DNA of 64,000 nucleotides from Trissonchulus latispiculum (taxonomy: Eukaryota; Nematoda; Enoplea; Enoplida; Ironidae). The notes beneath the pieces were generated by a model. The model did not search any database. It worked only from the letters and a program-made list of their open reading frames with translations, and had not been told where the DNA came from. The DNA lies in the NCBI GenBank assembly GCA_030248195.1, contig JASAND010021227.1, forward strand, positions 1 through 64,000, given 5' to 3'. A program made the position numbers and the translations under genes. The stretch's first letter is position 1; every line of letters starts with the position of its first letter. Positions 1 through 64,000 of this stretch are shown here, in pieces.

Positions 1-808
1 TTACCGCGGACCAAAAACAAGAATCGTTACCTACTTGTTTTTTTGACTATTTTTCAAAATGGATTGAATTGTTTCCCACTCGTAAGATGGATAGCACCAT
101 TGTTGCAAAACATTTCGTGGAGGATATTGTCTGTAGGCATGGATGTCCACGTACGTTGGTGTCCGACCAAGGCCGTGCTTTCACATCTAGTATGCTTCGT
201 CAGGTAGCCAGACAATTGAGGTGCCGTAAGGTGTCCACGGTTGCTTATCATCCACAGTCCAACGGGTTGGTGGAAAGGGCGATTCGGTCTGTAAAGGGTA
301 TCTTGTCCACATATGCCAACCGTGAGCTACAGATTGGGATTTATATTCGCCTTTTGCTGCTCTGGCATTAAGAACCTGCATCCAATCTTCCACTAAGTTT
401 ACTCCATTTGAGGTAATCTGCCGACAGCCTCGCCTACCGTTAGATACCTCAGTAATTGCCGTGAACAGCGGTGGTAGAAAAACAACACCTCACGAATACA
501 CCAAGAAGTTGGAACGGGGGATGGTTAAAGTATATAAGCAGGTAAAGATGCAGTTGAGTACCGCGCACCTAACCCAAAAACAGCAGTACGATAAAAATTC
601 CAGTTTGCCGACGTTCGCCATTGGCGATAGGGTACTTTTGAAAGCCACAAGGGCAAGGCGAAAGGGGCCTCGGTTTGAACAATGGCAACCAGGCTATGAG
701 ATAAAGCGACAGATATTTTCAGTTATTTATGAACTGAGGGACAGCATTAGTGGAAAGACTTTAAAGGTGCACAGTAACCAAATCATCAAGCATGTGCAGC
801 GGGACTGA
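1..808 (+). pseudogene. Ty3/gypsy integrase remnant (catalytic core and C-terminal domain)
   Basis: Remnant of a retrotransposon integrase, the enzyme that joins element cDNA to host DNA. Seen: an open stretch at 69-371 with SDQGRAF (second catalytic Asp) and YHPQSNGLVER (the Ty3/gypsy signature with the catalytic Glu). The first Asp region (FDYF-like) lies in another frame before base 69. A second open stretch at 461-808 contains GDRVLLKATRARRKGPRF and then SNQIIKHV, matching the GPY/F-type C-terminal domain of gypsy integrases. Bases 372-460 join the two parts only through frame changes, so the copy is dead. The left end is cut by the window. The family call is firm; the lineage within Ty3/gypsy is not. 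Confidence 0.85.
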
Positions 809-1031
809 ATAACGGATGTCAGTATATTTGAGGATGAGTGAACGAGCGATTGAGTCGAATAAATGCTGCTTGTGTCAAAGTTTTAACTCTGCCTGAACGG
901 CGTTCTGAGTGTGTATAAATGTTTGGTTTATGGGAACTTGGCCGGCCAGTATATCTGAACCTGTTTGTGCGTGCATGCATGTGCATGTCTATTTGTTTGT
1001 GTGTGCGTGTATGTGTTTGTGCCAGTTAGAC
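809..1031. other. Short GT-rich spacer between gypsy remnant and viral cassette
   Basis: No gene seen. Contains a GTGTGT/GCATGC-rich run at about 955-1020 directly before the cassette's first plausible ATG at 1032. This could be 5' leader or junction sequence; I see no TIR here. Confidence 0.4.
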
Positions 1032-2040
1032 ATGGATCCCGTTGTTCCATACCGCAGTGATAAGCTCAGTGATAAAGAAATTGAAAACAGTGGACCACTA
1101 TATGCCTACAAATCCTACCTGGAAGTTCTGTTAGTTCAAAAACTAACCACCAACAGATGGCTATGTTTTATAAGGATACAAAGTTTGAAGACTTGAGCTC
1201 AGGATCACTGAAATGGAGAGGAAAACCGTTCATGACAAATAATGGGTTGAACTGCTGGCTCCGTTACACGTGGATCTCTTTAAGCAAGACAGATACATGC
1301 TGAGTGATACTGGACTGATCATAGAACTACATAGAAATGCTGACAAGTTAGCCTTATTAAGTGATGGCACTGAGTATAAAATCAAAGTAGAAGATTTACG
1401 CTGGTATGTTTGGAAGGTGAAACCCCAAGAGTCTCTCAGCTTAGCTATTGAAATGGTTCTTCATAGTAATAATACAGCTAAATATCCAGTGCGCCGCATC
1501 AAGATGGTTACTCGACATATTGCCCCCAAATCACAAACAGTCGTTGAGAATTCTATTTTTGCTGGGCAGTTACCTAGGCGTGTAATCATGGCAATGGTAG
1601 ATTCAGAGGCGTTTAATGGATCATTCACAAAGAACCCTTTCAAATTTGAAACCTGTAAGATTACTGAACTATCGCTGAAATGTGGTGATGAGTACGTTCC
1701 AAAGCATCCTATGAAAATGGACTGGGAAGGCTTCAACTATACGGTTTTTATATGTACCTGTTCGAAGGAATCAATATGACAAACACCGACAGGGCAATTG
1801 ACATCAGCTATACAGACTACAGTAAAGGATATATTATCTTTGTTTTTGATTTAACTGCTGACAGTGTGGATGGAGGTGCAATGGAATTAATTAAAGAGGG
1901 TGATCTATCACTCTACATTCACGTTAAAAGAACCACTCGAGGATCACAAGCATGGTGTTGAAGTTATTATATATGGTGAATTTGATAATCTGATATCTAT
2001 CGATCACAACAGGATCCCATTTTATGACTACTCAATATGA
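1032..2040 (+). pseudogene. F54H12.2-like presumed structural protein of a Polinton/adintovirus-like element, frameshifted
   Basis: Belongs to the family usually annotated in invertebrates as 'uncharacterized protein F54H12.2-like', often found beside virus-type proteases. A capsid role is inference. The gene runs through several frames: 1032-about 1150 (PLYAYKSYLEVLL), about 1157-1265 (AMFYKDTKFEDL), 1270-about 1750 (KYPVRRIKM and FAGQLPRRVIMAMVD, strong family blocks), 1752-about 1945 (DYSKGYIIFVFDLT), then a last segment with IIYGEFDNLISID. The family's N-terminal roughly 90 residues before the YxAYLE block are not evident, so it is N-terminally short as well as frameshifted. The stop at 2038-2040 overlaps the protease ATG at 2037 (ATGA), as in a compact viral gene block. 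A homologous copy lies at 23.76-24.71 kb on the other strand. Confidence 0.8.
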
Positions 2041-2504
2041 ATACTTTGGAAATGTCAGAAACCCTGAATATGGACGTTTTGGCTAAACGATGTTTTCTGG
2101 GTGTTTTTCCTTGCGACAAACTTCCTGAAGTAATTAAGAGACCTGCCTGTGTTGTTCTAAACACTGATACTTCTACAGCACCAGGAGAACATTGGATCGC
2201 TATGTGTTTTGATCAGTATACAGAATACTTTGACAGCTATGGAATGGATCCTATTGAAGAATGCAAAGAGAAATATAAAATTGACAAATACAATTATTAC
2301 TGTTTACAAGATTTTGATACTGTTGTATGTGGTGAGTATTGTATATATTTTTTACACAAAAGGGTGCGGGGGTGGAGATTTGATGAGATCGTAGAGTATT
2401 TAAGGAAGAGAGGAGATAAAAACGATTCAGTTGTCAAGTGTTTTGTTGACAACCTGCGGTTCCGGAAGTGCTCTCCTCTATCTCAACATTGCAAGTGCAG
2501 ATAA
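2037..2504 (+). CDS. Adenain-like (Polinton-type) cysteine protease
   Basis: A 155-codon open frame for a C5/Ulp1-fold cysteine protease of the kind that processes capsid precursors in Polintons and adenovirus-like elements. Visible catalytic set: GEHWIAM (His52), EYFDSYG (Asp66), LQDFD (Gln91, oxyanion hole) and VVCGEYCIYF (Cys98 most likely the nucleophile). Order and spacing match the family, and the length is slightly under the usual 170-210 residues. It is the only uninterrupted gene of the cassette. The start overlaps the preceding stop (ATGA), and the next gene follows at once, its reading frame overlapping this gene's 3' end. The second copy at 23.3-23.7 kb is broken. Catalytic competence is inferred from motifs only. 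Confidence 0.8.
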   Translation: MNTLEMSETLNMDVLAKRCFLGVFPCDKLPEVIKRPACVVLNTDTSTAPGEHWIAMCFDQYTEYFDSYGMDPIEECKEKYKIDKYNYYCLQDFDTVVCGEYCIYFLHKRVRGWRFDEIVEYLRKRGDKNDSVVKCFVDNLRFRKCSPLSQHCKCR

Positions 2505-3004
2505 GAAAGTAGTCAATATAGTCCAGAAAGGAAATCTCAGTTCAAAGGTTAATCTCAAGGAGCTGCCTGATGGGGTATATAATCCTAAAGAGATTTAGCG
2601 GAGCCGTAATTACCATCAACTTATGTAAATTTCTGGTTTTCTCGACTGGTAGCTTTATGTGCATGGGAGCAAAAACAGTAGATGGAGGACTCCAAGCAGG
2701 ACAAGAAATGGCAAGAAAGTTTGGCTTAGCAATCGATCATCAAACAACACTAAACGTTGTTGTATCCCATCATCTTGGGTATGATGTAGACCTATCTGCA
2801 CTCTACAGGTATTTGAGGATGAAGCATGATGTCTGCTATGAACTAGAAATCTACAGTGGTATCCTATGGAAACAAGATGGGGGAACTATTAGACTGTTTT
2901 ATAATGGCAAATTTTTTGTAATTGGTTTATGTAGTAAAATTGATGCATGTAATCTAGCTAGTAATGTATGTATATTATGTCATGGTTTAAAAAATAAAGA
3001 TTAA
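2500..3004 (+). pseudogene. TATA-binding-protein-like protein with one frameshift
   Basis: Resembles TBP, the saddle-shaped DNA-binding factor that nucleates transcription. First repeat: VNIVQKGNLSSKVNL then GVYNPK in the frame starting at 2500. It continues after a one-base frame change near 2570-2590 as RFSGAVITI and FSTGSFMCMGAKT, matching TBP's YNPKRF...AVI and SSGKMVCTGAKS blocks. Second repeat: YELEIYSGILWK, GTIRLFYNGKFFVIGL, then an Ala-rich helix, matching TBP's GLIYR...IFVSGKVVLTGAK. The ordinary TBP core is about 180 residues and this is about 165. No ATG is obvious upstream in the first frame, so the start is unresolved. It lies right behind the protease and 12 bases before a hammerhead motif. 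A homologue lies at 22.78-23.31 kb. Homology is judged by eye. Confidence 0.72.
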
Positions 3005-3015
3005 AAAGAAAAAAA

Positions 3016-3071
3016 CCGTAACGGCAGCCTTAAGCCGTCTGACGAGACCCTTTGGCGGGGGTTGAAACGAT
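3016..3071 (+). ncRNA. Hammerhead ribozyme motif, stem-III-open, just 3' of the TBP-like gene
   Basis: Core CTGACGAG (3039-3046) and GAAAC (3064-3068) are present. Stem I pairs ACGGC (3021-3025) with GCCGT (3034-3038) over an 8-base loop. Stem II pairs GACCC with GGGTT (last pair G-U). Stem III is only 2-3 pairs (CGTA against ACG). The expected cleavage point follows GTA at 3020. All strictly conserved core bases are present, though CUGACGA is less common than CUGAUGA. The short stem III suggests weak activity as a monomer. It sits 12 bases after the TBP-like stop codon. Confidence 0.72.
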
Positions 3072-3079
3072 AAAAGCTA

Positions 3080-4320
3080 TCCGTCTTATATTTATTCAAT
3101 GTCTTATTTGAATTAATTACCTTGACTAGGTGAGAGCAGCTATCTATGGATCTGAGTTGACACAACATTTTCCTCCAGAACCCTCTATTTTCTACTACTA
3201 ATATAAGTTTCTTCAGACTGGGATTCTAAAAGATGTGGGGCAGATACAGAACCCTCCATTTTTTACTACTATTACAAGATTCCGTTGACTGGGTGTTTCT
3301 AGAATTTGGGTCCAGAGTCCTCCTTTTTGTACAAAGATATGATTCTGTCTATTATCTGTCTATTTGGATTATGAACCTAAAACGTGCATTTAACTAAAAG
3401 TTTAAGAAAACCCTCTCACGTTAAATCCTGTATATGTTGTCCAGTAAGGCTGTTTGCTCCAATTTCGTTAATACTTGTTTTGCCATGGACGTGATGTTCT
3501 ATTTATGGTGATCTGCATTGGTTTAACTGTTGTTCTTATTGCTATTAAGGGTGAAATTCTGTTAAGGGCGATTATCTAGGTTAATTTTAATTTCTTGTTT
3601 GTGACCACTGATGCCATGGATGCTACCTCTTCAATTAATGTGACAGAAGATCGTTATACATATTTATACAGCTTGGTCAGCACAATAGTCCTTTCACAAC
3701 AGCTTGACTTAATTTGATATTCTTAATTCACATGCTTTCTCTTGATTTCACCATGTGATGTTGGCGACTCTGCTTAAATTAGGTATATACTTTTCTTATT
3801 TGTCCAAGCAAATTCGTGTTTGTGAGTAATTCACTATTTATAGCAATTAAATTCTTGATAAATTTATCTAAACTGTTAGACTGAATGCGACAGATGGCAA
3901 CTATGTAAATTTTAACTCACATGTGGTCAGTTTGACAGTTCTCAGTTAATATGGTGTTTTGCCGTCACACACTGTCTGGTTTTTCACCAGACGTTCAGGA
4001 TACGCTGAAGGTAAATTTCTTTTTCATCAGGTTTTTATGAGTAATTATTTGGATTTTTTATTGTCATACAAAATATCAGCGATATACAATAAAAGTACAA
4101 TATACTAAAATACCAATAAATACAATTTTTGGTAGTACAGTTACAGTACACAGTGCAAGTACACGAGTACAAATAAAATAGCACTAGCAATAGCGAATAA
4201 AATAACATACAATACCAATGTTTATCAAGTTTAAGGACAATTTATTACACAGGATGTAGCAAGATAGGGTCGTACTCGTAAAACCCTCTGACTTCGTTGT
4301 ATCAACGGTTCAATTGAACC
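3080..4320. other. Unassigned AT-rich DNA
   Basis: No coding frame or RNA gene recognised. The near-duplicate phrases 'cagaaccctc' and 'ttttctactacta' around 3175-3300 suggest a decayed short tandem duplication. Confidence 0.5.
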
Positions 4321-4609
4321 ACCATAGCTCTTTTGCTTGATTCGATGATGGGATATCTTCATCAAACGCTACTTGCATGTAGATGACGTGAATGGGCTTA
4401 CGATACATCGGACAGGTGGGGGCAGTTGTAGTTTGATGCAATCTCTTGTTGTGCAGATGAGGTGATGGCACACGGATAAGATGTTCAGGTCCACTGTGTC
4501 ATAGCAGATCATGCAAAATTTCGTAGGCTCCTAAAAGCATTATGTAAAAATAAGTATAACAAGCTTATTTGCATGAATGGGTTGCCGTTGTCATTTTTCC
4601 TCTTATAAA

Positions 4610-5110
4610 CAAGAAATTTTCCGTTTCCAGTACCACGAAATCCGTAAATTTTCCGGAAATTTCGATTTCAGTTTCGAAATCAGCGTGGTCGAATTACAAT
4701 ATGACCAACTTTTGAAAGGAATCTGAGACAAAAGTTTTTTGGTCCAAAATCCGGGTTTTCGGGAATTCTCGGATTTTCAGTTTTTCGGCCATAACTTTCG
4801 CTAGGCGCATTTCCGGAAAATGTCGCAAGAAGGAAATTATTCAGCTCGACGAACTCTTTCATTTGAGTACCATATCGAGCACTTTCGGAAACATTTTTCA
4901 AAATCCGGAATTTTCCGGGTCCAATATCTCGAAATCCGGAAACTTTTCGGAAATTTCGATTTCATTTTCGAAATCAGCGCTGTCGAATCACCCTATGACC
5001 AACTTTTAAGCAAAATCGGAGACAAAAAATTTTTAAGTTTCCCTTGGTCCTCCCTTACCATTCAAAAAAATTCCGGGATTCGCCATTCCCGGAATCCGGG
5101 AAGTACCGAA
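4610..5110. repeat. Diverged tandem duplication rich in TTTCCGGAA
   Basis: A unit at about 4636-4745 (cgaaatccgtaaattttccg ... tatgaccaacttttg) recurs at about 4929-5040 with small changes. It sits in the intron between the RING exon and the previous exon. CCGG palindromes recur across 4,650-5,120. No coding function seen. Confidence 0.6.
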
Positions 5111-5251
5111 CTGCCCGCGCTTCCGGAAGTACTTTAGGTCACCCCCAACTCCCCCTGAAAATTTCAGCCGGATCGGTCTAGCCAATCAAAAGTTAGAGGG
5201 GGGACAAGAATCCGGAGAGTAATAAATAATAACGGACATACTCAACACAAA

Positions 5252-5282
5252 GGGTTGCCTTTTTGTGAAAAAGCGGCAACCC
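5252..5282. repeat. Short perfect hairpin shared with the centre of the 49.4-kb palindrome
   Basis: GGGTTGCC (5252-5259) and GGCAACCC (5275-5282) enclose a T-run/A-run that can also pair. The same stretch, with one base different, is at the exact middle of the palindromic MITE at 49,361-49,391. Confidence 0.7.
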
Positions 5283-6262
5283 AATAAATAAAATTAAGAT
5301 TAAGATTTTTAATGTTTTAATTTTTTCTAAACTGTAAATAAAATCAGACAACATTATTTTAATCACATTTTACCTGAATGTGTAGCATTACTCTACATTA
5401 TCAAGCTCTCCGAAACATTATAAGTTTTTAATTTCACTGAGCTTACGTTTTCATGACTGCCAGCAACTGCACAAATCTTATCATTTATGTGGCTGTCCTT
5501 AGTTTTCTTCAGGAACTGATCCAGCTGTTTTAAATGCTGGATCATCTGCTCAATCCACATCCACTTTTTTGTATTCGGTGAGATCTGGACCAAGTATTGA
5601 ATCCGACCATTAAAGATTCTCTAAAATCAAAAAATTATTGCTTAGAAAATATATAAACATAGTAAACAGGAAACATATTTATAAGACTATTTTAATTATT
5701 TGTAAAAAAATACTATTTTCTTTTATTTTTATTTTATTATTATGAATTATTTCACTCTGCTAAAATTTAACTGCTATGTTGTTTGTTTATATATTTACCC
5801 TTTTCACTATTTCAACGTTGGGTCGACGTTTGTTTTTTAAGTACGTCGCTAGGATGCCCAGCCCAGGATCCAGGTTTTACATCGGCTCCCATGTTGTCTC
5901 GTCATGATTTTTCCATTTGATGAGGAAAAATCTTCTCTCGTGTCGAAATTCCTAAAACACATTAAATTAACCTGTTTAATAATTGATCATTAATTCTGTT
6001 TATCAGAAATGCTGAAGTTTTGTTATATGTCAATTCACAAATTGTTTCTACTAAATTGTACAAAATTATTATTAAAGATGACATTATAGATTTTTATTAA
6101 ACTTAAATTTAAATTAGATTAAATCTTATAAACAAATTATTACAATTATATAGCTGAAATACCTATTTACTTAAAATTAACTTACATCGTCCAAAATGGC
6201 TTCAATTTCGAAGACTTGGTCCATGAGGTAGAGGTTTAGGTACACCAGACTGGTAAAATTAG

Positions 6263-8286
6263 TGGAGGACAGATACTAATCTTAGTTAATTCTACTGCGC
6301 TTATATACCTTTTTCTGAGCAGTTCTAGACAATGCTAATTGGTTGTGTTTCATTATTAGAATTTGTCGTCTAAACGAAATTTTGGTAATTGCGGGTTTTG
6401 GTGTATGCAGCTTTAGTTTCTTAAACAATGTTTAATGGAATGTAAATAATGTAATATAAATAATAATGTATCTAGATCAATTATATTTGGTTGATTTAGC
6501 TGTAGTATCTATTTTAAAGTTGTAGGTTAATAGAATTTTGGCTTCTTTACATTCAACAGTCTGAATGAAGTCTACTTGGCCTAATTTACTCAAACAAAAA
6601 TTATTCCGATTTGTAAAGGTTCAATGACAAGGTAATGTTGACAATATTGCTAGTTTCTGACTCTTTAGAATATGGGGTTATAATTGGGTCTATCTAAATT
6701 AGGTGCCAAGCAGTATCTTGAATTTATTTTTGATAAGTAATTTCCCATCTGTAACTTATAGTAGCCGTCTGATGAGACCTCCTGGCAGGAGTCGAAACGG
6801 TTAAAAAACATCTGGTAATCCGCAGCTTCCGCAGCCGTTTTGAACTAGACTGAATCCGCAGCCTGGGCTTTTTACACTAGAGATTGCTGCGTATTTTTCC
6901 TCGGAGCCGCCTTTTGCATCAACTTAAATTGTTGTTTTACTATAGTACTTTGTAAAACTAAAATTTCTTGCGCTAACATTTGAGATTTGAGATCGCCTTT
7001 TTGCCATGTACAACTGGCGGGGTTCTAGAGTTCTTAAAAGTCATCGATTTCTTCATTTTCAGTTTTCACCGATATTGTTGGCCTCATGGATCCGCAAAAC
7101 ACGAGTAGTTCCTAAATATTTTCTCCCATGGAAGTGTCACAAGTGATAAGAATTGTAGCTAACTTTATTTCTATTATGCAGGCTTTTAAAGTAATAATTT
7201 CTTTCGCTAAAATTTAGTATTGTACATAGAGCTGAAAAATAGGCATATATTTTCGTAAACTAAGGTTAAAGTGCCTAACTCCTATATTTTACTGTAATCT
7301 CCTGGAAAGTGACGCAGAGTATTAACTAACTAAAGCTTTATAACTTCCTCATTTCTCTGACTTCTTACAAAGCTGTCACTCAAAATCTCAGTTAAAGTTT
7401 TAATAGCTTAGAAATAACTGTTCAGAGAGAACTGCCAAAAGTGAGAGATTTTATGACATTTTGCACTTTTTATGAAACGTCACTAAGAATATTAGTGTCA
7501 AAACCCATGAATCAGTTAATGAGTGTTGCTAACTACAAAGAGTCCCCTCTAAATTTTGGAATATCCTGCGGATATTGCACCATTATTACTGACTAAGCAA
7601 ACAGCTATTCAAGGGCTAGGCGCTCTGCCTTTAGCGTCCAGTCGTCAGTGTTCCCCGAACTTAAGTCAGGTCTGACTTATGAAATGCCTATAATGCCTAT
7701 GTCGCTGTATGCTATTTCCAGTCATACATTGCTACTGATTATTCATGAACAAGATCTATGCCATGTATTTTATCATTAAAGAATTTGCGTTTAAATTTTA
7801 ATTATTGACCCAACTGCGATTCATACCCTGCAATAACAGGTCCGGTTTTGGGATTACCGAATTACTGGGCTAGACTATTACGCTTCCACAAACCCTGCGT
7901 CGGACCTCAACCTGCTACACAAGTTAATAGCCATCCAATGGTCATTCCGACATGTGTTAATCCCATGGAAGAGTTAGGAGATTTGTTCTGCTACTAAATG
8001 TTTGGAACTGTGGGAACTGTGTAGGAGCCATCGGATTGAAACTTTGAATGAATCTAACCTCAACTAGAAAGTGTAAATATCTATGAGCGATCTTTTTGCT
8101 GAGTCAATGATATATATTAATTTTCGAAGTTCACATTAAATTTACTATTTTATTTTGTAAAGAACTAGCCGTTTGCATGCATTAACAAGAGTACAGGCAT
8201 ACTCAATGTATTATCAAGACAAGGCACAAGCCTGACACATTCTCTGCACGCTAACGGCTGACCCCCCGCAAATTGGAACCCTAAAT
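6263..8286. other. Unassigned AT-rich DNA
   Basis: No coding region recognised. It holds a hammerhead-like motif (6,747-6,800) followed by CGCAGCC-rich sequence shared with the 9.6-kb locus. Confidence 0.5.
6747..6800 (+). ncRNA. Hammerhead-like motif with perfect core, stem I degraded
   Basis: CTGATGAG (6769-6776) and CGAAAC (6793-6798) match the hammerhead core exactly. Stem II pairs GAC with GTC and TCCT with AGGA around a GGC loop, with one bulged C. Stem III can pair CTGT (6749-6752) with ACGG (6797-6800). The upstream stem-I strand (ACTTATA) no longer pairs with GCCGT before the core, unlike the 3.0-kb motif, so cleavage is doubtful. No gene adjoins it. Confidence 0.6.
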
Positions 8287-9320
8287 TCCCTGCGCGAATT
8301 AATGATACAACCAATGGCAAAATGTGAAACCATCCTTTGTGCTTCGCAACAATTTGTTTTCCAAAAAATAAAATCTGAGTCATTCAATTTTGGATTAACG
8401 TTATTATTTAAAAAAGCTTTTCAGCTTTATTCCGCAATAATCTCAGCTTTTAAGACATTTGATAACTGAGTCTACACTGCGTCTATATATTTCATCCTAT
8501 TCAATTGCAATACCTCAATAATAAATTCACATCTGTACATTACCAGCAGGGATTTTATCAACTGTTAGAATGAAGGGGGCTTGTGTTTCTTAGCCTCATA
8601 GGTTTGAAAGGTTGTCAACAGTAATACTATATACGTTATCGAAATCAACAAATAGCAAATGTGTGAGAAAGTGACCGACTTTGTTATTAGTTTCACTTGA
8701 CCCTAATCACTGAAATTGCTTTTGTCAAATTTTGAAAGGATATTTAGGCAGTTAAAAGATGTTTCGGATAAAAGTAATAGAAAGAACACAAGTTCATTGA
8801 ATCTTGTAATGTCAGAAAAAACTCAGTACAGGGTATGGTATGGTTTTACTTTTTATGATTAAAGTGGAGGTGAAGGCTAAGGCCTAGTATAACATTTCGT
8901 TGGAATTCAAGTTTTAACTTTTTGAAGTTTGACCTCTGTAAAGGTATGTAGGACTGGGATTTGGCATTGTGGCATTGGCTTAACTTCTTGGATTTATTTA
9001 ATACTGCCTTATTTAGTTCGAAATACTGACATATGTGAAACATTAAGAGCTATAGAATTCAAGAAGTGCTGCATTTTAGTTCAGATCTTATTTTATTTAT
9101 CTTATTTTAGTTCAGATCAAAGGAGAAACTTATTTGCCGTTTAGATCCGAAATTAGGTAATAATACGTATTAATACATGTTGCATAAATTACCTTCATAT
9201 TACTACAGTAGCATACTAACAGCACAATATCACTCCATAGCGTGGAGATACATACCAATACATAACAGCATTACTACAGTAGCATAGTAATCTATATTAG
9301 TACATACAGTACCACACCCT
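8287..9320. repeat. Noncoding repeat family, copy 1 (second copy 46,124-47,100)
   Basis: Long collinear similarity in the same orientation to 46,124-47,100, beginning at CCCTGCGCGAATTAA and including TTAGTTTCACTTGACCCTAA and AGTACATACAGT. No convincing ORF. Likely part of an unidentified transposon. Confidence 0.75.
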
Positions 9321-9404
9321 TTAGCCCTGATTCTTAAAGATTCCATACCATAGTAAATAAATTATGCATTGATAGTTTATGGTTCTCTCGAAATATACAT
9401 TATA

Positions 9405-9520
9405 CTTACATTATACATTATATGTATATTATGTGTATGTATGTATTCATGTATGTGTATATATATATATATATAACATTATACATTATACTAATATATA
9501 TTATACATTAATAAAATCTT
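9405..9520. repeat. AT/GT low-complexity tract
   Basis: Runs of ATTATACATTATA, GTATGTATGT and (TA)n, partly self-complementary. No gene. Confidence 0.7.
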
Positions 9521-9612
9521 AATCATATAAGCGAGGTGCTAGACCATATATAAAATATGTGGCAAATTAGTTTCACTTAATTTGAGTAAGAAAACTTTTT
9601 CTTCTATGAAAC

Positions 9613-9662
9613 CCGTAACGGCAGCCTAGCCATCTGATGAGGTGCTTTGGCAGGGAGAAAAC
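9613..9662 (+). ncRNA. Decayed hammerhead-like motif
   Basis: Starts CCGTAACGGCAGCCT like the 3.0-kb motif and has the core CTGATGAG (9634-9641). Stem I (ACGGC with GCCAT) has one mismatch. Stem II and the GAAAC side are damaged (AGAAAAC), so it is probably inactive. Downstream (9,672-9,706) it shares a CGCAGCCT ... TTACACTA box with the 6.75-kb locus. Confidence 0.5.
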
Positions 9663-9952
9663 ATTTAATAATACGCAGCCTAGGCATTTACACTAAAGAT
9701 ATCTGCGAACCTGTCCTCTGACCGGCCGTTTAAATGTATTGGCAACCAACTGGACGTCCCGCTATTGTCCTTCAATAATCATTTTTGCATCCACTAACGG
9801 AATGGCGAAGTATTAACACTACCTGTTTTGCGTTAACACTATATTAGGATAGTCTTCCCACTTAATGATAAATACCTAATATCCAATGTTTGGGGCTTAT
9901 GATTGCATTGTTATGCTATTTGTATGGAACAACTTAGTCATTTAGTCTACAG

Positions 9953-10233
9953 TAGTGTTTGAGGCCGGCCGGAGTTTCACCGGCCGGCTGCCGGCCGGCC
10001 GGCTACCGGCGTAGAGCAGTTTGCAGTGCAGTTATTATAACTGCTAAGATATTTATTTTCGGATATTATCTTAGAAAAATAGCACAGCATAACATAAAAT
10101 AGTTGCAAAAACTAGATTTGGAGTCCATTTTAAGCTTAGTTGCTTTATTTTGTAAATTTCTGATTGTATCCCAGCCAGCGGCCGGCCGGCGAGCAAAAGT
10201 CGTCGGCCGGCCGCCGGCCGGCCTCAAACACTG
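9953..10233. mobile_element. hAT-type MITE with 8-bp target duplication
   Basis: A 281-bp element flanked by GTCTACAG at 9945-9952 and 10234-10241 (8 bp, typical of hAT). Terminal inverted repeats: AGTGTTTGAGGCCGGCCGG on the left after one mismatch, CAGTGTTTGAGGCCGGCCGG on the right. Ends are GC-rich (GGCCGG repeated), the middle AT-rich, and there is no transposase, so it is non-autonomous. Confidence 0.85.
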
Positions 10234-10497
10234 GTCTACAGTACCTTGAGATAAGGATGTTTTGATTAACGAAATCAACGAAAAACTATGTTAAATTGCA
10301 ACATTCTGTTTTAAAAGATTATGTCGAATTTTTTCTTGCTTGTATTATGAAATGATGTTTCAAAGATTTGAGCATTTCCTGACACATGCAAGACGTGGTC
10401 ATGGTATAATTTGAAGTTGTATCTGTGGCAGTCAAACTTTGTGCTTTAGTACAGGTTTCACTTAGATACTGAACCAATTGTTGCACCTAAGGGTAGG

Positions 10498-10906
10498 AGG
10501 ATCTTTTCCACAATCCTCCCTCAATACGAAAGCTTTGGATTGGGGGTTATTGGATGATCCAAATGCGTTCATACTTTGGGGACGTGTTACCTGGGGCTCA
10601 GCAATTTCAAAAAAAATAAAAATTTTAAATTTTTTAAAATTGTAAATTTTTTAAAATTCTAAAATTTTTGAACTTTTTTAAAATTTTGCGGTAGAATCGA
10701 TGAAGCTGAGCATTTGCTCTTGTTCCAACATCTGAAAATGTTTCCTACAATCTCTACAGCGGCTCTAACTGTAAAGTTACTGTACAGCTAATTTTTGAAA
10801 TTACTGAGCCTCAGGTAACACCTTCCCAAAATATGAACGGATTTGGATCACCCAATAACCCCCAATCCAACCAGTTCGTATTGAGGGGGATTGTGGGAAA
10901 GATCCT
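10498..10906. mobile_element. Fold-back (long inverted repeat) element
   Basis: The left arm (from AGGATCTTTTCCACAATCC) and right arm are inverted copies of about 130 bp (TTGGGGGTTATTGG and its complement; ACCTGGGGCTCAG and CTGAGCCTCAGGT) around an A/T-only middle. No clear target duplication and no ORF. Family unknown. Confidence 0.7.
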
Positions 10907-12360
10907 ATCTTTTCTTAGTTTGTAAGCTAAATGTCCCAGTCTTTTGTCTTACTTTAAGGCCTCAGCCATCAAAAGCTGGATTTTCTTGTTGTCACATTCA
11001 TGAAGTCAAGCCCATGCAGATATTACATGCATTTATAGACAGCCCAGATTCAGGAAAAACTGCATTATTAATGTTGATTAATATAAAATTGGCTACAATA
11101 GCTGCTGACGAAACGGTGTCATAGTTAACCCTTATCCACCTTTTATTTGTTAATAAATTCCTGCAGCCCCTAGATTATGAGCTCACCCTGTTACTTTCTG
11201 ACCATGCCAATTGAACTAAACTGAGCGATAGGCCGTCTGCGTAAAAAGACACATACATATAATACACATAATAATGTAATGTAATGTTCACGTTATGGGC
11301 ATCCACTTAATAACTTTTGCCTACTGCCAAATATTATAGTTAGGTTCCATTTTCACTACAAAGTTTTGATAAATTTGAACATTTGTTTCAACTTTTTTAT
11401 CAAATCACGTCAACATTTTATTGTGTTTTCCTCCCTGCTACACTTTGAGCATTTGTACATTATGACTATTTAAAAGCCAACAGATCTCGTATTTTAGTTA
11501 GTTCTGCATTAGCTACGAATGGAGCTTTCTTGTAGACATTCGAAACAATCGTTTTGTCGCTATACATTTCTTAAGTTTTACATTAACAATCCTTTATTAA
11601 AACATTTATTTTTATATTCTAGGTGTTAATTCTAGGTGTCTAATATTTTAAATTCATCAGCTGCCGTAATGCCGGTACATTATATTTGTGGAGATATGTC
11701 ACAATATTTTATGACTTTCACTGATGAATGATCACGTCGAGATGATGCGAGGTGAATAAATAACGCCATGTAATGATAGAACAATACAAGCAATTAGGTT
11801 CTCAAGATGAACTGTTCATCCATGTGGGAACCAATAATATGTAGCCTTCAGTCCTGCTGAACTTGTCTCGCGTGAATTAAAATAAATCATTGAATATGTT
11901 CAACAAACAAAATGCAAGCTTGTTGTAAGTTTGCAATGCATTGCGACCAGTGAGAAATCAAATTCCCGCAGTGCGAATGGCACGTATTTGATCTTACTTG
12001 TGCAATGCTGGATCACAGATTTGACTAGCTAATAATTTATTATACTTCACCGATCCTCTCGTTGTTTCAAATAGGCATGAGTTGTTCAGAAACGATAATC
12101 TTTATTTGAGAACTCATATTGCCTACTGTTTTGCATGATGTCTGTTAATACAATTGACGTTAGCTGCTTGTTCCCAAGGTTGCTTTATGTAACTAATTTA
12201 TCTGTTATCATATGCTGTTTTTAGCTAGTTGATAATAAACATTGAAATATATTGAATTCCAAATTGGCTGCTGTTTAAACACTGCTGTAGTAACTAATTC
12301 TGCTAATAACAATAATTTTGTTTATCATTTGAATATTTTGACTTATTTCTTACTTAGTAC
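10907..12360. other. Unassigned AT-rich DNA
   Basis: No gene, RNA or clear repeat recognised. The longest open frame (10,891-11,124) shows no family features. Confidence 0.5.
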
Positions 12361-12378
12361 AAGCAAACTAACAGTGTG

Positions 12379-12560
12379 TGGAGCCTATGGCTGAAGCCAG
12401 CCTACCTCTGGCGAATATCAGGAATCCCATGGGTATGGTGCCTATCCAACCGAATAGGTAGATGGAGCCTATGGCAGAAACCAGCATACCTCTGGCGAAT
12501 ATCAGGGTAGCCCATGAGCATGGTGCCTGTCCAACCGAATGGGCAAATGGAGCCCATTGC
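12379..12560. repeat. Diverged tandem repeat, two units of about 82-83 bp plus a partial third
   Basis: TGGAGCCTATGGC...ACCTCTGGCGAATATCAGG recurs at 12,463 and begins again at 12,547 (TGGAGCCCATTGC). A short open frame across it is a by-product of the repeat. Confidence 0.7.
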
Positions 12561-12721
12561 AGAATTAAAGCTATGTAATTCAAGTAATCAATCAATTCAA
12601 TGTATACCATTTCATCAGTAGACTCTCATAGGATATCGTAGGAATCAAAGATACATATTGCTGGCTTGGATGGGCATTTGCTGAATATATATATAAAATA
12701 TGTTTAATGTGAATCATTTCA

Positions 12722-14315
12722 TTAGGCAAAGAAATATGATTTCATTCGCGAAGATTGCAACCATCTTTCTCGGTGATGGCCACATTTCCGGACATCGAGG
12801 ACTGGTTCTTGATGTCTCGAATAACGATGACATAGTGTCCGTTTCTTTTTCCTTTTTTGTACGCCACAGTCATCTCTTCGTCCCCCAGCATCTGGGAGCA
12901 ACACGGGCGCTGACCATGATTTGCAATCAGCGTGGAAATCTGGTAGTCTCGAAGGAAGCGGAAATATTCCAAATTACTGGCTTTGTCCCGTAATTTGAAT
13001 TGCTCATAATTGTGCTTGTCCATGACTTCCGTCAACCTGTCCTGTGCTCGCTGGTTTGTTGTGATCTTAATGGTTTCAGATGGCGGCATTTTGTCACAGT
13101 CCCGGTAGTCTCTCAACTGCTTGTTGACTTATTCCCTTGCCTTCATCTTCTCAGCCGTATTAGCAGTGGTCCAGTGGAGGCTTTCCAGGATGTTCCTCAC
13201 GGCCACGTTCTCTTCCTCGGTGTCTGTACAGTTCGTTTTCACGAAGTTGTAGAACTGCTTCAGCTTCTTTGCGTAGCCAGCTATGGTTTCACCGGAGACC
13301 TTGTTGTCCCTCATCATAAACATCACGTCTTGGAGCTGGGTCTTCAGGCGGATCAGATGGCTTGTGTCGACCTTGGCCAAGGAAAAGCCGTATCTGGCAA
13401 CGAGGGCAAAGCCCAGGATCCTCCGCAGGTCGTTGATCTGCTGATTCAGACCTTTTGACTTGGCAACCTTTTGCTGATCTTTGCTATTCCGGCCTGACTT
13501 GGTCTTGACTGTTTCCAGTCGCTGCAGATGGCCCTGATACGTCATAAAAGCAGCTGAAGCATCGATGTGGAGAAACTCCTCTGAAAAGATTCTGTTGCCT
13601 CGCCTTTGTTGACGAATCTTCGGCGTAAGCAATTTTTCTCTGGATCACGATGGCCCCATATTGAACAGCTTCGGAAGTCTGAGGAGGAAGTTGTGCCTGG
13701 ATTTTGACAAGCCTATCACTGGGTTGGTCATTGACAGAAAAGACTTTGGACACAGTCTTCAACGTACCGGGTCTGGGAGGGGGGAGGTCGACAAGGCCAA
13801 CTCCGATGTCCTCTTCCACAGTCGGCACCGGATGAATCCGAAGATTTGCGATGTCAATATCGTCAAACTGCCTTATTCTTCTGATTCGCTTTCATCTGAA
13901 CTACTGTTTGTAGCCGGTGGAGCGACAGCTGCAGGCTCAAGTGGGGGACGAGAGCGAGCAAGTTCCTGTGATGGAGGTGGAGGTGGAGGAGGAGTAGTAG
14001 GAAGCTGAGTAGGAAGAGAACGAGCGGAGGCAGCGACGGCTTCGTCTTCGCCGTCGCTTTCCGGAATCCTAGTTTTGCCAAAGCCGTCTTTGATCTTCTG
14101 GATGTTGATGGCTGTGGTTCAGGCTCTTCATCATCGAAAAGCTCATCCGTGTCCTCTTGTTCATACTCCTCCTCCTCATCCTCGCTTTGGTTACTCTGCC
14201 GCTGAGTCTCCGGTCTGACTGTGGACGAGGTCGAAGCTGTGCCTTGATCATCCGGCTCCTTGGCGAAGACAAGGCCGATCTCGGATTCAACAAATGTGGT
14301 TAAAACTTGTTTCAA
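12722..14315 (-). pseudogene. Broken gene resembling a tyrosine recombinase (Crypton-like) with acidic N-terminal region
   Basis: Minus-strand segments read from 14,315 to 12,742 in at least three frames. The first part is acidic and disordered (SEDEEEEYEQEDTDELF, then PQPSTSRRSK). A middle segment (13,828-about 13,640) is Pro-rich. The last, 13,632-12,742, is one frame of about 297 codons interrupted by a single stop at 13,126-13,128. It has helical core-binding-like sequence (LNQQINDLRRILGFALVARYG, HLIRLKTQLQDV) and then a block around NHGQRPCCSQM and GHYVIVIRDIKNQ. This resembles the start of the catalytic domain of tyrosine-recombinase-like proteins, with the Arg of GQRP as the first catalytic residue. 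The C-terminal H-x-x-R and Tyr part is absent, so the family call is tentative. A fragment of a paralogue lies at 45,816-46,120. Confidence 0.42.
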
Positions 14316-14689
14316 TTTTCTCTAGTTCGGAGGGAGGAATCTGAATAGTTTCGGCCAATGAAGTGGTCGATTGAAGTGGGCGTGATTGAAAGAGCGTTTC
14401 TGCCTATTTTTGCAGCGATTTTCTTTTTTTACTAGCATTCTGCATATTAGCTCCCTTTTTCTCCGCCCCCTTGCCCTTCTTGCCTTTACCTTCTGTATCC
14501 TCACCCTTACCGAGGCCAACAGCTACGAACAAATCCCATTTCCCATTTCCTTGGCCTTAGCTTCCACCTTTTCCATTTCTCCGCATTTCTGGTGGTGCTG
14601 GGGAAGACGCTCTACCACCTGAAACAGAATTGCTAGTTATTTGAATATGTCTCAGAAGTTTTGCATTGTTAATATTATTGTTGTTTCAA

Positions 14690-14815
14690 TCCACTTCATT
14701 TTAGTTCATTTGATTGCATTTCATTTCTTTTCACTTCCGTTCATTTCATTGCATTTCTACCCATTTCTTTTTGATTCATTTCGTCTCATTTCGTTGCATT
14801 GCATTATACTTGGAA
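14690..14815. repeat. Decayed TTCATTT satellite tract
   Basis: About 120 bp of irregular TTCATTT/GCATTT repeats on the plus strand. No gene. Confidence 0.65.
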
Positions 14816-14924
14816 TGTTCACGTTAAGAATTTCTGCTTACCGAACCGCAAAATTCACATTTGTAATAAAGACGAATGTCTTTCTCCTTGGCTGCCATTG
14901 GGAACACACCAATAATCGCAATAA

Positions 14925-15095
14925 AAGCAATAATCAACCCACTCTGATCGATCTGATAGCTAAACACAACGAGTAAAAGGTGCAGTATTTTGTTACAATC
15001 TCAATTTATAGGGGAGATGTCTTGGGCGTGGTGAGAATCCCTTGGGTGGGAGGGGGAAAGCGGTTCCCTCCAATGCCCTTCCGAAAAATTTTTAA
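14925..15095. repeat. Repeat segment, inverted copy at 39,745-39,905
   Basis: Contains CAATGCCCTTCCGAAAAATT and GGTGAGAATCCCTTGGG. The reverse complement of the same stretch lies at 39,745-39,905, next to the tail of the NeSL element. Family unknown. Confidence 0.7.
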
Positions 15096-16595
15096 ATTGA
15101 TTGAATTGATTTGATTTTTGGTCAAAGTTGGCCCAAAATCGATTTTTGGCAATTTTGGACAAATTTTCAAAAAATCATAACTTTTTTAATATTGAAGTTA
15201 GGAGTCTAGTTTTTATTGGAATTACGTAGGACACCCTAAACTGTGTTTTCATGCATAAACCAAAATTTTAGGTTAAGAATTGGGGTGGGAATCCCGATTT
15301 CTTTCGTGCCTCAAAGTTCATCAAAGCGCCATTCTACCGTATAATTTCTGGAATTTCAGAAAAGGTAAAATAAGTTTGTCTGTTGGTAATTAGACTAACC
15401 AGTAAAAGTGGAACTGACTAGGTATCAACATTGCCAATTTTGAATACGGTAGATTTTAGGTACGTATAGTTAAATATTTGTTGGTACGTGTATAATTTTA
15501 TACGAAGGAATTTTAATATAAATTGACAATAATTTACTGTTACTAATAATATATTTGGGAAATGCATCTGTGATCATCCTCCCGTTATAAAAGTGAAAAC
15601 TCCTGTTTTAAAAGGCGGTTATACACTATTCAGTAATTATATACAATATTTGCAAGACAATCTCAGCAACCAATTCTATTACTACAATGCACGATTGCAA
15701 ACTGTTTGTGCATAGTACGTGCGATGCTGTGCAGGTACCTTCGTTTTAACTACGTACTCATAAGCGTTGAAGTGTGCATAATTTGTGCTGCTTTCGTGTA
15801 TAAGAAGGGTGAGGCAAAAATCTGGGAGGGCATCTACGTAAACAACTTATATGTACGGAAAGCGTGTAAATTTAAAATTTTAAGACGTAGCATATAAAGT
15901 ATCTAGGCGTTACAAATTGTTTTTTGGTGTTGATGACAAGAAGAAACGGCAATTAAGTGGGAAATTAACGATGTTTTTGACAGCTAGCGTTTCAGATTTA
16001 ACTCGAAAGGGGATACGAGTGCAAACTTTTGTTTATTGGGAAAAATCCAGTTTGCATTCTGATTTCATCTGCATTATATCATCATTCGAATTCAATATAA
16101 CGGATTATTTTTGAATGAATGTTAAATAAATTGAACCGTTAATGCTATATTTACTACATTTTGCCGGCCGTATAATAGAAGCCCTCCTGGGCGATAAAAA
16201 GTCACTCCACGAAAGCAAGAACATCTGCGGTCCGCTAGTTGCTAAAGTAAGTCGAGTGCAGCCGATGCCATTCTCTTAAATGTCAAGCTTTAGACCAGTC
16301 GGGCTCTAAAATATTCCGGTCTGCCTTACTTAAACATTAGCTGCAGTTTTGTCCGACAATATGGGTTAGTGCAATTTTTTGTACATTCGAATTTATTGAG
16401 TCTTTGTAGGAGTAATAACAATTATTTGCCTGCGCTAGTATATATATTGAGATAGAAAGTTTTCTGAGATGCAAAGGTCTATACAGAAAGTGCTTCATAG
16501 ATGAACTGATGTAAGTATATGGTCTTACTTCTAAAACCCTAGAGTGTGAAAAATACGAAGTCAACATACGGGCCTTTTTATACTGAGAAATGCAA
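15096..16595. other. Unassigned DNA with a fragment of the 20.9-kb repeat
   Basis: No gene recognised. 15,307-15,425 (GCCATTCTACCGTATAAT ... AGTGGAACTGACTAGGT) matches sequence at 20,868-20,990 and 58,755-58,915, so a scrap of that repeat is here. Confidence 0.55.
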
Positions 16596-17599
16596 ATTTT
16601 ATTTGTTCCTATTCTAACAGTGCATATGAACTTGAGGGAGTGGTGGGTCTTATAACGCTAGCTTTTGGATTTACTCTGCAATTGGCATTTAAAATGGGGT
16701 GCACAAAAGATGAAATAATTCTGATTGAGAAAGGCTAACTGGAGTGTACATAATTACGCAGTGTCTAATCCTAATTAGTGGAAAATGCAGATATGAATGA
16801 AATGACTCTAGCATATACAAGATCAGGAAAGAAGACAAAGGACCCTATCCTCTTTTAGGCCATTTCCTGAGGGGGAGAATTAGGTACTTGAATTAATGTA
16901 ATTGAAAACAAATTATAGACAACTTTGTGAAATACTGGAAAACATGATAATTTAGCGGAATATCAGTTTTCAAAAATTAAATGGTGATTGAATGTTAGGG
17001 CGAACTGCAGTTCCACGCTGCAGAACAGAAATTGGGACTGGTCAAAAACAGGAACGTGTTTTAATGATAAGTTGTACGTAGCAGTCTATGTGGAAATGTC
17101 ATTTCCGCTCTTAGGTGGATATCAAAACTAAAGTTTTGCCAAAATTATTATTTCGTATAATTGAAGAATCCGCTGTGTAGGCGAGAAAGAACAGGTTAAT
17201 ACAGAGCTGATATTGAGATAACTAAATGTGAAAATGGCAAGAGGCAAAGAGTCTCTAGAAAAAGAAGGGGTGTAGGGGTTTAAAATCAGTAAGGACGGGG
17301 TGTAGGGGTTTAAAATTAGTAAAGACTATCTTTAAAGTGAATTTAACTGTTTACACAGTAAAGTTGAAAATTAGAGCAGGTGTAGACTGAAGATTTTTAA
17401 TAAATTCGGAGTGTTGATACTATCACAAAAAGGAAAAATTAGATATAAACACACGGAGTGGTAGAAATAATAATAAAAAGGTTTAACGATTGAAAGATGG
17501 CAATATTGAAAGAGTTCAGTTCAAGATTTCAAGGTCACAAAGAAAACAGAAATTATCTAGACACTAGGAGTAGCGTTAACAATTAGGAAGGCTAGGTCA

Positions 17600-18157
17600 A
17601 CTGTCACTTAAATTGCTAAGCCCCGCCCACTTTACTAAAAGGAATTGTCTTACGATAGAATTTGTATGAAACTAATAATGAGGGGGAGGGGGACTGTTAT
17701 GTTCATGGGACAAAAATTGGGACAAAAATTATGGGACAAAAATTATGTTCTAATTTAATTATTAATCTTATTCTTCTTATTTAATAAATACTGTAATTTA
17801 AATTAAAATTAGTTAACGTAATCTGAACATTTCCGTATTATGTCTTGTCCCATTAAACATAAAATAAACTGAAATACAACATAATTATTAGAATAAATTT
17901 ATATCGGGCACTTAAAAATTTCGATTCAAATTTACCTTGCAACAGAAAATAAGTTGTTGGTAAAATTTCCTTGTAATTTTATAATAGTTATAACTTACAT
18001 TTTTAAATAAATGCACCCCTCGTTAGAATTTACACAAACATGCATGAGGATAGAATTGTCCACAACACATGCATACATTTGTCAACTGTCACTTTGAAAG
18101 GACCAATCGTAATTATTGGGCCAATTCAGAGTTGGGCCAAGTCATACCAAACCGGTC
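17600..18157. mobile_element. Insertion private to copy A, class unknown
   Basis: Absent from copy B, where the flanks run on as AAGGCTAAGTCTAACGAAC. The bases GTC occur at both junctions. GTCAACTGTCACTT occurs at the left end (about 17,597) and again at 18,078. No ORF and no clear TIR. Confidence 0.5.
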
Positions 18158-18261
18158 TAACTAACATAGGTTTATTTTAGGATAAAAGAGCTCGCACCAA
18201 AAGAAAATTAGGTGAATTAAACATTTTAGTACTTTAAGTTGGAAATTACAGCTAGGTGGGA

Positions 18262-18710
18262 ATTAGTATATGGGTGTCCATCGCAGTATGTGGGGGAAAG
18301 TGGAAATTCCCTCTCCCAACGATTCCATGGCCACAGACACGATATCCGCAAAATGGATGCTAGTAAACCTTTATCTTGTGATTTTAGAAACCACAACCAC
18401 GATTTGAAGGATTTACGTGTAACTGTTATTGATTGTGCCGAAGAAGAAACGTGTAGAAAGAAAGAAAGAAAAACAATGGATCACCCAACTTTTTACTGAC
18501 TATCCTTTTGTAATCAATTGGGAACATATCCTTCGTTTCAACAAATCCCCGCCCTCCGGGTCCGAGTTTACTAGCATCCATTCTGTTGAAAACCGTCCTG
18601 AGCCTCCTGAAGCCACCCGAACATTTGTGCCACAGCCCGTCCCCACTCCCCAGGCCCCCAGAACAGAATTTTATCCCCAAATTATGAAACCCCCCGGACA
18701 TTAACATCGC
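18262..18710 (+). pseudogene. Penelope-like element: GIY-YIG endonuclease fragment
   Basis: Remnant of the endonuclease that nicks target DNA for Penelope-like retroelements. Seen: YGCPSQYVGESGNSLSQRF and then HRHDI, the YIG half of the fold, followed by CDFRNHNHDL. A frame change near 18,430-18,460 leads to KEKQWITQLFTDYPFVIN, the family's conserved C-terminal block (WI..L.T.YP.GIN). A Pro-rich tail follows (PVPTPQAPRTEF, stop near 18,704). The first (GIY) strand and the whole reverse transcriptase are absent. It is followed by a hammerhead relic at 18,793, fitting the known association of Penelope-like elements with hammerheads. It is missing from copy B of the surrounding repeat, so it inserted after the duplication. 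Confidence 0.72.
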
Positions 18711-18792
18711 GGTCCCGCCCAGCCTCACAATAAATAACTTGGTCCCCAACCTTCCCATTTAATGAAACTTTGCTGCTCAGAAGGGACAGGAT

Positions 18793-18834
18793 CCGTCTGA
18801 TGTAGAGTGGGAGACCACTCGCAACCGGTAACGG
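18793..18834 (+). ncRNA. Decayed type I hammerhead at the 3' side of the Penelope-like fragment
   Basis: Stem I pairs CCGT (18793-18796) with ACGG (18831-18834). Stem II pairs GAGTGG with CCACTC under a GAGA loop. GGTA before ACGG gives the expected GUA cleavage site, and stem III is minimal, as in Penelope-associated hammerheads. The core is damaged: CTGATG is followed by TA, and GAAA has become GCAA, so it should not cleave. Confidence 0.6.
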
Positions 18835-19339
18835 AAGAAAAGTGAACGTTGTTTTGGACATTCACGTTTTGGACTGATATTTTATTTCTTATGAATTTCG
18901 AAATAAAAGTTAAATATTAACATAATCTGAGATGAAGAAACATTAATAATGTGGGAGGAATAGGTTTAAATATTACTTGAAATTGTTCACGAATGCTGAA
19001 GTATTCAAATTATTCAAAATTTTTCGAAAATTGTTTAACAGATTTTTGAGGCCAATGTATATTAGTATACGCTCAAGATCCAATTTGTTTAGCGATACTC
19101 AGTGAGTGCAGTTGAGGCAAAAATGAGAGTATTTAGCTGAACTTAAAATAACTAAAGCGAAGGAAGCTGCTAGTATTCTGATTTTGATTAACAAAGCCCT
19201 AAATTTCAGTAAAAATTCAGCTGCCTAGTTTCAAATGTATCATTAATGATATCAGTTATATATTTCAAAATGTATCATTTATGATATTAAGACAAAATCA
19301 AAACAGAATCAATTAATTCAAATTATTTTTATGCTTAGG

Positions 19340-19752
19340 CTTTGCGCAAAGAATGGATGATCAGGATCATTAGCTGGGCCAAGGCAAAGGAGGGGGCGGG
19401 GCTCCTGAAGGGGCGCAGGTGCGGAAGCAGAGGGAGAGGCGGATACTTCGGATTAGTATCATTAGTCCGCGCTTGTCGACCATTAAGGCAGCTTTCGAGG
19501 GGTTGAACGCTCTTGAAGCAGAGCTCCTAGGGTTAATGGAAACTATTCAGCGCGAGAGGGTGAATTCCTCGAGGTCGAAGGAAGCGCGTCGGCATTTAGC
19601 AGTAACTTGGCGTAGGCTTGGGTCGGAAGTGGATAGCGGCAGAGGTCAATTGCAGGATCAACAGCAGCATGCGCAGCAATAGCAGCAAGAGGAGGAGGAA
19701 CCACAGCAGCAGCAGCAGCAGGTTGGCGTGGGAGGAGCAGCAGCAACAAGTT
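19340..19752 (+). pseudogene. Exon-like conserved reading frame in copy A
   Basis: Not a family I recognise. After an acceptor-like TTATGCTTAG, a frame reads STIKAAFEGLNALEAELL and then IQRERVNSSRSKEARRHLAV, an amphipathic, probably coiled-coil helix, ending in a Gln/Ala-rich run before GTTAGT at about 19,750. Copy B (56,609-57,024) preserves the same peptide with conservative changes, but the tail differs by frame, and stops occur upstream in both. It may be an internal exon of an element or host gene. Confidence 0.35.
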
Positions 19753-20109
19753 AGTTTTTCCAAGTTTGTTTTTTAGAAATCAGAATTTTATAATTTTCTT
19801 GATTTCTGACCATGGATAAATCAGCATCCTGGAAATCCAAGGGGGCTTGGAAAGTGCCACTGATTTTTGCTGTTTGGATTTGGAGTGGATTTAGTCCGTT
19901 AATGAAACTGTTGGAAGCTAAATTTGATTATGCATCTAAGTCTAGATCAGGGTAAGCTTTTTGCAGTAAGCGTTGAACGGCATACGTAAAATCTTGAAAG
20001 CTTTCTCTAGCCTTTTTAGTTCTACTATGAAGTTGCATGCTTGCTAGTCTCTCGTATTCAGCTGGCTTAAGCCTGTCGACAAGTTTTCTTTTTAACTTTT
20101 AAGTATCAC

Positions 20110-20588
20110 GATTATCCGCATCTACGCTTGCATTTGTAAACGTCTAGCGCAAAATCGCGAAGATAAGCGGGCAAAATTGTCAAGTGCTTAGCTTCATCCC
20201 AGTTTTGAGCAATAGCAACTAATTTGAAGACAACGAGCCAATCATCTATGCTTTGCTCATCAGGTTTTCCATGAAGAGGTCTTAAAGTATTTTTCGGCAG
20301 CGAAACTGCTTCAGTTGGTCCTGCGATAACGGTTTTTGCATCCAAAGAGTTCCCTTATGTATCGGAAACTTCGTTTAAAAGTCATCACGAAGATTGGAAA
20401 AATCTTGCCTGATGTTTAAAGTTGGTAAAGTTTGCAAACGGTCAGTATACATTGCACGATTTTTTAATTTGATCTAAAATTGGAGCTTGAGCTATTGTAG
20501 CTTTAGAATGTCTTTCGAGTCTGTCAAAATCGGCTTCCATGGTCGGGTCAGGATCCCTTTTAGTATTGTTGGCATTATCCGTACTCAT
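20110..20588 (-). pseudogene. Ty3/gypsy-type gag, N-terminal and capsid part, broken
   Basis: Gag forms the particle of LTR retrotransposons. The minus strand starts at ATG 20,588 (MSTDNANNTKRDPDPTMEAD) and, after frame changes, reads HGKPDEQSIDDWLVVFKLVA and then YLRDFALDVYK. This is the usual gypsy gag capsid pattern (F.G....DWL..F......W......LP.YL...A...Y). Upstream (20,625-21,703) is LTR-like sequence. The same gene is at 57,390-57,859 in copy B. Confidence 0.65.
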
Positions 20589-20624
20589 TGCTTACAAAGT
20601 GATTAATATGTTACAAGGTTATAT

Positions 20625-21838
20625 ACTAAGCCAAACTCCGCCTTAGACTTTAGTCATTAGTTACAATCGCTAGGGTTTTCCTATATCGGTTGTTTCACAG
20701 GAAATACTAAAAGTGCAAAAAAGTTTGGTTCAATGGTTTTTCACTGTTCGGAATCCTTGAAATTAGCTGAATTTTGAAACTTTGAATGATATCTTTGACA
20801 CTAATGAGCTTTCAGACAAATTGCACAGGAAACATTAAAAGCTCAAAAGTTGGGGGTTTCTCTTCATCAAAGTGCCATTCTACCGTATAATTCATGGAAT
20901 TTCAGAAAAGAGTTAAAATGGATTTGGTTTTATTGGTAGGTAGACTATCTGTGAAGTAAAACAACGTAGTAAAAGTGGAACTGACTAGATTTCAAGCATA
21001 TGACTGATGACTGAGACAACTTTGGAAATTAAACCGTACATCGTTAGAAAGCTGAGGACGTGAACTTTCAAATGATGTAAGCAATTTTGCTGTAGCTTGT
21101 AGCCACCAAGTTTATTTGGCAAAGTGTAGCTAAAATCGACGAAAATTTGCAATTTTTGGTAAATTTTTGGGAATACAATTTAATAGCAACCAACGACAGC
21201 AACACGGTTTATATAATTCAAAATGTGTTCTCAGCTTTAATGTCGTGTCTGTCGTCGGCAATATGCTGTTGAAGTTGACCAATTTTGCTCAGGGGGGACT
21301 TCCTTTATGTGATCCAAATACACTAATGACAAAAATGTGCTCAAACTGTGTGATATATTAGTACCTAGGTTCCTTCAAAATAATTAAAAGTTAATTTTTT
21401 TGATCATGAAAGAACCTTTGGAACTATCGCTGGGTTTGCGTAACTTCAAAATTGACTTAGTACACGCAGGTGCAGCAGGATATTTACCAAGAATCACATC
21501 CCCCAAATTATGGAAATTGACACATTTTGTGACGAGTCTGGTCCAGGTAGCTGGGTAGGTTCATGGAAGCGTGGGATTGGACTCGTCACTGGGCTGGATC
21601 GTATACACTGCACACATGCCTTACTGAGTAATGGAATAGACACGTTTGGTAACAGCAGCAAGATCAACCAGAGCAATAATGCTTACAAAGCAAGGGTTTA
21701 TAGACTAAGCCAAACTCCGCCTTAGGCTTTAGTCATTTGTTACAGTCGTTAGGGTTTTCCTATGTCGGTTGTTTCACAGGAAATACAAAAAGCGCAAGAG
21801 TTTCGTTTAATGGTTTTTTACTGTGCGGAATCTTTGAC
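20625..21838 (-). repeat. LTR-like region bounded by a direct repeat
   Basis: ACTAAGCCAAACTCCGCCTTAG and the following 110 bases occur at 20,625-20,760 and again at 21,704-21,838, a period of about 1,079 bp. The region lies just 5' of the minus-strand gag. I read this as one full and one partial LTR, or a tandem solo-LTR; no primer-binding site was identified. Confidence 0.45.
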
Positions 21839-21840
21839 TG

Positions 21841-22665
21841 TAGTTGAAAATGCCTGTTCTGGTACAGCAGTCGCTTATGTATTAAAGATCTTTAATACTG
21901 TACAACACATAAACCCCAATTTACACTCAAATTAATTTTGAAGTTATATTAATATTTTTAACAACCACATCACATACTCATTAATTCCGTTGCTTATTAT
22001 AGTTTACAGATATTTTTAGTCCAGTTATATATAATTGTAATGATGGCTATGGAAAAATAGTTATTAAGATACATACCAACTTAGAAGTTCTTATTTCCCA
22101 AATTATTTTAATGGTTTGGTTTTGCGTCAACAGCCTCTTAAGGCAATGGGTCAATTAATGTTCACTTTGCTCAATAAGACTTTTGAAATACCACCAAGAA
22201 TTTATGATGCTTTCTGGGTAAAAACCTTTTATTTGCAATGAAATATTGCTATGACATTCACATACAGGAACTATCATCTAAGTTATAAAAAGAGTTATTG
22301 CGGAAAAGCACTGGAAGCTGTATTACTAAGAGACCGAAAACTGAGCTGATAACTCGAAGAACTCAATTTTTGTGTGCCCCTGCGTAGCATAGCTCATACA
22401 TGCACAATAGAATTCTAATATACAGCTACATTTTCGTTACTAATCTTATGTTTAATTTGTAAGCATGTGTAATGAAAATTGAAAGGGAAAGAATTGGTTA
22501 CACATTTTTTAATTTTTGCATTCAATCTTTCTGCTTATAAAGTAGGTCACTAGTTGTAATGGAAATGGGACGTTAGTCTCAGAAATGCGTACATTATAGA
22601 AGTCGTTATTTTTGACGATTCTTCGTATATGTAGTGAAATTTAAACAACAACCCTATTTGATTCA
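21841..22665. other. Unassigned AT-rich DNA
   Basis: No gene, RNA or repeat recognised between copy A and the second cassette. Confidence 0.5.
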
Positions 22666-22670
22666 ACTTT

Positions 22671-22723
22671 AATCGATCCCGCCACAGAGCCTCATCAGAC
22701 AACTTTACGGCAGCTGTTGCGGT
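22671..22723 (-). ncRNA. Hammerhead-like motif 3' of the second TBP-like gene
   Basis: On the minus strand: ACCGCA, then stem I pairing ACAGCT with AGTTGT (six pairs, one G-U), then CTGATGAG (22,698-22,691), then a stem-II region ending GGGATC. The GAAA of the core is mutated to GATT, so it is probably inactive. It occupies the same place as the 3.0-kb motif, after an A-rich stretch following the TBP-like gene, and the stem-I sequence has changed while keeping its pairing. Confidence 0.6.
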
Positions 22724-22779
22724 TTTTTCTTTTTTAATTTATTTTTTCAACACACAACACATCTCAAACATCAGATACA

Positions 22780-23310
22780 AGGTTCAAAGCATCACATTTG
22801 TTAGTCACTCAAACCTACGATGAAAACTTTTCCATTATGAAAAAGTCTGTCTAATGGTACCACCCTTCATTTTCCAAATAACTCCACTATACAGCTCCAG
22901 CTCTAGACATGCACTAGGGTAGTCTTTTCCTAACTTTTCGTACAGAGCTTCCGAGTTCATTTCATATCCCAGATGATGAGATACAACGAAGTTGCAAACA
23001 GTTTGTTCCTTTCCCGATAGTCGGTCAGAAAGTCAGAAGTCACAAGTCAGAAATGCAAGCATTACATCTTCGATTTAGCTCCAAGACATAGGACGCTTCC
23101 TGTTAAAAATAGCAAAAATGTGCAAGGTTTCAGAGTAAGTATGACACCACTAAACCATCCAGGATAATAAACTGCACTCGGAATTGTAAGTAAGTCAAAC
23201 TTTGAGTCAAATTTGCCTTTCAATACCAAATTGACAATCTTCATAACCTCTACGCTGACAAGTCTGCAAAGAGGGGTAATTGACAATCTTCATAACCCCT
23301 ACGCTTACAA
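22780..23310 (-). pseudogene. TBP-like gene, second copy, decayed
   Basis: Homologue of the gene at 2,500-3,004. The first repeat is clear in 23,286-23,062: IVNLVLKGKFDSKFDLLTIP, YYPGWFSGVILTL, FLTGSVLCLGAKS, which aligns with the TBP first repeat (VNLGCKLDL, YNPKRF.AVI, SSGKMVCTGAKS). The second repeat is in other frames: ELELYSGVIWK and GGTIR, then stops. It contains a small internal duplication (GACAATCTTCATAACC at 23,234 and 23,282). It follows the protease remnant and precedes a hammerhead-like motif. Confidence 0.7.
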
Positions 23311-23329
23311 GTCTGCAAAGAGGGGTAAT

Positions 23330-23712
23330 ATTTATAAATTCGTAATCTGTCAACAAACTGTTTCACTATAGAATCATTCTTTCACTCCATTTTTCAAATA
23401 GTTTATAATTTCATCAAAAGTCAAACCTGCCAGCCTTATTATTAAGAATTATATTTATTGATTTTATATGCTTCTTTACATTCTTCTAGAGGATCCAATC
23501 CATAGCTATCCAAATACTCCGTGAACTCATCAAAATACATTGCAATCCAATGCCGTCCAGGAGCTACTGCAGGATCAGTATTAAGAACCAAACATGCAGG
23601 TCTATGATTGATTGATCGACGAACATTGGTCAGACGGGAATAACCCTAGAAAACATCTTTTTACCAACGGATCCCTTTTTAGTGTTTCAGCAATCTCGAG
23701 ACTGTTCATGGT
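23330..23712 (-). pseudogene. Adenain-like protease, second copy, decayed
   Basis: Begins MNSLEIAETLKRDPL near 23,710, matching the intact copy at 2,037 (MNTLEMSETLNMDVL). KRCFLG-like and HWIAM-like blocks follow, separated by stops and frame changes, and the Cys region is not intact. It keeps its place between the capsid-like and TBP-like genes. Confidence 0.65.
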
Positions 23713-23759
23713 GCATAGTCAAAGAACGGCGTCCGGTGTTGATGTAAATGTAAATTAAG

Positions 23760-24710
23760 TTATCAAATTCCCCTATAATTTCCACCCCTTGCGGGTGTGA
23801 GTTGAGAGGTTCTTTAAGGTGCATTTATAGAGATAGGTCACCTTCTCTAATTAACTCCATTGCTCCTCCACACTATCTGCTGTCGAATCAAATACAAAGA
23901 TTCTGCATCCTTCTTTATAGCCGTCATAGGAAATATTGATCCCTCTATCACTTTTAGCTAAATTGATCTCTTCAAACAAATGCATGTAAGGCATAGTGTA
24001 CTGGAACTTGTTCCAGTTCATTTTCATAGGATGCTTACGAATGTATTCATCTCCACACTTTAGAGATAATTCGATAATTCATTAATGTTACAATTTTCAA
24101 ACTGTAGTGGATTCTTGAAAAGAGCCATTGAATGCTTCGGAATAGACCATAACCATGACTACCCTTCTATGAAGTTGACCGGAAAATATTGAATTCTCCA
24201 CGATTCTTTGAGACTTCGGTGTAATATGTCTCGTTGCCATTTTAATACGTCGAACAGAATATTTTGCTGTATTGTTGTGTCTTAAAATCTTTTGGATAGC
24301 CAAACTTAATGATTCTTGAGGCTTCACTTTCCATTACATGCCATTTAATATCTTCTAGCCTCAGTTTGTATTTTGTGCCATCACTCATTAACAGGAACTT
24401 GTCCACGTTTCTATGTAACTCAATCATTAAATCCGTGTCACTTATAGCTGTCTTGTTTGAAAAGGTCGCAATGTGGAGCCACCAATTCAACGCCTTTGTT
24501 TGTCATAAATGGTTTACCTCGTCATTTCATTGCATTACTTGTAATATCATTGAAATTTTCCAAAGTATCTTTATAAAACATTGCGAGTTGTTGATGATTA
24601 GACTCATACTCCATGTGCCTATTGCTGAAGTGTTTGGTTGCTGTGATGATATTCAAAAGCTTGGTCGCATTGATTTATATAGGGGGAAGGGACAGTGGAG
24701 AAATTTTTAG
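23760..24710 (-). pseudogene. F54H12.2-like presumed structural protein, second copy, decayed
   Basis: Homologue of the gene at 1,032-2,040. Recognisable minus-strand blocks: FYKDTLENF (about 24,570), RGKPFMTNKG, then DLMIELHRNVDKFLLMSDGT (24,440 region), then KPQESLSLAIQKIL, KYSVRRIKMATRHI and FSGQLHRRVVMVMVY (24,327-24,140). The later part, down to the YGEFDNL equivalent near 23,770, is in other frames. Several stops. Same order as the first cassette. Confidence 0.75.
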
Positions 24711-24721
24711 ATACTGTGATC

Positions 24722-24790
24722 AGAGACCTGCACGGGCCGAATTTTTGCGGCCCGGCCCGACCCGGCCCGTGAAAAATTTTTGTCCCCACT
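24722..24790. repeat. GC-rich fragment resembling a hAT element end
   Basis: CAGAGACCTGCACGGGCC followed by GGCCCGGCCCGACCCGG in otherwise AT-rich DNA. It starts with CAG like hAT termini. No partner end or target duplication found, so this is a weak call. Confidence 0.3.
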
Positions 24791-25339
24791 TTATATGAGA
24801 AAGAGCACTAATATTGTGCACTATTGAAATCTTAAGCTTTGCCTTAAGTACCTATTTAATCATAGCGACTACCTTAAAGGAAATAAATGCTACGACGTCA
24901 CAAATAAAAGGTAATGGGGAGGATGGACGATGAAATGGCAGGAAAGGTCATGTGGGAGTTTGTCGGGCTACGGTCGAAAATGTACAGCATACTGGACAGC
25001 GAAGGGAAAGAAAAAAGAGAAAAAGGTGTAAAAAAAGTATGTGGTATCGAGACAAATCAAACATCAATTGTACAAGGATACCTTATTCGAACGATCTCAA
25101 CATAAACATCTGATGAAAAGCATCAGAAGCGATGGCGGAGAAACTAACAGCATTATGCAGAACAAAACTAGCATTAGTGTATTTGATGATAAACGGTATA
25201 TTTTAAATCATGGTTATTGTAGTTTTGCGTATGGTAATTGTAACTTTATGTACTAACATATACGTGAAACAATAAATAATTTGAGTCTTTATATTGCTTG
25301 GTTAGTATATAATTGGTAGGTGGATGATGACCTATTAAT

Positions 25340-26640
25340 TTGATATTAATTTTGTCTAAGTCTAATATCACTGATAAATATAAAACTGACAAAACTATTA
25401 CTATACATAGTGCATATAAAATATTTTTGTGTAATTTTAGAGAATGTTTATATTATTCTTGCTGCTTTATGCATCGCTGGTGTAGTGTACCACCTCCATT
25501 AAGAGGGGTTAGACGAAGAGTACACGAAGGAGTGAAATCATACAATGCACACGTCAGTGCTGATTCAAATAATACTCACTATGGAAACCAACACTATAAT
25601 TCATACGGGAACTGTGTAATCTCAAGCGATGACCAAGTGTCAGCATACGACGACAGCAATGGAACTGAAACTGGGTGGAATGGTGAAGAACATTAATTTT
25701 TATGAGAACTTGTAATCCCAAGAGAGTTAGTAACCGACAACAGCAGTAGGACTGAAACCGAACATGGTACTGATGGAACTGAATATGCGAATCAAAACCT
25801 TTATGATGAACGTAATCCCAATTTATCCCATGATTAATGCTGATCAGCACTATCCCAATGGGTTCCACAAATACAGAGTTATAGAGTCGACCATCGTCAA
25901 TATGATAGTCACTGTGAATGGTACAACCGTGATCAAAATCAATATATAAATGGAGATGATTATCAAGAGCAAAATATAGGGAGAGTGTCTGAGGAAGCTT
26001 TAAATATATCTAGAAATCATGTTCCTACAGAATATAGGCTACCTCATTTTTACAATACCGCTGAAACCTCATTATAACCTCCATGATTCAGGAAATGACG
26101 ACTACGTACAAGTTCAATGGGCTCAGGCTGGGCCCAGCTGGCAGGAAACTTTCAACGTCTATGACTATGAACAAATTCAGGGAGCTCATTGCAGTCAATC
26201 AGCATCCAATAACGCCTATGACTACCGACAAAATCAGGGAGCTAATTATAGTCAGCCAGCCTACAATAACACCTATGGCTATCAACAAATTCCGGGGGCT
26301 CATTACAGTCAACCAGCCTCCAATAACGCCAATGGCTATCAACAGATTCAGGGAGCTCATTGTAGGCAATCAGCCTCCAATAACTCCTATGACTACCGAC
26401 AAAATCAGGGAATTAATTAAAGTTAGCCAGCCTCCAATAGCACCAATGGCTATCAACAGATTCAGGGAGCTCATTGCAGTCAATCAGCCTCCAATAACGC
26501 CTATGACTAACGTCAAAATCAGTCAGTTAATTATAGTCAGCCAGCCTCCAATAACACCAATGGCTATCAACAGGTTCAGGGAAGTCATTGCAATCCAATG
26601 GGATCAAATCCACTAGGGTCTGTTTTGTGGGGGGGAGGGT
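25340..26640 (+). pseudogene. Tyr/Asn/Gln-rich repeat protein, left arm
   Basis: No known family. Two reading-frame blocks carry it: 25,340-25,696 (ends GTETGWNGEEH, with NYxGN-rich sequence) and 26,019-26,420, where a 19-residue unit repeats (for example YGYQQIPGAHYSQPASNNA). Between them, coding-like sequence continues in other frames (QYINGDDYQEQNIGRV), so introns or frameshifts intervene. A stop (26,418-26,420) and later TAAs break the array. Composition is like an intrinsically disordered, prion-like or adhesive protein; that is inference. It lies just downstream of the polymerase B end. The right arm carries the inverted copy. Confidence 0.5.
26160..26600 (+). repeat. 57-bp minisatellite, left array (about 8 units)
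   Basis: Units of 57 bp encode 19 residues. Two unit types interleave: YDYRQNQGxxYSQPA and xGYQQIxGAHxxQ. Confidence 0.85.
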
Positions 26641-26810
26641 GGTTGACTAGGGTCTCTTTTGTGGGGGTCACTGGGGTCTGATTTGTATGGGGGTAGGCCG
26701 TTATCGTGCAGATGATGTCTCCAGCCTGATAGCTAAGAGTGCTGCGTTTGTCACACTCTTAGTTATTATGTACTCTTGGTAGTATTAATACTACTGCAGG
26801 TTATTGGAGG

Positions 26811-28460
26811 ATGTCTGACCGCAATGAGCCCCCGGAATTTGTTGATAGCCGTAGGTGTTATTGTAGGCTGGCTGACTTCAATGAGCCCCCTGAATCTGTT
26901 GATAGCCATTGGTGTTATTGGAGGCTGACTGACTGCAATGAGATTCTGAATTTGTTGATAGCGATAGGTGTTATTGTAGGCTGGTTGACTGTAATGAGCC
27001 CCCGGAATTTGTTGACAGCCATAGGTGTCATTGGAGGCTGGCTGACTATAATTAACTCCCTGATTTTGTCGGTAGTCATAGGCTTATTGGAGGCTGATTG
27101 ACTGCAGTGAGCTCCCTGAATCTGTTGATAGCCATTGGTGTTATTGGAGGCTGATTGATTGCAATGAGTTCCCTGAACCTGTTGATAGCCATTGGTGTTA
27201 TTGGAGGCTGGCTGACTATAATTAACTGACTGATTTTGTCGGTAGTCATAGGCGTTATTGGAGGCTGATTGACTGCAATGAGCTCCCTGAATCTGTTGAT
27301 AGCCATTGGTGCTATTGGAGGCTGGCTAACTATAATTAATTCCCTGATTTTGTCGGTAGTCATAGGAGTTATTGGAGGCTGATTGCCTACAATGAGCTCC
27401 CTGAATCTGTTGATAGCCATTGGTGTTATTGGAGGCTGGTTGACTGTAATGAGCCGCCGGAATTTGTTGATAGCCATAGGTGTTATTGTAGGCTGGCTGA
27501 CTATAATTAGCTCCCTGATTTTGTCGGTAGTCATAGGCGTTATTGGAGGCTGATTGACTGCAATGAGCTCCCTGAATCTGTTGATAGCCATTGGTGCTAT
27601 TGGAGGCTGGCTAACTATAATTAATTCCCTGATTTTGTCGGTAGTCATAGGAGTTATTGGAGGCTGATTGCCTACAATGAGCCCCCGGAATTTGTTGATA
27701 GCCGTAGGTGTTATTGTAGGCTGGCTGACTTCAATGAGCCCCCTGAATCTGTTGATAGCCATTGGTGTTATTGGAGGCTGACTGACTGCAATGAGATTCT
27801 GAATTTGTTGATAGCGATAGGTGTTATTGTAGGCTGGTTGACTGTAATGAGCCCCCGGAATTTGTTGACAGCCATAGGTGTCATTGGAGGCTGGCTGACT
27901 ATAATTAACTCCCTGATTTTGTCGGTAGTCATAGGCTTATTGGAGGCTGATTGACTGCAGTGAGCTCCCTGAATCTGTTGATAGCCATTGGTGTTATTGG
28001 AGGCTGATTGATTGCAATGAGTTCCCTGAACCTGTTGATAGCCATTGGTGTTATTGGAGGCTGGCTGACTATAATTAACTGACTGATTTTGTCGGTAGTC
28101 ATAGGCGTTATTGGAGGCTGATTGACTGCAATGAGCTCCCTGAATCTGTTGATAGCCATTGGTGCTATTGGAGGCTGGCTAACTATAATTAATTCCCTGA
28201 TTTTGTCGGTAGTCATAGGAGTTATTGGAGGCTGATTGCCTACAATGAGCTCCCTGAATCTGTTGATAGCCATTGGTGTTATTGGAGGCTGGTTGACTGT
28301 AATGAGCCGCCGGAATTTGTTGATAGCCATAGGTGTTATTGTAGGCTGGCTGACTATAATTAGCTCCCTGATTTTGTCGGTAGTCATAGGCGTTATTGGA
28401 TGCTGATTGATTGCAATGAGCTCCCTGAATTTGTTCATAGTCATAGACGTTGAAAGTTTC
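26811..28460 (-). repeat. 57-bp minisatellite, right array (about 29 units) with an 853-bp higher-order duplication
   Basis: The same 57-bp units as the left array, inverted. A block starting AGATTCTGAATTTGTTG at 26,941 recurs at 27,794, so about 15 units were duplicated as one 853-bp segment. Long open frames on both strands here are products of the period being a multiple of three. Confidence 0.85.
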
Positions 28461-29260
28461 CTGCCAGCTGGGCCCAGCCTGAGCCCATTGAACTTGTACG
28501 TAGTCGTCATTTCCTGAGTCATGGAGGTTATAATGAGGTTTCAGCGGTATTGTAAAAATGAGGTAGCCTATATTCTGTAGGAACATGATTTCTAGATATA
28601 TTTAAAGCTTCCTCAGACACTCTCCCTATATTTTGCTCTTGATAATCATCTCCATTTATATATTGATTTTGATCACGGTTGTACCATTCACAGTGACTAT
28701 CATATTGAGGATGGTCGACTCTATAACTCTGTATTTGTGGAACCCATTGGGATAGTGCTGATCAGCATTAATCATGGGATAAATTGGGATTACGTTCATC
28801 ATAAAGGTTTTGATTCGCATATTCAGTTCCATCAGTACCGTGTTCGGTTTCAGTCCTACTGCTGTTGTCGGTTACTAACTCTCTTGGGATTACAAGTTCT
28901 CATAAAAATTAATGTTCTTCACCATTCCACCCAGTTTCAGTTCCATTGCTGTCGTCGTATGCTGACACTTGGTCATCGCTTGAGATTACACAGTTCCCGT
29001 ATGAATTATAGTGTTGGTTTTCATAGTGAGTATTATTTGAATCAGCACTGACGTGTGCATTGTATGATTTCACTCCTTCGTGTACTCTTCGTCTAACCCC
29101 TGTTAAGGAGGTGGTACACTACACCAGCGATGCATAAAGCAGCAAGAATAATATAAACATTCTCTAAAATTACACAAAAATATTTTATATGCACTATGTA
29201 TAGTAATAGTTTTGTCAGTTTTATATTTATCAGTGATATTAGACTTAGACAAAATTAATA
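26820..29260 (-). pseudogene. Tyr/Asn/Gln-rich repeat protein, right arm
   Basis: Inverted copy of the left-arm gene, with the peptide frame at 28,586-28,179 (SWQETFNVYDYEQIQGAH, then 19-residue units). A stop ends the frame at about 28,179, and the array continues in other frames. The 5' blocks, the inverse of 25,340-25,960, lie at about 29,250-28,650. The array is three to four times longer than on the left. Confidence 0.5.
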
Positions 29261-29649
29261 TCAAACTAATAGGTCATCATCCACCTACCAATTATATACT
29301 AACCAAGCAATATAAAGACTCAAATTATTTATTGTTTCACGCATATGTTAGTACATAAAGTTACAATTACCATACGCAAAACTACAATAACCATGATTTA
29401 AAATATACCGTTTATCATGAAATACACTAATGCTAGTTTTGTTCTGCATAATGCTGTTAGTTTCTCCGCCATCGCTTCTGATGCTTTTCATCAGATGTTT
29501 ATGTTGAGATAGTTCGAATAAGGTATCCTTGTACAATTGATGTTTGATTTGTCTCGATACCACATACTTTTTTTACACCTTTTGCTCTTTTTTCTTTCCC
29601 TTCGCTGTCCAGTATGCTGTACCTTTCCTGCCATTTCATCGTCCATCCT

Positions 29650-30220
29650 CCCCATTACCTTTTATTTGTGACGTCGTAGCATTTATTTCCTTTAAGGTAG
29701 TCGCTATGATTAAATAGGTGTGCATTTTTTACAACGTCTGCATAGATATCATCAGTCTGGATACAATAAATTAAGCTGTCTGTATCAGTCATTAATAGGG
29801 TAGCTTTGGACCCATGTTTGTATTTCATATATTTGTAGTGGAAACTGTACATGAGCCATTTTGATAGGTCCAGTACAAAAAACCTACATATATATGGGTC
29901 TACATAGCTCAACCGTAGTTCTTCTCATTTTCACTGCCTCAGGTTTTCACCAATCACCTTAAATCCACTGTATTCATTTCTCCTTATAAGCTTCGTTTCC
30001 TTTTTTCATCATTAACCAGTTTAATATCGATGTAGTTGCGCACATTCTCCATCGTTTTGCCAAACATGCTGTTATTGAATAGCTTAAATAAATCCTTTTC
30101 AAAGGTATCCTTTGCCTTTTTCGCTGTTCTGTGTTGAATAGGATATCAAGAGCCATCCATTTAGATCGGTTAAATGACAGAGAACGATGTATTTTTGGTA
30201 CTTTCAATCCCTTACTTTAC
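29650..30220 (-). pseudogene. Polinton/Maverick-type protein-primed DNA polymerase B, C-terminal part
   Basis: DNA polymerase of Polintons and related viruses, which copies the element DNA. The minus strand reads KVPKIHRSLSFNRSKW (30,200 region), then in another frame a block around [13 protein letters not shown], then from 29,912 FVLDLSKWLMYSFHY and LLMTDTDSLIY (the DTDS motif C with both catalytic Asp residues), ending HSDYLKGNKCYDVTNKR. At least two frameshifts occur between blocks. The exonuclease, TPR and motif A regions are not in the window. The last roughly 60 bases are repeated at 24,850-24,910 as the outer edge of the palindrome. Confidence 0.8.
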
Positions 30221-30498
30221 TAAGGTCGTTAGCAGTCGTCCCCCTCCATGAAACGCCTCCTATAAATTCCAACCTCAGCTTGCCCCCAAAAACTTGCCAA
30301 TTTATCTCATTTCTACCCTAAGTATTTCCATAAGTTTCCGGCTTCGCCAGATTTTCTAGTGGATTTTGCTTTTTTGGCAATTAAAGCCCTGAAATTATTT
30401 GTTTTCAGCGATTTTTAGTATTTTTCGTCGACTAAACATTTGCCGGCCTACACTGTATTAATGCAATACATACGTCTCATTTCCTTCTTACGTTTCAG

Positions 30499-33321
30499 TG
30501 TCTGCTTGTTCCACCTGCGATGAATGTGAAGGTGAGTCTGACTTGCCCGGCGCTGCTCGTCCTGTGCCTATCAAGTGCAGGTCAGCTGAACCAACTCCAA
30601 CTAGTTGTGCGGATCCACCTCAGCAGCGTCCTCGTGACAAGGCAGTCATCCTATCCGCACTCGGGCTGATTCCAAGGTCCAAGTCTGCTGAACCAAATCT
30701 CACCACAGGTATGGTTCTTGGTCCACTGCGTCCTCCTGACAAGTCAACCACTGTTGGCGTCCTTGGGCTGGAGTCATCTTCTGGTTTGTCATCGGGCTGC
30801 GTACATGATTCAACTGTTGACGCCAACCCGTTATCTGAGCGTGATAAGGCTACTTGTCCTGGCCACATGAGTACTAGCTTAGGTAAACATGCTTATTTTT
30901 TATTTTCAGTTTGCTGGACTGTCATTTCTCATGCTGGTACAATTACTGTAACTACTCTATCGTATTGTTCCTAGCAGCGTTCCGATGAGCGGTTTTCAAA
31001 CACTAAATCCCTGAACCAGATTTTGGTGTAAGATTTATACCCAAGTTAAAAGTTAAAAGCGTTTAAAACCTGGACTGCCGGTTTTCATACGGGTACATTT
31101 CTGTAACTGACTACTCTGGCGTATTGTTCCCAGCAGCACCCCATGAGCGGCTTAAAAATGTAATTTGAAAGAATTTGGAAACCTTACTTTTTACATGTTT
31201 GCATCATTTTATAGTTGGATTGATAATTTACACTTACCTAATGTTGCATTTTGTGGGCTCAGCGTGCACTACGACCACTTAGCCAGTCGGCATTAATTTC
31301 TGTATTTGGAAAAGGGCATCGGTTTTTGCTGTTTACATCCCTAGTACTTCTAAACTATTAGTGGACCAGCGCCATTTATCCGTTTGATTATTCATATACA
31401 ACTTAACGTTTCCCTTTTCTACTTCTCCCTATATTCGCAAGCAATAACACTTATTGATAAACATTTTTCATTAATGTTTGTTTAGCGGAATCCGTAACAT
31501 CTGCCTTTACCCTCAGACCTCTTGAAATCCGCTTGAAGAAACTGCAAGTTCCCGGTCCCCGGATAACGATGACAGGTCCGCCTTTGGAGGTTGACAGCGA
31601 CCGTTTCAAACAGATGCCGGGAAGAACCAGGCAGTCCGGATCTGCACAGGACATTCCTCGCTCTGAGTCCGACAGTAAGTTTTTCCGTTGCGTCCTTATC
31701 CTTTGCTGTAGTTGCATTATTCAGTCGTGCTCACCGGTTGTTTGTGCCTTTATTCGTTTGGAAAATCGCAAAACTTAAAATCACAATGAAACGTCACAAA
31801 ATTTACAGACATCAAAGAAACGTTTCGAAATAAGATTTGAGCCTGTTGAATTTGAGCCCATGTTGACAAAAAGTCAGTCAAAATCAACTAGAAAACTTGA
31901 CTTGTGCTAGTTCCTTACTAGCATGCCTACTAGTGATTTTTATGAAACAGGTCGGGCTTGCTGGTATTGGTTGAGTCCAGTTGATAGATTCGCATGTCGA
32001 GTGCGAGTAGCTACTTGCATATGAAAGTTTTGTGGTTGGCGCTACTAGACTCGACAACAAGCATGTAACATACTTGACAAGTTTTATGGAACCGGCCCCT
32101 GTTCTTAGACGTGCTGTTTTTGTCCACCCTACACTGGGTCTTACGTCATTGCAGAAAGCGCTCAATGCACTAAATAGTGCATTAGTTAGCTTAGATAGCT
32201 TGTTATCTAGTCTTGATTATTGTTTCAGGTGACAATGAGTTGCTTCTGAACCTGAGGAAGAAGCTTGGACGGGCTAAATGTCCTGGATGCTCATCTGTTC
32301 TAAATGTCCATGATAAGCACCAAGTTGTAGTGTGCTGTGAATGCACCAGGGAGAAGAAGGCCGACGGTGCCAAGTGGACGGGAAGAACAGTCCTGCGATA
32401 TCATATCGGGTGTCTGAAGGTTCCCATTGCTGTCAAGGCTAGTATTCGCTCTGGCCTCATCGGCGTATTGTGTCCTGTACATGCGACAGATCGCACCAGG
32501 ACTCTCTCTGCCAATTACCTTCGTGTCCTTACTCCACCATCTGCTAACATTCGTTGAAGTTCCAAGAGAAAGTCAAGTCAGCGCAAGACTTCTCAGTAAG
32601 TTTATGTTAATGTCAACCCGAAAATATCGCTTGTCTGTAGTGATAATTGGCGAAATGCTACCATTGACGCAGGAGTGAAAGTGGGGGGGGGGGCGGTCGG
32701 CGTGTCCATTGCCAAAAACCTTGAAAAGTGTGCGAACTTTTGCATAAATATTTTAAATATCTTCTATAATTTTCGCAGTTCTTCAACATGCAAAGAATTT
32801 ATGTTCGAAGACCAAGTTTATTCCAAAATAAAAAATTTCTCCAAATTCTGGGAGGCTCCGCCCTCCAGACCCCCGGTAGAAAAATTTTCTATGGGGGTGC
32901 CGCACTCCGCGCCACAAAATCTTGGAACAGCCAATGCATTAACGTAACGTAATTAGAACTGAATTGTAAATTGTTATGTCAGTTGCAATTAGTTTGTTTT
33001 AGGAGTTCAAAATCTAGTCCTCCAAGGAAACGCGGACGCCCTCCCAAGTCTGTCAGATTTAGTGGTGACCGATCTGATCAGCCGGTTGATAATGAGCAGC
33101 CACCGCTGGTTCATTCTCGGTCATGTCATCTGAGTTATGACCAAATTGAGTGTCCTACCTCTACTCCCATGGTTCAGGAATCTTTTCTCAACCAGAGTCC
33201 GCAGCTGCCCGAATCTGCGTTTCAGTGTGAACCTGGTAGCAGTCTGGACATTCAACCTGGACCACTACCTGAATCTTGTCATTCTCCTAGGAGATCCCTG
33301 TGTATTTGGTCTGGACCCTGA
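30499..33321 (+). CDS. Four-exon gene, PHD-like zinc finger and AT-hook protein, one in-frame TGA
   Basis: Exons 30,499-30,882, 31,486-31,674, 32,229-32,595 and 33,003-33,321 have good AG/GT borders (for example TTTCAG at 30,498 and GTAAGT at 31,675 and 32,596). Their phases (1, 1, 2) join in frame throughout. Exon 1 encodes a Ser/Pro-rich region with two related units (RPRDKAVILSALGL, RPPDKSTTVGVLGL). Exon 3 has CPGC, CCEC, H-x2-C and CPVH, a C4HC3 pattern like a PHD finger. A TGA at 32,555-32,557 interrupts it, but the same frame goes on SSKRKSSQRKTS into exon 4, which opens with PPRKRGRPPK, an AT-hook. A nuclear chromatin-binding role is inferred. Earlier exons must exist left of 30,498. 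The TGA could be a disabling mutation or readthrough. Confidence 0.55.
32670..32945. repeat. Possible insertion in intron 3
   Basis: Starts with a G-run (GGGGGGGGGG) and contains CTCCGCCCTCCAGACCCC; its composition is unlike the flanks. No family recognised. Confidence 0.3.
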
Positions 33322-35200
33322 TGCCGGGTTTTCCTGAATTTACTGTTTTTTCACCGGTTTCACGTTACGGTCTGGCTGCATCTACACTGCTGACCAGTTT
33401 TTGTTACACTCTGTTGGTTGAATATGTCTGGTTTACTGTTTTTGACGTGTTTTTTTGTTTCCAGTTGGCTGAGAATCTGTATCCAGTTTTCAATCTTAAT
33501 TCTAAGCCAGTTTCTATTTTATTATGTCTTTAAAAGTTAACAAATTACTGTTGTTGTAGACCATTTAACTGGTGTTAGCTTCGATTTTGTGGTAATTCCG
33601 GTTTATTCTCAAGAGAGCGAAATCTAATTCACTTACTACATTTTTGGGTTTTGAAGCTATGCTGTTTTAGTCTTTCTATTAACTGAAAACGACCCTTTGA
33701 ACTGTCTAGTGTTTGTAATGTAATGGTTTTCTTACGGTACCCTTTATATACATGTTTTGTTTCTACTTATGCTTTGCTTTATTACGTATTTTTCTAATTT
33801 GCTAAACCTGGTGCAACGTCTTTAGAAGAGTAATTAATACCACGTAGCTTCGCAGTATAACGTATATGTTATCTGAATTTGTTTTGTGTATTTTTATACG
33901 TTTTCTAATGTTCGTTCGTTAATATGTGACTTTTTATACGAGTTTGAATTGCTTTTGATTCGCTAGATTCGTGCTAACTTCCCTTTTTTGGAAACAGTTG
34001 TTGTTTAACAGTATTAATTGGAATAGTTTTTGTTTTTTCGGGTGTCTGTTAAAGCTATTTTTGTGGCTGACTGTTAAAGCTTTTAATGCAGTATTAGTTT
34101 ATTCAATGTAAATGTACAGTACGTGAAGTAGTTTCCGGATTTTTTGTTTTTCATGCTCACTGTCTGCCTGTAATGTAAAGGTGGCTTAATGCGATAAATG
34201 ACAGTAGACAGTCCAAAATCTGTCTCTTTTGATTTTTATGCTGTTCAGCTTTTCCAGCCTAAAATGCGTTCAGCCATTCGTTTTTTAGTTGATCAAAACC
34301 ATTCAACCTAAATTCCGCCAATGTGTGCCTATGTTAAATTTGAATCTGTGGTGTTACAAACTGTATTCAGTGTTTTTATCTTCTTGTTGACATGCTTTTG
34401 CTAAAGTACGTGTATTTTTCGGATTTCTTTTTTGTTTTTCTGCTCACTGTGTGCCTGTAAAATGTAAATGTGGCATAATGACAGTAGACCGTCTAAAAAG
34501 TGACTTTTTGATTTTTTATTCTGTTCAGCGTTTCCAACTTAAATACGTTTAGCCTATCCGTTTTCTAGTTGATCAAACCCTTTTAACCTAAATTCCGCCA
34601 ATGCCTAGTTTGAATTTTTTGGTGCAAACTATATTGCTGACTGTAGTCTTTTTTATATTGGTGACAGGCTTCTGCCTAGTGTACTTGTTTTTTATGATTC
34701 TGCAGTGTAAATAAATCACTCGTTCCTTGATCGTTAGGTAGGAATTTGGTAGGTTCAGTTTAAGCAGGGTGTTCACTTGACCAAGATTTCGTGCTCGTTC
34801 TGCTCATAAGTAGGTGTGGGCCATTTGCCATTGGTGGAGCTCCGTCTATATTGTAACCTTGCCTAAGATGATGCGTTGTCTGCCAGGTCTATTAGCTTCA
34901 TCTTGTTCCTTCATCTCAATGTAAGCGTAGGTGATATTGCGTTCGTCTGTGTAAGAGTAACTCAGTTACCCAGGAGTTGCATTTAATAAGATTAGAGGCG
35001 ATTAATGATTGAAGATTCTTAAGCATGTCAGCTGATTGCAATTGGTAATTTGTGGCATAAGAGAACTAATGCATAACCCAGAGTACCTAAAAGAGTACCC
35101 ATTGTGTGTGTTAAGCCTCAAATCTAGAGTAAAGCTGCATCTGCACCTACAGATGTACCTGCGTCTGTACGTCCTATTATTGATGAGGCATTGTTTTTAA
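33322..35200. other. T-rich noncoding DNA with a 280-bp tandem duplication
   Basis: No gene recognised. 34,138-34,325 and 34,420-34,605 are diverged copies (GCTCACTGT.TGCCTGTAA, CTAAATTCCGCCAATG). It could be 3' UTR or downstream sequence of the four-exon gene. Confidence 0.55.
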
Positions 35201-35394
35201 GCTTTACCGTTTTCCTTTAAGCGTTTTACAGCGTTTTTTACAGGTTTTTAAGCGTCCCGTTTTACACCTGCTGTGGACGCGTTCCGTGCTCGGCCACAAT
35301 CCGAAGTCACAACCCGAACCCGCCAGACATTTCAATGTTTGCCTGACTAAATCCAGACCCAGCAGACGATTTCCGATTCCGAGTGTCAATGTCG

Positions 35395-35660
35395 CATTTC
35401 ACTCGACAAAATCCAGTAGCAGTGGACAGAATCTGTTCCAATGGACAAAGTCTGTCCCACTGGACAAAGTCGTTTTTCGCTGGACAAAGTCAGACTTGAC
35501 CGGCATAGAATCCTGTACCCCTGTACACCTTGAGACCTGAGTTGGCCAAATCAGACTTCATCAGCAGACAATCCAGAACCACTGTACACCATGAGACCTA
35601 TGTTGGCCACAATCGCACCGCACTAGCATAACATCCGGAACCCTTGTACACCATGGGACC
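35395..35660. repeat. Two small tandem repeats
   Basis: TGGACAAAGTC-type units about 19-21 bp long repeat three to four times at about 35,420-35,495. A unit of about 75 bp (CCTGTACACC.TGAGACC ... GTTGGCCA) then repeats three times to 35,660. Confidence 0.65.
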
Positions 35661-37800
35661 TTAGTGACTGTGTCACAGTGATTTCTGTCTACTCGCCGTT
35701 GCAAAATCTTTTGATAGGCGCAAAATGGCCATTTTTAGCAAAATTTGCTGTTTTTGTTGCAAGTTTTTTGAGCTTACTGTAGATGCTAGAAACATGCGAG
35801 TACTTTTATAAGACGTGGTTTTATGCGTAGAGTGCAGCTATCTATTGGCCGTTTCCGTAGATTTTGCCAATCTTTCAGGATAAGCAAAAGAGTACTGTAG
35901 GTCCTGTTTTTCATGGTCCAAAAATGAGTTTGTTTATTTTCCTATGGTTTGTGAAAATTTTCGGCAGTTTTTAGAAATTTGAAAAATTCGAATAAATTTT
36001 GAGTTGGTAGTAGTCAACCCATAGGGTAGACTTTTGGCCCTGGTATACACCGGGATTATGGCATGCATATACACATGCACTGTACGTTAAAAAACTCCAA
36101 TAAATTGTTTTACAGTGAGCCGTTTCATTGTTTTTCTGTCTTCTGAATCATTCTGGTTCAAACTTCTGATTTCCATTCCAAGTTACGTGCCATCTAGGTG
36201 AATAGGGCTTTCGGCAAAGCAACTGTCCCGTTTCTGTCCAACATTGATTAGACGGTTACGCATTAGAAATTATCTGCTGAATGGTTTCCAAACTTTTGAT
36301 GGGCGCAGTCGTAGCGATAATTAAATTTAAAATTCAGGCATTAAATCCATGTCAGGAAAGTTGACGTAGAAATTGAAAGAACCACGCTCTGCTACCAAAT
36401 CTAGCAGGTCGAGGTCCGGCGCTGTGTTAGTGGAAGCGTAATAAGGTAGCCCAGTAATTCAAAAACTGGACCTGTTACTGCAGGGTATGGATCGAAGCAT
36501 GGATTACGGTAGAACGTGTGACTTACGTACTCTTACGTAGTCTAGGTATGTACGTATATTTCATATTTACGCATGTATTGATTTTGACTGAAAAAAGGTT
36601 ATTACTTCGATTGGAAATTCCGAAAATGTAAATAAAGTTAGTATAATTTTTAGCACTGGTGACATACGTACTTCATTATATTCACTTAACTTCATTTAAT
36701 CAAATAATTATCTAGTAATTTTGTTACACAGTTCAAATAAAAATTTGTCGGAGTAAATTTAACAGATAATCGTTTACATGTAGATTATACTCATTTGATT
36801 CATCACCTATCGCGAGAAATTTAAAACAAAAGTGAGCGGAGGCTAGCAACTACGCGCGGGGTGAGCCGATGAGTAACCAGCAATTTCTTTGTGGCAGTCA
36901 CTCGAATCACTCAAACAATGTTGTGTGCCGCTGTCCTGCTGAAGACGCAGTGAAGGATCCGATCTGGGGCACGGTTCTAATTCAGTCGGCCCGCAGCCAT
37001 TGCGTCGCTAAGGCTCCTCGGAGCGCCGTCGAGGTCGGTTAGGCACCGGATTATACGAAATTCTGAATGTGGCTGCCTATTTCATTGTGGAAATCTGTGA
37101 TGCCGAACCTATTGCTCTATTTTTCCAAAATTTTACAAAAAATAAATGTCGCTGATTTAAAGTTCAAAAATCTAGTTGATTGGGTTGATTTAAATTTTTC
37201 TGCTTACAAAGCGGATTTTCAATGTTCTATGAAATTCTAACTTTTGACAACTTTTCCTACTTTTCAAGCTAAAGATCTATAAAATGAGCGTATATATACC
37301 TTTTTAACTACATGCTGATTCGCGAGCAGTTAAGTTGAGTGCGTGAAGAAACTAGAGGTTAACGATATATATAGCAACTGTTCGTATCTACATAGACTGA
37401 CATACCTGATGCATGAGTTGAATGACAAAATTATAGACAAATACAATGTATGCATGCATGGACAATGCTTCTACGTATTAATACTGACAAATATATGATT
37501 GATTAAATGTTCCAAATATATGAATGATTGCTATTTACAAAGCGTAAAACCATACAACAGATACAGCAGACAGTATATCTGACTCTGATGTTTTGAATTT
37601 TTCATAGTGTCAAGTTGCCGAGATGGTTGCCGGCATAGCTGCTCTAGTAAGGATATTCTACCCAACACCGCTACCCGAGGTGCTAACCTGGCATAGCTTA
37701 TTTGGTATCGGTAAACATCCCTGCATCCAGAGGTTTTCACCACGTATGCATATTCAAAATTGACAAGAGCTCTTTCTTTCTAAACCATCAGATATACTGC
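35661..37800. other. Unassigned DNA
   Basis: No gene, RNA or element recognised. A less AT-rich patch at 36,830-37,040 has no identifiable coding frame. Confidence 0.5.
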
Positions 37801-37929
37801 TAAATCTATAGAACTTGAGAGGCAATTTTCCAACGCTTGCGTGTGTGAGCACTGATTTCTAACTGCGTTTCTGTTTGAGTAGCGGCTTCAGAGAATATTT
37901 TACTAGCTTGCGATGGGCCAATGTATGCC

Positions 37930-38822
37930 CAAATCAAATTGTCACACCAAGTTTGAGAAACATGTTTGCTGCAGAGAAATTTAACCGAGGGTATCTGTTT
38001 GTATGAACCCACGGGTGTTTCAAAAGTTCGCTAGCCAAAGGGCAATTTTCTGGACAAGGTGTTCGCATTCGTCCGATCAGTTCTCGAGCCATCGGAGAAA
38101 CTGAATCAGTTTCAATATATGTATAAAATCCTCTACAAACGTGATGTGTCAGATCTTCTGTTTCTGAACCTTGAAAAGGGTATCTGCCAGTGAGCATGGC
38201 AAACAATAAAATTCCTAAACTCCAAATGTCACTTCTAGTCAGTTAATAAAAATTCTGCTTGAACGTTTCAGGAGCTTTATAGAACGAATTGATCGGTAGT
38301 ACTCTATCACCCCAATCCAATCATAGTCTGAGGGCGAAAACAAATAGTGATACAGAAAAATCCTGAACTTAACAACTTTTGAGGTTGTTCCCGCGTACAC
38401 CAAAAATTTTGATAAGCAGATGTCTACGAAAGCCACACCATGCACATGAGCAACCGCCACCATTTCAACTATTTGTCGGAAACGCTCTCTGGCACTTTTC
38501 TCAGACATGACATTTTGCCATGAATTAAAATGGCATGGTGCAAACTTGGGGTCCGAACAATTTTCATCGTTTTCGCCGATCGTATACTTTCAATAGTCGA
38601 ACAAAATTCTCCTTCATTGTTGTACCAACAAGTTGGATGTGCTAGTAATTTCAAGTTAGTGTCAGATGAATCAAAATGACGAGCATTGGATGTTACGGAA
38701 ATGAGTCTGTGATATACCGCTTGGTAGTGAGTTGTCATGTATGAGTTCAATTTGAGCACTTCGAATGGACCGTAAAAATACGTGTCATAATTCATTTCCG
38801 ACGAGAACCCAAAACAGTCCAA
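37930..38822 (-). pseudogene. Tribbles-like pseudokinase remnant
   Basis: Tribbles proteins are catalytically weak kinases that scaffold ubiquitin ligases. Minus-strand blocks: a divergent N-lobe at 38,822-38,500; RERFRQIVEMVAVAHVHG and FVDICLSKFL, where active kinases have HRDLKxxN, at 38,480-38,390; no DFG visible after it; YKAPE (APE motif) near 38,265; then SDIWSLGILLFAMLTGRYPF, SPMARELIGRM and ELLKHPWV at 38,240-37,990. The C-lobe wording and the missing DFG fit Tribbles better than ordinary CAMK kinases. Stops and frame changes (for example the TAA just before LTRSDIW) break it. The C-terminal COP1-binding motif was not seen. No introns are evident, so it may be a processed copy. Confidence 0.55.
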
Positions 38823-38859
38823 GCAAAGGATTCCTAAAATTTAAAAATTATATAAATAT

Positions 38860-39240
38860 TTCGCTAACTATCTTTTAACTTCCCACGTATTTACCATGCC
38901 GCCCAATGTATGCTCAAAAAATTGGAGCAAAATCCATAAAGTTTAGCGTGAGTTATGGGGGAGGTCAAAGTTGTCCCAAAATGAGACTGGCCAATTTTGC
39001 ACTAATCTTCAAAAATTCAAAATGAAAAAATTTTTAATTCCCAAAAATGACAGATTGTGGGATGTTTTTCTATTGGTGCTTGAAAACGGCATGGTTTACC
39101 AACAAAATGAAACCTTAAGGTCAGTCCCAGAGCCTCTGGTGCTAACGTTATCAGGTCCGTCCTTTGCCTGGTTCTTGACGCACAAACAAACCCTGCGCAG
39201 CTGATAGCGCAAAAGTGCCTTATAAGAAAATGGTTTTTCA
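38860..39240. other. Unassigned DNA
   Basis: No gene recognised; short similarity in wording to the 15.1-kb region (GTCAAAGTTG.CCCAAAAT). Confidence 0.4.
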
Positions 39241-39244
39241 ACTC

Positions 39245-39540
39245 ATTGGATTGGATGATCGGCATCGATGTATCGATGGTGTATGGTCGATGCATCGATA
39301 GTGGATGATGCATCGATTAGCCGATCGACGACGCTGACGGCTCTCCACACGGGGGCTGCTCTTGTACGATCGATGGGCACTCCGGCTGTGGAGGGTTTGA
39401 TGCTGTGATGATCGATGATGCACACTGGTGTACTTTGGTGAACTGGTGCTGGTGCACACTTGTGCACACAAGGAGTTTGTAGAACACTTATACTTCTGAA
39501 CACTTCTACGTGCACACTTGTGCACACTTGTTTACGCGCT
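39245..39540. repeat. ATCGAT- and GTGCACAC-rich degenerate repeats
   Basis: 39,258-39,420 has many ATCGAT palindromes (GCATCGAT, TATCGATGG, GATCGATG). 39,420-39,530 has repeats of TTGTGCACAC. Open frames on the minus strand reflect low complexity. Confidence 0.6.
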
Positions 39541-39744
39541 TGTGAAAATGCTCCTATGCGAAACTTTCTCATTCAAAAACCGTACACCTTCACTTTTTAC
39601 CGATAACCATGATATTCGCACGGAGTTCACGGACACCTCAAAAATATAAATCAGTGAATACAAATCGAATTAATCTTTCAAAAAGTAGACTATTCCACAA
39701 AAATCAAATCAATCATCACTAAACCAAAACATTAAATTTACTTA

Positions 39745-39905
39745 AAAATTTTTCGGAAAGGCATTGGAGGGAACCGCTTCCCCCCCTCCCCACCCTAAGG
39801 ATTCTCACCACACCCAAGATATCTCCCTTATAAACTGAGATTGTTGCAAAATAATGTACCTGGCACTTGTGTTTAGCTATCAGATAATCGGGTTGACTAT
39901 TGCTT
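39745..39905. repeat. Inverted copy of the 14.9-15.1 kb repeat segment
   Basis: Contains AAATTTTTCGGAAAGGCATTG and GGATTCTCACCACACCCAAG, the complement of the earlier segment with about 10-15% change by eye. Confidence 0.7.
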
Positions 39906-39946
39906 AGATAATTTGATTATTACTTGTTCCTTGGTGTGTTCATTAT

Positions 39947-40030
39947 CGTCATCGTCATAGTCATCATCATTATCATCAGTATCATCGTCATCACGATCAT
40001 CATCATCATCATCTTCATCGTCATCGTTGA
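39947..40030 (-). repeat. (GAT)n tract, possible 3' tail of the NeSL element
   Basis: On the minus strand this is an imperfect GAT/GAC repeat about 340 bp downstream of the NeSL stop codon, where a non-LTR element could end in a short-repeat tail. The role is inferred from position. Confidence 0.55.
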
Positions 40031-40179
40031 ATTAAGCATAAAAGTTAAAGTAAGACAGCAACTAAAAATACACTGGCTGATGTAGACGTGTTATTGCATA
40101 AAATGATCAAAACAACTTGTTAGTGTGCCATGTCACTAATGACGGTCATTAGTTTGATTGACAGGTCTTTAGAAATTTG

Positions 40180-40232
40180 TTACACTCTTTGTTGGAATGA
40201 CGTCACTAGGCCCGTTTACTTTGCAATAACAG
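40180..40232. repeat. Short direct repeat flanking the NeSL ORF, downstream side
   Basis: Contains ACACTCTTTGTTGGAATGAC and TTTACTTTGCAATAACA; the related stretch lies at 45,742-45,790. Confidence 0.65.
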
Positions 40233-40369
40233 TCTGTTTTAAAACTTTATTGAATAAATCAATCAGAACGCTTACAGGGCAAAATAATGCAAATAATGGG
40301 AGTTGCCCTCTCCCAATTAGTAACAATTACAACGTTAGTAACCAAACAGGATTAGTACTGATAACGTCA

Positions 40370-43300
40370 TTATCTCTTTTCAAATACTGTTCGCAAGTGT
40401 TCTTTAATAATTTCTTCTACAGAGTGTCCAGGAAACTGTATGGCCTGTTCACAGCTTCTCGATGTAAGCGGTTTGAAGAAAGGGGCATTGTGGGTATTGT
40501 TTCTGGTCATTGGCGATATCTTCGGCATTCTGGGTGGTAGGCGAAATGTAACTAGGAGTTTGTCGTCACGCATAAACACTTTCCTATTATTATTATTACT
40601 AAGTTCCCTCCTAGTAGTTGAGCCCACCGGCTGACCTGGGGGTCGCGTTGTCAGGCTCAGCAGTGGTGGGATGCTCTTTAGGTTTTGGGAGGAGTTGTTT
40701 CGCAAATGGTAATTGTCTTGGACAGACCACTGTCGACGCTGTAACGGCTGTCTACGCGTAAATGGAATCATATAGTGCCGTGGATTGGCAGACCCACCTC
40801 CTAGTTTGGCAAAGGCGGTCTGCTGTTGACGGCGTGGAGGCGGGGGTTTCCATCTACCATGTTGATGCTCAGTGGGGGTCATCGATTTATTTGAAGGAGG
40901 GCCTCTTAGGTGGCGGTACCATATATCCGTTGATCCTTTGATAGCCGCAGAGATACACCTCCTCCGTATACCTTTCAGTCGTTGTCTGCCAATGCCAATC
41001 ATTCCAAGGATTGGGTCGTTGGCAATATCCCATGTGCCCAACGATCCTACAAGCACCGCATCTAGATATACAGCATAGCCCTGCTGTTCTAAGCTATGAA
41101 CTTCACTTCCGTATTTCTCCAGTTTCCTTGTGCGGGCTTTAGCAAATGCTGTTTCGAAAGAGGAGTTAACAATAGAGATGTCCAGTAGAAAGGCCACTTT
41201 TTGGGTTTTGCTAAAGGCCACAATGTCCGGTCTAGTTTTCCATTCGGTTTCTTTTATCTGTCGGTTGACTTTTACATTAAATGCGGACTTTGGAATAGCT
41301 CGTTCTATTACATTCTGGACGGAATTATGACGATCAGTATACAGGCTGCCATGATAACGGATGCAGTTATTGAGAACATGACCCAAGGTTTCTAGCCGAT
41401 GACCACACCTTCTGCAAGATTTGTCTCCAGGAAGAATACTTCTTACGGAGATTTTATTTAATCTTGCAGTGTGGATAAAGTAGTAGTCCTTCGGTCGTAA
41501 TCCGTCGCCTGTATATAAGAAATGCCCCTGCTCTGTGTTTCTGGCTGCATTTCTTAGCACTAATCCTTGGCTTGGAGAGTTAAGCAACTGGACATTATAA
41601 TAGGCACCTATTGCTCTTCTTAAGGCTGCAACCGCCCCTCTTAAACCTTGACGACCAATCGTTAATATTTCATTAGTTCCCGGGATAGACACCGATAGTT
41701 TGAACTCATCTCCATCCGGTACCGCAACAATCTGCACATAGCGACTGAGCTTTCTTAAGTCCTGCCTAAAGGCAGTCCATTGAGTGAGTCGTGGTGCTTT
41801 CCTATGGATTGTTACAGTACCATTCAGGTAGTTGCAGATCGATTGAGCACTATCGTCGTCGATCATGGCACGGGGATGGATTCCTAGTGGGATAGATTCA
41901 GAGGGTTTAAGTGATGTAGTTCGCGCAGCCTCTTTCAGTTGATTCCAAGCAACTGACTTAATTACGGGACAACCGGACCATAATAAATTCATACTTCTGG
42001 CAATGCGCAAAATGGAATGTTCCAGAGTAGTCTCCGTCAATCCTAGCGCACCAATACTCGTAGAACCATAAAGGTAGCCGTTCGCCATTTGTTCTGGAGA
42101 GTCCAGAACTTTCGCTTTTATCAAGTATCTAATGGTCTCATCAAAAGTATCAAGCTCCCTCGTCGTTGGGAAAGAAACGAATCTGAGTAGGTGGGTGAGC
42201 TTTGACTGAATTTGAGTCTTATAGACAGTTAACTTTTGCCACGGAAGCAGGCGGCTTTCAAAAACGTCCTTAGCTTCTTTCATACACCGAGTGAGGACCG
42301 TTCTTGGTGACTGGTCCACCTCAATCCCTTCAGATACCCCTAGGTATTTGTAGGCTTCTCCTTCAGACAGTGCTGGAATATCTTGTCCACAAAGTTGGAA
42401 TGTGTGCAAATTAACTTTGTTATTCACAATAACTAGGGATCCGCATTTGGAGGGGTTAAATGCTAGACCAGCCCACTCTGCTGCTTCTTGAGCTCGATCT
42501 AGTTGTGACTGTAGGTTTTCTTCGTTCGTCGCTGTTATAACGAGATCGTCAGCATATGCTAGGGCCGGGATCTCGATATCAAAAAGGGGAAGTGCTGCTT
42601 CGCGATTGAATTTCACAGAATTAAGCACTGATTCGAGGACTAAATTAAACAGGATGGGGGAAGAGGGGTCTCCTTGCTTTACACCTCTCAGGATTTCAAT
42701 CGCCTCCGTTTGGCCTGTGCTAGTTGAGATCCGCATGGTGGCATTGGTATAAAAGTCAGAAACAATTGAGCAAATTGTCTCCTTTAGACCCGTCTTCTGT
42801 AATGTTGCCATAATCAAGTTATGGGGTACTGATCCAAAGGCATCGCTAAGATCTAGCCATGCCAGGGCAACCTTCCGGTTCCTCATTTTTCCTTCGATGA
42901 TAGCAGATCGGAGGAGAAATGAGTGCTCACTGACTCCATCTGTGGGTGCAAATCCTTTCTGTAGATGGTCTGAAAGAATTTTGTTTCTTTTACTCCAGGA
43001 GTATATTCTGGCTGCCCACAATGCCGAATACAATCGATAAATACAGGGCTGTAAACTTAGGAGCCGCCAGTTGGTTACCACAGACGGATCAGATTTCTTG
43101 TAAGCGAGAATAGAGTGGGCCTCCTTCCATTGTCTTGGTATTTTCCTATGAAACAGGCATCTATTATAGATTTCAGTAAGCAATACGGCCCCGGGGTCGA
43201 GTTTCCGTAACGCAGCATATGTAACTTTATCATTTCCTGGAGCGGAATTCTGCATGCCTCTCAACTTTGCCCATACTTCGTCAGATGTAAATACTCGATC

Positions 43301-45649
43301 ATTTCCATTATCGCCAGTAGCACAGGGGAGGTTAGTATAAGCATCATGTGGATTGCTTATATCTACCTCATACGCCGTTCCCATTGTGCTTTGGAAGTGA
43401 TCAAATACTACTTCACGAGATAATTCGCATTTGGGCGATTCCTTTCCAGTGATGGTCTTAAGCATCCTGGTTCTATTTTTGTAGTACAGGCGCTGCAGGT
43501 TAGCAGGAGGTTTAGGTGGGTTGCTCTTTTTAGTTACGTAGGGCTTTTCAGTCCGCACTTTATCATTAGGAGGCAGTTTATCATTGCTGGGGGTAGCTTT
43601 CGATTGACACGCGAAAGCAACAGAATTACAAAACTTCTCGAAAGAGTCGAAGTCGTTGGGATGTATTTCTTTGAATTCCGTTAATAACCGGTCCCGTAGT
43701 AACTCTTTAGAAGTTTTAGACTTAGTGTCAACTTTTGTCCCCTTTTCTTCCGTCGTGCCGGACTGGTGCTTTGCGTCGCTTTCTGTACCTGGTCTTCCAG
43801 TTTTCTGTGGCGTGGAGCAGTCTTTTTGTTTATCTGCTACACCACATGCCAGAAGCATTGAGCGCAAGTCGTTTCGAAATAATACTGCATCTTGATCGTT
43901 ATAATTAGCTGATTCCTGATGGATAAGACACTGTGCTCTGAGTAGAACATATGGTCCACAGTCAAAGGAGTTTGGCTGGATCGGGCCTGGGAGAGCAGTT
44001 ACATCCCAATTTTGTAGCTCAGTAGAATGTTCAGGTACCAGTTTTGCAGCAATCAGCAGTACTCGCAAGACTGCTGTTGCATGATCAAAGTTTGGCTTCC
44101 CAAGTGAACAGTATAGTTGAGCTACATTTCCGCCAAAGTCAACGTGCAGTAGCTGCCAGTGATTCCCAAAAACATGTAGAGGGACTAGCAGATGCGTTGG
44201 ACCTAGTTGCAGCTTTGCAAAAGATACCGCGTCTAGCCAGTTGCTATTTTGCTCAGGACGTGCTACCTTCTGACTTAGGTAAGTCGAGGCTGTTCCCCAG
44301 TCTGGTATTGAGGACACTAAGAATCGGAGATAAGAGTCTATTATCCCGTCAGAAAACCACTGGCCGGGACTAACAGAGTGAAAGTCATTGTCATAAATCG
44401 CAATTCCATTGAACATACACATTTTTGAGACTGGGGTAAACGACCTTTCCTGATGTACTTTTTCAACATCGATAGGAAATTCGTCAGTATCGGATCGTTT
44501 TGATGGATTAGTTGTAGGCAACTGGTCTTTGGGATTTTTATTAGGATCATCGGGGGTCATAGCCGCGTCCTCATCCTCGTCCTCAAGAAGAGCGAGGAGT
44601 TGATCCAATTCTAGCTCCTTATCGTCAGAAAGGAATACTTCTCGCTCGTGGTCGCCTTCAGCGTCTCCTATCGTAACTGCTGTTCGCCCGGAACAGTGCT
44701 GCACAGCTTCTTTGGACGAGGATAAAGTTTTGACTGTGCGGGGGAAGGTGTTTGTGCGCAGCCGTTGAGACTCCATTTTTACTGTAAGTTCTGTCTGTTC
44801 TAAGGCGGTTTTGTCATTCATGATAGTGTGCTTGGTTGCTCTCGTGTTCCGACTATGCCGTTGTGAATGGGAGAATAGTCCGAGCGCACTATCACAAGAG
44901 AAGTCGCAGATCGGGCACTTGAACTTTCCCGCAGTTTCAGAGCTCATGTCGTAATACTTCCTTACATTATCACACTTTTTCATGACATGGTTTTTAGGCG
45001 ATCTGCCCGTTTCCTTATTGCAAAACAGACACACATATCTGGTTTCTGTAAGGGTTTGATGCAGATTTTCTAGATGCTTCTTTAGAACGGTTGTCCGTGT
45101 AGCTCCAGTACCGAAATGGGATATACACAAAGGACATTTCAAGCGTTGTGGGGGCGGATAATACACAACTAAAGTTTTATTGGGACTGTCCTTTTCTTGA
45201 GGTAACAGCTCAGGTTGTTTCGTACATAAGGATGTAGTGGAGGTTCTGTTATTCTTATCAATCTGATCGTCCTCAGTTCCCCCACCATACTGAAACTGTT
45301 CACGCCACCCAAGGTTACAGTGACGTTTTGACCTAACTTTGTAACGTAGCACTGTAGGTTTCCTAAATCCTACCAGAAATCTATAGGTACCGGATTTAGT
45401 ACGCACTGTCCCAAAAGTTAGGATCAAGTCGCTCGCCGCCTTTTGTTTGTATCCTTTCGATTTTGGAACCCTCAGTCGTGGCTTTTTGGAGGTGCCGCTC
45501 GAGAGAACGCGGGAGACTGTCAAAACTAGGAAAAGAAGGAGCCCTATTTGCCCAGTTTTGACTGTTTCCGTTAGCTGGGGTGGTTGGATTTTTGATCCCT
45601 TAGGCCAGACCTTGGGCCTCCAGTATCCTGTTTCCGCTGCATAATCCAA
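40370..45649 (-). CDS. NeSL-type non-LTR retrotransposon polyprotein (zinc fingers, Ulp1-like protease, reverse transcriptase, restriction-like endonuclease), intact
   Basis: A single 1759-codon ORF. Three C2H2-type zinc fingers near residues 172-197, 207-226 and 245-265 probably bind target DNA. A Ulp1/C48 cysteine protease follows, with WFSDGIIDSYL (431), NHWQLLHVDF (His497, Asp504) and QPNSFDCGPY (Gln558, Cys564). The reverse transcriptase spans about 740-1110, with WLDLSDAFGSVPH (931), GVKQGDPSSPILFN (989) and AYADDLVIT (1031; Asp1034 and Asp1035). A CCHC knuckle is at C1412, C1415, H1424, C1429. The restriction-like endonuclease has RPDIVAF (1473) and FLLDISIV (Asp1490), then KLEKY (about 1509). 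Fingers, protease, RT and RLE in this order define the NeSL clade, whose members are often site-specific. All catalytic residues I can check are present. The first Met is not certain. Similar short sequences flank it at 40.2 and 45.75 kb. Confidence 0.93.
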   Translation of the reverse strand: MDYAAETGYWRPKVWPKGSKIQPPQLTETVKTGQIGLLLFLVLTVSRVLSSGTSKKPRLRVPKSKGYKQKAASDLILTFGTVRTKSGTYRFLVGFRKPTVLRYKVRSKRHCNLGWREQFQYGGGTEDDQIDKNNRTSTTSLCTKQPELLPQEKDSPNKTLVVYYPPPQRLKCPLCISHFGTGATRTTVLKKHLENLHQTLTETRYVCLFCNKETGRSPKNHVMKKCDNVRKYYDMSSETAGKFKCPICDFSCDSALGLFSHSQRHSRNTRATKHTIMNDKTALEQTELTVKMESQRLRTNTFPRTVKTLSSSKEAVQHCSGRTAVTIGDAEGDHEREVFLSDDKELELDQLLALLEDEDEDAAMTPDDPNKNPKDQLPTTNPSKRSDTDEFPIDVEKVHQERSFTPVSKMCMFNGIAIYDNDFHSVSPGQWFSDGIIDSYLRFLVSSIPDWGTASTYLSQKVARPEQNSNWLDAVSFAKLQLGPTHLLVPLHVFGNHWQLLHVDFGGNVAQLYCSLGKPNFDHATAVLRVLLIAAKLVPEHSTELQNWDVTALPGPIQPNSFDCGPYVLLRAQCLIHQESANYNDQDAVLFRNDLRSMLLACGVADKQKDCSTPQKTGRPGTESDAKHQSGTTEEKGTKVDTKSKTSKELLRDRLLTEFKEIHPNDFDSFEKFCNSVAFACQSKATPSNDKLPPNDKVRTEKPYVTKKSNPPKPPANLQRLYYKNRTRMLKTITGKESPKCELSREVVFDHFQSTMGTAYEVDISNPHDAYTNLPCATGDNGNDRVFTSDEVWAKLRGMQNSAPGNDKVTYAALRKLDPGAVLLTEIYNRCLFHRKIPRQWKEAHSILAYKKSDPSVVTNWRLLSLQPCIYRLYSALWAARIYSWSKRNKILSDHLQKGFAPTDGVSEHSFLLRSAIIEGKMRNRKVALAWLDLSDAFGSVPHNLIMATLQKTGLKETICSIVSDFYTNATMRISTSTGQTEAIEILRGVKQGDPSSPILFNLVLESVLNSVKFNREAALPLFDIEIPALAYADDLVITATNEENLQSQLDRAQEAAEWAGLAFNPSKCGSLVIVNNKVNLHTFQLCGQDIPALSEGEAYKYLGVSEGIEVDQSPRTVLTRCMKEAKDVFESRLLPWQKLTVYKTQIQSKLTHLLRFVSFPTTRELDTFDETIRYLIKAKVLDSPEQMANGYLYGSTSIGALGLTETTLEHSILRIARSMNLLWSGCPVIKSVAWNQLKEAARTTSLKPSESIPLGIHPRAMIDDDSAQSICNYLNGTVTIHRKAPRLTQWTAFRQDLRKLSRYVQIVAVPDGDEFKLSVSIPGTNEILTIGRQGLRGAVAALRRAIGAYYNVQLLNSPSQGLVLRNAARNTEQGHFLYTGDGLRPKDYYFIHTARLNKISVRSILPGDKSCRRCGHRLETLGHVLNNCIRYHGSLYTDRHNSVQNVIERAIPKSAFNVKVNRQIKETEWKTRPDIVAFSKTQKVAFLLDISIVNSSFETAFAKARTRKLEKYGSEVHSLEQQGYAVYLDAVLVGSLGTWDIANDPILGMIGIGRQRLKGIRRRCISAAIKGSTDIWYRHLRGPPSNKSMTPTEHQHGRWKPPPPRRQQQTAFAKLGGGSANPRHYMIPFTRRQPLQRRQWSVQDNYHLRNNSSQNLKSIPPLLSLTTRPPGQPVGSTTRRELSNNNNRKVFMRDDKLLVTFRLPPRMPKISPMTRNNTHNAPFFKPLTSRSCEQAIQFPGHSVEEIIKEHLRTVFEKR

Positions 45650-45741
45650 CGTTCCCTTCGTAGGTGTTAAGGCAGTCTCAAGCCGAGCGTCTCCAGAAGT
45701 ACACTCAACAGTACTGATATTCAGAAATGAATAACACGTTG

Positions 45742-45815
45742 TTACACTCTGCTAGAATGACGTCAAAGTCCCATTTACTTTGCAATAACAAGTCTTTTTA
45801 CTTTGCAATAACACG
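45742..45815. repeat. Short direct repeat flanking the NeSL ORF, upstream side
   Basis: Contains ACACTCTGCTAGAATGAC and TTTACTTTGCAATAACA, the latter nearly repeated once more at 45,798. Same orientation as 40,180-40,232. It could be a duplicated target, or sequence shared by the element's two ends. Confidence 0.6.
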
Positions 45816-46120
45816 TTGAGACTGTCTCAGTTTCGTATACTTCGTTACTTCCGAGAAGTTTCTCTCCATGGCGAAGCTGCAACTGCCTTTGTCACATACC
45901 AGGACCATCTGGTGAGATTAGGGAAATACAAGCAGAACAAGCAGCAGGAAAATTTTGCAAAGCCGAAGGGCCTGGGTCAGCAGATTAACGACCTGCCGAG
46001 AATCCTCGGTTTGCCCTCGTGGCAAGGTACGGATTTCCGCTGCACAGAGTCGAAACTTATCATCTGATCAAGCTAAAGACGCAGCTCCAAGACATCCTGC
46101 GAGAGAAAGAAGAAAGCGAT
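45816..46120 (+). pseudogene. Fragment of the recombinase-like gene family
   Basis: Reads GEAATAFVTYQDHLVRLGKY and then KGLGQQINDLPRILGL, matching the minus-strand gene at 13,632-13,300 (ASAAFMTYQGHLQRLETVK, KGLNQQINDLRRILGF). It breaks into another frame and stops near 46,067. It joins the noncoding repeat at 46,124 directly. Confidence 0.6.
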
Positions 46121-46123
46121 CGC

Positions 46124-47100
46124 TTCCCTGCGCGAATTAACGATACAATCAATGACAAAACGTAAAACCATCTTTAATTGTTCTTCGCAACAATTTGCTT
46201 TCCAAAACATAAAATCTCAGTCATTCAATTTTGGATTAACATCACAATTTAAAAAGCTTTCCATCTTTATTCCGTAATAATCCCAGTTTTTTAGACATTT
46301 TATAACTGATTCTAAACTGCGTCTATATATTTCATCCTTTTCAATTGCAATGCATCAATAATAAATTCGCATCTGTACATTACCAGCAGGGATTATATCC
46401 ACTGGTAGAAAGAAGGGTGCTTGTGTTTCTTAGTCTCATAGGTTTGAAAGGTTTCCTTTTGTCAACAGTAATACTATATGCGCTAGCGAAATCAACAAAT
46501 AGCAAATGTGTGAGAAAGTGACCGACTTTGTTATTAGTTTCACTTGACCCTAATCACTGAAATTGATTTTGTCTAATTAGGACTGGATATTAAGGCGATT
46601 AAAAGATGTTTCAGACAATGGAAGGAATATAACGAACACAACTTCATTAAATTTGTAATGTCAGAAAAAAATCAAAGTATAGTTGTGCAATTTTACTATT
46701 TATGGTTAAAGTGGAGAAGGCTAAGACCTGGTGTAGCTTTTCCTTGGAATTCAAGTTTTGACTTCCTCTGTAAAGGTTTGTAAGACTAGTGTTTGGCATT
46801 GTGGCATTGGCTTACCTTCTTGGATTTATTCAATACTACCCTGCTGAGTTAGAAATATTGACATGTGTGAAACATTAAGTGCTATAGAATTCAAGGACAT
46901 GTGCTGCATTTTGATTCAGATCTTAAAAAGGAGAAACTTCTTGTAAAATAGGTAATAATGCATATTAATACATGTTGTACAAATAGTGATGTAGCATTGT
47001 TACAGCACTATATCACTCCATAGCATAGATACATATTAATATATAGTAAACTTACTAGAGTAGCATAGTAACCTATATTAGTACATACAGTGTCATAAGT
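46124..47100. repeat. Noncoding repeat family, copy 2
   Basis: Collinear with 8,287-9,320 in the same orientation, with small indels throughout. No coding role seen. Confidence 0.75.
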
Positions 47101-48810
47101 TAGTATAGCTAGTGCGAAAACCAGTTGTCCTTCTTGGTTTGATTCACCAGAGATGGCGTCAAATTTGTAAAACCCATCCCTGTCGTTGTACCTTTGATTG
47201 ATCTGGAGAATCATGCTCTTGTTGGTAGAATCAACTACAGGAGTGTCGTTGCCAAAGGTCAAGATTGCGAGAAATAAGTAAATTAGTTTTGCACACATGG
47301 GGCATTTAGGGCTTGCTGTCATCTCGTGTAGCTTGGTGCAGCTGAGGTGGTGACATAGCGATGGGATGGTTAGGTTCTGAGTTTCGCAGTAGATCATGCG
47401 AGCTTTCATACGTTCCTAAAGGCGCAACGTAAAAATAAGTAAAACTATTCCGGAACTTGTTTCAGTTGCTTTGACCTTTACTTCAATTTTAAATTATTCT
47501 TATCAAGTAAAATAAACATCACATTTGTGGTAATTTTAATTATATCCAATCGCATAAACGTTTACCACGCTTCATAAAAATATACATGGAATTGAACAAA
47601 TAACAGACTACGTTCTCGTAACATACGGCACTAATCGTATCGTTAATATGGCTTTCCCTGGTTTTGTTCAGGAACTGATTTAGCTGTTTTAGTGGCTGGT
47701 CCTGCTGGCCCTTCCTTGCATTAGGTAAGATGTGGACTAAGCATTGAATTCGCCCATTAAAGATTCTCTGCAATCGTAAAAATGTATTGCTCATTAATAA
47801 AAATACTCGTAGAAATAAACATACTTATTTGTGTAGCGAACAGCCTAGGGACAACAGTAAAACCTGGCCGCAGGTATTTATTACGCAGAACGGCTTCCCT
47901 CGGGAAACACAAGTTATAACAGTGGTGCAGAACACTACGGAACTCTCTCAATAGATACAGACTATAGCAAAATGGAACTTTCGAGAGTTACTAGTTAAGA
48001 AACAGAAAGGGAACTCCTAGAAGGTTACATATACGTACTAGTCTCCAAGGAAGTTTGAAACATCGTGGTGGAAAACGTAGAAAAGTTGGTTCGAATTTAG
48101 TTGAAAAATGAGTTTATCGAAACTACGACAAAGTTGGAAACTGCATTTTAGCGAGTCAGTGTGAGCTCAAAGCGTCCAGCGTTACAGAATGAAAAACTGA
48201 TGCAAAGTTGGAATTTATATAGTGCCCCAGGACAAGTTTATAAAAAGGATATATCGTGAATAGAAAATAATTGTATTAAAAAGGATATATCGTGAATTGA
48301 AAATGTATTGAATTGAATAAAATTGTAAATTACTGGAGCACGAAAATAGCTGGATCACGAAGTTTACACAAAAGAAAGATTGAAATTTGAAACAAGTACA
48401 CTTCAGAATATTGCACAAAAGTTCAAAAGGCTATAATATGTAGGCTAAAAAGCCACACATTCAAGGGGAAAGATTTGCTACATTACCTTGCTACATTAGT
48501 AACAATAGTAAAATAATAGTAATAAATAATATTTGACTCAATTCACATTTGAATTCATATTTATTTGTTTCATATTAATATTTGAATTTTATAAGGAAGA
48601 ATCTCCTATCGTGTCGGAATTTTCAACTATACCTCGTTGATCACGTTGATTTAAAGATCAATTATTTTAATTTTTCCAGGAGTTGATGGTTAATTGAACT
48701 AAACCTGTTATGAAAGGTTAAATGCTTTGCAAACTTATTGACAATATAATGAAGTCTGATATTAATGACATATTAACTTTACATCGCTCAAAATATTTAA
48801 AATCATATTT
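47000..48810 (-). pseudogene. Chromodomain plus RING gene, second copy, more decayed
   Basis: Minus strand: the RING exon at about 47,409-47,000 reads SLCHHLSC and KCPMCAKLIY, with the first zinc-binding Cys changed to Arg. The preceding exon at about 47,770-47,600 reads RIFNGRIQCLVHI and LKQLNQFLNKTRESHIND, matching the first copy at 5,621-5,400. Relics of the chromodomain exon are near 48,590-48,640, and of the first exon near 48,780, recognisable only by nucleotide similarity. The reading frame of the RING exon runs on for about 90 residues. Parts of the RING exon's 3' end overlap the noncoding repeat. Confidence 0.55.
48238..48305. repeat. Short tandem duplication
   Basis: AAAAAGGATATATCGTGAAT occurs at 48,242 and 48,277 (period 35-36). 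Confidence 0.7.
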
Positions 48811-48966
48811 CCTTCTTGAGGATCACTCCTTCCAGTTTTCCAAATAGTAGTATTAACAAAAGAAACCAATTTGCGCAACCAAACTATAATCGATACAATT
48901 CTAACGTGAAGATATGAAACATAAGAAATATGGCGTAAAAGTAAACAAAATCAGATGCAATTTGTA

Positions 48967-49770
48967 TATGTCGCAGTCTAAAAGCATTTTTCGTCTAATT
49001 GTAATTGGGCTAGTCTAATAGCATGAGACTGAGCGAAATGCTGTTAGACTGAAAATTTTCAGTCTAATTGCAAATTAGACACTATTATTCGTCTGATTGC
49101 AATTGGGCGAACACAGCCTCGTCTGATTGCATTTTGATGTAAAATGTTTTGGTTTATGTATAAGAACAGCGCTTCAGTGTAACTGTATACGGAGAAGGGC
49201 ACATAAAGTCGAAAAGACATTTTAAGTATAGCTTTAAAAACATATATAGTTGAAATACTTTTCGTTTAGATATTGAAACATCTACATCTTCATTGCACAC
49301 ATCTATATGTAATTGGGTTATAATAACAAAAAGGGAGAAAAAGGATATGCCCAACACAAAGGGTTGCCTTTTCGTGAAAAAGCGGCAACCCAATCATATA
49401 TAGATGTGTGCACTAAAGCCTTCAAGTTTTCAATATCTAAACGAAGAGTATTTCAACTATATATTTGTTTTTAAAGCTATCCTTTAAATGTCTTTTCGAC
49501 TTTATGTGCCCTTCTCCGTATACAGTTACAGTGAAGCGTTGTTCTTATACAAAACCAAAACATTTTACATCAAAATGCAATTAGACGAGGTTCTGTTCGC
49601 CCAATTGCAATTAGACGAACAATTGTACGTCTAATTGCAATTAGACTGAAAATTTTCAGTCTAACAGCATTTTGCTTAGTCTCATGCTATTAAACTAGCC
49701 CAATTGCAATTAGACTGAAATTCTCCGTCTAATTGCAGTTAGACGGAAAATGCTATTAGACTGCGACATA
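48967..49770. mobile_element. Palindromic MITE, Tc1/mariner-type (TA target duplication)
   Basis: An 804-bp near-complete palindrome with ends TATGTCGCAGTCTAA, flanked by TA on both sides. Arms contain repeated TCTAATTGCAATTAGAC-type motifs, themselves small palindromes, and long collinear arm sequence (GTATACGGAGAAGGGCACAT and complement). The exact centre is the GGGTTGCC/GGCAACCC hairpin at 49,361-49,391. No transposase. It lies directly beside the 3' end of the Penelope-like element. Confidence 0.82.
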
Positions 49771-49859
49771 TATGCACAATAAGTTAACCATCGGATGGAG
49801 TTATTATCTTCATCAAAATACATAACTGGAGGCGCTCTAATTTTCAAGGTTCCTACATG

Positions 49860-52600
49860 TTAAATATGTAGAGTGCCCCTCAGCCCGGAAGGAGGTGCTC
49901 GACAGTTTCGATCATCCTAAAGTTTAACATTTCGTTTGCCCCTTGAATCCTCCTCCTCTACCACCGCTCACAGTTCCGGAACTGCAAGGGGCATGGTGGT
50001 GCGCTGAGTTCCGTATTTATTCCTACTAGAACAAATCTTTCCTGAGACTAGTCCATCTAAAATTAAATTTATCATAAAATACATCGCTCTTCCCGAATTT
50101 ACGAAGAATGTTCAACATGCATCTTCTGGTGTATCCCTTATTACTAAGTTTCTGAACTCTAGACCGTACATCAATGAACTCAGTAGAGATGTGCACACAT
50201 CGGTTAAGCTGTTACTGAATACATTATATAAACATTGGCTACTTATATTTCCTCTTATGTCCGGCATCGCAAGGACTTTTAAATTGAAGTCATCTCTTTT
50301 ATCATACACTTTATAATGGAAAGTTCGATTCCCAGTAATGTTTACGTGTAAGTCAAGTACGGCTGCTTCATTACTTGATGTGTTAACCTTTTTCAAGATA
50401 CGGCAGATCGGAAATATAATTGGGGCTAACAAGTCAAACATACCCTTGTCATTAACTACTGTTATATCGTCTGTATACCTAAATATAAAGCTGAGGCATT
50501 TACATATATCAATGTTCCCCATACTAATTTGACTTTTTATAAAAATAAATTCATAGGCTGTAAGTAACAGGTTCGAGACATATGGTGCGGCGTTCGTACC
50601 CATAGGTATTCCAATTCTTTGTAGGAATACGTTATTTCCCAGTGTAAAGTATGAATTTTCTGTAACCCATTTGGTTACGTTCTGAACGTAGTTACTTCCT
50701 TTTGCAGATGGATTGTTAACGCTACACCAGTTTGCCGCATGTCGTTTAGCTATAATATAATTCGTCTTATTGCGAAAAATTAAATTAATAATATAGCTTA
50801 ATTTACTTTCAATTTCCTCATGTGGGAGTGAAGTGTTTAGTTGCCAAAAATCGTACGTGTTGATCGACTGAGCTTGATTAGCTTTAGATAATTCGTCTAA
50901 GCACCTTACCGTCTTAGTATTATCAATTATCCAAAATAATTCAACATTATCTTTACTCCGTTCGATTTTGTTGCAGTAGGCCTTTAATCTTTGCTGTATC
51001 CTTTTTAGAATCCAGCAGAGTGTTTGTGATGCTGGTTTCGTACAGCATTGTTTACTGGAAATGATATACCTGAATCCTGTCGGGTTCTTGTGAAATTTCG
51101 GTATCATTTGGATGATGGGTAGTTTCATTTCTTCAGTTTTTACAGGTATCGCCATGTTCTTGCTTTCCTGAGCTAATCTGTCAATACACTGATTAGAATT
51201 AAGCAGTTCAAGCGAGTATGTGTTAAACCATTTTGTATTGATTTTTTTTCTTCAACCAGTTTTTCTATATAAAACTTTTTAGACATAATAGAGTAATTTT
51301 GCACTGCTTTATCCACCACATTAATAACGAAATCCTGTTTTAGTTTCTTTAAAGGTAACTGTTTGTCTTCAAAACAAATAATTTTTTCTTGGCTAATAAA
51401 CGGTGATTTAAACTCCTCCCATTCCCGCATGATTGTTTCAACCCAGTCGTTAAAAGACTCGTGTCATACTTTCAATTTCTTTGACATCTTTTCACAGGAT
51501 CCCTTAAGCGCAGTTAATACTTCCTTACCGTATTCTTCTTTATTTATTGGTTTAGGCAATCTGTACTTGGTTCCTCTTAACATTACTTCTTTAAGTTTAT
51601 CGTCTTGTACGATGTCGAGATCCCCTGTAATTACGTGTCCATGGTGTTTATCTACAAATCCAGAAGAACTACATTGACACGTTAATTTACTAATGAAGTT
51701 GCCATTGTCATCAAGATCAACAGCGTTACAAACTTGTTTATAGTTAAAACACAGTAGAGATAAAGGTGTATTATAGGAGTATACCACCATTGGATTTGAT
51801 TCGAGACTGTCTTGTAGTGGCCATTTATCCATTATCCAACTTTTGTTGAATAAGTGGCTTTACATAGGTTAAAGAAAGGGTTTAAGAAATGTAGTTTAAT
51901 CTTAGGTTTTTTACTTTTTTAATCATATTTTCCTCATTTTTATACAATTTACCCTTACAAATTTTCATAGCAAGATCGTCAATTACATGGTTCATTCTTT
52001 GAGAAAGGTGCAAATACAATTTTGCAACATTACCTTTATTCATTTTATTAACCTGTAAAATACCTCTTTCCTTATAGTTCCAGTGTCCTTCGCGTATCTG
52101 GCATGAAAGTCTTCCATAATTTTTGCTGGATCATTGTCATCCTTTGGTTTGTTTCCTTTTGGGCACCTCTTATCACGCTCTTTTTCGGTTTTTCCTTTTC
52201 GTGAAATTCTGAAATACTGGATTATCATACATATCACCTGTTAGTCTGTCATTTAGACCAAAGGGGTACTTTGATCTCAACTTACATATCCATTGTTCTT
52301 CTTTTTCCAATCTTCGTCTGTTATCTTCTTCCTTGTCGTTAAACTTATCCACCTGTTCAATTACCTGTACCCTCATCATATCTTTACATAATCCTGAGTG
52401 GAAATGAATTGATAAATATTTGCACCCACCTTTACTTTTTTGAAAACCCATCTTGTTCCCCAAAGCGTTCTCTTAGAGTTCTACCAGTTTCTCCTACATA
52501 TTGAATTCCACATCTTTTACAAGTAATTAAGTATATAATATTAGACGTTTCACAATTGAAATATCTTGATCGTGGTTCGAATCCTTCTGTGAAGTATTTT
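49860..52600 (-). pseudogene. Penelope-like retroelement with N-terminal GIY-YIG (permuted, Chlamys/Hydra type)
   Basis: Reading the minus strand, GIY-YIG endonuclease comes first: IIYLITCKRCGIQYVGETGR then LRERF (52,540-52,460), and in the next frame HFHSGLCKD, MRVQVIEQVDKFN and EEQWICKLRSKYPFGLNDR (52,420-52,240). A linker follows (52,237-51,170) in several frames. Then an open 348-codon block (51,155-50,112) carries the reverse transcriptase: PIIQMIPKFHKNPTGFRYI, YDFWQLNTSLPHE (first Asp), RIGIPMGTNAAPYVSN, FRYTDDITVV (YTDD). The family C-terminal tail continues after a stop to about 49,860. Ordinary Penelope-like elements have GIY-YIG at the C terminus; this order matches the described permuted group. 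Multiple stops make it inactive. Confidence 0.82.
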
Positions 52601-52619
52601 CCGATATTTCTCTGGATTT

Positions 52620-53865
52620 TAGTCTAAATTCATCTAAAACCCAGTGCTATCTTTACAAACGATAAACGAATAGTGTACTCTCGTGTAGGAACCTCGGTTC
52701 CTTAGCTAATTGTGCAAATTCTGTTTTGAGCGCAAAAATTCAGTCTTGTTGAATCTCTCGCACGGAGCGGTTGTACTTTTGGGCCATCATCAGTTCGGCT
52801 GTTGGGGAACGCCTTTTCCTTTGTCTTTGGTTGGGGGACCTCGTTCCCTCTTAATTTGGGTTTTCCTTTTCCCTTTTATTTGTGAGGTAAATTTTGTTTT
52901 ATTTTTGTATGCTGAATAATTATGAGAGTACTTGTTTGTTTTGAACTGTGAAATTATTCTTTCTTACTTTTTGTCAACCATATTATTTTTGTGTAAAAAG
53001 TAAACTCACGGTACTAAAATAGATTGCCGGCGCGTTCAGTAGTTGTTTAGGGGTAGGCGAGTTAGGCGAGATTTGACATGCACACACTCTAGGACCTTAG
53101 CAATTCTTCTCTTTATTTAAATTCATCTTTATTGAGACGATACTTACCTTTACACTTCCTTGTCCTATAAGTTTAGAGCTGAAATTGCTTTTAACACTTG
53201 TGCTACCCTTAATATAGGACGTTTTCCTCATTTTTCTGTATTAAATGACGTAGGATTTAAAATTTAACCCCCGTAGCTTCCCAGGCTCCACGGCCAAAGG
53301 CCTAAGGGCGAGCCATCTATTGTAACGATGCTAATCCATACCGAGACTTGATACTATAACCATCTATTACCATTACTAGTTCGGCGTTTATCTATGGCCC
53401 GGGAAGATGGCACAACTCGTCCATAGCTACTGACCGAAATCTACATAATATGTGATCATAAATATGTTCCATAGATTTTTAACCGTACGACAAACACTCG
53501 CTGGCCTACCCAACTACATTATCGTAATAGGGACAAGTACATTCTGGGCTTTGATTCTTCCCAGCCTATCCGAATAAGTTCCCCCATATCTGAATGAAGA
53601 AGTGGTGTCAATAACGATGCGAGGGAGCGTACTGCCATACGGATCCGTAGTATTTAAGTTCGGTTACCTGGCTCGAATCCACATTCACAATTTGTATTCG
53701 TGAATACACTTAGTACAAATCATATATGTTTGGAGATGTTTGAAGGCAGGTTAATGTCCGGCACAGAAATGTCTGCATGTTTAATTCTGTTATAAAAATG
53801 CAAAGTGAGCTGTCTTCTTATGTTTCGGATTTCTCGTGGACAAAGGAACAAAAATTGGTTTATTT
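52620..53865. other. Unassigned DNA upstream of the Penelope-like element
   Basis: Probably includes the element's 5' leader near 52,620-52,900. The rest has no recognisable gene or repeat. Confidence 0.4.
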
Positions 53866-55102
53866 TAATTTGTTCCTACTCTAAAAGTGCATATGAACTT
53901 GAGGCAGCGGTGGAGGTCATTTAATAACGCTCGCTTTTGGATTTACTCTGCAATTGGCATTTAAAACGGGGTGCACAAAAGATGAAATAATCTTGGTTGA
54001 GAAAGGCTAACTGGAGTGTCAAATAATTACGCAGTGTCTAATCCTAATTAGTGGAGAATGCAGATGAATGAAATGATTCTAGCATGTACAAGATCATAAA
54101 AGAAGACAAAGGACCCTATCCTCTTTTAGGTCATTTTCTGATGGGGAGACTTAGGTTTCTTGAATTAATGTAATTGAAAACAAATTATAGAAAGCTTTGT
54201 GAAATGCTGGAAAACATGATAATTTAGCAGATTATCAATTTTCAAAAATTAACTGGTGATTGAAAGTTAGGGCGAACTGCATTTCCACGCTGTAGAACAA
54301 AAATTGGGACTGGTCGAAAACAGGAACGTGTTTTAATGATAAATTGAACGTAGCGGTCTATATGGAAATTTCATTTCCGCTATTTGCTGGATATCAAAAC
54401 TAAAGTTTTGCCAAAATTATTATTTCGTATATTATTGAAGAATCCGCTGTGTAGGCGAGAAAGAACAGGTTAATACAGAGCTGGTATTGAGATAACTAAG
54501 TGTGAAAATTGCAAGAGTCAAAGAGTCTCTGAAAATGGGGGGTGTACGGGTTTAAAATTAGTAAAGACTATCTTTAAGGTGAATTTAACTGGTTACACGG
54601 TAAAGTTGAAAATTAGAGCAGGTGTAGACTGAAGATTTTTAGTAAATTCGGAGTGTTGATACTATCACAAAAAGGAAAAATTAGATTTACACACACGGAG
54701 TGGTAGAAATAATAATAAAAAGGTTTAACGATTGAAAGATGTTAATATTGAAAGAGTTCAGTTCAAGGTTTCAAGGCCACAAAGAAAAGATAGAAATTAT
54801 CTAGAGACAAGGAGTATCGTTAACAATTGGGAAGGCTAAGTCTAACGAACATATGTTTATTTTAGGATAAAAGAGCTCACACCGAAAGAAAATTAGGTAA
54901 ATTAAACATTGTAGTAGATTACGTTGGAAATTACGGCTAGGTGGGAATAAGTAAACTTTGAAAACAGCACGTATATGTATATATATGTGGTTGTCAAATA
55001 GCGAAACATGTCAGATCGTGAACTGACCAAACATTTTTCGCAGACTGCAATCTGATATGTCAAATAGCAGAACTGTGTTAAACCTGCAGAGTTACGCCTA
55101 CA

Positions 55103-55818
55103 ACGTCAATATTAAGATTGATACAACACTGAGATTGAATGTCGAAAATTACAGAAGATAAAATATATATCCAGATTTGAAATTCTTAAAATTTTGAAAG
55201 TGCTAATTTCGTAGATGAAACTATGGAAATTATTATTTTAATTTTAAATTAGTTTGGTAGTTTGTAAGAAAAATAGAATTTCTTGATTTGAAAAAGTCCG
55301 GCGCCACAGTTTTTCATATTTTAATTTTCAAGCTATTGTGGTATTCGTGATTAGCAAAAATAATAACTTTTTGGTGATGATAATTTAAGCTAAAGCATAT
55401 GTCAAATGAGACCACAAATTAACTTAATTATAGTTTCACAATATTTTGCTTAGAAATAAAATTTTAATGTTGGAATATTCAGTTTATCGCAGAATTTGGT
55501 ATTAGTTCAATTTAAGCTTAAATTATAATCACCAAAATTAGTAAATTTAAAAAATTATTTGTGCTAATTACGAAGACCACTATAGTTTGAAAATTAAATT
55601 TAAAATATGAAAATTTTCGGAACCGGACTATTTTCACATCCAAATATTTAATTTTCTTACAAAAGGCCAAAGAAATCTAAAAGTATACAAATTCCAAATT
55701 TTCACCAACAAAATTTGCACTTTTAAAACTTTATAATTTGAAGAATTTCAAATCTGGATTTTTCATTTGTAATTTTCGACCTCCATTCTCAGTTTTGTAT
55801 CAATCTTAATATTGACGT
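55103..55818. mobile_element. Fold-back element in copy B
   Basis: Ends are ACGTCAATATTAAGATTGAT and its complement; arms of about 330 bp pair imperfectly (CCAGATTTGAAATTCTT with AAGAATTTCAAATCTGG). No ORF. Present only in copy B. Confidence 0.7.
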
Positions 55819-55887
55819 AGTTAATTAATGTTTTTGCATGAACTAACGTTTGAAATGAGAATAATTACTTAGAACTGCCGATATTTC

Positions 55888-56048
55888 CATATGGGGCAAA
55901 AGATCTTTGTCCCATGTGCACATGGGGCAAAGAAGTTGGTCCATATGCATATGGGACAGAAATTCTTGCCCCATATGCATACGGGGCAAAGAACTTGCTC
56001 CATATGCATATGGGGCAAAATCTCTTGCCCCATATGCATATGGGGCAA
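55888..56048. repeat. 30-bp tandem repeat built on the palindrome CCATATGCATATGG
   Basis: Five units of about 30 bp (CCATATGCATATGGGGCAAA plus a variable tail). Each unit holds an ATATGCATAT palindrome. The minus-strand open frames with APYAYGA units are by-products. Confidence 0.8.
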
Positions 56049-56608
56049 TTATACACATGGTCCGTAACATATACAATTAATGAAAGGGGGTGAGATAGTT
56101 AGTTAATGGCTTGGGACAAGCGAAGTACCTACTAGACAGCAAGTAGGAGGTGAAACTGAATTTGAACTTTCTTATGAATAAATAAAGCTAAAATAATAAA
56201 TGAAATAATAAAGTTAAATATTAACATAATCGGAGTTGAAGAAACATTAATAGTTTTGGGAGGCACAGATTTGAATATTATGTGAAGGGGTTCAGGGTTG
56301 TTGAAGTATTCAAATTATTCAAAATTATTCGAAAATTGTTTAACATATTTTCGAGGCAAATGTCTATTAGTATACATTCAAGATCCAATTTGTTTATCTT
56401 ATTAAGAGATACTCAGTGAGTACAGTTGAGGCAAAAATAAAAGTACTTTGCTGAATTTAATTAACTAAAGCGAAGGAAGCAGCTAGTATTCTGATTTTTA
56501 ATAACAAAGCCCTAAATTTCAGTAAAAAATTCAGCTGCTTAGTTTCAAATGTATCATCTCAAGACAAAAACAAAACAAGATAAATTAATTCAAATTATTT
56601 TTATGTTT

Positions 56609-57024
56609 AGGCTTTGCGCAAGGAATGGATGATCAGGATCATCAGCTGGGCCAAGGCAAGGAGGAGGCGGGGCTCCTGAAGGGGGCGCAGGTGCGGAAGT
56701 AGAGGGAGAGGCGGATATTTCGGATTAGGTATTAATAGTATCATTAGTCCGCGCTTGTCGACCATTAAGGCAGCTTTAGAGGGGTTGAACGCCCTTGAAG
56801 CAGAGCTCCTAGAGTTAATGGAAACTATTCAGCGCGAGAGGGTGAATTCCTCGAAGTCGAAGGAAGCGCGTCGGCATTTAGCAGTAACTTGGCGTAGAGT
56901 TGAGTATCGGTTGAAGTGGATAGCGGCAGAGCTCAATTACAGAATCAAAGCAGCAGGCGCAGCAATAGCAGCAAGAGGAGGAGGAACCGCAGCAGCAGCA
57001 GCAGGTGGAGGAGCGCAGCAACAA
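56609..57024 (+). pseudogene. Exon-like conserved reading frame in copy B
   Basis: Counterpart of 19,340-19,752, with STIKAALEGLNALEAELLEL, IQRERVNSSKSKEARRHLAV and then an Ala/Gly/Gln-rich run before GTTAGT. The frame here is longer than in copy A and free of stops from 56,755 to 57,069. Upstream frames are interrupted. Function unknown. Confidence 0.35.
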
Positions 57025-57389
57025 GTTAGTTTTTTCCAAGTTTGTTTTTTAGATATCAGAATTTTATAATTTTCTTGATTTCTTAACCATGGATAGATCA
57101 GCATCCTGAAAATCCAAGGGGGCTACTGATCTTTGCTGGTTTGGATTTGGAGTGGATCTAGTCCGTTAATGAAACTGTTGGAAGCTCAATTTGAGGATGT
57201 CATCTTAGTCTCTATCAGGGTAAGCTTTTTGCACTAAGCGCTGAACGACATACGCAAAATTTTGAAAGCTTTCCCTAGCCTTTTTAGTTCTACTATGAAG
57301 TTACATGCTTGCTAGTCTCTCGTATTCAGCTGGCTTAAGCCTGTCGATAAGTTCTCTCTTTAACTTTTGTATAGTATCACGATTATCTG

Positions 57390-57859
57390 CATCTATGCTT
57401 GCTTCTGTAAACGTCTAGCGCAAAATCGCGAAGATAAGCGCGCAAAACTATCAGCTGCTTAGCTTCGTCACAGTTTTAAGCAATAGCAACTAACTTGAAA
57501 ACAACCAGCCAATCATCTATGCTTTGCTCATCAGATTTTCCATGAAAAGGTCTTAAAGTATCTTTCGGCAACGAAACTGCTTCTGTGGATCCTGCGATAA
57601 CGGTTTTTGCATCCAAAGAGTTCCGGAATGTATCGGAAACTTTGCTTAACAGTCATCACGAAGATTGGAAAAATCTTGCCTGGTGTTAAGTTGGTAAAGT
57701 TTGCAAACGGTCAGTATACATTGCATGATCTTGTTCAACTTGATCTAAAATTTGAGCTTGAGCAATTATACCTCTAGCATATCTTTCGAGTATGTCAAAA
57801 TCGGCTTCCATGGTTGGGTCAGGCTCCCCTTTAGTATTGTTGGCATTATCCGTACTCAT
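57390..57859 (-). pseudogene. Ty3/gypsy-type gag, copy B
   Basis: Homologous to 20,110-20,588, beginning at the same MSTDNANNTK start (ATG at 57,859) and carrying the same capsid region with more stops and frame changes. Confidence 0.55.
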
Positions 57860-57916
57860 TGCTTACAAAGTGGTTAATATGTTACTAAGTTATATACTAA
57901 GCCAAACTCCGCCTTA

Positions 57917-58531
57917 GCCCGGTTCATGGTCGTTGTCCTTTAGTGCTTTGTGTTTTTGGTCCTTGTCCTCCGTCCTTTAGTGCTTTGTCGTTTGGAGACG
58001 CTATGTGCTTTTGTGCTTTAGCACAAAGCACAAGATAGTTCATGCTCGTGCCAAAGCACAAAAGACGATACGTATATACTATCCCGTGTCAAGTCAATTT
58101 ATTCACTTGTGCATATTCGTAAAAAACGTATTTTATTCAGAAGAAAAGCTAAAGCATTCTAATTATGTTTAATAATAAAATAATTAATATACAGTTTAAT
58201 AAATACCTTGCTAACAAAAATATTTTTATCTAGTAAAGTATTTTCGCATCACACTTAAAGCAGATAAATTGGCTAAAACAACGTGTGAGAACTAGGTAGT
58301 CACCTTATTCAGCAAACAGGTAAACTCCTGGTTTATTTTATTGGCCGAGCACTACTAAAGCACTAAGGAAAACTTGAACATTGTTGAACATCTCAAAGCA
58401 CCTCCAAAAGCACAAAAGCACGAAGCACAAAGCACAATGTGCTACAGATGACCATGAACTGGAAAAGCACAAAGCACAAAGCACAAAGCACTAAAGCACA
58501 AAGCACAATGCACTGCGAGCATGAACCGGGC
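57917..58531. mobile_element. Harbinger-like MITE made largely of AAGCAC repeats
   Basis: A 615-bp insertion with TIRs GCCCGGTTCATG and CATGAACCGGGC, flanked by TTA at 57,914-57,916 and 58,532-58,534. The empty site is visible in copy A (CCGCCTTAGACTTTAG at about 20,637). Both ends are dense with AAGCAC/GTGCTTT motifs. No transposase. TTA duplication and GC-starting TIRs suggest PIF/Harbinger. Confidence 0.8.
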
Positions 58532-59879
58532 TTAAGGCTTTATTCATTAGTTACCGTCGTTAGGGTTTTCCTATGCCGGTTGTTTCACAGGAAATACTAA
58601 AAGTGCAAAAGAGTTTCGTCTAATGGTTTTTCACTGTTCGGAATTCTTGAAATTAGCTGAATTTTGAAACTTTGAATGATATCGTTTGACACTAATGAGC
58701 TTTCAGACAAATTGCACAGGAAACATAAAAAGCTCAAACGTTAGGGGTTCTGTTCATCAAAGTGCCATTCCACCGTATAATTCATGGAATTTCAGAAGTA
58801 ATTTAAAGTAAAGTAGGAATTCGGAGTTAAAATGGATTTGGTTCTATTGGTAGATAGACTAACTGTAAAGTAAAACAACGAAGTAAAAGTGGAAGTAAAG
58901 GTGACTAGGTATCAAGCATATGCCTGACGCCTGAGACAACGTTAAAAATTAAACCACACGTCGTTAGAAAGCTGAGGACATGCCCTTTCAAATGATGTAA
59001 GCCATTTTGCTGTAGCTTGTAACCACCAAGTTTATTTGGTAAAGTTTAGCTAAAATCGACGAAAATGGCAATTTTTGGTAAATTTTTGTGAATACATTTT
59101 AATAGCAACCAACGACAGCTACGTGGTTTATAGCATTCAAAACAGCGTGTTCTCAGCTTTCCAACGATTTACGCATTAACGTTTAACGACGTGCCTGTCG
59201 TCTGCAATATGCTGTTGAAGTTGATCAATTTTGCTCAGAGGGGATTTCCTTTATGTGATCCCAATACACTACTGACAAAAATGTGCTCAACTTTGTCATA
59301 TATTAGTACCTAGGTTCCTTCAAAATAATTAAAAGTTTCAATGCTTTTCGTTTTCCACAGCATTTCCAGCAGCCTCCCAAAGTTGCTGACCTTCGGCATT
59401 TTCGTGCATTGGGGTGGTTGAAGTTGTTTCATTTCTCTCCAGACTGTTACGAGCTAACGTCTAATTTTTTGTGATCATGAAAGAACCTTAGGACTATTGC
59501 TGAGTTTGCGTAACTGCAAAATTGACTTAGTACACGGTGCAGCAGGAGATTTACCATGAATCCTACCCCAAATTATGAAAATTGACACTTTTTGTGGCGA
59601 GTCAGGTACAGGTAGTTTGGTAGGTTCGTGGAAGCGTGCGATTGGACTGGTCACTGAGCTTGATCGTATACACTGCACCCAAGCTTTACTGAGTAATGGA
59701 ATAGACACGTTTAGATAACAGCAGGTAGAACAACCAGAGCAATAATGCTTCCAAAGCAAACTCCGCCTCAAACTTTAGTTATTAGTGTGGCAAGGCAGAA
59801 CTGAGAGGGTGCCAGGTAAGTGGTAGCAGAGCGAGAGCTGGCGCAGTGGAAATTTTACCTTTAAACCTCTATAGACTCT

Positions 59880-59966
59880 GTCAAGTGCTGGGATTTCACC
59901 CTCACACTGACTTCAGAACTTCCACAAATTATGTCAAGTGCTGGGATTTCACCCTCACACTGACTT
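59880..59966. repeat. 53-bp tandem duplication
   Basis: GTCAAGTGCTGGGATTTCAC and the following CCTCACACTGACTT occur at 59,880 and 59,933. Confidence 0.8.
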
Positions 59967-59999
59967 GCACACAAAGTTCTACTAAATTGGATTAATTTA

Positions 60000-62890
60000 A
60001 TTAGGCTTAGGTGTGAACCCACGGCCTCTAAACTAGAATTAAACCTAACTATATGCAACTGGATCGTTGCCTAGTCTAGTCTACGCGAAGTTCTAAGTTC
60101 AAGTCCAATAGTTTCGTTTACTAAAAGCTTCGTTTATTTCGCAACTATGAAACACACCACCAAGCCACTGCAAGTCAGATATTGAGCAGCAAAACAGCAA
60201 TTTGCAGAGACTTCTATAACTAGCTAAACCCCGCCCTCTAGTCACGTCGATTCCTTCCTGAAGCCTGTTTTTGGCTTAGTTTTTAGATATTTTCGTTTCT
60301 GTTCCTTTGCAACTTGGACCCGTTATCCTTCAAACTAGGTCGGCCCCTTTTAAGTTTCTCTGTTACTAATGTTGTTTTTGGCAATTTTAGACTTTCGCAG
60401 GAAATATAAAAACAGTAAAAGTTCTCCAAAACATTCGTCAAAATGGGACTTTTAAGGTAATACCCAGAATTACTTCAGACACTCCCCAAAACCCAAATTG
60501 TCAACCAATAACAAGAAACAGATGATTTTTGCATTGCACCAATAGACACACATCCTTAAGTCTTACGGTAGTTTCCGCAATGCCAGTATTGACGAATGTA
60601 CGAACACAAGCTGCGGCGCTAACAGAAAACTGCCAAGCCAACATTACTTACAAATGTACGTACATAGCACGAAAGCTGCGATAGCCGGCAATAGGTAGAT
60701 TTCACGTATTATTTTAATGTTTATTGCTTGCAATTGTACCTTTAATTTAATCAAATAATAGTTAGAAGTATGCTTAATTTTCTTCAACTTTTTACCTAAT
60801 TTTTAAGTACCGATTTTCCGCTTGTTTTCACCTTGTGACATCACTCCCCCTCACAAAAGACGAAACTCCCGTTTCGAACCCAACAATGCATTTCAAGCCC
60901 GCACGAAACGAAAAAATACACTCTAAATATACTTAATACGCAAACTACTGTAAAGAATCACTAGTCGGACAGTCCACACGTACATCATTATCATCTTTCA
61001 TGCACTTTGTTTATTCAGAAGCATTGCAACAATAATACAAATTTTGATTCAGAGCCTGTAGGCCAAAATCTTGTTACGAAATTTGTGAAATTACGTTAAA
61101 TATTGACTTAGAAAGTAAATGAGTGATAGTGTGTATAGACGCATGGCAGTTGGATTGAGACACTACTCACATTTTAATGCTGTGCATAAAGTTTGTCTAC
61201 GTATATCTGTACGTCCGTTATGTATCCTTTGCAGCTTTTGCATGGGGTGTTTAGATGCCTCTGCTTTGTTTATGTGTGTAGGCTGTTGGCATCTATGTGT
61301 GTATATAGACATAGTTAAGACTTCCCTTATTGTTACCCTCAGCCATTATTGAATAAACCGCGTTAAATTAGTAGTGCTTGTTAACTGTTTTATTTCGTAC
61401 GGCCACTGAATTTTTCGGGTACAGCGTATTATTTTACAATGCAGATATTAACCAATTTTTTACGTGCAAAGTTTCTCTATCGTATCATCTTTTACCAAAG
61501 AGATCCCATCACCTCGACTAATAGGTATGTACTTTTATATATAGATGTACGAGCCTTCAAATTAAGCGTTAAATGACAGTTGAAGTAACTACGAGAATGC
61601 TGTCAAAGCAACACTTGTGTTGCCTTTTGCTTTATAGCATCTTCGTTTCGTGGCCTGTAAGGACGCGTCGCTCTTTAATGCGAAAAGTTTACAGCTCCAA
61701 GTTGATTTTTGTCTCATTCTTAAGGAACTATAAGCAAACGGAGCTCACTTTTGAGCTTTTCTAGCTATCGCCCTATTTATAAATCTCCGCACAAATCTTC
61801 CATGCGGGTTTAACTTCATGAATTTTCTGTTTTAACTTTTTTTACTCTGAATATCGAGTTTACATACTTTGGCCCGTAAAGCTTATTCTTATTCAAACGT
61901 CTGTGTGTTTCGATCCCTCAAACAACACATTAGGAACACAGTCAATACAATAAACGCATAGCCTTCTATTGATTCTATTACTTTCTAATATTGTGATCTA
62001 ATACACATTACAAAGCACGGCACACAATTGAATTGACATAGTAACTAGCCCAACTGTTCTCCAGAAAAACTTATTTCCATAAAGCTAATATTTCACAAAC
62101 CACAAATTAGTACGCTTTTTAAAAGCAATTTTTTTCAAGAGTTTCCTCCGGACGAAGGATTTTTCTGCACATTTAGCAAGCTTTATAGTTTTTGCATTAA
62201 GAATTCCGTTACCCATCTACATTATTAATAACAAAACACAAAATTAACTTGCATTTGCTCAAAATGTTAAGCACAATTCAAGGTACATCACAGGTTTCCA
62301 AATACAACTACAGTAACCGCTTAGGTTAGTTCTCAATATATACTTTCAGTCACTTCCAGTACAGCCTTGGCCGGTGAACCAGGTGTGCAAACGCAAATGC
62401 AAACTATCATCGTTTTCCAATTTAACGCGACTATGTTTCACAATTTCAAGTAAAAGTTCAGATTAGCACTGTCACTGTTGCGCGAGAGTCCAAGTTTCTG
62501 AGCATACTACCAGGACTCAGCTTTTTTTTGGAACTTTCCACGAGATTTACTACATACCTTTCTTGCAAACGTTTCTAGGTTTCTAATTTAACGTTTCTAG
62601 GTTCCGCAGAACCTATATACATATTCCAGCCAAGAACACAGCTTTAAAAGAAAAGCTAACAATCTTTCCGAACTTGGCTCACTTACCTAAAATGCTTAGT
62701 TTTCTGCACTCCTTATTTTAAGAATTCGTGTTTCTCTTCGAGCGACAAATAGAGCTTCAGCATTTGTAATAGTACAGCAACTATGTATTTAACTTCAGAT
62801 TCTACTCAAGAAATCACACTAAAACGTAATGTCATTTTCAACGAATTTTTTTATTCGGAGTTAGCCATAAATTGAGGAGCAGTCTGTTAT
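60000..62890. other. Unassigned AT-rich DNA
   Basis: No gene recognised. A short duplication (AACGTTTCTAGGTT-like) lies near 62,567-62,600. The region lies 3' of the gag fragment and could be LTR or UTR of that element. Confidence 0.45.
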
Positions 62891-62899
62891 TGTGTTGTC

Positions 62900-64000
62900 T
62901 TACTGTTTGCAACGCCAAGGCCTTGTGCGATAGTGAATTAATGTTCGCATAAACCGAGCAGCGCCACTACGAACGAAATTCCTTCCAAAACAATTCAATG
63001 CGATTCTATTTGATCCTTGTAGTTCTGCAGGTGACCTCACTTCAGTCTGATGAAATACTAACCTACTGGTAACGCAAGTAGCTATACTGAACTTGGGTCC
63101 TGCCAGCAATATAAAAAGGCTAAGGCATAATAGAAATCGAAGAAATTGGCTGCAAGCTTTATAAATTAAACTTATGCACGGTTTAGAACGATTACCAAAG
63201 CACCAAATATTTTCCGATATTTGTGTGGTCTTAGTGCTAGTAATTAACGCAGAGTCTTCCTTAAATTTTGGTAGAGCTGTTGTCACACTCTGGAATTTTG
63301 GCAGACCAGTTTCACTAGCGGGAACAGATACCTTGACTGACCCAGTTACTTTATTTCTGTTGTGATTTTTAACCTAATTTTTCTGAAGTAACAACTGATT
63401 TTGTTCGAATATAGCTTTATTTTTACTTTGCATTCCTCCCAAAGCAGACTGCAAATTTTTCTGATTTTTCATTATAATTTCTTGACCTTCTTTCAAAACA
63501 TTCAGGGAAGTAGTTATGGCACAAATTTCAGCTACCAAATTTGTTGTATTACTTTCAGCTTTCTTGTAATGCAAGCGAACATTCGAAATCCTGGCGCAAG
63601 CTCCATCTGACTCAATTTGTGAGCTTTTTCTTGAAAAGTTACCATCATTTTCAGCCGAAAGCGAACCGTGGCATTTGTGAAAACACGCCCTAGCATAGTG
63701 ACCTGGTTGTAAACAATAGTTGCGGATAGGGCGACCATCTGCCGTCCAACCTCCTCGATTTAGTTGTGGCTGATTGATCCGATTCTGTGGTTGTGGTCGA
63801 CGGTCTATATTGCGAGAATTTGAATTCATTATGTTTTGAGCCGGTATTGGACCGGAATTTCTTGCACTAGAAAAACTTTGATCCATTTTGTTGCGCAATT
63901 CTGATAAATTTTCATTGACATATTGCTGAAATTGCTCAAACTTTTTAGCCTAAGTAATTGCTTGCGAGTGCTGCAACTTCATTGCTTCCACCACTTTACC
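62900..64000 (-). pseudogene. Ty3/gypsy-type gag C-terminal region with zinc-knuckle remnant
   Basis: Minus-strand frame from the window edge to 62,900, interrupted by stops near 63,950 and at 63,374-63,376 (TAG). The N-terminal part is Gln/Lys-rich with coiled-coil character (KFEQFQQYVNENLSEL), then Asn/Pro/Gln-rich (RRPQPQNRINQPQLNRGGW). RNYCLQPGHYARAC follows, a CCHC nucleocapsid knuckle whose first Cys is not in place. After the TAG the same frame continues VTGSVKVSVPASETGLPKF for about 130 codons without a recognised domain. No protease or RT seen. The left part of the gene lies outside the window. Confidence 0.6.

Follow-up and report, generated by a model that had tools for sequence, protein, structure and literature searches.

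A decayed capsid-protease-TBP cassette

The window, a stretch of 64,000 nt from Trissonchulus latispiculum (contig JASAND010021227.1, positions 1-64,000, assembly GCA_030248195.1), contains a capsid gene, a protease gene and a TATA-binding-protein-like (TBP-like) gene in tight order, followed by a candidate hammerhead motif and further remains of the same kind:

1058..2039, + strand: decayed capsid gene (pieces with 75-100% identity to the L035 capsid protein by tblastn; PF21738 match)
2037..2549, + strand: adenain-like cysteine protease gene (ORF 2037-2504, PF00770, Peptidase_C5; match to 171-aa relatives)
2506..3004, + strand: TBP-like gene, frame-broken (PF00352; similarity to the intact L035 TBP-like protein)
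3016..3072, + strand: hammerhead-ribozyme motif, slightly decayed, directly behind the TBP gene (pattern match, alignment A5, covariation)
3144..4536, + strand: patches of the variable region that separates the TBP gene from the right inverted repeat (68-86% identity to L033/L034)
6762..6926, + strand: remnant of the terminal inverted repeat on the right side, with a second hammerhead core at 6769-6798 (70-84% identity to the inverted repeats in L036, L048, L032, L034 and L018)
22810..24605, - strand: another cassette of this type (capsid, protease, TBP), older and likewise decayed (tblastn of L035 proteins)

The gene order capsid-like, adenain-like protease and TBP-like, given in a preliminary description of this locus, is borne out by Pfam profile matches to all three genes. 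The capsid piece at 1270-1779 matches DJR-like_dom (PF21738; E 5.6e-5, 22.9 bits, under the curated cut-off of 27), ORF 2037-2504 matches Peptidase_C5 (E 5.1e-5, 23.5 bits, exceeding the cut-off of 21.3), and the TBP profile search that the preliminary description had proposed as a check gives a significant match for ORF 2570-3004 (PF00352; E 3.5e-12, 46.4 bits against a cut-off of 22.9) in two stretches.

Several details of that description need revision. The capsid gene had been started at the ATG at 1032, but homology to intact relatives begins at 1058 and this ATG is therefore no part of the gene, which presumably corresponds to what is labelled F54H12.2-like. Compared with L035, an intact relative, about 114 first codons are missing and the remaining pieces are spread over more than one frame. 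The overlapping ATGA junction at the protease is real and is found in intact copies too, but the protease itself, described as intact, has one internal stop relative to its 171-aa relatives (2037-2549). Both TBP repeats are represented, but in a gene that changes frame near 2588-2595: the ~30 initial codons are out of frame with ORF 2570-3004, which covers repeat 1 in part and repeat 2 whole. Identity to the intact L035 protein is 90% over 135 residues and 83% over the 30 residues in the other frame, and the window DNA is 92.7% identical to L031 over 1058-3069 (2028 aligned positions).

The window TBP piece alone matches 22 PDB TBP sequences (E 5.6e-4 to 0.0075) and nine NCBIfam TBP models, all under their cut-offs (E 5.6e-8 to 8.6e-4). 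It found no match in the protein database, the window protease and capsid found none in NCBIfam, and a PHROGs search with the protease, TBP and capsid pieces gave no match. The older cassette at 22810..24605 retains, in pieces, 55-74% (capsid), 48-56% (protease) and 53-77% (TBP) identity to the L035 proteins. The window copy is the dead, decayed right-hand part of a Polinton/Maverick, with its right end probably at 6762..6926.

An integrase at 3-371 of the window (rve match, E 3.7e-9) was considered as part of the TBP-carrying element and rejected as foreign to it, because the element's own integrase yields no tblastn match in the window at E<=1e-4.

Intact relatives

The window's own assembly (733.8 Mb, 21,732 contigs) was searched with the TBP piece, and the best 150 of 896 first-look candidates were scored, all with E <= 3.6e-34; by our count, 127 of these 150 matches contain no internal stop. 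In intact relatives the capsid gene is followed by the protease gene (4-bp overlap) and then by the TBP-like gene, mostly of 164-166 aa, which overlaps the protease end. The element on contig C6307 (60,928-77,042; 16,115 bp, read in three separate stretches) has terminal inverted repeats of 191 bp that are 100% identical and start with AG, AGTAGATG..., and, as the one element tested for this, is flanked by a perfect 6-bp target-site duplication, TACAAC. Its genes are as follows:

L035: innexin gene (E 3.2e-19)
L035: zinc-finger+NADAR gene (NADAR E 1.3e-34)
L035: two 149-aa ORFs (o149a, o149b), one before and one after the zinc-finger+NADAR gene
L035: ATPase-like gene (Pox_A32 E 0.0095, under cut-off)
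L035: 114-aa and 203-aa ORFs, between the ATPase-like gene and the integrase
L035:5057-6136: integrase with chromodomain (rve E 2.4e-12, Chromo E 3.4e-9)
L035: 275-aa and 139-aa ORFs, between the integrase and the capsid gene
L035: capsid protein, 444 aa (double-jelly-roll PF21738 E 4.7e-5, 23.2 bits, under the cut-off of 27)
L035: protease, 171 aa (19.5 bits, under the PF00770 cut-off of 21.3)
L035: TBP-like gene, 164 aa, overlapping the protease gene (PF00352 E 1.7e-22)
Other strand, beside the left inverted repeat: 775-aa ORF (Endonuclease_7 E 1.4e-6)

Profile searches of the 275-aa protein gave no identification, and none of the element's genes was recognised as encoding an RNA polymerase. 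The 775-aa ORF, which found no match among PolB profiles or in PDB, is presumably PolB, from PolB-like motifs spotted by eye. In the protein database 21 proteins are related to the protease, and some of them match PF00770; across 22 protease proteins His52, Gln91 and Cys98, which we take to be the catalytic residues, are invariant and FDSYG is near-invariant.

The C6307-type element can be filed as a Polinton on its target duplication, inverted repeats and gene content, its PolB, ATPase and capsid being assigned by sub-threshold matches or motifs. Features shared with Polintons/Mavericks are the 6-bp target duplication, inverted repeats starting with AG, an rve integrase with chromodomain, a putative double-jelly-roll capsid and an adenain-like protease; 6-bp duplications and AG-type ends are also described in excerpts on vertebrate Mavericks (PMC8097293). 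The element differs in its TBP-like gene behind the protease, its hammerhead motifs at the ends and its innexin and NADAR genes. Neither a TBP nor hammerheads are reported for Polintons in the open-licence papers found, and 'TATA' and 'TBP' occur 0 times in the Polinton papers that were term-searched, the string 'tata' in PMC12220804 being part of an author name.

A regular, selected gene in several families

A TBP match lies <=1.2 kb downstream and on the same strand for 105 of the 150 scored protease matches (best 150 of 1064 candidates), as judged against the 150 genomic TBP matches (best of 896) and 10 rows of a plant-TBP search. Eight loci sampled from the other 45 protease matches all have a TBP gene too, with an open frame of 150-166 aa in six and none of 80 aa in two (L053, L060). 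Among pairs with dS of 0.05-2, the median dN/dS of the TBP-like gene is 0.13 (28 unique ORFs, 176/378 pairs usable, all <0.5), alongside 0.10 for the protease (135/190 pairs usable) and 0.06 for the capsid (3/15 pairs usable). The TBP-like gene belongs to the regular gene set of this family, sits directly behind the protease and is under purifying selection.

Two further families were found, at one locus each. L051 encodes a TBP of 171 aa whose gene is flanked by a broken NADAR gene and a capsid gene, and L052 a 404-aa protein in which the TBP part is fused to a C-terminal part resembling the 275-aa protein of the element (E 6e-9); the L052 capsid protein is 27% identical to that of L035. By our count, frames of the L052-type size (380-427 aa) occur in 28 of the 150 listed plant-TBP matches, among which L052 alone was read. 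The TBP profile matches in two stretches each in the window (3.5e-12), L035 (1.7e-22), L051 (5.9e-36) and L052 (3.4e-29), and an alignment profile of the element TBPs matches 35 TBP-containing PDB sequences (best E 3.1e-21). By these profile matches, three Polinton families of one genome carry a TBP. An unrelated fold was considered and rejected on the matches in the three families and to the 35 PDB sequences; the intact relatives, for which the preliminary description had named an unrelated fold or a host gene as the contrary outcome, have neither by profile match and by comparison with the host TBP.

With the alignment of relatives as query, the public protein database contains five homologues, four of 165-173 aa at 41-44% identity and one of 253 aa at 30%. 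The predicted model of one of these, P0026 (pLDDT 92.9, pTM 0.80), suggests that the element TBP folds as a small TBP saddle.

Residues for DNA and TFIIB contact

The placement of known TBP residues on the alignment of element TBPs, and the roles of the asparagines and threonines, are our assumption. Excerpts of PMC12529657 describe four phenylalanines, a proline that makes T the preferred first base of the TATA box and, in yeast, the acidic residues E184 and E188 for TFIIB. The survey covered 36 intact proteins, 35 of family 1 and that of L051. Phenylalanines 1, 2 and 4 and both asparagines are invariant (36/36), the third phenylalanine position holds Tyr in 28 and Phe in 8, and each of the TFIIB-facing glutamates is kept in 35/36. 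All 36 proteins have lost the threonine of repeat 1 and 25 of them that of repeat 2, and the repeat-1 basic helix is shorter, its end being deleted in 35/36. The residue after the third phenylalanine is Ser in 34, Asn in one and Pro in one, the last being L051. The fused family-3 protein of L052 is without the third phenylalanine and the first glutamate.

On this placement, DNA-kinking and TFIIB-facing residues are mostly kept, and the element, in which the gene itself is plain to see, probably provides host RNA polymerase II with a promoter-recognition factor of its own.

Hammerhead motifs

In 25 of 30 loci a hammerhead core follows the TBP match at a distance of <=300 nt. The last 25 nt before the hammerhead are A-rich (56-84% A) in all 18 listed cases, and by our reading AATAAA stands just before the hammerhead behind the TBP gene in 17 of the 18. 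Each inverted repeat of the C6307 element has the hammerhead motif as well, at its inner edge and pointing outward. A structural scan for the CUGANGA + GAAA core with three helices and a UH cleavage site gave 33 matches (25 distinct), against a mean of 0.05 per mononucleotide-shuffled set. Over 26 sequences and 12 pairs, 97.1% of the cells pair and 8 of the 12 pairs show two-sided (compensatory) change; covariation is 0.151 vs 0.089, with 0/500 shuffles as high. By our reading, four of the nine two-sided cells come from L045:1572-1628, just ahead of the ATPase gene.

The Rfam type III hammerhead (RF00008) matches with 36.2 bits and E 2.5e-6 for 401 bases, the gathering score of 48.5 not being reached; at that gathering score Rfam found no match in the window or eight loci. 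The window copy at 3016-3072 is a pattern match (expected 0.01 per window) that was not among the structural matches and was not found by Rfam at E<=5 in window positions 1-5300, and a plain RNA fold of 3008-3075 gave no hammerhead and did not surpass shuffled sequences (z -1.03). The right edge of the feature in the preliminary description, 3071, coincides with the end of this motif. The predicted type III motif may trim or end transcripts.

ATAAAA boxes and the proposed promoter reading

Members of the family carry their own version of TBP, and the elements may therefore read their genes from their own promoters. The reading that we regard as probable, taken as a whole, is that the window contains a decayed Polinton piece whose relatives have a regular TBP gene, and that this TBP serves the element's own [C/A]ATAAAA promoters together with host machinery. 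ATAAAA is the most enriched hexamer upstream of element genes in four related elements (24/42 upstream windows vs 69/880 overlapping controls), with pooled P values that are too good because the compared elements are related; in one element alone it occurs in 8/13 upstream windows vs 3/70 controls. It is strand-biased in the four elements, with 14, 15, 15 and 7 copies on the + strand and 3, 5, 2 and 3 on the - strand. No box was found before o203 and INT in L035, and the GATAAAA before the TBP gene, where the surrounding codons are without special conservation, is absent in L045 and L044.

The enrichment could instead reflect merely the poly(A) signals of the preceding genes, with the TBP-like protein acting elsewhere, which is rather improbable. 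ATAAAA overlaps or follows the stop of the upstream gene at NADAR, o149b, ATPase and o114 and lies 11 bases ahead of it at o149a, where a signal would still be workable, so a poly(A) role is possible at these genes; the AATAAA just before the hammerhead points the same way. Against this, the sites of o275, the capsid gene and o139 (as ATATAAA) lie 59-119 bases ahead of the upstream stop and are therefore too early for a poly(A) signal. The codons at the o139 site also appear frozen, with 4/5 identical in six subfamilies vs 16% of 943 conserved codons, and at the o275 site an Ile codon is identical in six subfamilies.

The base preceding ATAAAA in five family-1 elements is C in 16, A in 10, G in 2 and T in 1 (background A 19, C 12, T 8, G 6), in L051 T in 2 and G in 1, and in L052 A in 3. 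This pattern, though far from proof, is consistent with a private box matched to a lost proline. Elements whose TBP keeps the proline are predicted to use TATAAAA, a prediction resting on the three sites in L051 and the three in L052.

Under the promoter reading, the element TBP would bind and bend [C/A]ATAAAA boxes ahead of element genes and hand them to host TFIIB and RNA polymerase II. Transcription of the element would then start apart from host TFIID, also from boxes within overlapping upstream genes, and at the 3' side hammerhead motifs would serve to trim or end outward transcripts. A more far-reaching version, which we hold only tentatively, is an animal Polinton clade with a self-contained expression kit, in which a proline-less TBP would read the private [C/A]ATAAAA box, hammerheads behind an encoded A-rich tract would make the 3' ends and polymerase alone would be borrowed; if true, the element would set both ends of its mRNAs.

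Other roles and origins of the TBP-like protein

A role as decoy or repressor is unlikely: the protein would bind host TATA boxes or TFIIB, TFIIA, NC2 or Mot1 and shift host transcription for the element or against defence, with no element promoters involved. The mostly kept DNA-contact and TFIIB-facing residues together with the shortened basic helix of repeat 1 would suit such a role, as would the other host-manipulation candidates of the elements, such as innexin and NADAR, but the strand-biased box ahead of the element's own genes is left unexplained by it.

We consider it very unlikely that the protein is a component of the virion or of DNA structure, such as a minor capsid or genome-binding protein with a recycled TBP fold. 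The gene lies between or behind capsid and protease genes, and in L052 the TBP domain continues into a part resembling the 275-aa protein, which we take for a minor capsid protein by position only; against this, the DNA-kinking residues are conserved and the 275-aa protein is matched by no profile.

Pseudogenes do occur in host genomes as a matter of general knowledge, but a host TBP pseudogene, or a host gene lying by chance beside a dead Polinton, can practically be dismissed as an account of the window piece and was rejected, since the true host TBP lies on contig C14517 and intact linked Polinton copies, with linkage and selection in many copies, refute it. The two matching exons of the host TBP are 81% and 67% identical to plant TBP and its sequence is nearly like the human TBP chain, whereas Polinton TBPs show 24-31% identity between families and to plant TBP, with family means of 24-30% among themselves. 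On these identities the TBP-like gene is no recent host copy.

The preliminary description had suggested that a Polinton-like lineage has a TBP homologue and may in this way contribute a transcription-initiation factor of its own. The first part holds, and more firmly than the window alone shows: the relatives are Polintons by target duplication, repeats and gene content, and the TBP-like gene in this animal clade is regular and selected. Action as an initiation factor is the part that we infer.

How Polinton genes are switched on becomes directly testable with an element of 16 kb that has a general transcription factor of its own and TATA-like boxes ahead of its genes. Virus-encoded TBPs are described for herpesviruses, mirusviruses and African swine fever virus, and the three families of this one genome would add a group of small animal DNA elements. 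Many eukaryotic DNA viruses are often traced back to Polintons as their root (PMC7805220).

Comparison with known systems

Cellular TBP and TBP-related factors share with the element protein both repeats, the four-Phe pattern and the central asparagines; the element TBP differs in being 24-30% identical to plant TBP, shorter, intronless in the copies read and, in family 1, without the proline behind the third phenylalanine. KSHV ORF24, a TBP mimic of beta- and gammaherpesviruses, uses its own TATA variant and host RNA polymerase II and can replace host TBP, as excerpted from PMC12529657. The likeness, a viral TBP-like protein with its own TATA variant and host RNA polymerase II, is one of function, which for the element is putative. 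By the same excerpts, ORF24 is large, requires five partner proteins and is without the TFIIB-facing glutamates, whereas the element protein has 164-166 aa and the glutamates in 35/36.

A TBP gene is present in 59% of mirusvirus genomes (PMC10132985, in excerpt), a further case of a TBP gene in a eukaryotic DNA virus, but mirusvirus capsids are of the HK97 type and the genomes are far larger (431.5 kb in one contiguous case; PMC10132985). The side remark of the preliminary description that giant viruses carry TBP-like genes led to no source: no relative turned up in IMG/VR with the TBP, protease or capsid piece or with the protease alignment A1 as query, and the mirusvirus TBP cluster occurs in 0% of Nucleocytoviricota genomes in the same excerpt of PMC10132985. 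Mirus-like elements of Cymbomonas have sporadic TBP genes and, in the excerpted text of PMC10675990, no double-jelly-roll capsid gene.

Hammerheads are described at the ends of mobile elements in Penelope-like elements, Terminons and retrozymes, which are retroelements (PMC6431247, in excerpt). The elements reported here resemble them in having a self-cleaving-type motif, known from sequence, at mobile-element ends, and differ in being DNA transposons in which the motif follows the TBP gene and also borders the inner side of each inverted repeat, facing outward.

Further genes of the Polintons and TBP gene arrangements

Among the Polintons that carry a TBP-like gene behind the adenain-like protease, an innexin (gap-junction protein) gene is present in the intact family-1 relative L035 (814-1635, E 3.2e-19) and in L033 (883-1740, E 1.7e-20), and a gene joining a zinc finger to a NADAR domain is found in L035 (2171-2857; NADAR E 1.3e-34) and at L045, a locus of the same assembly (801-1499; NADAR E 3.3e-37). 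One subfamily has an additional 130-aa ORF 3' of the capsid gene (L041:9353-9745 and L047:3411-3803), for which a Pfam search returned no match.

At L052, which belongs to a further Polinton family, the TBP domain is fused to a C-terminal part similar to the 275-aa protein of family 1 (3598-4812, -). Divergent, narrowly spaced TBP gene pairs occur at L040:5093-6442, L039:4425-6590 and on contig C17620, and may reflect copies of the element in opposite orientation, the nesting of one insertion within another, or an artefact of the assembly.

Hammerhead motifs and other features of the window

Features of the window and hammerhead motifs at related loci
3016-3072: hammerhead-ribozyme motif
6769-6798: hammerhead-ribozyme motif
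22810-24605 (-): second, older capsid-protease-TBP cassette, decayed
26083-28522 (both strands): ORFs built from a repeated 'PITPMAINRFRELI' unit
40370-45649 (-): 1759-aa ORF
L036:1851-1907: hammerhead-ribozyme motif
L048:6063-6119: hammerhead-ribozyme motif

Judged by eye, the 1759-aa ORF reads like a non-LTR retrotransposon reverse transcriptase. Hammerhead motifs lie 3' of the TBP gene, where an A-rich tract precedes them, and also where each of a DNA transposon's two inverted repeats meets the interior of the element. A hammerhead with different helix letters (L045:1572-1628) lies between the NADAR gene and an ATPase-like gene, ending 1 base ahead of the ATPase ATG.
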